Of a stretch of DNA of 64,000 nucleotides, positions 1-64,000 are shown one piece after another; position 1 is the first letter of the stretch, and every line of letters starts with the position of its first letter. The position numbers were made by a program, and so were the translations under genes. Location: the NCBI GenBank assembly GCA_016748015.1, contig JAAOMT010000324.1:64434-128433 (forward strand). The letters are read 5' to 3'. Origin of the DNA: Geosiphon pyriformis (lineage: Eukaryota > Glomeromycota > Glomeromycetes > Archaeosporales > Geosiphonaceae). The notes under the pieces were generated by a model. It had not been told where the DNA came from and did no database searches. It saw nothing but the letters and a program-made list of their open reading frames with translations.

Positions 1-8
1 AGCAGAGT

Positions 9-960
9 TTGGGAATTGGTTATTCTCAAAACCCAAATTCCCAGAACTATTTTAGTCTCTTAGTAATTTCAAAAAACACTCAACCCAACAACTCAAAACC
101 CAATCCACAGCAACCATTTACCAGCAATATTTTACCAACAACCAGTACCAAAGACAAGACACTTAGTACCATATTCTTTTTTGAGCTTGAGAAAACCACA
201 TCAGTCCCATTATTTAGTAGAACTGCTCTCAACATTAAGTCCATTATAGCAATGTATACTGATGTTATAGTTGATGACTATTCCATCAAACTTATTTTAA
301 ACAGCAGTTCAGCAGACAGCATTATCACATAACAACTCATAGACCAATTAAGTTACTGAATTAATTATGCTGCCAGCATTTGAATAATCACTGCTAATGA
401 AGTGACAAAAACTCTAATTGGCAAAGATTGATGACTTTCTCTTCAAAGTTAATGGTATCATAATATTAATCAAAGTCTTAATAATAGAAACTATACAATA
501 TTAAGCACTAATTGGTAATGACTGGCTGGTCAAAACCAATATTATACTTGATTAGACCACTTAAGAATTGCAACTCAGTCAAAATGGCCAGCACACATGA
601 GTACCAGCCATCTGTGGCCACTTTAAATCTACAACAATACCAGCACCACTAATTGAATTTAAAGAAAAAAAGGAAAAACCTACTTGGGAAGTCTACTAAG
701 TCTTGTGGGTCAGCAATAAGCACAACAAACTACTGCCCATAATCTTATGGAATGACCAAAAAAAGGAAAAACAAAAAGAGGAACTTATCTGGAATAATAA
801 TCAAATATTGTGGACTGACAATGATCAAGACAAGCTGACACCAATTTGGAAGTAGAAAAAAACTAAAAAAGAGAAAGGAAAAGAGAAAAAAGAAGAACCA
901 GTACCAGCAACCACTACAACTTATACCCCATAATCTATACCTTACTACAAATGTCTAACT
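9..960 (+). pseudogene. Retropepsin-like protease region of element A (pseudogene)
   Basis: An open stretch to 332 ends in ILNSSSADSIIT, which aligns with the homologous ILDSRLAESIIT of element C and with the retropepsin active-site pattern (L-D-S/T-G). The catalytic Asp is Asn here, a G-to-A change. Past the stop at 330-332 (CAA to TAA) the frame continues through further Trp/Gln stops with the second protease strand (hydrophobic stretch before GNDWLVKTN). The beginning is Gln/Pro/Asn rich and probably is the gag-protease linker. The polyprotein protease would cut Gag-Pol; this copy should be inactive. Confidence 0.7.
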
Positions 961-1615
961 ATTGCCAACTAAAACTGATATGTGTCAATTGTGGCAAGAA
1001 ATTGTCATCAATGGGCACATGCTATAGTGACGATAAAAAATACCCAATGGCAATAAAATTCTATTGTCATCCTTGCATCTTTGAATGATTTGGATGACCT
1101 AAGTAACAAGAAAAATAAGACAATGAATCATGTCTGGCTTGTGAAAAAACTCTTTTCAATGAAGAAATATGGAACAACATTCTTGGAAGAGGAGAAACAT
1201 ATAACAAATCATGTTAATACATAATTCTAATCAGTAATTGGATATGCAAAAGAACACCAATAGACACTGTTTGGAAAAGAATAATAAAATGCTTAGATAG
1301 TTGTCCACATGATAATAACAAAATCTGGCAAATGGCTTTCGCCAAAATAGAAGGTGTGTCAAAAAAAAAATCAGAGAAATAAAAAATAACTCACCAGAAA
1401 CCATAGAACTTGAATGGACTCCAAATCCCAATATTGTATTAGACTTTATAGAATCAAAACAATTTCACGAACACTACTAAGAATTAGCACCCACCAGAAA
1501 AAAACAAAAACAATGTTTGGAGCAGTTGAACACTCAACTGTGTCAACACTGCTTAATTCCCTATAACTTTTAGTATTGTAATGAGTGTGATCTTATCTAC
1601 AATCCACCATCTTAC
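961..1615 (+). pseudogene. Cys-rich zinc-ribbon-like module of element A (pseudogene)
   Basis: Between protease and dUTPase lies a region with paired cysteines: CVNCGKK near 995, CHPC near 1,065, CLAC near 1,130, and later CVNTA/CDL-type pairs near 1,550-1,590. The same Cys-x2-Cys spacing recurs in the matching place of elements B and C, so it is a conserved part of this family's polyprotein. I infer a zinc-binding role from the spacing only. Several Trp and Gln stops and one frame change break it. Its function in the element is unknown to me. Confidence 0.55.
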
Positions 1616-2791
1616 ATGATCTATATGATTCTAAAGAAATATGAACCAATTAACAGCTGTGCATTGGAATCAGAATTAATATTCAATCACAATTTAAACT
1701 CTAACAATGATAATAAAAACAATAATTCTAGCTCTATTCAAAATGGCAATAACAACAATAATGATTCGAACTCCAATTTAAACTCAGAACAGTACATTAC
1801 ACTTCTCAATCTTTTCAAGAAACAAGAGCTCAAATGGTTCAGCTATAATAATGAGGGTATCATACCAAAGCAAGTACATGATACTGATACAAGATTTAAT
1901 CTAAGATATTTAAAAAAGAATGCCATTCAATTGAAACCACATTCACATACCTGTATTGATTTAAAAATAGCACTAGAAATTTCAGCAACAACAATAGTTC
2001 AGTTAGCATCTAGGAGTAGTTTAGTGAAAAAAAAGATTAATATCAGAAGAGAAATAATTGATGCAGAATATATGGGAAATATTATTACAATACTACAAAA
2101 TGATTCAGAAAAAGCCTATATCATAGAGCCAAATAAAAAGATAGCACAGGCAATATTCCTATCTCTGGTTAAAATAGCTCAGTTAGTATTAGTGGGAAAC
2201 AGAAAAAAATTAAAAATGACAGCAAGAGAGATACAGGAATTTGAATCCATAGATGTACCAGTCAATATGGCAGAAAAAAAAATTGTTGGCAAGGAAGAAA
2301 TTATCTCTACCTGTCAATTAATTTCTATTCTGCCATATAACCAGTACATATTAGCTATAAAAAAAAGAGTAAAGAATCAAGCTCAAATTTTTGAAGTGGA
2401 AACTACTATTTGTAAATCAGGAAAAATTGGACTTACCAATTTTTACATACCAGTCAAAAGCCCAAAACATATTAAAATTCCCATCTACAATACAACAGAA
2501 GATGTTATTAAGATACCAAAAAAAACCACCATTGGATATCTAAGTGTTGAAGTTGATAATCAACCACCAAACACCATTCCAGATTTTTCACAACTTTGTG
2601 AATATGTAGACATTACATCACAAACAATATATGGACAAGAGAAATATTATTTGTTTCAACCAAAACAATTAGAACAAATGAATTTAGGAAACTTGAATTC
2701 ACTGCAACAAATACAAATCAAAATGCTACTCAGCAACTTTATTGACATCTTTGTTAGTGAAAATGAATTTGGCAGAACTGACATAATTTAA
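1616..2791 (+). pseudogene. dUTPase-like domain segment of the Pol polyprotein, element A
   Basis: Open for 391 codons, but the ATG is probably internal to the polyprotein. Residues 30-60 are a low-complexity Asn/Ser linker. Residues 89-211 fit the trimeric dUTPase fold: motif 1 remnant DTRFNL (91-96), motif 2 SRSSL (132-136), motif 3 IIDAEYMGNI (147-156) with the catalytic-position Asp149 and Tyr152, motif 4 KKIAQAI (174-180), and a damaged motif 5 REIQEFES (204-211; FGST remains in other copies). The role would be to hydrolyse dUTP to dUMP and keep uracil out of the reverse transcript. Residues after 215 are a family-specific linker that leads into RT. Motif 1 and motif 5 losses make activity doubtful here. 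Followed directly by a stop at the start of RT. Confidence 0.75.
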
Positions 2792-4075
2792 CATCAGATT
2801 AAGACTAGAAATGTAATGCCAATTAAGCAAAGAGCATACTGAGTACCACTAGCAAGCCATGAAATCATCTGACAGAAAATCAATTGGATGTTAGACAATA
2901 GATTAATTCAACTATTAATGAGTTCATGGTCTTCACCAGTTGTATTAGTTTGGAAAAAGAATGGAAAAATTCAGTTTTGTATAAATTACCAAAAACTTAA
3001 TGGAGTGACCAAGAAAGATAGCTACTCAATTCTAAAGATCCAAGAACTTTTTAATGCATTTGAAGAAAAAAAATAGTTTTTAATGCTGGACTTAGATAGC
3101 AGTAATTGGCAAATAACCATAAATCTAGCTGATAAAAAAAAGACTGTATTTACAACAAGAGAGAAAAATTTCGAGTTTGAAGTAATGCCATTTGGCTTAA
3201 TAAATGCTTTAGTAATATTCTAATGGCTTATGAAAATTGTCTATATTGGATTGTTATAGAAGTCAGTAGTTATATATTTAGATAATACCAATCTGTTCTC
3301 AAAGACATTTGATGACCATTTTCATCATCTATAACAGGTGTTTGAAAGACTGAGACAAGCAGGGCTAAAGTTAAATACTACTAAATGCTTCTTTGGTAAA
3401 ATAAAATTAAAATTTTTAAGACATGTTGTAAACAAAGACAGTATCAAAACAGATCCAAACAAAATTGAGATAGTTAAAAACTTTCCAGTATCCACCAACT
3501 TGACTGAACTATAAGCATTCTTGGAATTTACAGGTTACTACTGCCATTTCATCAAAAACTTTTTTAAACTGGCTCAGCCATTACACCAGCTTTAAACAAA
3601 AAACACCAAATATGAATAGACAGAAAACTAACAAAAAGCTTTTGATACATTAAGAAGAAAGCTTATTCAAGCTTCAATACTAATCTATTCAGATTATAGT
3701 AAGCCATTTATAATTACAATCAATACATAAGGTCAAGCATTAGGAGCTGTACTATCTTAGAAAAAACTAGATGAAAGAGAATACTCAGTAGTATATGCTA
3801 ATTGTAAGTTAAGTCCAGCTAAAAAAACTATGAAACTCCAACACTAAAACACTTAGCAATCTATTGGGCAGTTATGAAATAGAAGAAGTACTTAAGCCAG
3901 AAATTTGACATATATACTAACCATAAAAGATTAACTTCAATCCAAAAACAAAAATTTGGAGATGATCACTATGCTAGATAGAAAATAAAACTTTCACTAT
4001 TTAATTATATAGTACATTACAAAAAAAGAAAAGAAAATGGAAATGCTGACAGTTTGTTATAGATGAGACAAATTT
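2792..4075 (+). pseudogene. Reverse transcriptase and RNase H of element A (pseudogene)
   Basis: RT fingers and palm can be followed through several stops: SSPVVLVWKKNGKIQF near 2,930, catalytic motif A LDLDSS near 3,090, MPFGL near 3,190, and motif C reading YLDN near 3,270 instead of Y-x-D-D, so the second catalytic Asp is lost. LEFTGYY (about 3,520) is the connection seen in Ty3 elements. RNase H follows with DYSKPFIIT, GAVLS and TNHKRL. Stops at EWTE-type and Q positions (about 3,590-3,640) are TAG and TAA. Product would be the Pol RT-RNase H that copies element RNA into DNA. Dead copy. Confidence 0.8.
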
Positions 4076-4189
4076 AAGAACATTTCAATCCAAAAATATA
4101 ACAAAAGATGAATACACAAAAATATTAACAACTTTAATATTTTATAAATACTTAACAATTCAAGAAAAAATTATCTCCAAAAGAACAGA

Positions 4190-5430
4190 ACAACATAAAA
4201 CAACAATCCAAATACTTTATTACTCACCAAAATATATTATATTAGAAAAACAGAAAAAATCCAGATCAACCATTCAGAGTAATCACAGAACCAAAAAAAG
4301 AAACAATACTATTCAATATGTATTCAGATCTAACAGCAAGACATTATCATAAAAAAGCAATCATAGAAAAAACCAGAAAAAAATATTATTAGTTATCTAT
4401 ATATCCAGACATCATCTAATATGTTTGAAATTGTGATACTTATCAGAAAAAAGAAGGAACAAAATCCAGTAAGCCATTGAGACTAATTAAAGTAGAATAA
4501 CCATTTGATCACATTAGAATTGACTTAGTTGGATTATTAACAATAAACAGCAGAGAAAACAGATATATAGCAGTAGTCATAGATTATCTTACTAAGTAGC
4601 CAGAAGCAAAAGCCATTCAAAGAGCAGATGCAGAATCTATTGCCAAATTTGTTCATCAAGATTTGATTTATTAACATGAATGCCCAAAAAAATTACTATT
4701 CAACCAAAAAACTCACTTTGTGAATAGAACATTAGCAAAATTAAATTAAAGATTTGGAATAAAAAGACCATTATTATCACCATATCATCCACAAACCAAT
4801 GGCTTAGTTAAAAGATTTAATAGAACATTGTGTGAAACAATTGCCAAAATTAGCCAAGAAAATCAAGATGAATGAGATTTGTTTATACTATCAGTATTAT
4901 TTGCTTATTAGATAATAAAGCAAAACACTACACAAGCAACACCATTTGAATTAGTATATGGTAGAACAGCAACATTACCAATAGAAATAAAAGTCAGCAT
5001 ATATTCACCTAAACCAATAACAGAAAACAATTTCCAAGAAACATTGTTGAAAAGAACATATGACTTAATAGAAACACTAGAAAACAAACAGCAAAGAGCA
5101 GTTGATAATATTCAAAAGTCACAAGAAAAACAAAAAAAAAGACATGATAACCAACTACTAGATAAACCAGTTGAATTTAGAATTGGAGACAAAATACTTT
5201 TACATCATACCAAAGTAAAAAAACAATGGAGTGAAAAATTCGACTCCAAATAAGATAAACTATTTCACATAGAAGAAATTTTAAGAAATAGAGCTTATAA
5301 ATTAAGATGAAACAACAAAATCTTAATCAAAGCAGCATATGGTGATTGATTGAAACCATATTATCATATAGTATTATCATTTATCAATAATATTTCACAA
5401 TTGGAAGTACAAAGAATACTAGTCTAACCA
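4190..5430 (+). pseudogene. Integrase of element A (pseudogene)
   Basis: The N-terminal HHCC zinc module (YSDLTARHYH ... CDTY) has its last Cys changed to Tyr. The catalytic core follows: IDLVG (first Asp) near 4,520, VVIDYLTK near 4,580, FNQKTHFVN near 4,700 where the second catalytic Asp of SDQ-type motifs is Asn, and KRFNRTLCE near 4,810 with the Glu. The C-terminal part, 5,044-5,253, is open and carries KKRHDN and FRIGDKILL, typical of the integrase tail. It would insert element cDNA into chromosomes. Multiple Trp/Gln stops and the Asp loss make it inactive. Confidence 0.8.
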
Positions 5431-5439
5431 GATAAAATT

Positions 5440-6205
5440 CCACAAGATCTGGAACCAATCATAATCATTGAACTGAACATGTCAAATTGAACAACCAAAA
5501 AAGTATATAAAGACACAATATATGCAACAAAAGCAACAAAGAAAATAAAAATACCAGATCATATTTACATCTTAGTGCAACAATTGTTTCAGGTCTTAAG
5601 TTAATAGCAATTAAACATAGAAATTGTTATTAATCACCAAACAATCTGTTATTGAAACACCAAACAAAAAGGAAAAAGTACACCATATCAACGACCACAG
5701 AAACAATCAATAAACTAATCAGATAAAATAGTAGAGAAAGTAAAGAACACTTTTGAAAAAATATTCATCATGGTTCTAACAAAAGAATTTTCAAAAAAAA
5801 ATTGGAAGCAATAGACAAAACAACTCCCAATACCATACTGCTACTATCAATTGGGACAAAAATTGAACATTTAGAAATTATATTTTGATAAAGCCAAAAG
5901 AATATTCAATCAAGAAATAATACAGAAAATTGAAAATATTATCAGAAAAAAACAAATATAACACTACACATTAAAACAATCTATTGACTATACAAGATAT
6001 TTCAAAATTACTCAGAAATACTGTTACACTCTAACATGAAAACAATTATTATTAATCAATAAGAAAGAATAAACAATATGCAAATCAAAGATATAAAAAA
6101 CAAAGTTGAACAAACAGTATGAGAAAAAGAAGTATTAAACTTAATTCAAAGTGAAAATTTTGATAGAGCTTAATATTAAAAAAAGAGAAGATAATATTAC
6201 TTATA
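5440..6205 (+). pseudogene. Third ORF downstream of integrase, element A (pseudogene)
   Basis: Downstream of integrase the sequence still codes in patches: a segment with LVQQLFQVL near 5,570, LPIPYCYYQLGQKL near 5,825, and a C-terminus around RAQYQK near 6,165, followed by GAAGATAATATTAC. The same segments recur in order at 7,032-7,845 and, more weakly, at 36,720-37,640, always after pol and before an LTR. It corresponds in place to the intact 235-codon ORF of element D at 14,134-14,841. No signal peptide or membrane helix is visible, so I would not call it env. Function unknown. Confidence 0.55.
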
Positions 6206-7031
6206 AAAAAAACGTATAAAGAAAATAGTAAAAAAACAGATAAATCAATAGGAAAGTAGTAATTAACACGTAAGCACATTGCTCAGCAATGTAATGTTAG
6301 AAAATTAAAGCACATTGCTTAGCAATATAAGCATTGCTCAAGAAATTATAGCACATTGCTTGGGAATATAAGCAATCTTGTAAAACCTAAATTATATATA
6401 TATAGCAAGAGCATTAGAAACAGAAAAAACAGAATTATTACTAAGATCTTCCTACTATCAAATATTTATTAGAATTATTAATATCAATAAATAATTATTT
6501 ATTATCTAAATCACTCTTTCCACTATCAACACTTTATGTTAATAGTATCAAATACTTGATCATGCTAGAACAATAGCTCTTGATCATGGCTATTAACAAG
6601 ATACTAACTTTATTGACTTGGCTTACATTTTATTTCTTTAATTTTCTTTTGTATTTTATTTTCTTTTGTTGTTTACTAATTGATTAAGGATTAAGCACTG
6701 AATTATTAATATCAAGAATAGCTTAATAAAAGATCTAGCAATAAGAGTAAAACTTTAATATATATTAATGGATAGCTTACCAAAAAGGCATAACTGCCAG
6801 AATGAACCAGCCACTATACTAAAGACAAAAATTGGGAAAACTACTTAGAAGACACTATAAATATTAGTCATTGAATCTCTGTCTATTATACAAAAAACTC
6901 TATCCAAAACCTTCAGATCACAAAACCTTCAGATAACCAATACTTTCAGATAATACCAATTATATCAGTCATTAAGCACCAAGTTATAAGTTTGTTATTT
7001 GATTTGAAATCCCAAATAATCATCTGTAACA
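6206..7031 (+). repeat. 3' LTR of element A (left boundary uncertain)
   Basis: The right end CATCTGTAACA (7,021-7,031) matches the end of LTR G on the other strand (CACTTGTAACA). Shared blocks between the two include the TATA region, a GATCTTCC/GATCTTTTAG stretch, TAACAAGATACTAAC and the CCAAGTTAT segment near the end. The TATA-like run TATATATATA is at about 6,392-6,404, just after a palindrome block. I could not fix the left end: no clear TGTTA terminus is preserved, so 6,206 is an estimate from where coding similarity stops. Confidence 0.65.
6274..6376 (+). repeat. Tandem quasi-palindromes in U3 of LTR A
   Basis: Four degenerate copies of a unit with the core GCACATTGCTCAGCAATG, of which CATTGCTCAGCAATG is a perfect 15-base palindrome. 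They lie about 20 bases before the TATA-like run. Likely a cis-acting (enhancer or structure) block of the LTR; the role is inferred from position only. Confidence 0.75.
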
Positions 7032-7845
7032 ACATGCAGCAAATTAAATTAAGAAATTCAAAATATATATAACATCTGAAAAGCAGCAAGAAATGATAAA
7101 ACTTTCAACATAGACCTGTCAGATCAAATTCTACAACTTTTAAAACAACTATTTGATACAATTCAACAATCATTTGCTCAAATAGAAGTAACAATTGATA
7201 AAAAAGAAATACAATATAAAGATAAAACAAAAAAAGAGAGGACAAGAATTCAACTAAAACTAACCAGTCTCATTCCTATCCAATGCCTAAGAAAGGAAAT
7301 TGAAGAAAAAATTTCTCTTGGATAGGACAGGAAATAAAAAAAGTTTATAAAAGATACTTGGTCTTTAAGCTCAAAAAAATTAAAGAAGCTTTAGCTCATG
7401 GGATCAAACTCTCCAAAACAGGGAAATAGACACTTAACAATACCCAGGAATGGAAAGAAAGACTTCCTCCAGCATATTGGTTCTACAAATTAGTGAACAA
7501 CTAGATTTGAAGACACCATATAAAGACTTTAGCCAGAAAACTTTTAACAAAGAAACAATACAACAAATGGAAAAATTCGTAAGAAAAAGCAATTTAATTC
7601 TACATTACAAAGCAGCATACTGACTATATGTTACTTTCTAATATTGTCCAAATGTACTGTTGTATGAATCTATAAAGATTATAACAGTTAACAACATAGA
7701 ACAAATAACCAATCAACAGTTTGAAGACCTATAAAAACAATACTTGATGCAATCATCAAACATTACATAAATAAAGTCATAATAACAGATACATACAATT
7801 TTGCAGGAGCTCAATTCTAAAAAAAAAGAAATAATATTACCCAAG
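7032..7845 (+). pseudogene. Third ORF of a second Ty3 copy (element I), fragment
   Basis: Patches of coding sequence homologous to 5,440-6,205: LKQLFDTIQQSFAQ near 7,140, LPPAYWFYKLVNN near 7,465, and a C-terminus near 7,810-7,845 with the same AACAATATTAC-type end. It starts right after the end of LTR A and runs into a U3 palindrome block, so it is the 3' end of another element, into or beside which A landed. Broken by stops at Trp/Gln positions (for example the TAG after GCAG near 7,320). Confidence 0.5.
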
Positions 7846-8217
7846 TAGAAAAACTAATCCAAAGTTATAAAGAAACATGACCAAAACATAACATAATACA
7901 AAATAGCATACAATAATATTAGATAATACGTTATAACTTAAGATAATACAGGATAATATGTTATAACATAGGATAACACAGAATAACATGTAATAATACC
8001 AGATAATATATTATAACAGAGGATAACTAAGAATAACATAAAAGAATAAAGCAATAACAGAAATAGCAAAACAATAATTAGCAATAACAAAACAATCAAA
8101 AACAATCCTGTAAAACCAAAAAAATATATAAAAGCAAGTAGTTGCAGAAATTAGAAAAAGACATCTTGATACAAACCACTAGACAAAAATCAAATATTCT
8201 TACACCTTTCATCATTT
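7840..8217 (+). repeat. Left arm of a large inverted repeat (LTR U3 of element I)
   Basis: This arm begins in the last codons of the third ORF, holds a repeat block built on GATAATATGTTATAAC, then TATATAAAAGC (about 8,128) and the stretch ending CAAATATTCTTAC. Its reverse complement is found at 8,246-8,632 with a spacer of about 28 bases, and many positions differ only by transitions. It is the U3 and start of R of an LTR of the A/G type. Confidence 0.85.
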
Positions 8218-8245
8218 ATTTTAGAAGATGAATATAGAATAAAAT

Positions 8246-8632
8246 AAATAATAAAAGGGGTAAGAATATTTGATTTTTGTCTAGTAGTTTGTATCTAGAT
8301 GTCTTTTTCTAACTTCTGCAACTACTTGCTTTTATATATTCTTTTGGTTTTATAGGATTGCTTTTGATTGTTTTGTTATTGCTAACTATTGCTTTGCTAT
8401 TTCTGTTATTGCTTCATTCTTCTATGTTATTCTTAGTTATTCTCTGTTATAATATGTATCTGGTATTATTACATATTATTCTGTATTATCCCATGTTATA
8501 ATGCATTATTCTGCATTATCCTAAGTTATAATGTATTATCCAACATTATTGCATGCTATTTTGTGTTATGTCACATTTTGGTTACCTTTTTTCATAACTT
8601 TGGATCAGTTTTTCTACTTGGATAATAGTATG
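8246..8632 (-). repeat. Right arm of the large inverted repeat
   Basis: Reverse complement of 7,840-8,217: the order on this strand reads CAAGTAGAAAAACTGATCC, GTTATAAC repeats, a poly-purine TATA region and CAAATATTCTTAC. The arm ends at about 8,632 where it abuts the RNase H remnant of element B without an integrase, so the junction is a rearrangement or deletion rather than an intact element end. Confidence 0.85.
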
Positions 8633-8639
8633 TAATTTT

Positions 8640-9960
8640 CCTAATTTGTAGTGTACAACATATTTATAATCAGCAAAAAAATCAGTTTATTGGAATTATT
8701 CTGTACTAAGTTCTGATCTTTTTTTGTTAAATTATTTAAAATCAATATTATTAATTATAATGTCAAATTTTTTTTTATTTTGTAGATATTGTTAAAAGTA
8801 TTTTAGAACTTAGATAACAGCTGCTGTTTTTAATTCAGTAGAATCATATTTGAATTCTGTTGGCTTGAGTGTTTTACTAGCATATATGATTACTTATTTA
8901 TTGTCATTGTTATCTATTGTAATAAAACAACACCAAAAGCTATGTGTAAAGTATTGGTAATTAACTAAAATCGTTTGCTAAAATTCATATAGGTAAAAAT
9001 TGAAGTTGTAATGAGTTTTTTTTAAGAGTGTTAAATGCTTGTTGTTAGATTTGTGTTTATTAGTATTTTATATTTTTGTTGATTAGATAATTAAGTAATT
9101 TAGTAATTTCTGAAAATTTTTTAATAAATTTCTAATAATAAGAGACTAATCTTATAAATCTTCTTAGTTTTGTAATATTTTGTGAGATTTGAAAATTTTT
9201 AACAGTACTAATTGTTTTTAGATTGGATTGAATTCTATTTTTGCTAATAATATGTTCAAGAAAAATCAAACTTTTTTTTTTAAAGTAATATTTTTCAATA
9301 TACAATTTTTATTTTGCTTTTTATAATTGTTGAAAACTTTTTGCAGATGGATTAAATAAGTTTCAAAACTTGGTAAATAGATATTAGCATCATTAAGATA
9401 AATAACTACTAATTGTCATAAAAATTTTTTTTAATCAACATTTATAAGTCTTTAAAATATTGCTGGTGTATTACAGAATTCAAAAAGCATTATATTAAAT
9501 TTGTAGTTTTTTTTTTAAATAGTAAAGACTGTTTTGAGATAGTTTTTAAAATCTATTTCAACTTGTTAGTATTTGTTTTTTAAGTTTAAAATTAAAAAGA
9601 GCTTGACTTTTCCAAGAGAATTTAGCATATTATCAATTCTTGGAAGAGAATATATATCTCCAATTATTACATTATTAAGTTAATAATAATTTACATAAAA
9701 TCTGATTTTGCTATTTTTTTTTTAATCAGGACTATTAGTAAAACTCATGAACTTCCTAATAGTTGAATAAGACTATTATTGAACATTTATTGCATTTTTT
9801 CTTTAATAAATTGATGATTAGTTGGTAATATTTGATAAGTTTGTTAACATTTTAGTGGAGCATTTCTTGTATAAATTTGATGCTGCATAATATTGGTATT
9901 TCTGAGATTACTGTTATCTCTGGCAAATATATTAGCATATTTAACAATTAATTATTTCAG
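8640..9960 (-). pseudogene. RT and RNase H remnants of element B (pseudogene)
   Basis: Minus-strand patches match the RT of element C: FPRIDNMLN-like near 9,640, a KSGYWQVEID-like stretch near 9,560, KTVF near 9,525 and FCNTPAIFQ-like near 9,460. RNase H patches extend down to about 8,650 (VVHYKLGK). The sequence is full of stops and A/T runs. It codes for nothing now. Confidence 0.6.
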
Positions 9961-10244
9961 TTGTTTTTGTTATTAGAGTTCTAAGAAACCTATATTGATT
10001 TAAAAAAAAAATTTTTCAATGTTATAGTAGTTTTTGATAGTAGAGAAAATATTTGGGTTTAAGAAAAGAATGTGTTTTATGATTCTAGGAAAATTAAAAA
10101 CAATTTGAAAAATTTTATTTTGAAAAATATTGCTATGTATAATTTTAATTTCTAATTTATTTAGTAAAATAATAAAGTGATTATTGGGATTGTAAAATAT
10201 AACTTAAAACTTTTTTATCTTTTTTGAAATACAAACATTTAGAA

Positions 10245-10790
10245 TTAAGATTTTATATTTAAACAAACTTGTTCATTTGATTCAAAAATTTGTTGAGTGG
10301 TAGTTGGTTTTGGACAAATATAAATCTTATAATGTTCTCTAAAAAGTGAAATAGTAATTAGTTGGGAGAATTGAAGAATTTGATAAGACTTATTTTGTAT
10401 ATTAAGAGTTATATTTACTAAAATGATAAATTGTTTTGTTGAACCAAAACTTTGGATTCCTTTATTACTTTTGCCTAATTGTTCTCTTGCTATAACTAAT
10501 TGTAAATTCGAAATGTTGATTAAGAGTAAATTAATAGCTTGAGCAATTTTCTTAGTATGTTCAATATTAAATAGTTTTTTAGTTTCATTTTGTAGTATGA
10601 CTATAATGGTTTTAGTGTATTCTATATTAATAACTTTTTTTCTAATGTTAATTTCTTTGCTGGCCAAAAATAATTGAAAAACAATTTGGATCATTGTTTC
10701 TGGTGGTATTTTAAGGGCAATTTTAAGATTGATTTTTGTTAGAGACTTGAATTAAAAAACCAGAGTATCTTTGCCTAGGTATTTTAGTTT
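10245..10790 (-). pseudogene. dUTPase domain of element B (pseudogene)
   Basis: The open stretch 10,694-10,245 begins inside the domain (IQIVFQLFLASKEINI; motif 2 SRSSL is altered) and continues with INIEYTKTIIVILQN (motif 3, catalytic Asp changed to Asn), KKIAQAI (motif 4), and GIQSFGSTKQF, a well-kept motif 5 (FGST). A stop lies just upstream at about 10,755. This copy is useful because it preserves the P-loop-like motif 5 that copy A has lost. Followed by RT on the same strand. Inactive by the motif 3 change. Confidence 0.75.
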
Positions 10791-10999
10791 ATATTCAGTA
10801 TTAATTTTGTGGGCTTTTTCTGACTTGATTCTTTGATTATTATTGTTGAAATACTTGAATTGTATGGCAAATTGATTTTTAATTAGATATATCAATATTG
10901 TTGCAATTTTTTTTCTGGCTTAGATTCTTCAAATTTGATTTTATGCTTATCATTTTTACTAAACAAGAAGATACTAAAAATATATTATTCTGAATACTA

Positions 11000-12060
11000 T
11001 TAGTTATAATAAGATATAACACATTTTTTGTTTTAATTGGTAAATTTGAGCTTTTTTGGTCAGATAAATATAACTTGTAATTTGGTAGTATACTTCTACT
11101 TTATTTTTATAGTTGTATTTAGCAATTTTAAAAGTGTATTTGATGTATTTAGCTTTTTTTATTTGGTAAACATCTTCTTGGATTCTTTTATTAATTAAAA
11201 TTATAGTCAGTTTATAGATTATTTTAGTATCATGTAAATAATAATAGAGTTTATTAAGAGCACTATTATAAGCAGCATTAAATAAAGTTCTTTTTTTCAT
11301 TTTTTTTACAATTAATAAGACATATTAACATGTTTGATCACATACTTCTCCTTTTATTATAACATCAATTTAGTTGTATTCTTTAAGTAATAGTTTTTTA
11401 CAAATAAAACATAGAGTATTGTCTTATTTTTTGCTTTATTTGGGATATTCAAATCATTTTTAATGGCAAATCTTTTAGTAATAGCAAATATATGTCTCAT
11501 ATTTTTTTTTAGTAATATACAAGTTTTTATAGATAAAAGCTTTTTATTACAATCTTTATATTTAAGTAAAATATAAAATGATTGTTTTTGTGGTTCTAAT
11601 TTAAAATAGTGAACAATATTTCAATTACTAGTTTTTTTAAAGATTTTTTGTTCTGTTTTTTTGGCCCAATTAGATATTAATCTAAAAGCCATATAGGTTT
11701 TAGTAATTGGCATTTTTTTCTTCTCTTTAAATTTGAACACAGAGGTTTTTTCTGATTATTTGTTAAAAATACCATAAATAGTAGGTATTTTGGTGTATTG
11801 TTCTTGATATAAGATTTTGAGTTTCTGAGTTTTCTAATCTAAGTTTGCATTGGCTTTGAAAAACTAATTGTTTCTAATAAAAGCTTGGTATTAAGATGCA
11901 TCTATGACTAGAATTTTAATTAGAATAGTAATTCTATTAATTTTTTTTATTGGTGTTTTTTTATACTATTCACTATAATAATAACTGTTTGAGCAGGTCT
12001 GTTAATGTTTTGTTATAGCTGTTGTATTAACTAATACAGTCAAAGAGATTTTAAATTTCG
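11000..12060 (-). pseudogene. Protease C-terminus and Cys-rich module of element B (pseudogene)
   Basis: From about 12,050 downward the frame gives RPAQTVIIIVNSIKKTPIKK, matching RPVQTVIIIANGMKKTPVEK of element C just past the protease active site. Further on, 11,300-11,004 is open for 98 codons with FNAAYNSALNKLYYYLHD, a helical segment shared with element C (FDATYNSALNKLYHYFHN). The Cys pairs upstream are partly lost. Function as for the same module in A and C. Confidence 0.6.
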
Positions 12061-12298
12061 TAAATCAATTCTGGAATAATTCACAAAAAATTCTTGTAAT
12101 CTAATTGGTGTTCAGCATTATTAGCATAGAAAATTTAATAATACTTTATTGATCAAATATTTCAAATAAAAATCGAAACTAACAGTAAAAACATACTTTT
12201 ATAAACACAAAGTTTTAGAATCCATAAAGATCCACACAACTTTACATAGTAGTTTTTTATTAAATTGGATTTAAAATTACGTTTTGCTTTATAATAAA
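12061..12298. other. AT-rich spacer between element B and the broken gene
   Basis: Under 300 bases of AT-rich sequence with no ORF, repeat or motif that I can support. It could be the decayed first part of the gene that follows. Confidence 0.4.
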
Positions 12299-13190
12299 TG
12301 CCAAAGACTTATCCTGTTTATTTGAATTTCTTACCAGTGAATATGACAAAAGTTAATTAGTAAAATATGAGACCAAAGAAAGTCAAAAATGGTGACATGT
12401 ATTAGTTAGTATTGCAGCAAAAAGAATAATAGAAATAACTAAGTATCTTTCTAGATTAACTATATTACTTGACTCTCTAAACAATTACTCTTTATGTGAA
12501 AGACATTATAATCAGATTGTTGTTAAAAAGTCTTTTATTAAACGAATTACTAAATTAAATGATTCAACTTTTTTAGATTTAGAAAAAACAGAAAGAAAAA
12601 GACCAAGACTTTCTAATGATAACAAGTTGTTAGAATTAAAAAAAACTTTTTCTGATTTTGGAGTCCAAGTATGAAGTTTATATAAAACAGATACAGGAGT
12701 TAGAAGATATTAATCAGCAATTATTATCTGAGAATGCGACATTAAAGAAGCAATTAGATAAAGCATTTAATAATCAACAAGATCATATTAAATCTATAAC
12801 AGAAATTGCCAAAAGAGAATGAAGTAATTTGTATAATGATATAATAAATTTAAAAAAAAATCATGAACATTTTAGTCTAGATAGTTTTTTAGAGTATTGT
12901 CCTTTAACATGACTTGCAAAATGAAATCCAGTCATTGTAAAATTTATTGAAACTCTTACTCATAATGAAGATGAATATCAAAATGAAGAGAAAAAGCTTT
13001 TTAAATGTGTTGTAGCAGTTGATGCTATATACGGATCAAGGCACTTAAAATATGTTTCTGCTATTAATTTAGCCATTTCAGCAATCAAATATTCAGTAGC
13101 AAGATCAAAAATAGTTATTGATATTGATAATCATATTATAAATTCCGGTTGCTATAAAAAGTTTACTAACTGGTTAGAAAGTTTGGCTAT
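12299..13190 (+). pseudogene. Broken non-transposon gene of unknown function, cut by element D
   Basis: A coding signal with normal-looking composition runs from about 12,299, with a frame change near 12,670. The second part (from 12,672) is open to the element D LTR except for three TGA codons, all at expected Trp positions (RE*SN, LT*LAK*NP). Visible parts: CERHYNQIVVKK, a basic ERKRPRLS, a heptad-like coiled coil (QIQELEDINQQLLSENATL), then VVAVDAIYGSRHLKYVSAIN and a conserved-looking AISAIKYSVARSKIVIDIDN. The last in-frame residues, TNWLESLAI, meet the LTR end at 13,190/13,191. I recall similar proteins forming a large uncharacterised family in arbuscular mycorrhizal fungi, but cannot check it. 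The downstream half is not in the window. One remaining Trp (TNW) is still TGG. Confidence 0.6.
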
Positions 13191-14153
13191 TGTTATTGGA
13201 GGTTTTTGGTCTCTTTTCTTGAATGTTGTTAATGCTTGTCTGTTGCTAATTTCACGTTTTCTGGAAGCAGTTGAATCTCCAATAACCGAATTTATTTTCA
13301 AATTATCTTCTGTAATCTGAACTGCTGGGCTTATAAGTGGAATGGCCAATTCCGTGCCAGTTACTTTGTGTAGTTATGTTGTAGTAAATGTCAACTCTTT
13401 CTCAGGAATTGCTTGCCTAGAAGCTCACTAAAAATGTGTAGTTACTTTGCTGTGAAAGTCAACTCTTCTACAGAAATCTTGTCTGTAGGCTACCCTAATG
13501 ATTATGATAAGAAAAAGTAAAAGAAAAATAAAGAAATATAAAAGAAAATAGAATTGTCAAGAAAAACGTTTTCTATTCAGGCCTGGAATCACTAACAGTT
13601 TATTGAAATTGGTAGCTAATCAATTTCAAAATGTTAGTTTGTGTTGAGGGAATTTCAAGTGTAATAATTAAAGGATTTGGTTTTCGAATATTTAATTTTT
13701 ATTTGAAATATGTAAAAAATGATTTGTTCCAATTAAGATATCTGAAGTAAAATACTATGTTATGCTACTATAAGAAAATACATTTTCTTGAAGAGAGAAG
13801 CTCTTCTTTTATACAACTTGTTGTAGTACTAGTTTTTGAACTTGCACTTTTCTCTTTGCTATAATTTGGGTAAACTAAAGATATATTTTGGCAAATTACA
13901 AGTTATTTCACTGAACTATTGATTATTTCGGCCAATTTTCATTAATTTCGGCGAATTTTGACTATGTTAAATGGTTCAGGGTATTGTGTAATTTGATCAT
14001 TTTAATTTCTATAGTATAAATCGGATTATTGATTGAGTAATAATATTTGATATTTTATTAAATAATAAATGATAATCGAAATAATGCTAATTAATAATAG
14101 GAATTATGAGGGTAATTTCATGCTAATTAATAGCTAAGATTCTACTGGTAACA
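13191..14153 (-). repeat. 3' LTR of element D, complete (963 bp)
   Basis: On the minus strand it begins TGTTACCAGTAG at 14,153 and ends CCAATAACA at 13,191, giving the short inverted termini expected of an LTR (TGTTA / TAACA). It is homologous along its whole length to the two LTRs of element C and to that of F. It holds TTCGGCGAATT-type repeats (about 13,880-13,970), a TATA box and a pyrimidine-rich tract. It is the least decayed of the C-type LTRs here: it keeps TGTTACC where both C LTRs have TATTACC. Confidence 0.88.
13806..13813 (-). promoter_or_regulatory. TATA box of the element D LTR
   Basis: TATAAAAG on the minus strand, just downstream of the GGCCGAAAT repeats. Aligned positions in the C LTRs read TATATAAG (16,943) and TATAAAAA (25,938), so the site is conserved. 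Confidence 0.75.
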
Positions 14154-14841
14154 TAATCTTCTCCTCAAGACTGAGCTCTGTCAAAGTCCAAGCACTATCT
14201 GTGATGTCAAGATAGTAGTCCAAAATAATTGAAGTGATTTGGTCTGAAAATTGTTGAAATTTCAGTTCTGTAAGCTTTCCAATGTATTGAATCTTTATTA
14301 GATAAAGTATTGAATTTTGTAGGATGTTTTCACAAGTGTTGAATAATTCATAAAGTCTAAATACTGCTCTAAGTTTGTAATGGGTGTTTATTGGTCCAGC
14401 TGCTGTTTTGAATTCATTGTGAATTTGTTTTTGTATAGTCTCAGGAGTAATGTTGGTTGCTTCAAGTTCCAGTTTTCGTTCATAAAGTGTTTTTCTAATA
14501 TGAAAATATCTATATATAAGAGTATGTTTATTGTTCTGTTCATTAAAAAATAGTAGAAGTTTTTGTTGAATTGTGGCATTTGGTGGAATGTCAATAGGGG
14601 CAGATAAAAAGTTTTCTTTTAGTGCTTGCTTCAAAAGTTCTGGTAATTGATTTCCAGAATAACTTTTTGTTTTTCTTCTATAGGGGTGATAATTCTGAGA
14701 ATTATTTACTACTGGTGTTGTAGTTTCTTTTTGAGTGTAATTAATTTGACTTCCATTAATCGTTATAGATAGGTCAGGAAGTGTTTTCAAAGCTAACATT
14801 AATTTTTGGGATATCTGTTGAATATTTCGGAGAATAATCAT
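14134..14841 (-). CDS. Third ORF (post-integrase) of element D, intact, 235 aa
   Basis: An uninterrupted ORF between integrase and the 3' LTR. It is predicted to be soluble and mostly helical: no signal peptide, no membrane segment. Recognisable blocks are MLALKTLPDLSITING (15-30), YHPYRRKTKS (about 52-61), LPELLKQALKENF (about 66-78), a Lys/Glu-rich helix near ERKLELEATN, and a C-terminus SLEEKIMLPVES. The last codons contain the polypurine tract, and the stop TAG lies about 20 bases inside the LTR. A homolog with few stops sits at the same place in element C (24,930-25,625), and diverged relatives follow integrase in A, I and E. Position recalls env, but nothing in the protein supports an envelope. 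It may be a duplicated gag-like or accessory protein; I do not recognise it. Confidence 0.75.
   Translation of the reverse strand: MIILRNIQQISQKLMLALKTLPDLSITINGSQINYTQKETTTPVVNNSQNYHPYRRKTKSYSGNQLPELLKQALKENFLSAPIDIPPNATIQQKLLLFFNEQNNKHTLIYRYFHIRKTLYERKLELEATNITPETIQKQIHNEFKTAAGPINTHYKLRAVFRLYELFNTCENILQNSILYLIKIQYIGKLTELKFQQFSDQITSIILDYYLDITDSAWTLTELSLEEKIMLPVES
14157..14166 (-). promoter_or_regulatory. Polypurine tract of element D
   Basis: GAGGAGAAGA on the minus strand ends three bases before the LTR start TGTTACC. It would prime plus-strand DNA synthesis. It lies inside the third ORF, coding for EEK. Confidence 0.65.
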
Positions 14842-14989
14842 AGTAAAAGTAATTAACTACTAATAAAGAAAATTATTTTTGAGTATGAGATTTTATTTGT
14901 TTTTGGGTTTGAATGTTTTTTGTAATTATTTACTATTTTTGTTTTATGTTTTGTGTATTTTTAAAAGGATTATTATAAAAATGTTAAAT

Positions 14990-16365
14990 TAAGTGTTCAA
15001 GTTTGGTTGTTGTTCTATTATAACTATTGGTTCTAAATTTTGGGAAATATTTTTAGGATTAATTAAAGAGGAATGTGTACCAATTTGTGAAATTAATGGT
15101 TTAGAATTGTTTCTGAAATAATAATGTTTTAATTGATCTCCATTTGCAACTTTTGCTAGTACTTTGCTATTAAGTTTTAACTTGTATAATCTATTGCCTA
15201 GAATTTCGTAAATATAAAATGGTTTATTCTATTTATGTTCAAATTTTTTACTCTATTGTTTTCAGCTTTAGTTCTGTGTAATAGAACTTTATTTCCAATT
15301 TTAAATTCATTGGTGATTGGTAGCAGTTTGTTGTCATGTCTTTCTTTTTGTAAGGCTTGGAAGTATTCAATATGAGAGACTGCTATGTGTTTTTTTTCTT
15401 TCAATGTATTAAGGAAAGTATAGGCTTTTTTTTGGAGTGTTTTTTAAAAGTTTTCTTTATTGATTGGTTGTACTGGGTATGTTTTTACTGTGAAATTAAT
15501 TGGTAGTGTTGCTGTCCTTCCATAAGTAAAATCAAATGATATGTGTTTTGTAGTATTCTGTTTTAGTGTTCTGTAGGCTAATAATACTGATGAAATAAAA
15601 ATATCTCATTCCTGCTCAAAATCTGTTGAGACTTTGGCTAAAGATTCACACAATTTTCTGTTAAAACATTCTACAAATCTATTTGTTTGGGGATAATAAG
15701 GTAATGATAAAGATCTTTTAACATTAAATTATTCACAAATTTTTTGTATTAAGTTGGTCACAAAATGTGTTTCTTGATCAGATAAAAGTTCAATTGGGCA
15801 TCTATGTCTACAAATAATGTCTTCATAGATAAAATTTGCTACTAATTTTGCATCTGCTCTTTGGATGGTTTTAGCTTCAAGCCATTTGGTAAGATAATCT
15901 ACTGCAACTGCAATATAACGATTTCCTTGGGTTGTAATAGATAATGGTCCAACTAAATCAATTTCAACTCTGTCAAAAAGTTGTCCAACTTTGATTGGAT
16001 TTAAAAGTTCTGTGGAGCAAGTTCCTTCTCTTCTTTAACAACTATCACAAGATTCTACATATTATATAATGTTTTTTTGCATGTGGAACCAAAAATAATG
16101 TTCAAGAGTTCTTTGGATTGTTTCATCTCTTCCCAAGTGTGCTAAAGAAAGATCTGTGTACATGTTGTATAAAATTGTTTTTTTTTTGTTTTCTTGTACT
16201 AATCTAAATAGTTGGTTTAGATTTCTGTGATTTTTGTAATAAATTTTGTTGTGGTGTATGAAATATTGTTTGGATTGATGTGGTAATCAATGTTTTTTAC
16301 TTGGAGACCAATTTTTTAGCATGGTAAGAATCTCTAAATAATTTTTGATGTTATTGTGGATTGAA
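14990..16365 (-). pseudogene. Integrase of element D, few disruptions
   Basis: From 16,365 down the frame is open over long stretches. HHCC module: TDLSLAHLGRDETIQRTLEH ... CDSC. Catalytic core: EIDLVGPLSITTQGN (Asp 1), AVDYLTKW, LLSDQETHFV (Asp 2), and FNRKLCESLAK (Glu). All three DDE residues are visible. The C-terminal part with KERHDNKLL and FKIGNKVLLHRTKAE ends near 15,200. Disruptions are few: TAA in place of Gln/Cys-context codons near 16,035 and TAA/TGA near 15,730 and 15,620. RNase H and all upstream parts are missing because the sequence switches at 16,366-16,374 to the arm of foldback element K. Confidence 0.8.
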
Positions 16366-16373
16366 GTAACAAG

Positions 16374-16591
16374 CTAACAGATAATAAGGGAAAACAAGCT
16401 TGTAGGGTAATGGAAATAATTAAAAAAAAATTACAATAAGAGAGCAAATTGAATGAGTAAGGATTCAATATACATGATCAGTCTCATAAAAATTACAGTT
16501 ATAAATCTTTTTTGGAAATCTGAAGGTAAAAGAATAATCTGTAATTGTCAACAAAATAATATTACTACTATTATTCTATGTCTCAACTCGG
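16374..16591 (+). repeat. Outer part of the left arm of foldback element K
   Basis: The reverse complement of this segment matches 27,367-27,592 almost throughout (for example TTCAATATACATGATCAG is present in both orientations). It ends CTCAACTCG exactly where the LTR of element C begins. The matching right arm continues without a break into 27,366 and below, which aligns with 26,559 onward on the far side of C. So this is the start of an arm cut in two by C. Confidence 0.85.
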
Positions 16592-16942
16592 TATTACCAG
16601 TAGAATTTTAGCTATTAATTAGCATGAAATTATTCTCATAATTTCTATTATTAATTAGCATATAACATTATCATTTCAATTATCACTTATTATTTAACCA
16701 AATTATCAAATATTATTATTCAATTAATAACTCGATTTGTACTATAAAAATTAAGATGATCAAATTACACAATACCCTGAACCAGTTAATATAGTCAAAA
16801 TTGGCCGAAATTGATAAAAATTGGCCAAAATAATCAATAGTTTGTAGAAATAACTTGTAGTTTGCCAAAATATATCTTTAGTTCGCCAAAATTAGAACAA
16901 AGAGAAAAGTACAAGTTTAAAGACTAGTACTACAACAAGTTG

Positions 16943-16950
16943 TATATAAG
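16943..16950 (+). promoter_or_regulatory. TATA box of the 5' LTR of element C
   Basis: TATATAAG, aligned with TATAAAAG in the D LTR. It would position transcription of the genomic RNA. Confidence 0.7.
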
Positions 16951-17205
16951 AAGAGCTTTTTTTTTCAAGAAAATGTATCATTTCATAATATTTTACCATA
17001 GTATTTTACTTTAGATATCTTAATTAGAACAAATTATCTTTTATATATCTCAAATAAAAATTAAATATTCAAAAACCAAATCCTTTGATTATTACACTTG
17101 AAATTTTCTCAACACAACTAACATTTTGAAATTGATTAGCTACCAATTTCAGTAATCTGTTAGTGACTTCAGGATAAAAAACGTTTCTTTTGTTAGAATT
17201 CTATT

Positions 17206-17212
17206 TTTTTTG

Positions 17213-17257
<45 letters not shown>

Positions 17258-17313
17258 NNNNNNNNNNNNNNNNNNNNNNNNNNNNNNNNNNNNNNNNNNN
17301 NNNNNNNNNNNNN

Positions 17314-17346
<33 letters not shown>
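17206..17346. other. Poly-T tract with a 56-base N gap inside the C LTR
   Basis: A poly-T run precedes the N run at 17,258-17,313 and a second poly-T of 33 follows it. The same spot in the D LTR and the 3' LTR is a mixed C/T tract of about 50 bases (CTTTTCTTT type). The assembly gap therefore falls in a homopolymer; its true length is unknown. Confidence 0.9.
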
Positions 17347-17348
<2 letters not shown>

Positions 17349-17666
17349 TATAATTATTAGGGTAGCCTACAGACAAGATTTCTGTAGAAAAGTTGACTTT
17401 CACAGCAAAGTAACTAGACATTTTTAGTAAGTTTTCAGATGAGCAATTTTTAGAAAAAAGTTGACATTTACTACAATGTAACTACATAAAGTAATTGGTA
17501 AGGAATTGGTCATTTCACTTATAAGTCCAGCAGTTCAAATTATAGGAGATAATTTGAAAATAAATTCAGTTATTAGAAGTTTAACTGTTTTCAGAAAACG
17601 TAAAATTAGCAACAGACAAACATTAACAGCATTCAAAAAAAGAGACCAAAAACCTTTGGTAACATT

Positions 17667-17682
17667 TGGTGTTCTCTCATAG
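17667..17682 (+). promoter_or_regulatory. Candidate primer-binding site of element C
   Basis: TGGTGTTCTCTCATAG starts two bases after the LTR end. Starting with TGG fits pairing with a tRNA 3' CCA end. The same place in element F (minus strand, near 50,195) reads TGGTATTCTTTC, so the site is conserved. The tRNA was not identified. Confidence 0.6.
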
Positions 17683-17689
17683 AAATAAC

Positions 17690-19213
17690 ACAGCAATAAC
17701 AAAATTCAAAGTGGTGACCACATCAGACACAACAATTCTAAAATATTATTAGTTAATTTACACTTACTGCAAGCAAAGATTCAACATCCAAGACGGAATT
17801 GAAATTTTCAAGAAATCACTATACCAATATATTGAAAACTGTATTAACAATTATTTTTTTGAAAACTACAACATTTCAAAAATTAGAAACAACCTCTACA
17901 ATAATTTATTGCACTATTTACGATTGGAAACAGAAGACCTGAACAATGAAACACTTGGCATCTATTTCCAAGAACTTAACTTTAACATTATTCAGTATTG
18001 TAAAGAAAAATACTTAGTACAAGCCAAATACTCTCTTGACTTTGAATCAGAAACAGAAACAAACAACAAAAGCAACCAAAAAATGAAACAATACTCAAAA
18101 ACTACTTCAAACACTCCAAGTACACCAAAAATAACTGTCAAACACTTGCAAACTCTAGAACAAGAAATCAGCACCAAACTTTCACTCTCAGTTATCTCAT
18201 TTCTAATTTTACTTGCTCAACCACAAACACCAAATTCACTACTTATCTATTTCTCAAGACTAGAAAATTTTCAGTTACCTAAAAGTCTTATTGAACAACA
18301 AAAACCCATATCAACCAACACCAATATTATTAATTACTTACAAAAAAATGAAAATAATTATTTAGAGAACTTGGAAAGTGAAAAAACTAAATCAAAACAA
18401 GAAGAAACCACAAAAAATAAAAAATAAATAGCAACTGCTTACATTGCAAAGATTCCGGAATTTACTGGTAAAGATAATGATACTAGTTCACAAGAATGGC
18501 TTGACAAAGTTCAGAAAGCAGGAGATGCAAATAGATAGAATGCAGCAAGAATGCTTAAAACAATCCCATACTTTCTCCAAGAAACAGCAGAAAAATGGTT
18601 TGAAAACTTGGATGCACCCTTTAAAAACTGGCAAGCATTCAAAAATGTTTTTTTACAACAATTTACTGACAACAACACATCTATTACTCTCCAAAATTGG
18701 TTCTGAAATATCAAACAAGAACCAAGTAAATTAGTTATAATTTACTTAGAAAAGTTCAACAAACTTCTCAGAAAAATTTGCCAGTTGAAAACCAATGAAT
18801 ACTATTTTAATACCCAAATTTTGGATTAATTTATCACTAGATTAAAAGATAAACTTATAAAAAAAGTGTGTCTACATTTACCTGAAGATTTGGTCACTGC
18901 TATTTAACATATAAAGAACTATAAAATGGCTATAAAAAAAGCCAACTACACAAAACTTGTGAATCTTGTCATTGGAGAAACCAGCTCAGCAGCTGAAAAA
19001 AATTGACCAACTCATAAAAAAAATTGAAAACTATTTCACCAACCAACAACAGCAACAACAAATGCAAAGATATTAGCCACCATAATAACAAAACCAAAAC
19101 AACTACTCTTTATTATCCAACAATCAATCACAAAACTGTTACTATTGTGGGATTTTAGGACATTGGAAACAAAACTGCAGAAAGCTACAAAGAGACCAAT
19201 AAAACAGGAGTAA
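17690..19213 (+). pseudogene. Gag of element C (pseudogene with intact CCHC zinc knuckle)
   Basis: Coding starts near 17,690; 17,909-18,427 is fully open. A conserved core follows: IPEFTGKDNDTSSQEWLDKV, AEKWFENLDAPFKNWQAF and LQQFTDN, which fit the retrotransposon gag (Ty3-type capsid) family. Stops at 18,425 (TAA), about 18,536 (TAG, R*NAA) and 18,704 (TGA, WF*NI) are at Gln/Trp-type positions. An A-run near 18,995 shifts the frame. The tail has a Gln-rich stretch and one zinc knuckle CYYCGILGHWKQNC (19,137-19,178), C-x2-C-x4-H-x4-C. Gag would form the particle and bind the RNA. Confidence 0.8.
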
Positions 19214-20270
19214 TTAATGTTACTTTTCAACACAGCAATCTCATTATCAGTCTCCACTACCAGCCTACTATTCCTTAAAATTTCAACAGCAAAGCAATTA
19301 CTATTAACCTGTTTCACAGCAGCAATATCAACAACTTCTACCAATTCAACAATATCAACAACCACCTACACAACAATATTAAGTACCAGTCCACAGATTG
19401 GTTCAATAAAGCCAATTCACATCTTAAAATCAATTCAAAATAATAACAACAGAATCAATCCAAACAACCAGTTAGTTCCCTAAAATTCTGATTAGCAAAG
19501 ACCCAATCATTATTACACTCAACCCAGTTATTTTACAATGCCAAAAGAATCGAATTTTCAACAAACTGCACTTTTTGAAGGTGAAACTGCAACACCAAAA
19601 TCAAACTCTTCCAACAATATTATTCCATCAGCCCAAATTGCTCAAAATACCAATCTTTCAGACATATTTCCATTTAAATTCGAAGCAAATAAATTACCAT
19701 TCTTGCTTAGCAATGCAGCAGTTAATGAACAGAAAGCAATTACAGCAATATATACTGAAGCTAAAGTAGAAGAGAAACCAATTCAGTTAATTTTGGATAG
19801 TAGATTAGCTGAAAGTATTATCACCTACCAATTAATACAACAGTTTTAAAGAACTGTTAACAGACCAGTTCAAACTGTAATTATTATAGCTAATGGCATG
19901 AAGAAAACCCCAGTAGAAAAAATTGACAACTTCTCATTTATCATTAATGGAATCACCATTCCAGTCAAAATTCTAGTTATGAATGCACCCCAATACCAAG
20001 CTTTTGTCAAAAATAATTGGCTTCTCAAAGCCAATGCAAATTTAGATCGAAAAATCCAAAAATTGAAAATTTTATACCAAGAACAATACACCAGAGTACC
20101 TATTACTTGTGATATTTTTAATAAAAAATTTGAAAAAGCCCAGTATTCGAATTTGAAGAGAATAAAGAATTACCAATCATTAAAACCTTTATGGCTCTTG
20201 GATTACCATCCAATTGGGCTAAGGAAACAAAACAAAAAAGCTTTAAAGAAATCAAAAGATAGAATATAGT
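19214..20270 (+). pseudogene. Gln-rich linker and retropepsin-like protease of element C (pseudogene)
   Basis: 19,214-19,530 is a Gln/Pro/Tyr-rich linker in a shifted frame. Protease lies at about 19,675-20,090: LILDSRLAESIIT carries the catalytic Asp, but the Gly of D-S-G is Arg; then TVIIIANGMKKTPVEK, FSFIINGITIPVKILV and NNWLLKANANLD, the second half of the fold. The TAA at 19,847 (QQF*RTV) breaks the frame. It continues open to 20,269. Would process the polyprotein. Confidence 0.72.
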
Positions 20271-20900
20271 TAGATATTCTACACCAGAACTATGGAAACA
20301 ACCACCTTACATTTTACTTAAATACAAAGATTGTAAAAAAAAACTTTTATCAATAGAAGTATGTATTTTTCTAAAAGAGAAATATGAAACTCACATTTGC
20401 TACTTTTGCAAAGCATGTCATAGAGAATTATTTGGATATTTCAAAAGAAGCAGAAAATGAAACAACACTCCTTGTCTTATATGTGGAAATATGCTACCAG
20501 AAAAATGCAACTGGATTGATGTTGTAATGAAAGGAGAAGTATGTGATCAAACCTGTCAATATGCTCTATTAATCTCGAAAAAAGTCAGAAGAAAAACTCT
20601 TTTTGATGCAACATACAACAGTGCTCTCAACAAATTATATCACTATTTTCATAATGTTAAAATAATCTTTGACTTAATAATGGCTTTAATCAATAGAGCC
20701 ACACAGAAAAATGTCCACCAAATAAAAAAAGCTAAGTATATTGAGTACACAATGGAATTAACTAAATTCAATTATGAAGATGAAGTGGAAACATACCACC
20801 AAATCACAAGTTATGTCTATTCAACCAAAAAAGCTCAAATTCAATGATTAGAACAAATGAACATTCAACTACATAAAAAATGTACCATGCTTTGTAATGA
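20271..20900 (+). pseudogene. Cys-rich zinc-ribbon-like module of element C (pseudogene)
   Basis: Pairs CYFCKAC near 20,397, CLICGNM near 20,475 and CDQTCQY near 20,545 give C-x2-C spacings that could hold zinc. The frame is open at 20,491-20,847 (118 codons) through a helical segment FDATYNSALNKLYHYFHN that is also present in B and F. One TGA at a Trp position (RK*NN) lies near 20,457. Always between protease and dUTPase. Its job is unknown to me; it may help bind nucleic acid. Confidence 0.6.
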
Positions 20901-21039
20901 CTAATAATGTCCAGAATATTATGCAATTAGCATTTCTCTGCCCAACAAAAATAATAAATATGAATTTAAATTTGAAAAACCTGAAAAAAAAAATTTGCAA
21001 CAACACCAATCTATCTTACTAAGAATCAACCAGCCTTAT

Positions 21040-21905
21040 AACTCAAATATTTCAACAACAATAAGCAAGGAATCAAGCCAGAAAAAGCCCATGATATAGA
21101 TGCTAAATATAATTTACAATATCTAGGAAAAGATACTTTGATCTTCTAACTAAAATCTTTAACAAAAATCAACCTTAAAATTGCTCTCAAAATTCTACCA
21201 AGAGTAATGGTTCAAATTGCTTCTCAATTATTTCTAGCCAGTAAAAAAATCAACATTAAAAGAATAGTTATAGATTCAGGATACACTGGAAACATTACTG
21301 TCATGCTACAAAATAAAATTGAGCAATTATTCAAAATAAAACATGATGAAAAAATTGCTCAAGCAATTTACCTACTCTTAATCAACATTTCAGGTTTATA
21401 ATCAGTAAACAACAGAGAACAATTAGGAAAAAGTGAAAGAGAAACTCAAGATTTTGGTTCAACTGGACGATTTACAGTTCCAGTAAACATAACTCTTAAT
21501 ATGTAAAGTGAATTTTACCAGATTTTACAACTTCTCCAACCAATTATCATTTTACCTTTTGAAGAACATCACAAAATTTACACTTGCTCAAAACTCACTA
21601 CTACTCAACAAATTTTTGAATTCAATAAACAAATCTGTTTAAAGCATGAAATTTCAATTTCAAATGTTTATATTCCAAAAGGAGTAAAAAAATTTCGAGT
21701 TATATTTTACAACCCCAATAAATACCCTATTGTCTTATTAAATAAATTAAAAATTGGAATCATACATAGCAACATTTTTCAAGATGAAAACTTTCAAATT
21801 GTTTCTAATTTCATCGAAATTGTAAGATATACTCTACTTTCCAACTCAAATATTATTGCTACTACTAAAAACTACCATCTTTTAGAAAAAAACTTTCTTG
21901 AATCA
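21040..21905 (+). pseudogene. dUTPase domain of element C (pseudogene)
   Basis: Motif 1 region reads ARDIDAKYNLQYL-like near 21,090. Motif 2 (SRSSL in A) is SQLFLASK here near 21,222. Motif 3, VIDSGYTGNITVMLQN near 21,265, keeps the catalytic-position Asp and the Tyr. Motif 4 is EKIAQAI near 21,350. Motif 5, DFGSTGRF near 21,450, is almost canonical. Stops: TAA at 21,148 and 21,400 and TAA at 21,504. Between them this copy and B show that the family once had a complete dUTPase. It would lower dUTP during reverse transcription. Confidence 0.78.
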
Positions 21906-23325
21906 ACATGGGTCTCTTAGAATCTCAACAACAAAAACAATTAAAACAGTTAATAGCTGAATTTACTGATATATTTGCAAAAGACAACAATGATCTTAGA
22001 AAAACTAATATTGTTCAACATTAGATTCACACAGGCAATGCTTCACTAAAATGTCAACAAGCTTATCAAGTACCACCTGCCAGCCACCAATTTATTAGGG
22101 AAGAAGTTTAGAAAATGCTCAATAATAAATTGATTCAATCATCAAAAAGTCCTTGGGCCTTATCAGTGGTTCTTATTAAAAAGAAAAACGGAAAAATCAG
22201 ATTCTGTGTAGATTATCATCAGCTCAACAGCATGACAATTAGAAATGTCTATTCTTTTCCAAGAATTGATAACATGCTAAATGCTCTAGGAAAAGCCAAG
22301 TTTTTCTCAACTTTAAACTTGGAAAGTGGATACTGGCAAGTCGAAATAGACCCAAAAAATCAACCCAAAACAGTATTTACCCACCAAAGAAGAAACTATG
22401 AGTTTAATGTTATGTCTTTTAGACTCTGCAATACACTAGCAACATTCCAATGACTCATGGATGTTGTATATAAAGAACTTTTATGGCAATTAGTAGTTGT
22501 TTATCTTAATGACACTAATATGTACTTACCAAGTTTTGAAGCTTATCTTATTCACCTGTAAAAAGTTTTTTAACAATTACAGAAAGCAGGATTAAAATTA
22601 AACATTGAAAAGTGTTACTTTGGAAAACCAAGTTTAATCTTTTTTGAACACATTGTTAGCAAAGATGGAGTCAAACCAAATTCTGGAACAATTAGTGCTG
22701 TCAAAAACTTTTAAACTTTTAAAAATACCACAGAACTATAAAGATTTGTAGGATTAGCCTCCTACTATCGAAAATTCATAAAAAGATTCTTAGAAATTGC
22801 CAAACTACTTAATTATCTTACCAACAAAAATGTGTTATATCAATGAACTAAAAAACAGCAAAGAGTTTTTGAAACCCTCAAAACAAAATTAACAACAGTC
22901 CCAGTTTTTGTTTATTCAAACTTCAACAAACAATTTTAACTAATCACAGATGTTTTACATACAGCATTTGGTGTTATTTTATTACAATTGGATAAAAATG
23001 GCCAGGAACAAGTTATTGTCTATGCCAGTAGAACACTTAAACTAACAGAACTCAAATATGGCTTAACTGAATTAGGAGCTGCTGCAGTTATTTGGGCTTT
23101 TAAACACTTTTAACAATACTTGAAGAATAGAAAAGAATTTGATATCATAATTGACAATATTGGCTTCAAATGGCTTAATAAAAAGAAAACAAAACAAAGC
23201 GCCAAACAGTCTCAATGAAATGATTTTCTAGCAGATTATAAATATATTGTACACTACAAACTAAAAAACCACACACCAATGTTAATAGTCTCTCAAGAAT
23301 GAAACAAGATTAACACCAACAACAA
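21906..23325 (+). pseudogene. Reverse transcriptase and RNase H of element C (pseudogene)
   Basis: 22,115-22,453 is open and carries KKKNGKIRFCVDYHQLN, the motif A region STLNLESGYWQVEID (catalytic Asp of LDL now Asn) and YEFNVMSFRLCN. Motif C is VVYLNDTN near 22,505: the first Asp of Y-x-D-D is Asn. FVGLASYYRKFI near 22,750 is the Ty3-type connection. RNase H: NKQF*LITDVLHTAFG near 22,930, VIVYASRTL near 23,010, and LTELGAAAVIWAFKHF near 23,065. Stops are TAA/TGA/TAG at Gln/Trp sites. Inactive. Confidence 0.82.
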
Positions 23326-24746
23326 TTCTACCACAACTTACTACTATTAACAAAATAATAAAACAACAATAAATTCCAGAAATTACAACAATCTTAAAAA
23401 CTATTTGAAAACTCTTATCATGCCAGAAAATTGGTCTTCAAGTGAAAATTATTGATTACAATACCAATCAAAACAATATTTTATATACCACAACAAAATT
23501 TATTATAAAAATTGCAGAAATCCAAACCAACCACTTAAATTAGTACAAGAAAATAAAAAAGAAACAATTCTATACAATATGTACACAAATCTTTCTTTAG
23601 CACACTTGGGAAGAGATAAAACAATTCAAAGAATCTTTGAACATTATTTTTGACTTCACATGCAAAAAAACATTTGACAATATGTAGAATTTTGTAATAG
23701 TTGTTAAAAAAAAGAAGGAACTTGTCCCACAGAATCTTTAAATCCAAACAAAATTAGACAACTTTTTGACAGAGTTAGAATTGATTTAGTCGAACCATTA
23801 TCTATCACAATCTAAGAAAATTGTTATATTGCAGTTGTAGTAGATTATCTTACTAAATAGTCTGAAGCTAGAGCCATCTAAAGAGCAGATGCAAAATCAG
23901 TAACAAATTTCATCTATAAAGACATTATTTGTAAACATAAATGTCTAATTGAACTTTTATCTGATCAAGAAACACATTTTGTGAACAACTTAATACAAAA
24001 AATTTGTGAATAATTTAATGTTAAAAGACCTCTATTATTACCTTATTACCCCCAAACAAATAGACTTGTAAAACGTTTTAACAGAACATTGTGTGAATCA
24101 TTAGCCAAAGTCTCAACTAATTTTGAGCAAAAATAGGATATATTTATTTCATCAGTATTATTAGTATACAGAACACTAAAACAAGATACTATAAAACACA
24201 TATCATTTAATTTTATCTATGGAAAAACAGCAATATTACCAATTAATTTCACAGTAGAAACATACTCAGTGCAACCAATTAATGAAAAAAACTTTCAAGA
24301 AACACTCCAAAGAAAAGCTTACACTCTTTTTAGTACATTAAAAAGAAAAAAAACACATAGCAGCCACTTATATTGAACACTTTTAAGCTTAACAAAAAGA
24401 AAGGCATGACAACAAACTGCCATTAATTACCAATGAATTTAAAGTTGAAAACAAAGTTTTCTTACACAAAACTAAGGCTGAAAAACAATGGAGTGGAAAA
24501 TTTAAACATAAATAAAATGGACCATTTTATATTCATAAAATTTTAGGCAAAAGATCATACAAGTTAAAATTTGATAACAAAATACTAGCAAAAGTTGCAC
24601 ATGGAGATTGATTGAAACACTATTATTCCAGAAACAATTCTGAACTATTAATTCCACAAATTGATACACATTCTCCTTTAATTAATTCTAAAAATATTCC
24701 CCAAAATTTAGAACCAATAGTTATAATAGAACAACAACCAAACTAG
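23326..24746 (+). pseudogene. Integrase of element C (pseudogene)
   Basis: HHCC module with LAHLGRDKTIQRIFEH and CNSC near 23,600-23,700. Core: RIDLVEPLSIT near 23,785 (Asp 1), VVDYLTK*SEARAI near 23,845 with Trp as TAG, LLSDQETHFVNN near 23,955 (Asp 2), KRFNRTLCESLAK near 24,075 (Glu). C-terminal tail with ERKAWQQTA-type and FKVENKVFLHKTKAEKQW near 24,440. Disrupted by several stops. The DDE residues survive, unlike in A. Confidence 0.8.
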
Positions 24747-24929
24747 AACACTTAATTTAACATTTTATAATAACTTCTTTAAAATAAACAAAACATAAAA
24801 CAAAAATAGTAAATAATTACAAAAAACATTCAAACCCAAAAACAAATAAAATCCCATACCCAAAAATAATTTTCATTATTCTTTTTCAAAATTTTGTTTA
24901 TTAATTAGTTATTTTTATCATGATTATTT

Positions 24930-25625
24930 TTCGAAATATCTAACAAATATTCCAAAAATTAATGTTAGCCTTAAAAACACTTCTTGACTTATCTATAATG
25001 ATTAATGGAAGTCAAATTAATTACATTCAAAAAAAAACTACAATACCAGTAGTAAATTATTCTCAGAATTATCACCCTTATAGAAGAAATACAAGAAATT
25101 GTTTTGGAATTCAGTTACCAGAACTTTTAAAGCAAGCACTAAAAGAAAACCTTTTATTTGCTTCTATTGACATTCCACCAAATGTCACAATCCAACAAAA
25201 ACTTTTACTATTTTTTAATAAACAAAACAATGAACATATCTTGATTCATAGATATTTTCATATTGAAAAAACACTATATAAACGAAAACTGGAACTTGAA
25301 GCAAAAAACATCACTTCTGAAGCTATACAAAAACAAATTCACAATGAATTTAAGACAGCAGCCAGATCAACAAACACTTGCTACAAACTTAGAGCAGTCT
25401 TTAGACTCTATGATTTATTTAACACTTGTAAAAACGTTTTACAAAATCCAATACTTTATTCAATAAAGATTTAATACATTGAAAAACTCACAGAACTAAA
25501 ATTTTAACAATTTTTAGACCAAATCATTTCAATTATCTTGGACCACTATTTTGACATTACAAATAGTGCTTGGACTTTGACAGAGCTCAGTTTTTAGGAG
25601 GAGATTATATTACCAGTAAAATTTT
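24930..25625 (+). pseudogene. Third ORF (post-integrase) of element C
   Basis: 24,962-25,472 is open for 170 codons. With the part past the TAA at 25,472 (IKI*YIEKL, a Gln site) it matches the 235-residue ORF of D along its length: LALKTLLDLSIMINGSQINY, YHPYRRNTRN, LPELLKQALKEN, and the end ILPVKF followed by TAG inside the LTR. Further stops (25,506 TAA, 25,596 TAG) are again at Gln or Glu/Leu-context positions. Separate from gag, which is at the 5' end of the same element. Confidence 0.7.
25596..25604 (+). promoter_or_regulatory. Polypurine tract of element C
   Basis: AGGAGGAGA just before the 3' LTR (25,608), aligned with GAGGAGAAGA of element D. Confidence 0.6.
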
Positions 25626-26558
25626 AGCTATTAATTAGCATAAAATTAACCTCATAATTTTTATTATTAATTAACATAAATTATTATCATTTCAATTATC
25701 ACTTATTATTTAATCAAACTATCAAATATTATCATTTAATTAATAACTCAATTTGTACTATAAAAATTAAAATGATCAAATTACACAATACTCTGAACCA
25801 GTTAATATAGTCAAAATTTGCCAAAATTAATAAAAATTGGCCGAAATAATCAATAGTTTGTAGAAATAACTTGTAGTTTGCCAAAATTAGAGCAAAAAGA
25901 AAAGTGCAAGTTTAAAGACTAGTACTACAACAAGTTGTATAAAAAAAGAGCTTTTTTTTTCAAGAAAATATATCATTTCATAGTATCTTATCATAGTATT
26001 TTACTTTAGATATCTTAATTAGAACAAATCATTTTTTACACATTTCAAATAAAAATTAAATATTCAAAAACCAAATCCTTTGATTATTACATTTGAAATT
26101 CCATCAACACAATTAACATTTTAAAATTAATTAGCTACCAATTTCAGTAATCTGTTAGTGACTCCAGGCCTGAATAGAAAACGTTTCTCTTGTTAGAATT
26201 CTATTTTTTTACTTTTCTTTTCTTTTTTCTTTCTTTTCTTATTATAATTATTAAGGTAGTCTACAAACAAGATTTCTGTAGAAGAGTTGACTTTTACAGC
26301 AAAGTAACTACACATTTTTAGCAAGCTTTCAGATGAGCAATTCCTGAGAAAAAGTTGACATTTACTACAACATAACTACATAAAGTAACTGGCAAAGAAT
26401 TGGCTATTCTACTTATAAGCTTAACAGTTCAAATTATAGGAGATAATTTGAAGATAAATTTAGTTATTGGAGGTTTAACTGCTTTCAGAAAACGTGAAAT
26501 TAGCAACAAACAAACATTAACAGCATTCAAAAAAAAAGACTAAAAACCTTCAGTAACA
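25608..26558 (+). repeat. 3' LTR of element C (951 bp)
   Basis: Starts TATTACCAGTA, ends CTTCAGTAACA. TATA-like TATAAAAA at 25,938-25,945. It keeps the pyrimidine tract as mixed C/T (26,200-26,240), without the poly-T expansion of the 5' LTR. Differences from the 5' LTR are mostly transitions plus a short deletion before the TATA box (the ATATATCTTTAGTTCGCC unit is absent). Confidence 0.88.
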
Positions 26559-26790
26559 TTGATATTTCTTAGAATCAATAACAAATATTATTGTGCTTTT
26601 TAATTGTTTCTTTATTCAATGAATCACAAAAACAAGCAATCATTTCTCATGCTAATTCTAACAAATACAAATCAAGAAGAGGAAAAGATAAGATATGTGA
26701 ATGCCAACAAGTAATCTTTTATTCTAAGATGTTCAGATACTTGAAAGTAGAGAAAAAGAAATAAGCAATATGAAAGGAAATAATTAATAT

Positions 26791-26956
26791 CTAAAAATAG
26801 GGTAGCTAATTATATGATATTAGTGGCTAATATATGTAATAATTAATAAAAAGTATAAGTTTTAACCATAAAAATATTATGATTAAAATTTATAGTTTTT
26901 ATTAATTATTACATGTATTAATTACTAATATTACTTAATTAGCCACCTTATTTTTA
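26791..26956. repeat. Nested small hairpin (MITE-like) in the centre of K
   Basis: CTAAAAATAGGGTAGCTAAT at the left and ATTAGCCACCTTATTTTTAG at the right are inverted copies, and the match continues inward (TAATAATTAATAAAAA against TTTTTATTAATTATTA). It is about 166 bases and nearly fully self-complementary. Possible two-base AT duplication at its edges. Confidence 0.7.
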
Positions 26957-26965
26957 GATAGTAAT

Positions 26966-27085
26966 TAATGAACTAATTATTAACCTAATCATTAACTTGA
27001 TTAATGATCTGATTATTAATCTAACTGTTAATTTGATCATTGATCTGATTAATAACTTGGTCATTAACTAATTTTAATAACTATA
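26966..27085. repeat. Degenerate tandem repeat in the centre of K
   Basis: Repeated units of about 11-23 bases built on ATTAACTTGATTAATGATCTG and its variants, with TGATCATT-type internal symmetry. Confidence 0.7.
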
Positions 27086-27607
27086 TAAACAATAAATTAC
27101 TTAGTTATAAAAAAACATGATAAAAATAACAAAATAAAATCCACTATTAATTACTTTCTTTTATATTGCTTATTCTTTTTTTTATATCTTCAAGTATTTA
27201 AATATCTTGGAATAAAAGATTACTTGTTGGTTTTTTATATCTTATTTTTTCTTTTTTTTTGATTTGTATTGTTAAAAAATTAGCCTAAAAAGTAATTGCT
27301 TGCTCTTATAATTTATTAAATAAAAAAATAATTGAAAAGCACAATAATATCTGTTATTGATTCTAAAAATTATCGAATTAAAACATAAAATAATAACAGT
27401 AGTGTTATTTTGTTAATAATTATGAACTATTCTTCTATCTTTAAATTTTCAGAAAAAATTTGTGACTATAATTTTTATAAAACTGATCATGTATATTGAA
27501 TTCTTATTTATTTAATTCACTTTTTTATTATTTTACAATCTTGTTTTTTCTTGTTATTTATTAACTTGTTACTCCAATCTGTAATAATATATTTATTGTT
27601 TTTGATA

Positions 27608-27725
27608 ATTTTTTTTATTAAATTTAATGAATAAGATCTAAATACTACTTAATACAATATATTAAATTAAGTAATTTAAACTAGATATAAATTATGTATT
27701 TATTATATATGTATTATTAAATTCA
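27608..27725 (-). mobile_element. 5'-truncated LINE 3'-end fragment
   Basis: The segment AATAAGATCTAAATACTACTTAATA followed by a GTAATTTAAACTAG-type stretch matches the 3' UTR of LINE copies 1 and 2 (on the minus strand: TAGATCTCACTTGTTAAA next to the A tail). About 120 bases remain after a T-rich tail at 27,605. Very decayed. Typical of incomplete reverse transcription of a LINE. Confidence 0.55.
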
Positions 27726-28004
27726 ATATTTACTTGAGTAAGATTTAAAATCTTAAGAACAAAAGCAAAGTCTATATTAGGAATTAATCCAATACATTAT
27801 ACTATTTACTACACAATTATTTTCAATAATTCTAATATAATATACTAAAAAATCAAGAAATATACATAATAAAGTTTTTTACTCATCTTTAATAAAAACA
27901 GAAAAAATAACAATAACCAAAATAATTAACAAAAATTAAAAACTCCAATATAAACACTTCATTAAAAAATTGTAGATTAATAATAAATTTTAATCTTATT
28001 ATAT
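27726..28004. other. AT-rich stretch without recognisable content
   Basis: No ORF or repeat that I can support. It may be decayed RT of element E. Confidence 0.4.
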
Positions 28005-28965
28005 AAAAAACTTTAAGCTGTTAAACTGAAACTTAATCCCAAAAAATCACAACTTAGTTTCTTAAAACATATTATTGAGAGGAATAAAATAAAACCTAAT
28101 TTTATAAAAATTAAGAAAGTCAAAAATTTTTTTTGTTTTCAAAATTTATAAAAGACTTCTTAACAATAGTCTAATTTCTAAATCAATTATTAGTTAAAAA
28201 TACAAAACAAAAGTAGAATAAAAAGCAAAAACAAACATTTAATTACTTGAAGCAAAAACTTATTAAAGCTTTAATTTTGTATATTTTAATTTTACCAAAA
28301 AATTTATATTTACAACTAATGTCTTTAAAATAGGTCTGGATGCTGTTTTGTTACAATAGAATAAAAAAATACATAGTTATATATACTAGTAAAGACTTAA
28401 AGATAGCTAAAAAAAACTATACTGTTTACAAAGTAAAATATCTTATTATGGTATAAACTATAAAATATTTTAGATAATATCTACTACATAATCTCTTTAA
28501 TATTATTATAAACCACAAAAAATTTACTTGGTTAATAAATAAAAACTCATTAGAAAAACATTATGCCAGATAAATTACCTTATTATAATCTTAATTTATA
28601 TTATTATTTATAAAAAAAACTAAAAACACTAATATAAACTGTTTATTGTAAATAAAACATATATAATCACCAAAAATCATTTATTATTTAATCAAAATGA
28701 ATACCAAAACATACTAACATTTAATATAATATTTTATAATTCTTTAATTATCAATAAAATTATTGTTAAAAGAACAAACAAAAATCTAAAAACAAGTTAA
28801 ACACTACCTAATTGTAAACAAAATATTATACTAATATACCAATATAATCTATTTTGAATAATTATTAAAATTCAAAAAAAAAAATTTCTATAATATGTAT
28901 TCAAATTCAAATACAAAACACTTTGCAAAAGAAACTACAATTCAGCAAACAATTAGTTTGTATTA
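28005..28965 (+). pseudogene. Element E, left part: end of RT, RNase H and start of integrase (heavily decayed)
   Basis: Patches: KLNPKKSQLSFLKHI near 28,030 (RT end, LKF.GH region), GLDAVLLQ near 28,335 and a WLINK..LEKHYAR stretch near 28,530 (RNase H end), then YSNSNT near 28,900 (integrase start). It stops at the target duplication GTTTGTATTA (28,956-28,965). The element resumes at 35,709 in integrase, so LINE copy 1 sits inside it. Confidence 0.65.
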
Positions 28966-29098
28966 TTTTTTTTTTTATTTGTTTAACAAGTGAGATCTAA
29001 ACACTACCTAGTATAATACATCATACAAGTGATCTAAACCAGGCGTGAATCATGCTCTTTCTACACGTGACCAGCCACTCAGACTAGTTAGGACAACA

Positions 29099-32000
29099 CT
29101 AAGCACCTATATGCACCGAGACTAAGTTACTTATACTTGAAAAGAATAAACTAGATCTACGAAATCCAAAACCAATACCATTTGCATTAGCGATACCCAA
29201 TAATCTAACCACATTGGACGAGAGTACCAAAGGAAGACCAGAAACCAAGACAGGAATAGAGCCATTATGTGGGATCAAGCCACCCTTCTCCATAACAGCT
29301 TTGTGTTTCGCACAAACCAGCCAAATATCATCACGGAATGCAAAACAAAAATCACGCACAAATGCCACGATATTCTGAGCCGCTGTTTTAGAGTCCTTGA
29401 AAACAAAAAAAGATTCACGATACCACTCATTGAAAACAAAGCCCTTACATATAGCCGCACCAACAACAGCATTGGAAGTGCAAGCAGAAAGTGACTGTGA
29501 AACACATGAAGTCGAGTGAGATAAACCTAAGCATGTTTTCCAAACAGATGCATGAGTGTTCATCAATCGGGCACAATTATCAGCATCGAATGGGCATGAA
29601 AACACATGATCTGAAATTTCAACATTGCCACAGAACAAACACATCATACTGAGGTACTCCTTGTCATAAAGACGCTTTCGCACAGCAACAGGAAGACAAT
29701 GATGCAACACCTTCATAAAATACGTTTGATAACCAGCAGTACGTGCACTAGTGAAACCAGCAGCCAAATGAGAGTCCAGATGCCACACCGAACATGACCT
29801 GACCCAATCAACATCAGCATGTAAGCTGTCCACCAATACCTGAAAACCAGAACCAACCTTCCAATGTGCATGGTAAATAGAGTAGAAAACATCACAAACA
29901 AAATGCCTAAAATTACCAGAAACCACAGTACTGCCAGCCTTGAGAAAATGTTCATCGATCCTGTGAAGAAGATGCACACCAGAAGACGCAGCAGCTCTAG
30001 CCAAAGTGTCAGCACGCTCATTGCCCAAGACTCCAGAGTGACCTCTAACTTTAATCCAATCAACATCCAAATTTTTGTAACGAATGACATTAGAAATATG
30101 GCGGCGTTCAACCCAACCCCAATTCCTGAAATCTGGACACTCCAACATTAACTCTGACCTGCATGCATCCAAAGCGGCCTGGCTGTCCAAAAACAGATTA
30201 ACCGAACAAGAAGGAGGGACACACTCAAGAGCCAAAGCAATGGCCTGTAGCTTCATCATGATAAAAGAAACCAAACCAGAAACTTCCACATCTAAACCCA
30301 AATCAACGTCCTCAAAAAAAACAGTGGCACCAGCCTTCATATCAAGAGTACCCAGCCCACACAAAGAACCATCCGTAAACACAGAAAGGTGATCGGAATT
30401 AACCTCCAACAAGCGATTGCAAACAACATCAAACTCGCAAGACTCAAGTATGTCAGACGAGTCAACATTCAGTGGCAAAAAAGAACAAACGGGAGATGAC
30501 CCAAAACCAGACAAAAAGTAAACAGCAGCATTAAACCAATCAGGAATCGGGCCCCGAGAGTCCAGTCTCTTCCACTGCTTGAAAGTCCTCCATTCGAAAA
30601 CAGAACCAGTTCGATCACAAAGCTGCTCAACAAAGGCAATTCCATATTGCCAAAGCGAAGAGACACATTTATAAAAAGCTAACTCGCCAAGAACAATAGA
30701 CATTGGGGTCCCCTTTTGAAAATGAAAAACATTGGTCACGAGACCACCCAGAGAGAGGTCGCAACCCAAAAAAATCTGGACGACACCAGCCAAAAAATTA
30801 TTCAAAGGACTGACATTAATACAAGAAGAGAAAAACAGGGGGTGACAAGGATGCCAACTGAGAACCTGTAAATCATGAGACCTATGCATGAACAGGCGGC
30901 CCAAAATACCCACAGAATTGGCAAAACAAACAACAGCAGCTGACTTGCTCTCGGTCTGGACCTGCTCAAAAGATTTCAACCCGTACAGAGAAGGATGATG
31001 AATAGCATCATTGGAAAAGTCGAGCGGCAAGCCAGATTTGGACTTCAAACCTTTATGAATCATAGTGTCTCATTTTACACACACACTAATAGGAACAAAA
31101 CTAAACTGAGTCCTGTAGGCAATTATGGGGTGAAGAACCCGCTGACACCAAATACGAGAACTGTTTATCAGAGATAGCCTTTCTCAGAACAAGGTTAGTG
31201 AAAAATCAGACATCTAAGCATGCCTTAGCCAAGCTAAGCTTTGACAAACTCTCAGTAGACAGAAAGATACCCAGATACCGATGAAGCTCCCCCCTTTTGG
31301 CTATCAAAATAGGCAAACCACTGATCAACAAATGAGGGCTGGAAACTCTGCAATTAATGGGAATGGCCACCGTTTTGTCATTATTGATCAAAATGTTATT
31401 GACTCAAAAAACTCACTAGCAACATTGAGAATATGTTGGGTGGCAGTCTGGCTGCTACCAATCCAAATTGTATCGTCGACAAAAGCACCAGCAGCAAGGA
31501 AAGAAGTCAAACCAGGCCAAGATTTAATGTGACCAGTGTTGGCAACAAAACGAGAGTCTAACCTGTATCCACATACACTTTCTTGTCTCTTGACTTCACA
31601 CAAAAGAGGATCATAAAATATGCACCAGAGAAGAGGAGAAAACACCTCTTCTTGATCCAAACCATCATGTACCTGATATCCATTAGTCAACCCAAAATCC
31701 GTTATAACTCTGTTGACCCAATCATTGTGGATGCTACCAAAAAACTAAATGAATTTGTTACACATTTTTATTTTGACCAAGCTTTTCCTTAGATGCTCCC
31801 AGCCAACTGAATCATAAGCCTTTTGCATGTCTTGCAAGACCAGCCACAGCTTTCGGTTCTTTTCCAAAACATCCTCAATAACCGATCCAATAGCAAAAAT
31901 AGGAGACTGCATGGTCGTGTCTTTTAAAACAGAAAAATTATCCCCTCTCAGAATGTCAAAAACACTACAAGCTGATGAAATTCTGTCCGAAAACACTTTA

Positions 32001-33781
32001 GAAAGGATTTTGCGAGCTGTTTCAACCAAAGCAATAGGATGGGTATTCGTGAGAACACCCTCCCACTCATATGGTTTGAGGATCATTGACACCCAAGCCT
32101 CTTTCTAAGGCCCAGGAACAGATTCACGCTCCAAGCAAACATTTAAAAGCACTAAAAGCATATCCAAAACTGATTTGTCGCAGTGTTTCCACAACTCATT
32201 CGAGATACTAGAGAGACCAGCTGCTTTCCCATCAGGCAGGTTCGAAACAACATTAGACATCTTATCAAAATTAATTAGGCTTATTACACCAGAAAAAGTG
32301 TCATCAAAAACATACTTTAAAGGCTGATATTGGCGATTCCAGACACCAGTAACATCAAAAACTACATTGTGCTTCCTAGTCCATTCCTTCATGACTGCAT
32401 CTACTTTGGTCTTTACCAGAGTGGGCTCCAAAACCAACTTATCATCAACAATCAGATGATCCAAAGTTACTTTGTGAAAAAGACATTCCAACACACTTCT
32501 AATAGTGTGACCTTTGTCCAATTTGAAACTCTCCATCCTCTTATCTATTGCCGATCTGATTTGAGATTTCCTAACTCACACTGCTTCTGACATTTTGGAT
32601 ACACGATAAGACTTTTTGACTACAGACAAAACTGACCAAATAGCATTGAAGTGGGAACCTGATAGGAAGAGAGACTTCACCACAAAAACATTGACCGAAT
32701 CCAACTCTTCTCACCTGTTGAGCAAGGATGCAAACTCCACAGCAGAATCCATATGAGATGCTCTAACTAACTTAGACACCAAGAGCTCAAGCTTGTGAAA
32801 TTTGGACAAATCCTTGCTAAAAATTTTATTATATTCCTTGAACCATTTTTTCTTGAAAACTGCCTCAGCAGACAGACATATCACTTTACAGAGAGCAACC
32901 CACATCAAATCCAAGTCCGAGCAGATCCTGGCTGCAAGAAAATCGCCATAAAACATAGCAGCATTTGCCGCCATATTTTCCTTGGCCCATTTACCATCAT
33001 CCGCACCTTTGCAATCGTACTTCCAGCGATCTCTATTTGCTTGCTTACAAGCAGAATTCAATTAAACATCAAGCAGACCACCCAAACCCACTAGCACTGA
33101 GACAGTCTAATGATCAGTATCAAAGTATTCTCCAACGCCAAACATGTCGTGACCCACTATCGCATTGACCAGATTTGAAGAAACAAACATAAAATCAATC
33201 ATCTTAGCAATGCCCTGAGAATTGGACCAAGTCGGTGATTTCCCACAGGAGCTTCCATCCAAGGCATTAACCAGACCCAAATTCAGACACTTTTTAAAAC
33301 TTGCACACTTGTAAGAACTGTCTTCATTGAAATCACCACTAAGCACAATGAAAGAAGATTCATTAACAGCTTTTGCAATGAGAAAGTTGACTTCACCAGC
33401 CTGAGAGAACCAGACTGCTGAGAAGGCACCAGCGTACAGACCCAGAATAGACACTGAAAGTTTATTTTTGAAAAGTAACTTAATGGACAAGAGCCAACCA
33501 GACACCTTTGACACTTTGCACACATGTCTCACTAAAGAAGAGTTCATGACGACTGCAACACCAGCACCCAGATATCCAGATTCCAAACCAGAGGTAAACA
33601 CCCACACATCATCATATTTGTTGACAATCCATGGGCAAATTTTCTCTTTTAACTTTGATTCTGTAAAAATAGAAACTAAATTGTTCTTCTCCATATGCCA
33701 ACAAATGACATCATCCTGTTTTACAAGATTGTTCATACCTCTGACATTGCAAGTAGCAATATTCCAAACCAGACTGCCCAT
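29099..33781 (-). pseudogene. LINE copy 1 ORF2: endonuclease, RT, RNase H, zinc finger
   Basis: Starts at ATG 33,781, overlapping the ORF1 stop as TAATG. Endonuclease: ATCNVRG, FTESKLK, LSGDFNED, DFMFVS and DTDH, so the APE catalytic set is present. A TAG follows DTDH at once (Gln site, about 33,110). RT: LPDGKAAGLSSISNELW, LQDMQKAYDSVGW (motif A), LDQEEVFSPLLW (motif B, Gly changed to Glu), AFVDDTIW (motif C). RNase H: FTDGSL, MMKLQAIAL where the catalytic Glu is Lys, FLDSQAAL, VRGHSG and NERADTLA. C-terminal CLFCGNVEISDHVFSC zinc finger. Stops near 32,715, 32,105, 31,206 and 31,070, and a frame change near 31,745. The last 654 codons (31,063-29,099) are open. Confidence 0.88.
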
Positions 33782-35567
33782 TAAGAAGAAAAAAAATTTG
33801 AACCCACCCCAAAACTGTCTACTTTGGCTGAAAGTCCCAGAACTGTTTCCATTAGACACTTCATGCTGTCTTCCAACTTGGACACCAAAGATACATCAAA
33901 AGACACTGCTTCCACAACAATCTCACCACTAGTGGCTGCACCTGAACCCTCACTTATTACTATATCTGCCCCTTGATTCTGTGATGAAAGGGTTACCAAC
34001 GGCTGACATCCAGAGCTCGGCTGGGAAACCGTTGGTCCAAGTGCATCCAACCTCTTAGCCAGCTTACCCACCTGCTCCGCAAGGCTGGTGAGACTGCGCT
34101 CAAGAGCAGTAAACCTATCATTGACTTCCATCGAAACCAGCAGAAACGGCACCAACTCCGAAGAGAAACCAGATTTCACTAAAGCATTTCGTCCAAAGAG
34201 AGGAGGAAAAGAAGACCCACTAGCAACCTTTGTCCAAGAGAGACCACCAAAAGAGACTGAACGAGCAACTGGAGCTGATCACTTGGCGTAGATGGCTGCC
34301 AATCTGCTTTTATCTGTGTCCAACAGGACTCTACGCAAAGACAAATCTAAAGAAACTCTCCCACCAATTGCACAGCCCAATAACGTATGGCCTGATTTCC
34401 CATACTTGGCACACTTGGTTGAAACAAAACAAGACCAGCGTAGATTGGTGCCCTTAACACTGGCGTGGTTTCCATGATGGCCTTCAATGATTCAGCAGAA
34501 TCAAAACAGACAACAGCACACCTAGCCCTAACATATGTAACCGGATGACAATCAATAAAACATGTCTTCTCACCCACAGAACCAATAAAATCCCAGATGT
34601 TATGAGCAGTTGTACCTATTGGCAGAGTATAGAGCAGTGCTCTATGCTGGTTTCTCGCATTCCATGATTCTTTGTCCAAATCTGATCTAGCCACCCACAC
34701 AGCATCCTTCCCGATTAAGATTGACCACTCTGCCGTGACCAAATCAGCGTGTTCTGATTGCTCAAATTCTACCACAGCCTTCTGCCACAGCCCCACCAAT
34801 TGCATCTTGATTGACTTAATTATCCCAAACTCAGAGAGCACAGCGTGCACAGCCTCAGCTGATGTTCCAACTGGAATTTCCTTCAACACCACAGCCCGAT
34901 CTGAGTGATCAGCTGATCTTTTAAGATCGGTGTTTACCATAACATTCGCACCAGTAGCCTTTTCAGTGGCTTTTTTAGACCCAATTTGGAAGTGAATGTC
35001 GCTCTGATGATCCCTGAGAATTTTGAGGGGGTAGATGCCCCCCCCAAAACTATTAATACCAGAAAATAATTTCCTCACCACTACAAGCTTTTCCTGAGAA
35101 AATTTGCCAGCCACCTTATCCAAGCCAATATCCAACATGAATGACTTCCTGACTGGAACATTGACCAAATTTTTCATAGGAGGAGGGAGCTCAAGAGGAG
35201 CATCCGAGAGAATACTATCATCACTACTATCTTTTGAGAAGTCAATCTTTCTCAATGGCTTGCCCAACGCCTTTTTGGTTTTAACCTTCAAATTCGTGGG
35301 CGTCTGATCATAATTTCCACCAGCCAGAGCTCCACCTTCACCATAATTAAAGCTGGTTTCCTCCACCAAACACTCCTCTTCCATATCAACACTTTCAGAC
35401 TCAATAGTGTTCCCAGTCTCTGAACTCCATGAACAACCGCCAGGAACTTCAGCAGCAACCCCTCTATTACCAACACCCTCTGCCAACGCACCTCCCTTCC
35501 TCTTTTTTCTTGATACAACCGCCTTAAAACCACTCTCAGAACCAGAAACTTTAGCAGTTTTTTTCAT
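33781..35567 (-). pseudogene. LINE copy 1 ORF1 (RNA-binding protein), frameshifted
   Basis: The first ATG within the element is near 35,567 (MKKTAKVSGSES); the upstream ATG at 35,726 is in flanking DNA. Regions in order: basic N-terminus, acidic middle (MEEECLVEETSFNYGEGG), DIHFQIGSKKATEK, an RRM-like part VVLKEIPVGTSAEAVHAVL ... IKSIKMQLVGLWQKAVVEFE, then ALLYTLPIGTTAHNIW and a knuckle CAKYGKSGHTLLGC (about 34,390). A one-base deletion near 34,455 puts the knuckle out of frame. A TGA near 34,282 interrupts the next part. The end carries a heptad-rich coiled coil (RFTALERSLTSLAEQVGKLA, about 34,100). Role: coats LINE RNA. Confidence 0.8.
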
Positions 35568-35708
35568 AACAGCAATAACAAAGCCAACAGTGGCCTCGTA
35601 ATCGAAGAATGGTTTTGATTTATCGTATTGAATGGTAAAAAACTTCTTTCGAAAAAACTTTTGACTCTTTTTTGGGAATTTTGGATGAAGAAAAGAAAGA
35701 AGTTTTTG

Positions 35709-36720
35709 GTTTGTATTACTGGCCAAAAATATATGTTAATATTATTCAATATATTTACAATTGTAATATATGTTAAAGAAAAAAAAATTAAGAATAACTA
35801 AATTTTTGTGATTTATTAAAATAAAAAAATCATTTAATAGAATAAAAATTGATTTAATAGGACCATTAACTATTATTATTAAAGAGAATTAATATATTAT
35901 AGTTATCATAGACTACTTAACAAAATGACCAAAAGCAAGAATTATTAAAACTACAAATGCTAAATTAGTTGCTAATTTTATGTATAAAAATTGATTTATA
36001 AACATGATTATTTAAATAAACTATTTTTAAGTTAAGAAATCCACTTTGTAAACAATTTATTTGCTAAAATTAGTCAATATTTTAAGATAAAACAACTTTT
36101 TTTATTATTTTACTATTTATAAACAAATAAATTAATAGAATGTTTTAATAGAATATTATGTAAATTATTAATAAAAATAAGCAATAAAATAAAATAAAAA
36201 TAAGATTTATTTATTTTTTTAGTTTTATTGGCTTATTAAATACTAAAATACAATACTACAAAATTTATATTATTCAAATTAACATGTAAAAAAAATGCTA
36301 TATTATCTATAAAACTAATAATAAACAATTATTTAATAGAACCAATAAAAAAAAACAACTTACAAAAAATTATAAAAAAATAGGCTTATAAACTGTTAGA
36401 AAAACTAAAAAACAATTGCCAATATACAACCAATAATATTAAATACTCCTAAAAACAACAAAAAATCTAACACAATAGCAAACTTTCAGAACAACTTATT
36501 GTTTACAAAATAAGAAACAAAGTTTTATTATACTAAACAAAAACAAAAAAATATTGAAATAAAAAATTTAACAATAAATAAGACAAACTTTTTTATGTCT
36601 ATATGTCTTAAATAATAGAGTATATAAATTATATTTAAGTAATAAAATTTTGAAAAAAGTTATACATAATAACTAATTAAAAATCTATTAACAATAATTA
36701 TCTGATTTGTTAATGTTTAA
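35709..36720 (+). pseudogene. Element E, right part: integrase (heavily decayed)
   Basis: Begins with the second copy of the GTTTGTATTA duplication. Catalytic core remnants: KIDLIGPLTI near 35,855 (Asp 1), VIIDYLTK near 35,905, KKSTL from SxxTHF near 36,045, and C-terminal tail pieces up to about 36,650. Almost every expected Trp, Gln and Arg is a stop. Confidence 0.6.
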
Positions 36721-37640
36721 GTTAAAAATTTATATATCAATTGTGTTTTTTAACCAAATTTTATGAGACTTTAAACTGATAGTAATTATTAAACATTACA
36801 TAAGAGATAATTAATTTGATTAATCATATTTGGTTATTATTATTAATATTTAAAAAAAATTAAAACAATTTCAAAAATAGTTAAAAGATCAGAATTATCA
36901 AATTATTAAAGAATTTTTTTAATTTTTTTAATTTTTATATACAGAAATATTTCATTTTTTTAGTATAAATATATCTAAAAACATTAAAAATACTTCTCAA
37001 CTTTTATTTTGGCTAATTTTTTATTAGAAATTACACTTAATAATTCTGAAATTTTATATAAAAAAAAAAGTTTAATTGTATAAGAAAATAAGCTAAACAC
37101 AAATTATTTTAATTTTTATTATGAAAAATAAAAAAACACTAACATATTAATTGATAAAATTATAGAAAAATTCTAGCTTTTAAGAAATACAATATTCAAA
37201 AAAAAAATAAACTTAATTGTTTTTTTTTGCTATATATACTTTATAATAACCATATTATTAGATTTTTAAACAATTTATATTAGAAAAACAGCAAAAAAAT
37301 CAACAAAACAAAACTTTAAAAGTTCTAAAAACTGACTGGAAAAAACAACTCTAAAAACTATTTTAAAACAGTGTATCAACTCTACATACTGTTTCAATAC
37401 TGTTTAAAAGTACTATTAACAAATAAAATAAACATATTTACTATTAATAAAATTAAAAAGCTTACTAACAATGAATTTCAAGACTTATAAAAATAAATAA
37501 TCTAAACAAGTATACAGACTTTTGTGTTAAATATTGACATTGGAGAAATGTATATTAATTTTAACAAAACTCAATCTTAAGAGAAAAATAATATTATTTA
37601 ATAAAAATTAACAAAAATCAAAAATAATAATATCATAATA
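36721..37640 (+). pseudogene. Element E third ORF remnant
   Basis: Weak coding patches follow integrase and end near 37,560-37,590 with NFNKTQSQEKNN-like codons, aligned with the RAQYQKREDN end of the third ORF in element A. Then comes an ATAATATCATAATATATT repeat-like stretch similar to the U3 block at 7,905-8,040. Supported mainly by its end motif and position. Confidence 0.4.
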
Positions 37641-37708
37641 TATTAACCAATTATTAAATAACAGTATAAATAATACAGAACAACAAATAAAATTAAAAAA
37701 CATAACAT

Positions 37709-38574
37709 TGTTACAAGTGTTTATTTGGGGTCTCAAATCAAATAACAAAATCCATAACTTGGTACTCAGAAGCTATTTACAATGATAGTGATCTGAAAGT
37801 ATTATTTGTCTGAAGGTTTGGAGTTGGAGTTCTTTGTATAATGGACAGAAATTTAATGGTTGTTTTCTCAGTAGCCTTCTGAAATCGCAATTCCATTGAA
37901 TTTTTTTCTCAGCATAGTGACCAGTAATTTGACAGAGATGCCCTTCTGGTAAGCTATCCTTAAATTTTCAATGTTATATCCTTTCTTTGGGGTCTTTTAC
38001 CAGACTATTCTTGACATCAATAATTCAGTGCTTTTCTCTTTAATCAATTAGTAAAACAAAAAAAAAATAAAAAAAGAAAATGAAAGAAAATAAAGAAACA
38101 AGCCAAGGTAATAAGTGTTAGTATCTCGTTAATAGCTGTGATCAAGAGCTATTGTTTCAGTGTGGTTAAGTATCAATTATTATTAACATGAAGTGTTAAT
38201 AGTGAAGAGTAGATTTGAGATAGTAAATAACTATTTATTTGATATTTGTGATGTGGAAGGTTGTTTAAATTAAATCTAAACTAAAAGATCTGTCTTTTTT
38301 TTTTCTAATGCTACCAATATATATACATAATTGAGATTTCTCAATTTCTCAATTTTTTACACCAGGAATTCTGAAATTTCTGGAATTCTGCAATTCTTTT
38401 AAGAGGAATTCTGAAATTCTGGAATTCTTCAATTCTTTGTATGAGAATTCTGAAATTCCTAGAATCCTACAATTTTTTTGAGAGGAATCCTGGAATTCCA
38501 CATTTACTATGGTTACTTCTAATTGGCTAATTTATATGCTAATATATCTTTTATATTCTATGAGTAATAACATA
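37709..38574 (-). repeat. Solo LTR G, inserted at the 3' end of element E
   Basis: On the minus strand it starts TGTTATTACTC (38,574) and ends CACTTGTAACA (37,709). It shares its second half with LTR A (6,480-7,031): the GATCTTTTAG, TAACGAGATACTAACAC and TTATTTGATTTGAGACC blocks. No matching internal sequence or partner LTR is adjacent: on the left it meets the end of E, on the right AT-rich DNA. It is clearly less decayed than E. A target duplication is not certain (AACAT on the left, TATAT on the right). Confidence 0.65.
38355..38505 (-). repeat. Tandem quasi-palindromes in U3 of LTR G
   Basis: Three units of about 50 bases built on GGAATTCTGAAATTCTGGAATTC, with several EcoRI-type GAATTC palindromes. 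Just upstream (minus strand) of the TATA-like TATATATA at about 38,318. Same place as the block in LTR A, different sequence. Confidence 0.78.
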
Positions 38575-39690
38575 TATATAATAATATATAAAACATATAT
38601 AACTATATTCAATTTAATGTAATCATAAACAAATAAGCCAAAAAACACTTACAGTCAAACAGAAAGCTTAATAACTCAGCAATTACTTACTAATTAATTA
38701 GAATAAGTACAATTATATATAACTTAAAACATATATATATATAATAGCTTTTCTAATAAAAAAACAAACTAGTAAAAAATTAATTAGATAAAATAAAAAG
38801 AAAAAAAAGAAAAAAAGTTAAATTATAACTCCAAAAAAAGCTAAAAAGTGTGTTTTTTTAACTTTGTATTGTAATATTTACTAATATTAAAATTAATAAA
38901 AATTGGAAATTTTTTTTTTATTAATCAGTCTTTTATAAATAACTTAAAAAGCCACTATTTCCTTTTGCTATTGCATTTTTATTAATAAAAACAATAATAA
39001 AAACATTTAATACACCAAAAAAACATGAACAAAACTCAAGCTTGATAAAATTAAAAACACATTAAAAATATATTAATTATATAAAATTACCTAAAAATTA
39101 CTCATAATAATATTTTGGCCAAAATCAACAGTTAATTTAAAAATTTGGAATAAGTTTTCTATAACTCAAAAAAAAAAAAAAATTCTAATCAAAATTATTT
39201 TATGAATATTAATTTGTTGAATTTTACTTTGTAATTTTATTTCTCCTTGAATTTATTAGAAATAAAATACCACTTTACTACAACTAATATCTAGTATTAA
39301 CACAAGATAAAAAAATATTTCTATGAAAGCTTTAAAAAAAAACACAATTAGAAATATAAGAATATGACAAAATTTTTTTTTAAAAGACTAATATAGCAAT
39401 AACTACTAATAGTAATTTTAACAAAAACATTACATAATACATTACATTAAATAAAAAAACACTTATTAGAAAAAATTATTTTATACTATTAGGAATTAAA
39501 AAAAAACTTACTGAGTTAATCTTCAGATCTTTAAATAAGAAAAAAATAGTAATTATTTGTTAAATAAAAATTTAGCATAAATTAAAATCAGTACTAATTA
39601 AGACTAATATACTTATTTTTATGTCAAAATTAAATAATTTTTTATATTATTACTTAATCTAAAAAGTTGTAAAAATTAATTATAATATAA
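38575..39690. other. AT-rich stretch without supported genes
   Basis: Very AT-rich with homopolymer runs. TATATATATATAATAGC near 38,735 could be the TATA region of the remaining LTR of E, and the last part (39,000-39,690) may be decayed pol of element F. I cannot support either. Confidence 0.4.
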
Positions 39691-42261
39691 TTACTAAGAA
39701 AAATATTTTATAATACTGAAACTGTAAATTGTTTAGTTGATCTAAAGTCTTGAATTTTTTTACTTTTGTTAAGTTTTTTCAATTTTAAACTAATTGTAAA
39801 TTCAAAATATTAATTAAAAATAAATATAATTTGTGTAATTTTTTCAACATATTTAATCTTAAAAAATTTATTAGTTTTATTATTATAATGTTTTCAGTAT
39901 ATTTTATATTGATAATTTTTTTTTATGTTAATTTTTTTGCTTGCCAATAATAATAAAAAAACAATTTGTATTATTGTTTCTAATAAAATTTTAAAACCAA
40001 TTTTTAAATTAATTTTGGTTAAAAATTTTGGTTTTAAAATAAAGATATCTTTTTTTAAATATTAAAAATCATATTTTGTATTTATTTTATGAATTTTTTT
40101 AGACTTAATTCTTTGTTTATTGTTTTTAAAATATTTGAGTTGTAAAAAAAGTTGGTTTTTAGCTAAGTAAATTAAGATTGTTGAAATTTTTGGTTGTGTT
40201 TTTTGTAACCCAAAATTAATTTTGTTTTGGTTATTTTTAATAAGTAATAATATATTGAAAACATAATATTTAGAATACTATTAATTATTACAAAACATAA
40301 TACATTTTTTGTAAAGCTGAATATTTATTTGTTTTAATTATTAGATTTGAGTTTTTTTTAAAAAATAGACATAGCTTAAGTTTAAATAATAGAATTTTAC
40401 ATCATTTTCATAATCAAATTCAGCTAATTTTATAATATATTCAATATATTTTGCTTTTTTTACTTTGAAAATATCTTTTTAAGTTTTTTTATTAATCAAA
40501 ATTATCATTAATTTAAAGATTATTTTAGTATTATATAAGTAATAATAAAGTTTGTTAAAAACACTATTGTAAACTGCTGTAAATAAGATTTTTTATTTTA
40601 TTTTTTCAGAAATGAAAAAAGCATATTAACAAATTTGATTACAGATTTTTTTTTTATAATAATATTAATCCAATTATATTCTTTTAATAGTAATTTTTTA
40701 CTTTATTTGGAACTGCCAAATTATTTTTGGTAGTAGGCTTTATAATAATAACAAGTATTATTTTTATATTCTTCCTTTAGTAATATACAAACTCTTATAA
40801 ATAAAAGCTTTTTGTTGTAATTTTTGTATTTTAGTAAAATATAAATTGGCTGTTTTTGTGATTCTGGTTTTAAATAAAAAACATACTAACTATTAATTTG
40901 TTTATTATTTAATGTTAATTTAAATTTTCTAATTATAATAATTTTAGTTGTAATTTTAGGATTTCAAAAATTGTTGTTCTATTTTTTTAGCTCAATTAGA
41001 CCAAAAATTAAGTATTATATAAGTTTTAATAATTGGTTTTTTTCTCTTTTTTGAATTTAAATTATTTGTTAAAAATATCATAAATAGCAAGTACTCTAAT
41101 ATATTGTCCTTAGTAAGAAATTTTTAATTCTTAAATTTGTTAATTTAAGTTTACATTGGCTTTAAAAAGCCAATTGTTTTTAATAAAAATTTAGTATTAA
41201 AATGCATTTATAACAAGAATTTTAATTGAAATAATAATTTTGTTAATTATGAAAAAAAAATTGACAATTTTTCTTATAGAAGTTTTTTATATTATTAATT
41301 ATAACAATTACTGTTTGAGCTAATTTGCCTATATTTTGCATTAATTAGTAGATAATAATGCTTTTAGTAAATCTATTATTTAGAATTAATTAAATTAATT
41401 TTTTTTTAATTTTAGCTTTTATATATATAGCTGTAATTGTTTTTTGTTTTAATACAGCAGTATTGCTAAATAGAAATGATAATTTATTTGTTTTAAATTT
41501 AAATAAAAAGATATTTAAAATATTTGCATTTTTGGCTATTTTTGTTGATAGAATTGTAATATTGTTAAAAAAAAATTTTTGCTATTGTGTTATAGCTTTA
41601 CTTTTTAAAAATACAATATAGTAAAAATTTTAATTTTTGGGTATTGTAAAATAGCTAAATTAATGTAAAAATATTTAAATAATTATTAATTATTATTGTA
41701 AAATATTAATTAATTATTGAGACCAATTTTGTTAATATTAAACTAAAAACAATTTTGAAGTGTAAATTAATTGAATTAAGCCAATTTTTATGCTAATAAT
41801 TAATAAGTTTAAACTAAAAATAGTTGATAATACTATTGTTGTTATAATAGAACAAATTGATAATAAATAAGCTAGAGTCTTAGTAAATAGTAAATAAGCA
41901 GTAATAATAAACTATATAATTATTACTATTAAAAAAATAATGTTATTTATTTTGTTTTTATTAATCTCTTTGCATTTTTTGACAATTATGTTTTTAGTAT
42001 TCTAGAATTTCATAATAATAGCAGTTTAATTATTAGAATTAGTTGTTAAAATTGGATGATAATAAGAAATTATTTTGATTTTATTATTGAAATAATTAAT
42101 ATTTTTGTTATTAATTGACAAAATAAATTTTAACTTTTTTGATAAGTTGATTAATTTTTTTTTAACTGCTAAACTGGTTTTATTAATTGTAATATTAACA
42201 AATTCTGTGTAATTTGCCTTTTTTATTGCTATTTTATAGCTTTTAGTATGTAAAATAGTAG
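39691..42261 (-). pseudogene. Element F, left part: end of gag, protease, Cys-rich module, dUTPase (heavily decayed)
   Basis: Minus strand from 42,261 down: the gag stretch KSYKMAIKKANYTEFVNITI matches KNYKMAIKKANYTKLVNLVI of element C. Near 41,320 QTVIVIINNIKK matches the protease second half. Near 40,560-40,330 the LTNF..Y.ILK and MSIF*KKLKSN stretches match the helical part of the Cys-rich module. dUTPase lies near 40,000-39,740 with LLASKKINIKKKIINIKYTENI. The target duplication AAAATAGTAG (42,252-42,261) marks where LINE copy 2 split gag. Confidence 0.65.
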
Positions 42262-42404
42262 AAAAAAAAAACTTCTTTCTCTCCTTTGTCCCAAAATCCT
42301 AAAAAAGAGTTAAAAGTTTTTAAAAGAAGTTTTTTACAATTCAGTACAATAAATCTAAACTCTTTATTCTTGACTACAAAACTACTGTTGACTGTAATAT
42401 TGCT

Positions 42405-44201
42405 GTTATAAAGAAGACTACCAAAGATTCTGGTTCTAATAATGACTTCAGGCCTGTTCTTTTGAGAAAAAAAGGAGAGGTAGTGTTTTAGAAGATGGTT
42501 CTGGTGGTGAAAATATTGGTTCTATAATTCAAAATAGCCATTCATGAGGTTTTGAAACTGGTAACATTACTAAGTCTGAAAGTATTAATATGGAGGAAAA
42601 ATGCCTGATTGAGGAAACCAGTTTTAATTATGGTGAAGGAGGTGTTCTTGCTATAGATAATTCTAATCAAATACCCACTGGTTTAAAAGCCAGAACCATG
42701 AAGACATTAGGCAAACTACTGGGGAAGATTGATTTTTCATTGAATGGCAATGATAATGGTATCTTTTTGAATACCCCATTGGAACTCCCCCTACCTGTTA
42801 AGAACTTGGTCAACATTTCTGTTCACAAATTTTTTGCTTTAGATATTAGTTTGAATAAGGTTACTGGGAAATCATCTCAAGAAAAACTGGCTATGGTCAA
42901 GAAATTGTTTTCAAAAGTCAATGGTTTTGGGGGGGGCCTCTACCTCTTTAAAATTTGCTGGGATTATTAGAGTAACATTCACTTTTGAATCAAGTATAGT
43001 GCTGACTTCAAAAAAGACTGAGGAAGCAAAGATCTTGGTAAACACCAATCTCAAAAAATCATCTGGGCATTCAAATTAGGCTGTGGTATTAAAAAAAATT
43101 CCAATTGGAACATTAACAAAGGCTGTGCACACTGTGCTATCTGAGTTCGGATTAATTAAGTCAATCAAGATGCAGTTGGTGGGGCTGTGGCAAAAAGCGG
43201 TAGTTGAATTTGAACAGATTAATCATGCTGATTTGGTTGTGGCAAAATGGTCTATCCTGATTGGGAAAGATGCAGTACATGTTGTTAGATTTGACATGGA
43301 CAAAGAATTATGGGATGCGCAAGATGTTTACAAAACCCTTTTGTACACTCTGCCAATAGGAACCAATGCACATAATATTTGGGACTATGTTGCTTTAGTG
43401 AGTGGAAAAACTTGTATAATTGACTATCACCTGGTTTTATATGCCTGGGCCAAGTGTGCTACTGTTTGTTTTGATTCTGCTGAGTCATTAGATGTTGTCA
43501 TAAAGACCATGTTTGTTCTAAAAGGGGCCAATCTGTGCTGGTTTTGTCTTGTTTTAGCCAAATGTGCTGGGTATGAAAAATTGGGCCATACATCATTGAC
43601 TTGTCTTGTTGGTGGAAAAAAGAATGTTTTTTCTGGTGCTTCATTATAAAAGACTTTTTTGAACTCAAATAAAAGTAGGCTGGTTGCCATATATACTAAA
43701 CACTTGGCTTCAGTTGTTTGTCCTGTTTCTTTTGGTGGTGTTTTATGGGCACAAATTGCTGGTGGGTCTTTTTTCTCTCCTCTTCTTGTTTGGAATATTT
43801 TGTTGAAAACTGGTTCCTCTTCGAAGATGAAGCCTACTCCACTGGTGTCTTTAGAATTGAATAATAGGTTTGCCACTCTTGAGTACAGTCTCGCCAGCCT
43901 TACAGAGTGTGTTAATATGTTGGCTAAAAGATTAGACACACCTGAGCCAACAGTTTCCCAGCTTAGCCCTAAATGTCAGCCATTGATGACCCCTTCATCA
44001 CAGAATCAAAGGGCAGATATAGTGATAAGTGAGAGTTTGGATGTGGCCACTAGTGATAAGACTGTTGTGGGAGTGGTGGTTTTTGATTCTACAGTTATCT
44101 TGAAAATGGAGACAACTTTAAACAATCTTTCAATCACAGTTATGAGCCTTTTGGCTAAAATAGACTATGCTAATTCGGTTTCTACCCCCCTTTTTTCTTA
44201 A
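42405..44201 (+). pseudogene. LINE copy 2 ORF1
   Basis: Aligned with copy 1 ORF1: MEEKCLIEETSFNYGEGG near 42,590, a stop TAG at 42,968 (DY*SN), VVLKKIPIGTLTKAVHTVL near 43,083, ALLYTLPIGT-type LLYTLPIGTNAHNIW near 43,345, knuckle CAGYEKLGHTSLTC near 43,563-43,604 which here is in frame, and a coiled-coil RFATLEYSLASLTECV near 43,870. The TAA at 43,647 splits the ORF. Ends at TAATG 44,199-44,203. Confidence 0.78.
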
Positions 44202-47200
44202 TGAGTAATATGATTTAGAGAGTTGCGACTTGTAATATTAGAGGAATAAACAATCCTGTAAGACAAAATGATATTATTTATTAGCATAAGAAAAAGAACA
44301 ATTTAGTTTCTATTTTCATAGAATCAAAGTTAAAAGGGAAGATTCACCTCTGGATTGTCAACAAATTTGATGATGTGTGGATGTTTATCTCTGGTTTAGA
44401 ATCCAGTTATCTGGGTGCTGGTGTTGTGGTTGTTATGAACTCTTTTTTGGCAAAACATGTGTGCAGAATTTCAGAAGTGCCTGATTGACTCTTGTCTATC
44501 AAGTTGCTTTTCAAAAATAAACTTTCAGCATCAATTTTGGGGCTTTATGCTGGTGTCTCTTCAGTGGCTTGGTTTTCTCAGACTGGTGATATCAACTTTC
44601 TTATTGCAAAGGCTGTCAATAAATCTTCTTTCATTATTCTTGGAGATGATTTTAATGAAGACTATTCTTGTAAATGTGCAAGTTTCAAGAAGTGTTTGGA
44701 TTTTGGTTTGGTTAATGCCTTGGGTGGAAGCTTTTGTGAGAAGTCACCAACTTGGTTCAATTCTCAAGGCATTGTTAAGACAATTGATTATGTGCTCATT
44801 TTTTTAAACTTGGTCAATGCAGTGGTGGGTCATGACGTGTTTGGTATTAAAAAATACTTTGATATTGATCATCAGACTGTTTCAATATTGGTGGGTTTAG
44901 GTGGTTTGTCTGATTAAATTCTGTTTGCAAACAAGCAAATAAGAATTATTGGAAGTACAATTACAAAAGTGCAAATAATATTAAATAGGCCAAATTTAAG
45001 AATGATATGGCAGCAAATGCTGTTATGTTTTATAACAATTTTCTTATAGCTAGAATATACTTGAACTTAGATGCAATGTGGGCTGCTCTCTGTAAAGTAT
45101 TATGTCTGTCTACTGAAACAGTTTTTAAGAAGAAATGGTTCAAAGACTATGATCACGTTTTTGTTGAAGAGTCATCCAAGTTTCACAAGCTGGAGCTCTT
45201 AGTGTCAAAGTTAGTTAAGGCATCTCGTTTAGATTCTTTTGGAGAATTTGCATCTTTGCTTAACAAGTGGAAGAGTTTGGATTTAGTTAATGCTTCTGTG
45301 ATGAAGTTTTTTTTTCTGTCAGGTTTCCTCTTTAATGCCATTTGGTCAGTTTTGTTCAAGATTAAAAAGTTGTATTGCTCCTTCAAAATGTTAAAAGTAG
45401 AACATATTAAGGAATCTAGAATCAGATTGGCAATAGATAAAAAGATAGAAAGTTTTGAATTGAACAAAGGTCATACTATCAGGAGTGTGCTAGAACATTT
45501 CTTTCACAAAATAACTTTGGATCATCTGGTTGTGGATAATGAATTGGTTTTGGAACCTGATCTGGTTAAAACCAAGATGGATGTGATCATAAAAGAATAA
45601 ACTAAAAAGCATGATGTGGTTTCTGTTGTCTCTGATATATGGTGTTGCCAATATCAGTCTTTAGAGTATGTTTTTGATGACGCTTTTTCTGGTGTAATGT
45701 GCTCAATTGACTTTGATGAGATGTCTGGTGTCATCTCAAATCTGCCTAATAGGAAAGTGGCTGGTCTTTTTGGTATCTCAAATAAGTTATAGAAACATTG
45801 TGACAGGTTGGTTTTGAATATGTTTTTAGTGCTTTTGAACTTTTGCTTAAATTGTAAATCTGTTTCTGGGCCTTGGAAGGAGGCTTGGATGTCAATGATC
45901 CCCAAACTGTATAAGTGGGAGGGTGTTCTCACAAACACCCATCTTATTGCTTTGATTGAGATGGCTCACAAAATTCTTTTCAAGATTCTTTCGAACAGGA
46001 TTTTTTTTGTGTGCAGTAAGTTTAATGTTCTCACAGGGGATAATTTTTCTGTTTTAAAAGGTATAACCACACAGTCCCCTATTTTCACTATTGGGTCAGT
46101 TGTTAAAGATGCTTTGGAAAAAAACCATGAGCTATGGTTGATGTTGCAGAACATATAGAAGGCTTATAATTCTGTTGGCTGGAATCATCTGTGTGAGAGT
46201 TTAGTCAGGATAAAAATGTGTGAAAAGTTCATTCAGTTTTTTGGTAGAATTCACAATAGTCGGGTCAACAAAGTTATAACAGATTTTGAGTTGACTGATG
46301 GATATCAGGTGCATGATAGTTTGGACCAAGGAAAGATGTTTTTTCCTCTTCTTTGGTGCATATTTTATGATCCTCTTTTGTGTGAAGTCAAAAGACAAGA
46401 AAGTGTGTATGGATACAGGTTGGACTCTTGTTTTGTGACCAAGACTGGTTGCTTTGAATCTTGGACTGGTTTGACTTTTTTTCTCACTGCAGATGCTTTT
46501 GTCGATGATACAATTTGAATTGGTAGCAACCAGGCTGCTACGCAACATATTCTCAATGTTGCTAGTGAGTTTTTTTGGATCAATGACATTTCAATCAATA
46601 ATAACAAAACAGTGGCCATTCCCATTAATTGCAGAGTTTCTGATCCTTGTTTGCTCATCAGTGATTTGTCTATTTCAATAGCCAAAAAAGAGGAGTCTTA
46701 TCAGTACCTGGGTATTTTTTTGTCTACTGAGAAGTTGTCAAAGCCTAGCTTGGCTAGAGCTTATCTGGATGTCTGGTTTTTTACCAATCTTGTGCTGAGA
46801 AAGTCTGTTTCTAACAAACAGTTTTCATATTTGGTGTTGGCAGTTTTTTACCTCATCATTGCTTACAGGATTCAGTTTAGTTTTGTTTCTATTAATGTGT
46901 GTGCTAAGTAAAACACTATGATTCACAAGAGTCTAAAATCTAAATCTGACTTGCTATTTAACTTTTCCAATAATGCTATTTACCACCCTTCTCTATATGG
47001 TTTGAAGTTTTTTGAACAGGTTTAGGTTGAAAACAAGTCAGCTTCTGTTATTGGTTTTGCCAATTCTGTTGGTATCTTGGGCCATTTGTTTGTGCATAGA
47101 TTATATAACTTGCAGATTCTTAGCTGGTGCTTTTGCCACCCTCTGCTTTTCTCTTTTCATATTAATATCAATTCTTCAGATAATTTTTTGGCTAGCATTA

Positions 47201-48881
47201 TCCAGATTTTTTTGGGGTGCAATCTTTCTCTGGGTGGTCTCATAACCAATGCTTTTTGATTTCAAAACAGAACTTCTATGTCTGTCATTTTTGGTAAGCC
47301 CACCTTTTATAAATGTGTCTCTTCACTTTGGTATTATGGAATTGCTTTTGTTGAGCAACTTTGTAATCATACTGGTTCTATTTTTGAATGGAGAACTTTT
47401 AAGTGGTGGAAAAGATTGGACTCTTGGAGCCCAGTTCTTCATTGGTTTGATGTTTTTGTTCGCTTTTTGAATGATTCTGGGTCATCTTCTGTTTGCAATC
47501 TTCTGTTGTCAGATGTTGATTTGTCTAATGTTTTTGAGTTTCATGAGTTTGAAGTTGTGTGTAATCATCTGTTGGAAATTGATTCTAGTCGTTTTTTTTT
47601 GTTTATGAATGGTTCTTTAAATGGGCTAGATACTCTAAGTATGAAAGCTGGTGCTGCTGTTTTTTTTGAAGACATTGATTTAAGTTTGGGTGTGAGAGTA
47701 TCTGAATTGGTTTTTTCTACTATGGCAGAGCTGCAGGCCATTGCTCTGGCTCTTGAGTGTGTTCTTTTTTCTCATTTGGTCAACTTGTTTTTGAACAGCC
47801 AGGCTGCTTTGAATGTGTGCAAATCAGAATTCATGTTAACTTGTCCAGATTTCAGAAATTGGTGTTGGATCAAGTGTCACCACATTACTAATATTATTCA
47901 TCACAAGAATTTGGATGTTAATTGGGTTAAAGTTAGAGATCACTCTGGTGTTTTGGGCAATGAGTGTGCTGACACTTTCACTAAAACTGCTGCATTTTTT
48001 GATATGCATCTTCCTCACATAATCAATGAACATTTTTTTAGGGCTAGTGGTAATGCAATGTCTGGTAATTCTAGGCATTTTGTTTGTGGTGTTTTCCAAT
48101 CTGTTTACCATACATACTGGAAGATTGGCTCTAGTTTCTGGGTCTTGGTAGATAGCCTGCATGCTGATGTTAATTGGTCCAGATCTTCTTTAATGTGGCA
48201 TCTGAACTTTCATTTGACTGCTGGTTTCACTAGTACTCAGACTGCTGGCTTTTAGATATATTTTATGAAGGCATTGCATCATCATCTTCTAGTTGCTGTG
48301 CATAAGCGTCTTTATAATAAGAGTTACTCCAGTGTGATATGTCTATTCTGTAATAATGTTGAGATCTTAGACCATGTGTTTTCTTGCCCATTTGATGCTG
48401 TTGGTTATGTTCAGTTGGTGGAAGTTCATGCATCTGCTTGCAAGGTGTGCTCAAGTTTATCTCATTCTTTTTTGTGCATTTTGCAAGTGCTTTTTACTTG
48501 CATTTTCAATGTTGTTGTTGGTGCAGCTTTGTGTAAGGGCTTTGTTTTCAAGGAGTGGTATCATGAATCTGTTGCTGTTTTTAAGAACTTTCAGATTGTG
48601 GTTCAGAATATCATGGCTTTTGTGTGTGAGTTTTGTTTTGTGTTTTGTATGATGTTTGGCTAATGTGTACTAAATATTAAGCTGTTATGAAAAAAGGTGA
48701 CATGATCTTGCATGATGATTTTGTTTCTGTTTCAATCTCTGGTCTTTCTTCGGTGCTTTTGGCTGGTGTGATTAGGTTGTTGAGTATTGCAGATGTATTT
48801 AGTGTTAGTTTTGGGTTTTGTAAATCTTGTTTATTCTTTTCAGATATAAGTGACATGGTTTCAGTACATATAAGTGTCTAG
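44201..48881 (+). pseudogene. LINE copy 2 ORF2
   Basis: Endonuclease 44,201-44,916: ATCNIRG, IESKLK, GDDFNED (Gly-Asp-Phe-Asn altered), DIDHQTVSI with His kept. RT 45,000-46,900: NLPNRKVAGLFGIS, VLTNTHLIALIEMA, SLDQGKMFFPLLW, DAFVDDTI. Motif A Asp is NI*KAYNSVGW-like (Asp changed to Asn near 46,165). RNase H from about 47,600: FMNGSL (Asp to Asn), MAELQAIALALEC (Glu kept), FLNSQAAL (Asp to Asn), NECADTF. Zinc finger CLFCNNVEILDHVFSC near 48,340. Stops at Trp/Gln sites, for example 45,598, 46,156, 46,516, 46,909 and 48,253. Last stop at 48,879. Confidence 0.82.
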
Positions 48882-49011
48882 TGTTGTCCTGACTAGTCTG
48901 AATGACTGGTTATGTATAGAAAATACATGATTTATACCTAGTTTAGATTACTTGTATAATGTATTATACTAGGCAATTTTTGGATCTCACTTATTAAATT
49001 GAATAAAAAAA

Positions 49012-50180
49012 AAAATAGTAGTAACTAAGTTTTTTAAAATGTATAAACAAACTTTTTTAATAAGTTTGTTTTTTAATTTAGCAATAACTAGTTTAAAATT
49101 TGAACATTAGAGTAATATTTATTGTTTTTTAATTGTTTATTCTTTTAAAAAATTTATTAAACTTTTTAAAATAAGTTACAACAGATTTAATTGGTTTTTG
49201 TCTAATGTTTTAAAAGCAATTTTGAAGTGTAATTAAGATGTTGTTGTTAATAAACTATTCAAAAAAAGCAATTTTAAAAGTAATTTAATTAGTAAAAATT
49301 GCTACTAAGTTTTTAAATTATTTACTTGTAGTTTTTTATAAAAAGTAAAAAATTGTTTTTATTATTTTTAATATATTTTATTTATTTGTATTTTCTGTCT
49401 TTGTAATTTATTAAGCCATTTTTAAAAATTCATTTCAGTATTTTTTGGTAAATTTAAAAATTTTTGCAATATAAATAATAGTCATTTTTTTATTGTTTTT
49501 TTTGTTGTTTGTAGTGTTTTTTATTGTTTTTTTTTATTGACTAAGGTTTTTAAGTATTTATTTTAGTTTTTTGCTAAATAATTAAGAAGATTAATACTAA
49601 TATAAATTAGTTTTAGCTATTAAATAAAACTTTTTATAAATTGATTAAATAATAAATTAAATATTTGTGTTTAAATAAGTAAAGCTAAAAAAAATGTAAT
49701 TAAAATAATAGTTTAATATTTAATTTTTGTTTAAATATTTACAGATGCTTAAATATTTGTCTTTAGTGTATTAGATATTATTTAAACTGATCAAATATTT
49801 TTCTTTACTACTTATTTTTAATTCAAATTTAAGTTTAAGAACAAATTGTAAATTGAGAGAGTATTTTTTTTACAAAATTAAATAATATTGCAGTTAAGTT
49901 TTTAAAAATAAATAGTACAAGTTTTAATACTAATAGCTTTTGAATTTTTATTTAAATAATAAATTAAATTTCAAGATTTTTTTAATTTCTGTAATATTGT
50001 AGTTTCTAAAAAAATAATTATTGATTCAGTTTTTAATGTATTAAAAAAGTGTTTTTTTAACAGTTGTAATTTTATCTTGAATTTCAAATTTTTGTTTGCA
50101 GTAAGTGTAAATTGACTAATATTTTAAAGTTGTTATATTGGATATAATTACTATTTTAATATAATTATTGCTGTATTATT
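49012..50180 (-). pseudogene. Element F, right part: gag (heavily decayed)
   Basis: Minus strand from about 50,180 down. Closest to the LINE, KLKNKLIKKVCLYILKNLVT at about 49,090-49,030 matches RLKDKLIKKVCLHLPEDLVT of element C gag, and the next gag residues appear on the other side of LINE copy 2. The rest is a stop-ridden frame. Confidence 0.6.
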
Positions 50181-50197
50181 CTTGAAAGAATACCAAA

Positions 50198-50985
50198 TGT
50201 TATTAAAAGTTTTTTTATCTTTTTTTTAATGTTGTTAATACTGTTTTGTTGTTAATTCTGCTGCTGATAAAAGCTGATAAATTTTTAATATAATTTTTTT
50301 TTAAGATAGTTTTTCATATTTTAAACCATATATATTGTTGGATTTATAATAGAATAGCCAATTTTGTATCAATTACTTATATAGTTATTTTGCAGTAAAA
50401 GTTAATTTTTTTACCAAAAAATTTTGTCTGTAAATTTTTTAATTAATGTGTAATTATTTTGTTATAAAAGTCAACTTTTTTATAAGAAATTTTGATTGTA
50501 ATCTACTTAATAATATAAAAAATAAATAAAGAAGATGATAATTAAGACTTAAAATTCCAAAAAAAATATTTAATTTAAATTAAGATACATTTTTTTGAAG
50601 AAAAAAATTTTTTTTATATAACTTATTATAATATTATTCTATAATCTAGCATTTTTTTTAATTTTAACAAATTAAAGATATATTTTATTAAACTATAAGT
50701 TATTTCTGCAAACTATAAATTATTTTGGTAAACTGTTAAATATTTTGTTAAATTTATAAATATTTTGGCAAAGTTTAAATATTATATAGTTTAGTGTATT
50801 ATATAATTTAATTATTATAATTTGATTATATTTGTGTTTTGTACAAATTAAATTATTAATTAAATAATAATTTGGTTAATTTAATAAGTTAATAAGTAAT
50901 AAATTAAAATAATTATATACCAATTAATAATAAAATTTATAAAAATAATTTTATGCTAAATAATATTTCAAATTTTAGCTAATAA
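50198..50985 (-). repeat. 5' LTR of element F (C-type, heavily decayed)
   Basis: Follows the D LTR segment by segment: TGTTATTAAAAG at 50,198 (LTR end), GTTGTTAATACTG-type block, AATAGCCAATTTTGTATC, TTGTCTGTAAAT, AAGTCAACTTTTTTA, AACTTATTATAATATTA and TGGTAAACTGTTAAATATTTTG-type repeats. The far end near 50,985 is estimated. Next to it, near 50,195-50,182, the PBS equivalent reads TGGTATTCTTTC. Confidence 0.7.
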
Positions 50986-51831
50986 TATATTCTTAAAGAT
51001 TATTTTTATAATTTATAATTTTATTTTAAACATTAAACTTGTTTTTTTAACCAAATATTCTTTTTTTATGCTTATGTTTTTACTTTTAATTTTTTTATTT
51101 TTATTAATATTACTTATTTACTTTTTAAGTTTATTATTTATTTAAAAAAAAAGCAGTTTTATTATTAAACTTTATTATGTTTGATATTTTTTTCTTTTAA
51201 AAGCCAAAGTATTTTTATATTTATTTTGCCAATCATATTAACAATAGCTTTTAAGTTTTGTATAAAAAAATTATTGGTAAATAAAATATTAATAAAAAAC
51301 AAAATAAAAACACAAATCTTTTTTCTTAAAAAACATGTTTTTTTAGAATTTTTAAAAGAAAAAAGTTTTTTTAAATCTTTTTTTGTTTTGTTTTATATTG
51401 AACAATAAAAATAAATTATAAATTTTAGTAAATATTTTGTAAACATGTTTTTTAATTTTATAGAAAATATAAATATTAAATTTATTTTGGTTTTTTAATA
51501 TATTCAATTTAATTTGAAAAAATAAAAATTTTTATTATACATTAAATCAATTAATATAAAAATATTTTTGTTTCAAATTATTAAGTATATTAATTAATAT
51601 TTTCTATGTTTTTTTAATAAATAATTTATAAATATTACAATATAACAATTCTTTTTATTAATTATTATATAATTAAATTAATAGTATTATTATTGTTAAA
51701 ATAAACAACTAATTTCTAAAATATATAATTTTGAAATTTTTTTTAAAAATTGCCATTTTAGTCATTTTATTAATTAAACTATATAGTCCCAAAAAATCTT
51801 TCTCTTAGAACGATTTAGTTAATAATAAGAT
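50986..51831. other. AT-rich stretch, no supported gene
   Basis: Long T- and A-runs. An open frame at 51,181-51,408 (Phe/Leu/Ile/Lys only) looks like a by-product of composition. Near 51,800-51,840 a short GATTTAAATACTATTATTTA resembles the LINE 3' tip, too short to call. Confidence 0.4.
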
Positions 51832-52528
51832 TTAAATACTATTATTTAGGTTCTGAACATGTCCCTGACACTATTAAAAATATAAAATACTCATAAATAA
51901 TGGATGATTTTGAATCTAAAATGTTTTCTCAAAAAATGATTTTTATTGAGAATACACTTACCAAAGTTGCCTGTTTTTCAGCAGCTTGTTGCGCCTTTTT
52001 TTTACATTGAACTTTCGAAATGAAAGAAGCAAAAAAAATTATATTTTGTACTTTCTTTTCGCCACCACAAGAAACCAATTCCCATAAGCTCAACTGGGTT
52101 CCCATTCGTTTTTTCGCAAACTCGGAAGGGGTGAAAGGTAGCGGGGTTGGTTGGAGTCTTTCCCTAGGAGTGTTCAAGATAGGCGTCCAATCCTCTTGGA
52201 CAACTTTTATGTTCAAGTCAGGAGATTTTATTTGAGTAGTCCAAATGGTGTAATACTTATATTTTCGTTTCTTCTTACATAGGGAAGTGGGGAAAGGCTT
52301 TGCATTTTTAGGGGTTCTGAAGTCGGGGTTAAAAATGTGGTATATTTTCTTAGGCTCATGAACTTCTGGAAACGAAACAGGACGAAAAGGGTTTCGCGGG
52401 GCAAAAACTTGTGTGTAAGTTGAAGTTAACGAATTTGCACATTTGAGTTGATAAGCTTTTTTATTATAAAATTCTAGAAGGCTTTTTTGGTTGGGATGTG
52501 GTTTTTTTTTCTTGGATACTTTCGGCAT
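51832..52528 (-). CDS. Putative host gene with N-terminal PIP-box-like motif; one intron proposed
   Basis: An island of normal base composition in AT-rich DNA. Exon 1 (52,528-51,962) codes for 189 residues from MPKVSKKKKPHPN. Residues 14-21 are QKSLLEFY, fitting the PCNA-interacting PIP-box Q-x-x-L-x-x-F-Y, next to a basic stretch. The rest is basic, Pro-rich (NPFRPVSFPEVHEP, RLQPTPLPFTPSEF) and ends in KKAQQAAEKQATL. No catalytic domain recognised. At 51,961 a consensus donor GTAAGT follows (G|GTAAGT). With the acceptor TTAATAG (intron 51,961-51,871, 91 bases), exon 2 adds 12 residues and ends TAA at 51,832. A nearer acceptor ATTTTAG (51,916; 46-base intron) would give another 13-14 residue tail. 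Without splicing the frame ends at 51,929. Likely nuclear, replication or repair related if the motif is real. No stops at Trp codons, unlike its surroundings. Confidence 0.6.
51871..51961 (-). other. Proposed intron of the PIP-box gene
   Basis: Donor GTAAGT after exon end TTTG; acceptor TAATAG before TGTCAGGGACATG, a stretch of more complex sequence than its surroundings, which is why I prefer it to the acceptor at 51,916. Confidence 0.45.
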
Positions 52529-54274
52529 CTTACGTTACAAAACCAAATAACCCTTTCGAGTGAGTAAATATTTTCATTTGGAGACACGACGTAATAAACT
52601 TTGGTGGTTTAATTTTTGTTTTATCACATGAGTATATAAAAATCCCATGCTCGGATCTATTTTGCTCTCTTTAATGATATTTAGAATTATTTGATAATGA
52701 ATATAAACTTTTTATTCATAACATCTTAATAACTGTAATTTTTTATGAATTAAAAATTTTTCTAATTTATTAAATTAAATAAAAAATAACAAATTAGAAA
52801 AATCAATAATGTAATTAATAAAATTTATTTAAAAAATAAATAAATTTAATTATAAAAAAAACTAAAAAAAATTTATTACATAATTAATATCACTTTTATT
52901 TTTTTATTTCAAAAAATGAAATTTATAAAAATAACAACAATTTTAATGTGTAAAACTGAATTGTTAATAATTTGTTAATTTAATTTGTTATTAATAAACT
53001 AATAATTAATTTTAATTTTTTTAATAAATTATAGTTAATATATAAAATGCAATAATTAAAAATTTATTATTATTAAAATTTTGTTAATGTTTTTATATTA
53101 ATATTATTAAAATTTAATTTCAAAAATTTAATATAATTTTTTATTATCATTTGATAAAATGTAATTTAATTATTATTTAAATATATTTAATATATATATA
53201 TATATTATATTAATTACAATTTTACAGAATTAATTATTTAAAATTATATTAAATAATAAATTAAAAACAGATTTTTGTATTTATTTTATTAATAAAAAAT
53301 TTAAAGTTTTATTATTTTATATAAACTTATTTATAAAAAATAATAATTTTTTATTATTGGTTATTTTATTAAATAATATAATATAAATGCTTAAAATAGT
53401 AAAGAATCTTGCTAAAAATTTTAATTTAAAAAAAAATTATTTATTTTTGAATTAAATAATAAAATTTTAGTTAATATAATTGTATAATGTAATTTTAATT
53501 GGCTTGAATAACTAATTATATGTAAAAAATATATTAGTTTAAATAAAAAACTTTTTTTCTTCTATGTTCAAAATTTTTCAAAATAAAAATAATTTTGCAA
53601 AAAAGTTTTTTGTTATTATTTTATAAGATACAAATTTTTTTGTTTTAAGTTTAACAATTATTATAAATAATAATATAATAAAGAAAAAATCGATTAAAGA
53701 CATTGTTTTTGGTTTTATTAATAATAATTTAATACAGAAACCAAAAATTTTAATTAATAATATTAAATACTTAAATATAAAACAGATTTAAAAATTAATT
53801 TATTTTTAGATAATGTTAATTTTAAATAATTTATAAACATAAAAACAGACTTAATAAAAAAAAAAATAAATTTTTTAATAATTAATAATAAATATAAAGT
53901 AAATAATAAAAATAAAAATTTTTTGAATTTTTAAATAAATATTTTTAAAGTAAAAAAATAAATATTAATCAACAGAAAAATATTTTTTTAAATATAATTA
54001 ATTTTAATATAAATAAAAAAAAATAATACTTCTTTTATATTAAACTATTATTTTGTAAAAAAATAAATTAATTTCAAGATAATTAAAAAAATTATCATCT
54101 TTTTAAAGTTTAAATAAAACTATATTATTAATTATTAAGCTAAAATTCTAATAAACAGCAATTTTAAAAAACAAGAAAATTATTCAGATTAAATTGTAAT
54201 TATTAAAAAAGTTTTTATAAATATATCTAAAAAAACAATTATTTAATTTTATTTGAATTTAATTAAATAATATT
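52529..54274. other. Upstream region of the PIP-box gene, then AT-rich DNA
   Basis: The first 150 bases (to about 52,680) keep mixed composition with several CpG (TTACGTCGTGTC) and probably hold the promoter and 5' UTR. From 52,700 to 54,274 the sequence is extremely AT-rich with long runs. Lys/Asn/Ile/Phe-rich frames may be old transposon remains, but nothing can be identified. Confidence 0.5.
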
Positions 54275-54419
54275 AAAAAAAAACTTTTTTCTCTTGTCAA
54301 TTCTTTGATCACAATGAAAGCAAAAAATTTATTGAAAAACTAGCTTTTCTTTTCTCTTTTTTTCTTTATTTCTTTTAATTATTTCTTTTTACACAACTTC
54401 TTTTGTTACAATAGAATCA

Positions 54420-57400
54420 GTAAAAATACTTATTAGTAGTTTTAATTCTGATTTAACTGATTTAAGAACTTATTTAAGTGCCAAAAAAGACATATAAAGA
54501 ATGTCTACTCTTGCAATACATTTTATAAAAAACTGAAAAAACCTGAAGCTAGTGGTGTGATTAACTTGTCTGCTGGCTTTTTGAGTTTAGATAATATTAA
54601 TAGAGTTAATATCAAACCAGTAGTGTTCTAAGAAAGCAATATTAGTAGTATTGTAAATAATATTAGTAGTTTATTAAATATTGAGAATATAAAAAACACA
54701 ATTGTTGAGAAAACAAAGTATGCAAATTTAGACACTTCAGTAGATAATAAAAATATAAATAAAACCATGTCAAAAAAAACTCACACCCAGATATATGTGT
54801 TAAATTACTCTTTAAAGACACTTTTATTTGTTAATATAAGTGATAATAATAATGTTCTGGTGCTTTTGTCTTTTAAGTTTGTTGGTTTTAAACAGTTGCT
54901 ATTGGTTGGATCATGTGTTTTGGAAAAGCAAAACTTCGAACCTGTTAAATTGTTTATTTTAAATATTGTTATCAGAAAATTTTCACACTTTCAATACAAA
55001 AATTACAACACATACAATGAAAATTAACATCAAAATCATGTGAAAAAAACCTACATTATCACACTTAATCAACAAAATCAGCTGGCAATTTGAGAATAAA
55101 TAATCAGCAATCAATCCAATTACAACAAAGAAATATGGCACAATTTAACAGTTTAACTAAGTTGGATACAAAAAAATCTTGGCAAACTAAGAAACACCAA
55201 TGGAAATGAATAATTGATGTATATAATCAGATAACAACAGATTTTGTTATGCTCCAAAATTCTTATATGCTCTTATTAGAACAATTTAACATTCCAGATC
55301 TGCAATTAATGGTTAAAAGTAGTTACCAAGAAATGTAATCAATTGATTTATTTCTGATTATGTTGATCATAATCACAATTGGTATGATTGATTTACAATC
55401 AATGTTCTAGATTCAGCCATCTAAATCTAATCATCTAAATTATTAGCTCTTGGATAAATAACAGGCCAAGTAAGCTCATCATAAATTGATTAATTAAATA
55501 TATATAAATAATTGATGTATTTTAAATAGTTCTAATATAGTATGTAGATTTGATGTAATTTAGCTATATATACAGCTTCTTTGTCAGCTCAGAAAAATAT
55601 CAGTTCAATACTGAGCCAACTTTTCACTATAGTTTTATAGTGAGCAGTTAGTCTTCTTCTTTATCTTTTACTTTTTTTTTCTCCTTTTCTATGCTCTAAA
55701 TACTTGTTATCACAATTTCAAGTATGCCTTTTCATATTTCTTATCACTATTTGGAATCACATTGTTTATAATCTTTTACCTACTTGTTATTACCATTTCA
55801 AGTTGTTCTATTACTTCTGATCTTTTAAATTATGTGTTATTACCATTTTACATTAAGTTTTGTTTCACCGAACAAGTTGTTAAATCTAAAAATAAGTAAT
55901 AAAGTATCATATTGTTAAAGAGTGGTCTTAATAATAAAAAGTTTAAGCAAAATCTATTTCAGTTATGTTTGACTTTCATAATTTCTTTTATAATTCTTAT
56001 AACTTCATTTTCAAAGCGGGCATTTGAACATCACATTTTTTTGATGACTAATTAAAAGAATTTTGGTTATGATTTTTTTAAGTAGTTTTGGTTTCTTCTT
56101 GTTACTAGTTGCACTTCTGATACATATAAAGAGATGTAACTTCTCTTTTTCCTTTTTCAAATACCTAAAACTGGTTCTTGCCCAAAAACAAATAATAATG
56201 ACAATACTTTCTTTCACTTTTAATGACCTTATTACATACTCCTTTTGCTTTCCCACCTACTGAAATAGTTTATACACCCATAATATGCTATAGTCAATAA
56301 CATAATCATGGTAATGTGTATTCCAAATGAAATTTATTGTCATTGTTAAGAAGTTACAAATCCATAGCTTTCATCTGGTAACAATGTTAAGTTGTCTGCT
56401 GTGTTTAACAAAACTAATAATAATAAGTTAATTGCTGTAAAAAAAATTTTTTATTATGTAAATAGTTTTGAGAAAGCCTCTACTTCTTTAAAACTTTTTG
56501 GAATAATCAGATCTTTTTTTATATCTGAGTTGAGTTTAAAAAAAACAAAAGAATTGGCAGTTAGTAAAAAAATTCGGATTAATAATGACATATCAAAACT
56601 AAATAACCATATAGATTAGAAGATAATTTTTAAAAAGATTTCTGTTAATCTTCCCAAATCAACAATAGAATCGATTTTTTTTAAATTTGGCAAGATTATT
56701 TCAATCAAAATACAACTGATTAGTCTTTGGCAAAAAGCCTTAGTTGAATTTAAATTATCAGATATTGTCAGCTTAATTGCTTCCAACTGATTAATTCATA
56801 TGAAAAAAAATTCTGTACACATGGCTTTAGCAGTCAATAATAAACAGTTATTAGTATCAAAAAATCTTTATTGGGCTTTACTGTATACTTTACCAGTTGG
56901 CATTACTGTTTATGATTTTTCTAATTTGCTAGAATCATATAGTAAGAAGACTTATTTTATTGGCCATAATCCAAATTCATATATGTGTAACAGATATACT
57001 GTGATTTGTTTTATTGATAAGGTCTTTAAAAAGGCTGTTATTAATTCTACACCAGTTTTTAGAGGTGTGAATTTGCATTAAGCTGGTTTTTCTTTGATCT
57101 ATTGTATTTAGTATAAACAATTTGGTCATGTTTTTGACATGTGTTTAATAAGTGAAAATCTGAATAGTCATAGTAAACAATTGATCATTTCTTATAATCA
57201 AATTTATTTAGTAAACATATATAAAAAGAAGCAGATGCCAATTACTTATCCAGTTTTATTTGGTGGAAAAACTTGGGTATAGATTGCTAATAGTTCTACT
57301 TTTATGTAGTTTTTTTGGTTTTTTCTAATGTTGGTTTATCTTTGAATATTAAACCATTTTTACGGGTTTTTTTAACTATAAACAATAGGTTTGCTGCTTT

Positions 57401-57725
57401 TAAATACAGTTTTGCCAGTTTTATAAAGCAAGTTAACAAGCTGGCTAAAAGATTGAATGTACTTAGATTAATGGTTTTTTAGTCTAGTCTTGGATGTTAA
57501 TTATTAGTGACTTTTTTATTACAGAATCAAAGAGCAAATATAGTGATAAGTAAGAGTTCCGATACATCTAATTATGATAAGACTGTTGTAAAAATAGTGT
57601 TTTTAAATTCATTAGTGGTTTCTAAATTAAAAAACAACTTAATAAGTCTCTTGAATATGATTATAGGCTTTTTTGCCAAGATTAATAATTTTGTTTTGGA
57701 GTTAAGATCTTACTATTTAAATAAC
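54420..57725 (+). pseudogene. LINE copy 3 ORF1 (interrupted at 54,967-56,383)
   Basis: N-terminal part: KPEASGVINLSAGFLSLD near 54,540 and FEPVKLFILNI up to 54,966. It resumes at 56,389 with KLSAVFNKTNNNKLIAVKKI, FGKIISIKIQLISLWQKALV near 56,690 (RRM-like), ALLYTLPVGITVYDF near 56,875 and a knuckle CI*YKQFGHVFDMC near 57,100 with a TAG inside. Stops fall at Trp/Gln sites, for example TAA at 57,079 (LH*AG). Confidence 0.72.
54967..56383 (+). repeat. Solo LTR inserted in LINE copy 3 ORF1
   Basis: Bounded by TGTTATCAGA at the left and TCTGGTAACA at the right, inverted termini like those of the other LTRs here. Flanks ATATT and ATGTT look like a five-base duplication with one change. LINE ORF1 reads through if the insert is removed. 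A TATA-like TATATATAC at about 55,565 and a CAGCTCAG / TTATAGTGAGCAG region follow. The orientation is inferred from this TATA box. Its low level of decay shows it is much younger than the LINE around it. Not similar to the C-type or A-type LTRs beyond the termini. Confidence 0.62.
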
Positions 57726-60700
57726 AGACTTGATTTAAAAGGTTGCTATATGCAATGTTTGGGGTTTCAATGTTCTTGCCAAGCAAAAAAATATTATTTG
57801 TTGGCATGTAAAATCAGAGAATATAATTTCAATTATTACAGAAACTAAATTAAGGTTTAGTATTAGACCATAGATTATAAATAAGTTTGATAGAATTCGG
57901 ATTTTTATTTCTGGTTTGGATGTTGATTTTTTTGGTGCAAATGTTGTCATAATTATGAATAGTTCTTTGGTTTATCATGTTTTTAAGATAAATAAGATTC
58001 TAAATCATTTAATTTTTATATGGTTCTTGTTCAAAAACAAGTTTGTGATTATAATTTTGGGTTTATATACTGGGATGTCTGCTGGTGTACAGTTTGATTA
58101 AGCTTCTATTATCAACTCTATTATCTCTAAAACAGTTAATTCTAGCTTTTTTGTGGTTTTAGATAGAAATTTTAATAAAAATGGATCCAAAAAGAGTGCA
58201 AGTTTCAAGTTTTGTTCAGATCTAAATCTGGTTTATGTTTTCAATAAGTATTTTTTGGGTAAAACTTCTACTTAAAGCAATTTTAAAGATGTTGAAAAGA
58301 TGTTAAATTTTATATTTGTAAATAAAAATCTGGCATCTGTAGTTATAAATTACAAAGTTAATATTGTATTAGAATTTTTTGATACTAATTATAAAGTAGT
58401 CTTAGTTTTAATTGGTCTAAATAGTTTTTTGAATGTTTATCTTAATGGCATTTATAAGCAAACTAATTGGGATTATGGAAATTTAGGATTAAAAATGCTA
58501 ATAATGTCAAATAAGTACAATTTAGAGAACATATTTCAAATAAATTGTTGGTAAAATTAAATATATTTAAGGAAATAAAATATTGTGATAATTTGGATAC
58601 AATATGAGAAATGCTAAAAAAAACTGTAATACAATCTGCTAATATGGTGTTCTTTAAACATTGATATAATAAGTATAATTGTGTAAAAAACAAATAGTCA
58701 TCAAGATTTTTTAAGTTGGAACTGCTTATAGCCAAGATTATAAAGAAATGGTATTTTGGTAATCTGTTAGAGTTTAAGTGTCTTGTTAATATTTAGTTGT
58801 CAATTGATAATACTAAGATATCTAAGATGTCCAACATGGTTCAAGATTGTATAAAATCAATAAACATTTGTTACTAGTTAAGAAAAAGTATTAGCAATCC
58901 AAATATTATGAGTTAAAAGTGTTTAAAAATATAGCTATTAGGAAAGCAATTGAGCAATATATAGAAAATTTTTGCTCTAACAAGAAGTAGATAATAAAGA
59001 GTATTTTGGAATAACTTTTTTGCAAAGTTGTATTGGATTACTTAGTAATAGAAAATGAATTAGTAGTAAAACCTAAAAAGATAAAGCTTAAAGTTAATAA
59101 AATCATAAAAGAATAGATAAAAAAGCAGTCAGTGTTTTCGAAGATGTTTAAGCAATAATCTTATTAATATATGCTTTTAAATTATGTTGATAATAGTGTC
59201 TTTTCTGGTGTAATAAGTGAAATTAATTTGGAGAAATTAGCTTTAATAATTGGTAATTTGCTGAATGACAAAGCAGCTGGATTGTCTAAGATACCTAATA
59301 AACTTTAGAAATATTGTAGTGATAAGATATTAAAATGTTTATTAAGGTTGTTGAATTTGTGTTTAACTTTAAATGTAATTCCAGTTTCTTGAAAGAGAGC
59401 ATAAATTTTTATTATCTTTAAATCTTATGAATAAAACAGTGTTTTAACAAATACTCAGCCTATTGCACTAATCAAAATGGCTAAAAAAATCTTGTTCAAG
59501 ATCTTCTCTGTTCGGATTTTTTTAATATATAGCAAATTTAATGTTTTTTATAATAACAACTTTTCAGTATTGAAAAGTATTTTGACTTAGTCTCCTATTT
59601 TTATTATTGAATCAGTAGTTAAAAATATACTGGAAAAGAATAAAAAGCTTTAATTGGTTTTATAAAATATATAAAAAGCTTATAATTCTGTAAAGTAACA
59701 TTATTTAAGGACTAGCTTGCAGTATATTAAAATATATAATCAGTTTATTAAATTTTTTGAGAACATATATAAGAATTGGATCAATAAAGTTATGACTGAT
59801 TTTGAACTTTCAAGTGGTTATAAAATACATGATGAGTTAGATTAGAGTAAGGTTTTTTTTCTTCTTCTTTGGAAGATTTTTTATAATCTGCTTTTATGTA
59901 AAATTAAAAGGCATAAGCATTTATATAGATACTGAATTAATACTAAGTTTGTAACCAAGACTGGCAGAATTGAGACTGTTGATAGGAAAACTTTATTTTT
60001 TGCTGCTGGTGCTTTTATTAATAACACAATTTAAATCAAAAATAGCCAAGCTTCTATGTAATATATTTTAAATATTATAAATGAGTTCTTTAATATTAAT
60101 AACTTTCTAATTAATAATAAAAAGACAGTGGCTATTTCTATCAATCAGGATATTAAGAATGTTTCATTAATGATTAATAATCTGCCAATTTTGATTGCTA
60201 AGAAAGATATACTATACAGATACTTAGGCATTTTTTTATCAATTAAGAATTTTTTTAAGTCTAGTTTGACTCAAATTTATACAGATGTTAGATTTTTTTC
60301 CAATGTAGTATTGAGAAAAGTAATTATAAATAAACAGTTTTCTTATTTGATATTGGTTATTTTATAGCCCATAATTAACTATTAGTTATAGTTTAGTTTT
60401 GTTGTATTAGATATATGTTATAAGTAGAATATAATAATTAGAAAAGATCTTAAGACCAAGGCTTGTTTGCCATATGACTTTCTAGTAAGACTTTGCATTA
60501 TTTTTTTTTGTATAATCTGAAACTTTTTGAGCAAGTGCAGTCTAAAGAAAAAGTGACTTCTTTAATTGTCTTTTCCAATATACTGAGCATTTTTAGGCAT
60601 TTGTTTAAGTATAGGTTTTTGAATTTGCAGATTTTGGAATAGTCTTCTTTGGATCTATTACAATTTCTTATTAAGTTATGTGTTAGTCTGGTAAACAATT

Positions 60701-62377
60701 TTTTGGCTAAGGTTGTTAAAATTTTTTTGGCCAATGATTAATCTTTGATAAACAATTTGCTTAGTGCTTTTCATGATTTTGATAGAATTCCAATATCTGA
60801 TATTTTGGAAAAATCTCTGTATTATCATTTTGTTTTTTTTTTGAAGTCATTTGGTATTGCTTTTGGTAACAGATTTTTAAACAAAAAGAGATGTGTTATG
60901 GACTAAAAAACATTTCAGAAGTAGAAAAAATTGGATCTTAGAAGCTTTGTGTTTCTTTGGTTTAAGTTAACATTTGTGTTTTTGAGTGAAATAAATTTTT
61001 TGGAGATTGAATCTGCTAATGCTTATGGATTACGTAAATTAAATATGTTAATGTTTGAAAAATTTTCTAATATGCATAGGAATCTGTTTGAAATTTGGTC
61101 TGATTTTATTAAGGTTTACATAGACAGTTCTTTAAGATACATTGGTTTTGCTGAAGTCACTAATAGAGTGACTGCTTATTTTCTGGCTTTAAATATGAAT
61201 ATTAGTATAAAAATGCATAGGCTTTTGTTTTTTATATTAGCTGAATTACAAGCTCTTGTGTTAGTATTAGAGTGTGTTCTGTTTTTTGTGTTGTAGTTTT
61301 ATATCTGAATAGCCAATCTGCAATTAATGTATGTTTATCTAAGGTTTTGTTTATTACACTTAACTTTTACAATCAGTGTTGAATTAAAAGAAAACATATT
61401 GCTAATTTAATTAAGGATAAATATCTTTTTGTTATGTAAGTAAAAGTTAAAAGACATTTAAATATTCCTGGTAATGTTTAGACTAATACAATAGCAAGTG
61501 AAATTGTTAACTCTTCTTTTTATTGCCAGCTGGGATTTGTAAATGGTTTTTAATAACTGATAAAACAGCTGTATCTGGTAATACTTGTCATTTCATTTAT
61601 AATTTGTACAAATCTATTTGTCATGTTTATTGGAAAACTGGTTTTAGTTTTAATATGATTCTGAGTATAATGATTAAAGAAATAAATTGGATGGCTGCTG
61701 CAAAAGTCTGGCATCTTGATTTACATATGCTTTCTGAATTTACAAGTAGAAAATCTGTTAACCAATATACATATTTAATAAAGACTGTACATAAATAGCT
61801 ACTTGTGGTAGTTAAAAAAAAGTTGTATAACAAAACATATTTTGGCATACTGTGTAGTAAAATAAAGTTGTTTGATCACATTTTTACTTGTGTTGGGGAT
61901 ATTGGTATTTAGAAAAACATTTTAGCTAAGGTTTTTGTGAAATAGATGTTATTGGCAGATGCTTTTTGTTTGTCTTTTTCTGCTGTTTTGCAGATGTTTT
62001 TTCTGTGTTCTTTAGATATAAATCTGTATACTACTATTTACAAAAAATTTGTGTTAAGTAAATAATGCCAGACTTGCTTGGTTTTTAATAGAAAAAGAGA
62101 GACTGCTTCTGCTTTTATTAATTATGTAAGACATTTGATGAAATTGTATTGTACTAAGATATATCTTATAAAGTCTAAGCATAAAATGAATATGGAAAAA
62201 ACTAGGTCAATTAAAAATGATAGTTTGGTTTTAGATTTGTCTTGTAGAGTGGTATCTATTTTATTGAGTAGAGTAGTTTGGATGCTTGATATTATAGAAG
62301 CTTTTGTTGTTAATTTTGATAGACATATACTGTGCTTTTTTTTTCTGGTTTGGGTAAAAATGGTTTTGTTTATATAG
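57726..62377 (+). pseudogene. LINE copy 3 ORF2 (heavily decayed)
   Basis: Endonuclease: ITETKL near 57,835, LDRNFNKNG near 58,160 (Gly-Asp lost), FDTNYKVV near 58,380 where the catalytic His pair is gone. RT: LPNDKAAG-like LLNDKAAGLSKIPN near 59,265, LTNTQPIALIKMAKKI near 59,450, KAYNS near 59,675, AGAFINNTI near 60,020 (F-x-D-D changed to Asn-Asn). RNase H: YIDSSL near 61,120, LAELQALVLVLEC near 61,240. Last open part ends at 62,377. Every catalytic motif that can be read is damaged. Confidence 0.7.
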
Positions 62378-62520
62378 ACATATAATGTTGTCTTGTTTGG
62401 TCTGAGTGATTGGCCATATGTAATAAGAACATGAACTGCATTTAGTTTGTTTTACCTAATTTGGATCTATGTACTAGATAGTAGTTAGACTTTATTCATA
62501 AATCTTTTAATAAAAAAAAT

Positions 62521-63540
62521 ATATATTAATCTAACTATAACTTATTAGACTATAATAAAAAACTATAATAAAATTTATTAAATTGAATTAAATTAATTTA
62601 TTGGTTTTTAAGTAGTTGATTTTAATTGATAAAAATTTAATGTATATAATTAAAACTAATAACAATTGTATAATCTGATTATTTAAAAATTATTTTAAAA
62701 CTTTTTAAAAAAAAACTAATAAAAAAACATATATTATTAATTATATATTTGTTATTAATATTAAAATTTAAATATATAATAGTTTGTTTGAATTTAAAAA
62801 AACTTTGAATTAAATTTATTATATTATTTTTGTGTTTAATAAAAATAAATTAGATTAAATTTGGTTTATTATAAAAATTATAAATATTTTAATTATTTTG
62901 TTTTAAAATATAATTCTATTTTTTTACTTAAAAAGTTTTATAAATATGTATTTTTAAAAAATATATTATTATAAATAGATTTTTAAATATGTTTGATTGG
63001 TTTTATAATTTAGTGCTTGGTTTTTTACTAAAAATTTTAGTAAAAAAATTTTTGTATAATAAACAAAAATTTAATAAAATTATAATTATTAATAGATATA
63101 TGTTTTTTTAACTTAATAACTAATTTATTTTGGTGTTTACACTTTTTTAATAAACAATTCTAATCTTAATAACTATATTTATGTATTTTTTATTAACCAA
63201 TCTTTAATATTATAATCTTAGTACTTTTTTTAATTAATTAATAAACAAAAAAAATAACTAAAAAAATAACTAAAATAGAAATTAATATTTTGTTAATAAC
63301 TATAATTAAGAATTATTATTCAAATATAATTAAGTTAATATATTTAATACGAATAATATTTAAATATAAAAAACATTTTAGATTTTAATAAAATAAGCCA
63401 AGATTTATTAATAAATAATATTAAATGTATTTTAATAATTATGTTTATTAAGTTAATTATGGTTTAATTAAAGTAATAATAAAAATTAAACTAATCTCAA
63501 AATAAGTTTGTTTTGTTTTAAAATATTTTTTTTTGGTTTT
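62521..63540. other. AT-rich stretch, possibly the LTR of the next element
   Basis: Extremely AT-rich, many runs, no supported gene. Given the element end at 63,541-64,000, part of it may be a decayed LTR on the minus strand. Confidence 0.4.
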
Positions 63541-64000
63541 TATATTTTTGTTATATATATATAAATTTTTATAATATAAAATTTCTAAAATTTTTATAAT
63601 TATTTTAAACATTTACTAGAATTCTTGGTATTCCTAAAATTTTTAAAATTCTTGATATTATATGTTTTAATATTTTACTATTTTTTATTAGTTATTTTAT
63701 ACTATATTATTTTCTGTTTTCTTATATAAATAATATTATCTTCTTTTTTTAATATTAAGCTTTAACAAAATTTTTTAAGTTTCTTTTTTAAATAAGTTTG
63801 AGTACTTTTTTATTATTATAGCTTTGAAACTTTAGTTTTTAATTTTTCAAATTATAAATTGGTTATTTTTTCTAACTAGTTTGCTATTAAGTTTTTTATA
63901 ATTAAGTATAATAATATATAGTTAATAGATTGTTTTTAAATAGATTATTAAATTGTTTTTTTAATAAAATATTTACTTATTGTACTGTTTTTTATTAAAT
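63541..64000 (-). mobile_element. 3' end of another A-type Ty3 element (H), running off the right edge
   Basis: On the minus strand, GCTTAATATTAAAAAAAG with GAAGATAATATTA (about 63,765-63,735) matches the end of the third ORF of element A base for base over more than 25 positions. Downstream come GAATTC-type repeats (CTAGAATTCTTGGTATTCC near 63,616) like the block in LTR G, then TATATATATA near 63,553. Heavily decayed, but the order third ORF, repeat block, TATA is the same as in A, I and G. Confidence 0.45.

Follow-up and report, generated by a model that had tools for sequence, protein, structure and literature searches.

A third gene between integrase and the 3′ LTR of Ty3-type retrotransposons in Geosiphon pyriformis

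An additional open reading frame, here called ORF3, lies between integrase and the 3′ LTR of a group of Ty3-type elements of Geosiphon pyriformis. With a probability of about 95%, ORF3 is a real third gene of this group, which is maintained since replicating elements need it. It is regarded as a maintained gene because its protein sequence is under constraint, its place behind pol is conserved and it is spread over many copies. The window, i.e. the whole stretch of DNA that was analysed, has a length of 64,000 nucleotides. The copy in its element D is intact, and element D itself is a 3′ fragment consisting of integrase, ORF3 and LTR, with integrase located upstream of ORF3 on the same strand. 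The following features of element D were located:

15112-16061, minus strand: integrase of D (tblastn)
14857-14880, minus strand: candidate 3′ splice site, a stretch rich in pyrimidines whose terminal TAG lies immediately upstream of the ORF3 start codon
14134-14841, minus strand: ORF3 of D, 235 aa, ATG start, intact
14154-14166 (approximate limits), minus strand: polypurine tract (PPT), in frame within ORF3, seen in 20 loci
13199-14153 (about), minus strand: 3′ LTR of D, which includes the ORF3 stop and the codons immediately before it, located via the LTR match of locus L009

The stop-free frame of 235 codons described in the original prediction was confirmed at 14134-14841 and could be assigned to the minus strand, which had not been given before. 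The limits of the 3′ LTR were obtained by mapping positions 5815-6769 (element orientation) of L009 back onto the window. Since this LTR reaches to about 14153, the ORF3 stop codon (14134-14136) is located 18-20 nt inside it. The purine run GAGGAGAAGATTA adjoins the LTR and is translated in frame as part of ORF3, and in all 20 fetched loci an in-frame purine run precedes the LTR and the last codons of ORF3 enter it. The proposed position of the stop inside the LTR and of the PPT inside the coding sequence was thereby borne out for the D family by LTR mapping, with an overlap of about 6 codons plus the stop that was mapped in this family only. Among the D-family matches the open frame often has 240 codons and is thus hardly longer than ORF3 itself, which places an in-frame stop just before the ATG.

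For the anatomy of the host elements 20 loci around stop-free ORF3 copies were fetched and upstream pieces were added for 4 of them. The LTRs have a length of about 972 bp and the ends TGTTACC...GGTAACA (piece-to-piece comparison), and four full-length elements span about 9.8-11.4 kb by coordinates. The sequence TTTGGTGCTC.. directly after the 5′ LTR is a putative PBS, and a 4-bp target duplication is readable by eye in 3 of 5 elements. In Pfam searches L010 was found to contain a gag with zinc knuckle, L022 and L027 matched integrase, and L011 matched a protease (1008-1565, weak and below the cut-off), a dUTPase (2607-3776) and RNase H (4309-4782), while the integrase of L011 was located at 5256-6062 by tblastn. 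Judged by the pol order of protease, RT/RNase H and integrase, with RT placed via RNase H, and by the LTR hallmarks, the host elements can be assigned to the Ty3/Gypsy elements. A dUTPase in pol was also seen in the window at 1616-2791, between the protease region and RNase H.

Several side observations were made in these loci. The dUTPase ORF of L011 also matches a spumavirus-type protease model, located behind the dUTPase. In L010 a stop codon (6067-6069, element orientation) lies between the gag frame and the zinc-knuckle frame directly after it. In L010 and L029-L032 the 5′ LTR is directly followed by about 200 codons of conserved, coding-like sequence (TLEYYQSIYTHCKQRF...) in frame with gag; this sequence lacks an ATG before an internal MATAYIAK, which would imply a non-ATG start or a spliced-in ATG exon. 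L010 (G000:C403:270500-280400) is a pol-less element of the form LTR-gag-ORF3-LTR with a length of about 4.76 kb and LTRs that are 99.6% identical. In the E-type loci L042, L046 and L047 the open frame of ORF3 extends about 112 codons further upstream and overlaps the end of integrase in another frame.

The window contains further copies of ORF3, all of them on the plus strand:

4420-5364, plus strand: integrase before the A-type ORF3 (tblastn)
5545-6176, plus strand: A-type ORF3, decayed (tblastn)
7110-7817, plus strand: E-type ORF3, decayed (tblastn)
16592-17666, plus strand: 5′ LTR of C (LTR comparison)
17665-19611 (about), plus strand: gag region of C, mapped from L009 and matching the corresponding region of L010 at 75%
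23678-24632, plus strand: integrase of C (tblastn)
24920-25621, plus strand: ORF3 of C, interrupted by in-frame stops, 79% identity with D (sequence comparison)
25608-26560, plus strand: 3′ LTR of C (LTR comparison)
35797-36688, plus strand: integrase before a further diverged ORF3 (tblastn)
37338-37574, plus strand: remnant of the diverged ORF3 (tblastn)

Element C spans about 16592-26560, has LTRs of about 88% identity and is apparently full-length. The homolog of ORF3 that had been reported for it is present, but due to its in-frame stops this copy is broken; the claim that C has its own gag agrees with the gag region listed above. The diverged relatives in the window had been described as always following integrase, which holds, with integrase of the same type, for the copies at 5545-6176 and 37338-37574 but not for the one at 7110-7817, just before which no integrase was detected by tblastn of the window. 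Directly after the latter remnant an imperfect self-complementary palindrome of about 800 bp with 88% identity was observed (7831-8631). Elsewhere in the window an inverted pair of elements of about 6.8 kb (28947-35707 and 42267-49035, 76% identical, RNase H ORFs at 29099-31063 and 47278-48255) perhaps represents a LINE-like family.

Genome searches with four queries (two D sub-families, A-type and E-type) yielded at least 150 ORF3 matches each, the best 150 being scored from first-look pools of 2559 (D sub-family 1), 2335 (D sub-family 2), 2687 (A) and 840 (E) matches. The match lists of the two D sub-families share no entries. By hand count, 58 of the 150 best D-query genome matches are stop-free and, because the frame is also under constraint, ORF3 is more than a chance reading frame.

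The position behind integrase is conserved as well. Integrase was found upstream of ORF3 in 18 of 20 D-family loci, the exceptions being L010, in which pol is deleted, and L019, which is masked there. Among the best 150 D-type integrase matches at least 72 have an ORF3 downstream on the same strand among the ORF3 matches listed, at a distance of 113-183 nt in 71 cases and of 496 nt in one, and none of the listed ORF3 copies is located on the opposite strand within 1.5 kb of these 150 integrase matches. Due to the fact that the ORF3 matches listed are the best 150 per query, the other 78 integrase matches were not counted as absences; ORF3 was present in both of the two that were sampled. Of 17 A/E-type loci 15 have a detected integrase, and in each of these 15 the distance from the end of the integrase match to the ORF3 start is 176-181 nt, three of the starts being derived from matches that begin inside ORF3 or in a fragment. 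The expectation that ORF3 follows integrase in most full-length elements thus encountered no absence that speaks against it (at least 72 of 150, plus the two sampled). The elements carry a sense ORF after pol in most copies, 'most' resting on this sample, and this is what characterizes an aORF-3S. In all four copies inspected pol closes with its own stop before ORF3, which together with the gap of 113-183 nt (71 of 72) speaks against ORF3 being a C-terminal extension of integrase.

With a two-sequence target, BLASTP relates the ORF3 proteins of the D types to that of the A type over about 210 aa (E values 1.3e-5 and 3e-7); the E-type protein shares 29% identity with the A-type protein in an alignment of 235 columns. 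On these alignments ORF3 of the D, A and E types is the same gene in all families. Between the D and E types ORF3 is about 25% identical over 101 aa, compared with 62-67% over 72-77 aa for the ends of integrase, the D integrase peptide in this comparison being a blended query; by this measure ORF3 diverges faster than integrase.

Selection on ORF3 was assessed by pairwise dN/dS according to Nei-Gojobori in 24 copies of D sub-family 1 (22 stop-free, 2 with stops) and 6 copies of sub-family 2 (all stop-free), the loci mostly having been picked as stop-free. The median was 0.26 within sub-family 1 (276 pairs, range 0.14-2.04), 0.285 within sub-family 2 (15 pairs) and 0.227 between the sub-families (144 pairs, range 0.16-0.29). 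Neutral simulations gave means of 0.70-1.11 (lowest single run 0.24) and, with stops rejected, of 0.64-0.73 (lowest run 0.29). The differences within sub-family 1 are distributed over codon positions 1, 2 and 3 as 5752, 4032 and 10236. For a comparison with pol the same 16 loci were used and pairs with dS ≤0.05 or fewer than 80 codons were dropped; dN/dS was 0.29 for ORF3, 0.21 for RT-RNase H, 0.41 for the dUTPase region and 0.58 for integrase. The constraint on ORF3 therefore resembles that on pol, being near that on RT-RNase H and tighter than that on the dUTPase region and integrase. That ORF3 contains zero stops in this set results from the choice of loci. With pN/pS below 1 in every block, the constraint is spread over the whole frame and not only the tail; it peaks in codons 161-230 and is most relaxed in the linker, codons 41-80 (0.45, 0.52). 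As a side observation, the synonymous divergence of integrase was about half of that of ORF3 and RT-RNase H (0.157 vs about 0.30-0.32; 16 loci of L011-L028), perhaps as a result of recombination between the sub-families.

The youngest changes have a different pattern. In the closest pairs dN is similar to or above dS (e.g. L002/L010, dS 0.006, dN 0.011), and the private changes of single copies, pooled for the 23 copies other than D, comprise 16 synonymous and 39 non-synonymous changes (0.66) plus 3 stops; the D copy has only five private changes, 4 synonymous and 1 non-synonymous. The latter numbers lean towards constraint on D, as would be seen in a gene domesticated by the host, but so few changes carry little weight for domestication of this copy. 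Near-neutral private changes suggest that selection acts through transposition, the unit of selection being the moving element, because inserted copies escape selection (dead on arrival). A dN/dS near 1 among young copies had been named as a result that would speak against the gene. Literally this applies to the youngest copies, but the deeper medians of 0.23-0.29 contrast with neutral means of 0.64-1.11, and since young copies are expected to be near neutral, the test as worded is unsuited and the idea of a gene survives.

The product of ORF3 has 211-244 aa across the types and a pI of 8.9-9.7 in five of six proteins and of 7.1 in the other. AlphaFold models were generated for the D type (54 sequences, pLDDT 48.6, pTM 0.34) and the E type (39 sequences, pLDDT 61.6, pTM 0.36), and both show a helix at the N-terminus, a beta-hairpin, a linker of low confidence and further helices. 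Accordingly, the predicted protein begins with the helix and the hairpin, continues with a variable, basic linker and ends in a helical part. Structure prediction, as had been recommended for this product, thus yielded a shared secondary-structure outline, but the models are poor; therefore the fold is not nameable and the negative Foldseek result (two models against PDB, one against viral models, nothing at E ≤0.001) carries little weight. Pfam searches with the D copy and seven members gave no match above the curated cut-off, including no env and no gag, and no significant match was obtained in PHROGs or in PDB by sequence or by profile. A scan of IMG/VR returned 96 pattern matches and 0 relatives. 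In one protein-database search the 120 matches listed among 208 are all from Geosiphon or the window's own, and in two further searches 40 of 40 and 56 of 56 are from Geosiphon. No relative of ORF3 was thus detected outside Geosiphon by searches that need shared 5-residue words, for which reason relatives in other glomeromycotan fungi may be missed. The statement that no named family is known for ORF3 holds within Pfam, PDB, PHROGs and the viral-fold searches. No membrane helix fits any of six proteins, whose highest 19-residue Kyte-Doolittle means are 0.44-1.07, as had been anticipated. A profile comparison with the N-terminal region of Gag was empty (E 0.42). A displaced or duplicate gag was rejected, in line with the original prediction, given the separate gag behind the 5′ LTR, the lack of a Pfam gag match and this profile comparison.

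The position of ORF3 bears on its expression. ORF3 follows the stop of pol at a distance of mostly 113-183 nt and would be read from a shorter message, most likely a spliced one in which a leader from the LTR is joined to an acceptor immediately upstream of the ORF3 start codon. According to one study, spliced messages are the typical source of ORF3 products in LTR elements (PMC5408684). In 19 of 20 D-family loci a YAG lies within 30 nt of the ORF3 ATG, with a mean pyrimidine fraction of 0.76 vs 0.41 further upstream. The LTR has a conserved TATA at position 353 and, in 19 of 20 3′ LTRs, a donor-like GTRAG at position 735; 28% of LTR windows equal or beat the conservation of the donor hexamer. 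No pyrimidine tract was seen before ORF3 in the 10 A/E-type loci inspected. These signals hint weakly at a spliced message, which may be D-specific, the hint being weak because donor conservation is commonplace and the A/E-type loci are without a tract.

As to the function, we tentatively consider ORF3 to be an accessory protein that handles the RNA of the element and is made from a spliced message, a possibility drawn from its position, the presumed message and analogy. Without enzymatic activity of its own, it would act in trans on the unspliced RNA or the Gag of the element, in a manner like that of CERV, which serves genomic RNA export in the nematode Ty3-type element Cer1. An export signal as the means of this was discarded, since the motif is no commoner in ORF3 than in shuffles: export-signal motifs occur in 0.64-0.78 of shuffles of D-type proteins, and neither the A nor the E proteins contain the strict form of the motif. 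The further-reaching proposal, that fungal Ty3 elements have evolved a nef/CERV-like regulatory gene with a novel fold and a spliced message, which governs RNA export or packaging and whose frame runs through the PPT into the LTR, appears unlikely. It is also rather unlikely that ORF3 is a structural partner of Gag, i.e. a matrix-like or assembly protein packaged in the particle. A small, mostly basic, predicted helical protein that diverges fast and is yet constrained would suit this role, as would the pol-less L010 with its nearly identical LTRs, which keeps gag and ORF3; however, the profile comparison with the N-terminal region of Gag found nothing, and L010 is a single copy whose deletion may postdate insertion. 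Among 40 genome matches only one, L010 itself, crosses the deletion junction, and due to this unique junction the element was dropped as proof that ORF3 is needed.

An antagonist of host silencing or of another host defence, with the fast divergence reflecting an arms race, is doubtful. The rapid divergence between families relative to integrase and the loosest constraint in the linker would agree with it, whereas pN/pS below 1 in every block gives no sign of positive selection and no Pfam match to known proteins was obtained. A degenerate or unusual env-like gene is very improbable: ORF3 shares the sense strand and the place between pol and the 3′ LTR with env and env-like ORFs (PMC7264820), but the low hydropathy maxima and the missing Pfam env match argue against it, as the original prediction had held. 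Hardly any credence is given to the explanation that no protein matters, the sequence being conserved because of signals at the RNA or DNA level (PPT, LTR end) or the ORF being fortuitous; although the last codons overlap the PPT and the LTR, the excess of third-position differences and the constraint over the whole frame oppose this.

ORF3 as an accessory gene of the element touches on a wider question, since such genes are commonly regarded as typical of retroviruses. A symbiotic fungus here harbours hundreds of ORF3 copies under constraint comparable to that on pol, and they offer a testable case of a cell-bound element gaining and keeping a regulatory gene. Many of its copies are annotated as 'hypothetical proteins' in Geosiphon, which may mislead gene counts. 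In the literature covered, which excludes most subscription journals and preprints, no paper on the ORF3 gene was found, nor any description of a conserved, sense, non-env gene of known function after pol in fungal Ty3 elements.

Lentiviral nef and MMTV sag are accessory genes that overlap the 3′ LTR at their end, with the PPT inside the coding sequence. ORF3 has this nef-type layout, in that its coding sequence spans the PPT and enters the 3′ LTR; the likeness is one of layout and applies to the D family, and in contrast to nef and sag the overlap is just about 6 codons plus the stop. Genes after pol are a known kind, and the ORF3 protein itself is without a match in the searches made. LTR retrotransposons are already known to carry extra sense ORFs in the interval from pol to the 3′ LTR (aORF-3S), and ORF3 resembles these in place, strand, many copies and absence of an assigned function; the sense ORFs described have been likened to env, and transmembrane domains occur in some of them, whereas ORF3 has none and its frame ends inside the LTR (PMC7264820). 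In fungi, brtn of the Botrytis element Boty is likewise an additional gene of an LTR element, although brtn is antisense and ORF3 is sense (PMC8365987, PMC7264820). Fungal Gypsy elements have been described with a dUTPase between protease and RT and an 'add. ORF' without an assigned function in a figure legend; the latter can be compared with ORF3 by description, the survey comprising 25 species with 0 glomeromycotan ones (PMC2864245). The TRP28 ORFs of plant Retand elements are also conserved, located between pol and the 3′ LTR and without an assigned function, but differ from ORF3 in being antisense, of plant origin and equipped with a TRP28 domain (PMC11963269). Like ORF3, the ORF3s of bdelloid rotifers are third genes in dUTPase-bearing LTR elements that were gained by lineages; they are env-like, a GDSL esterase, a DEDDy exonuclease or small TM/CC proteins, while the Geosiphon ORF3 has no Pfam match (PMC5408684). 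In C. elegans, the export of Cer1 genomic RNA requires CERV, which is made from a spliced transcript (PMC10309623). CERV has 517 aa and exons shared with gag, unlike ORF3 with about 235 aa and its own ATG; compared by description, both are lineage-specific, non-env genes after pol, and the role proposed for ORF3 likewise concerns RNA (PMC10309623).
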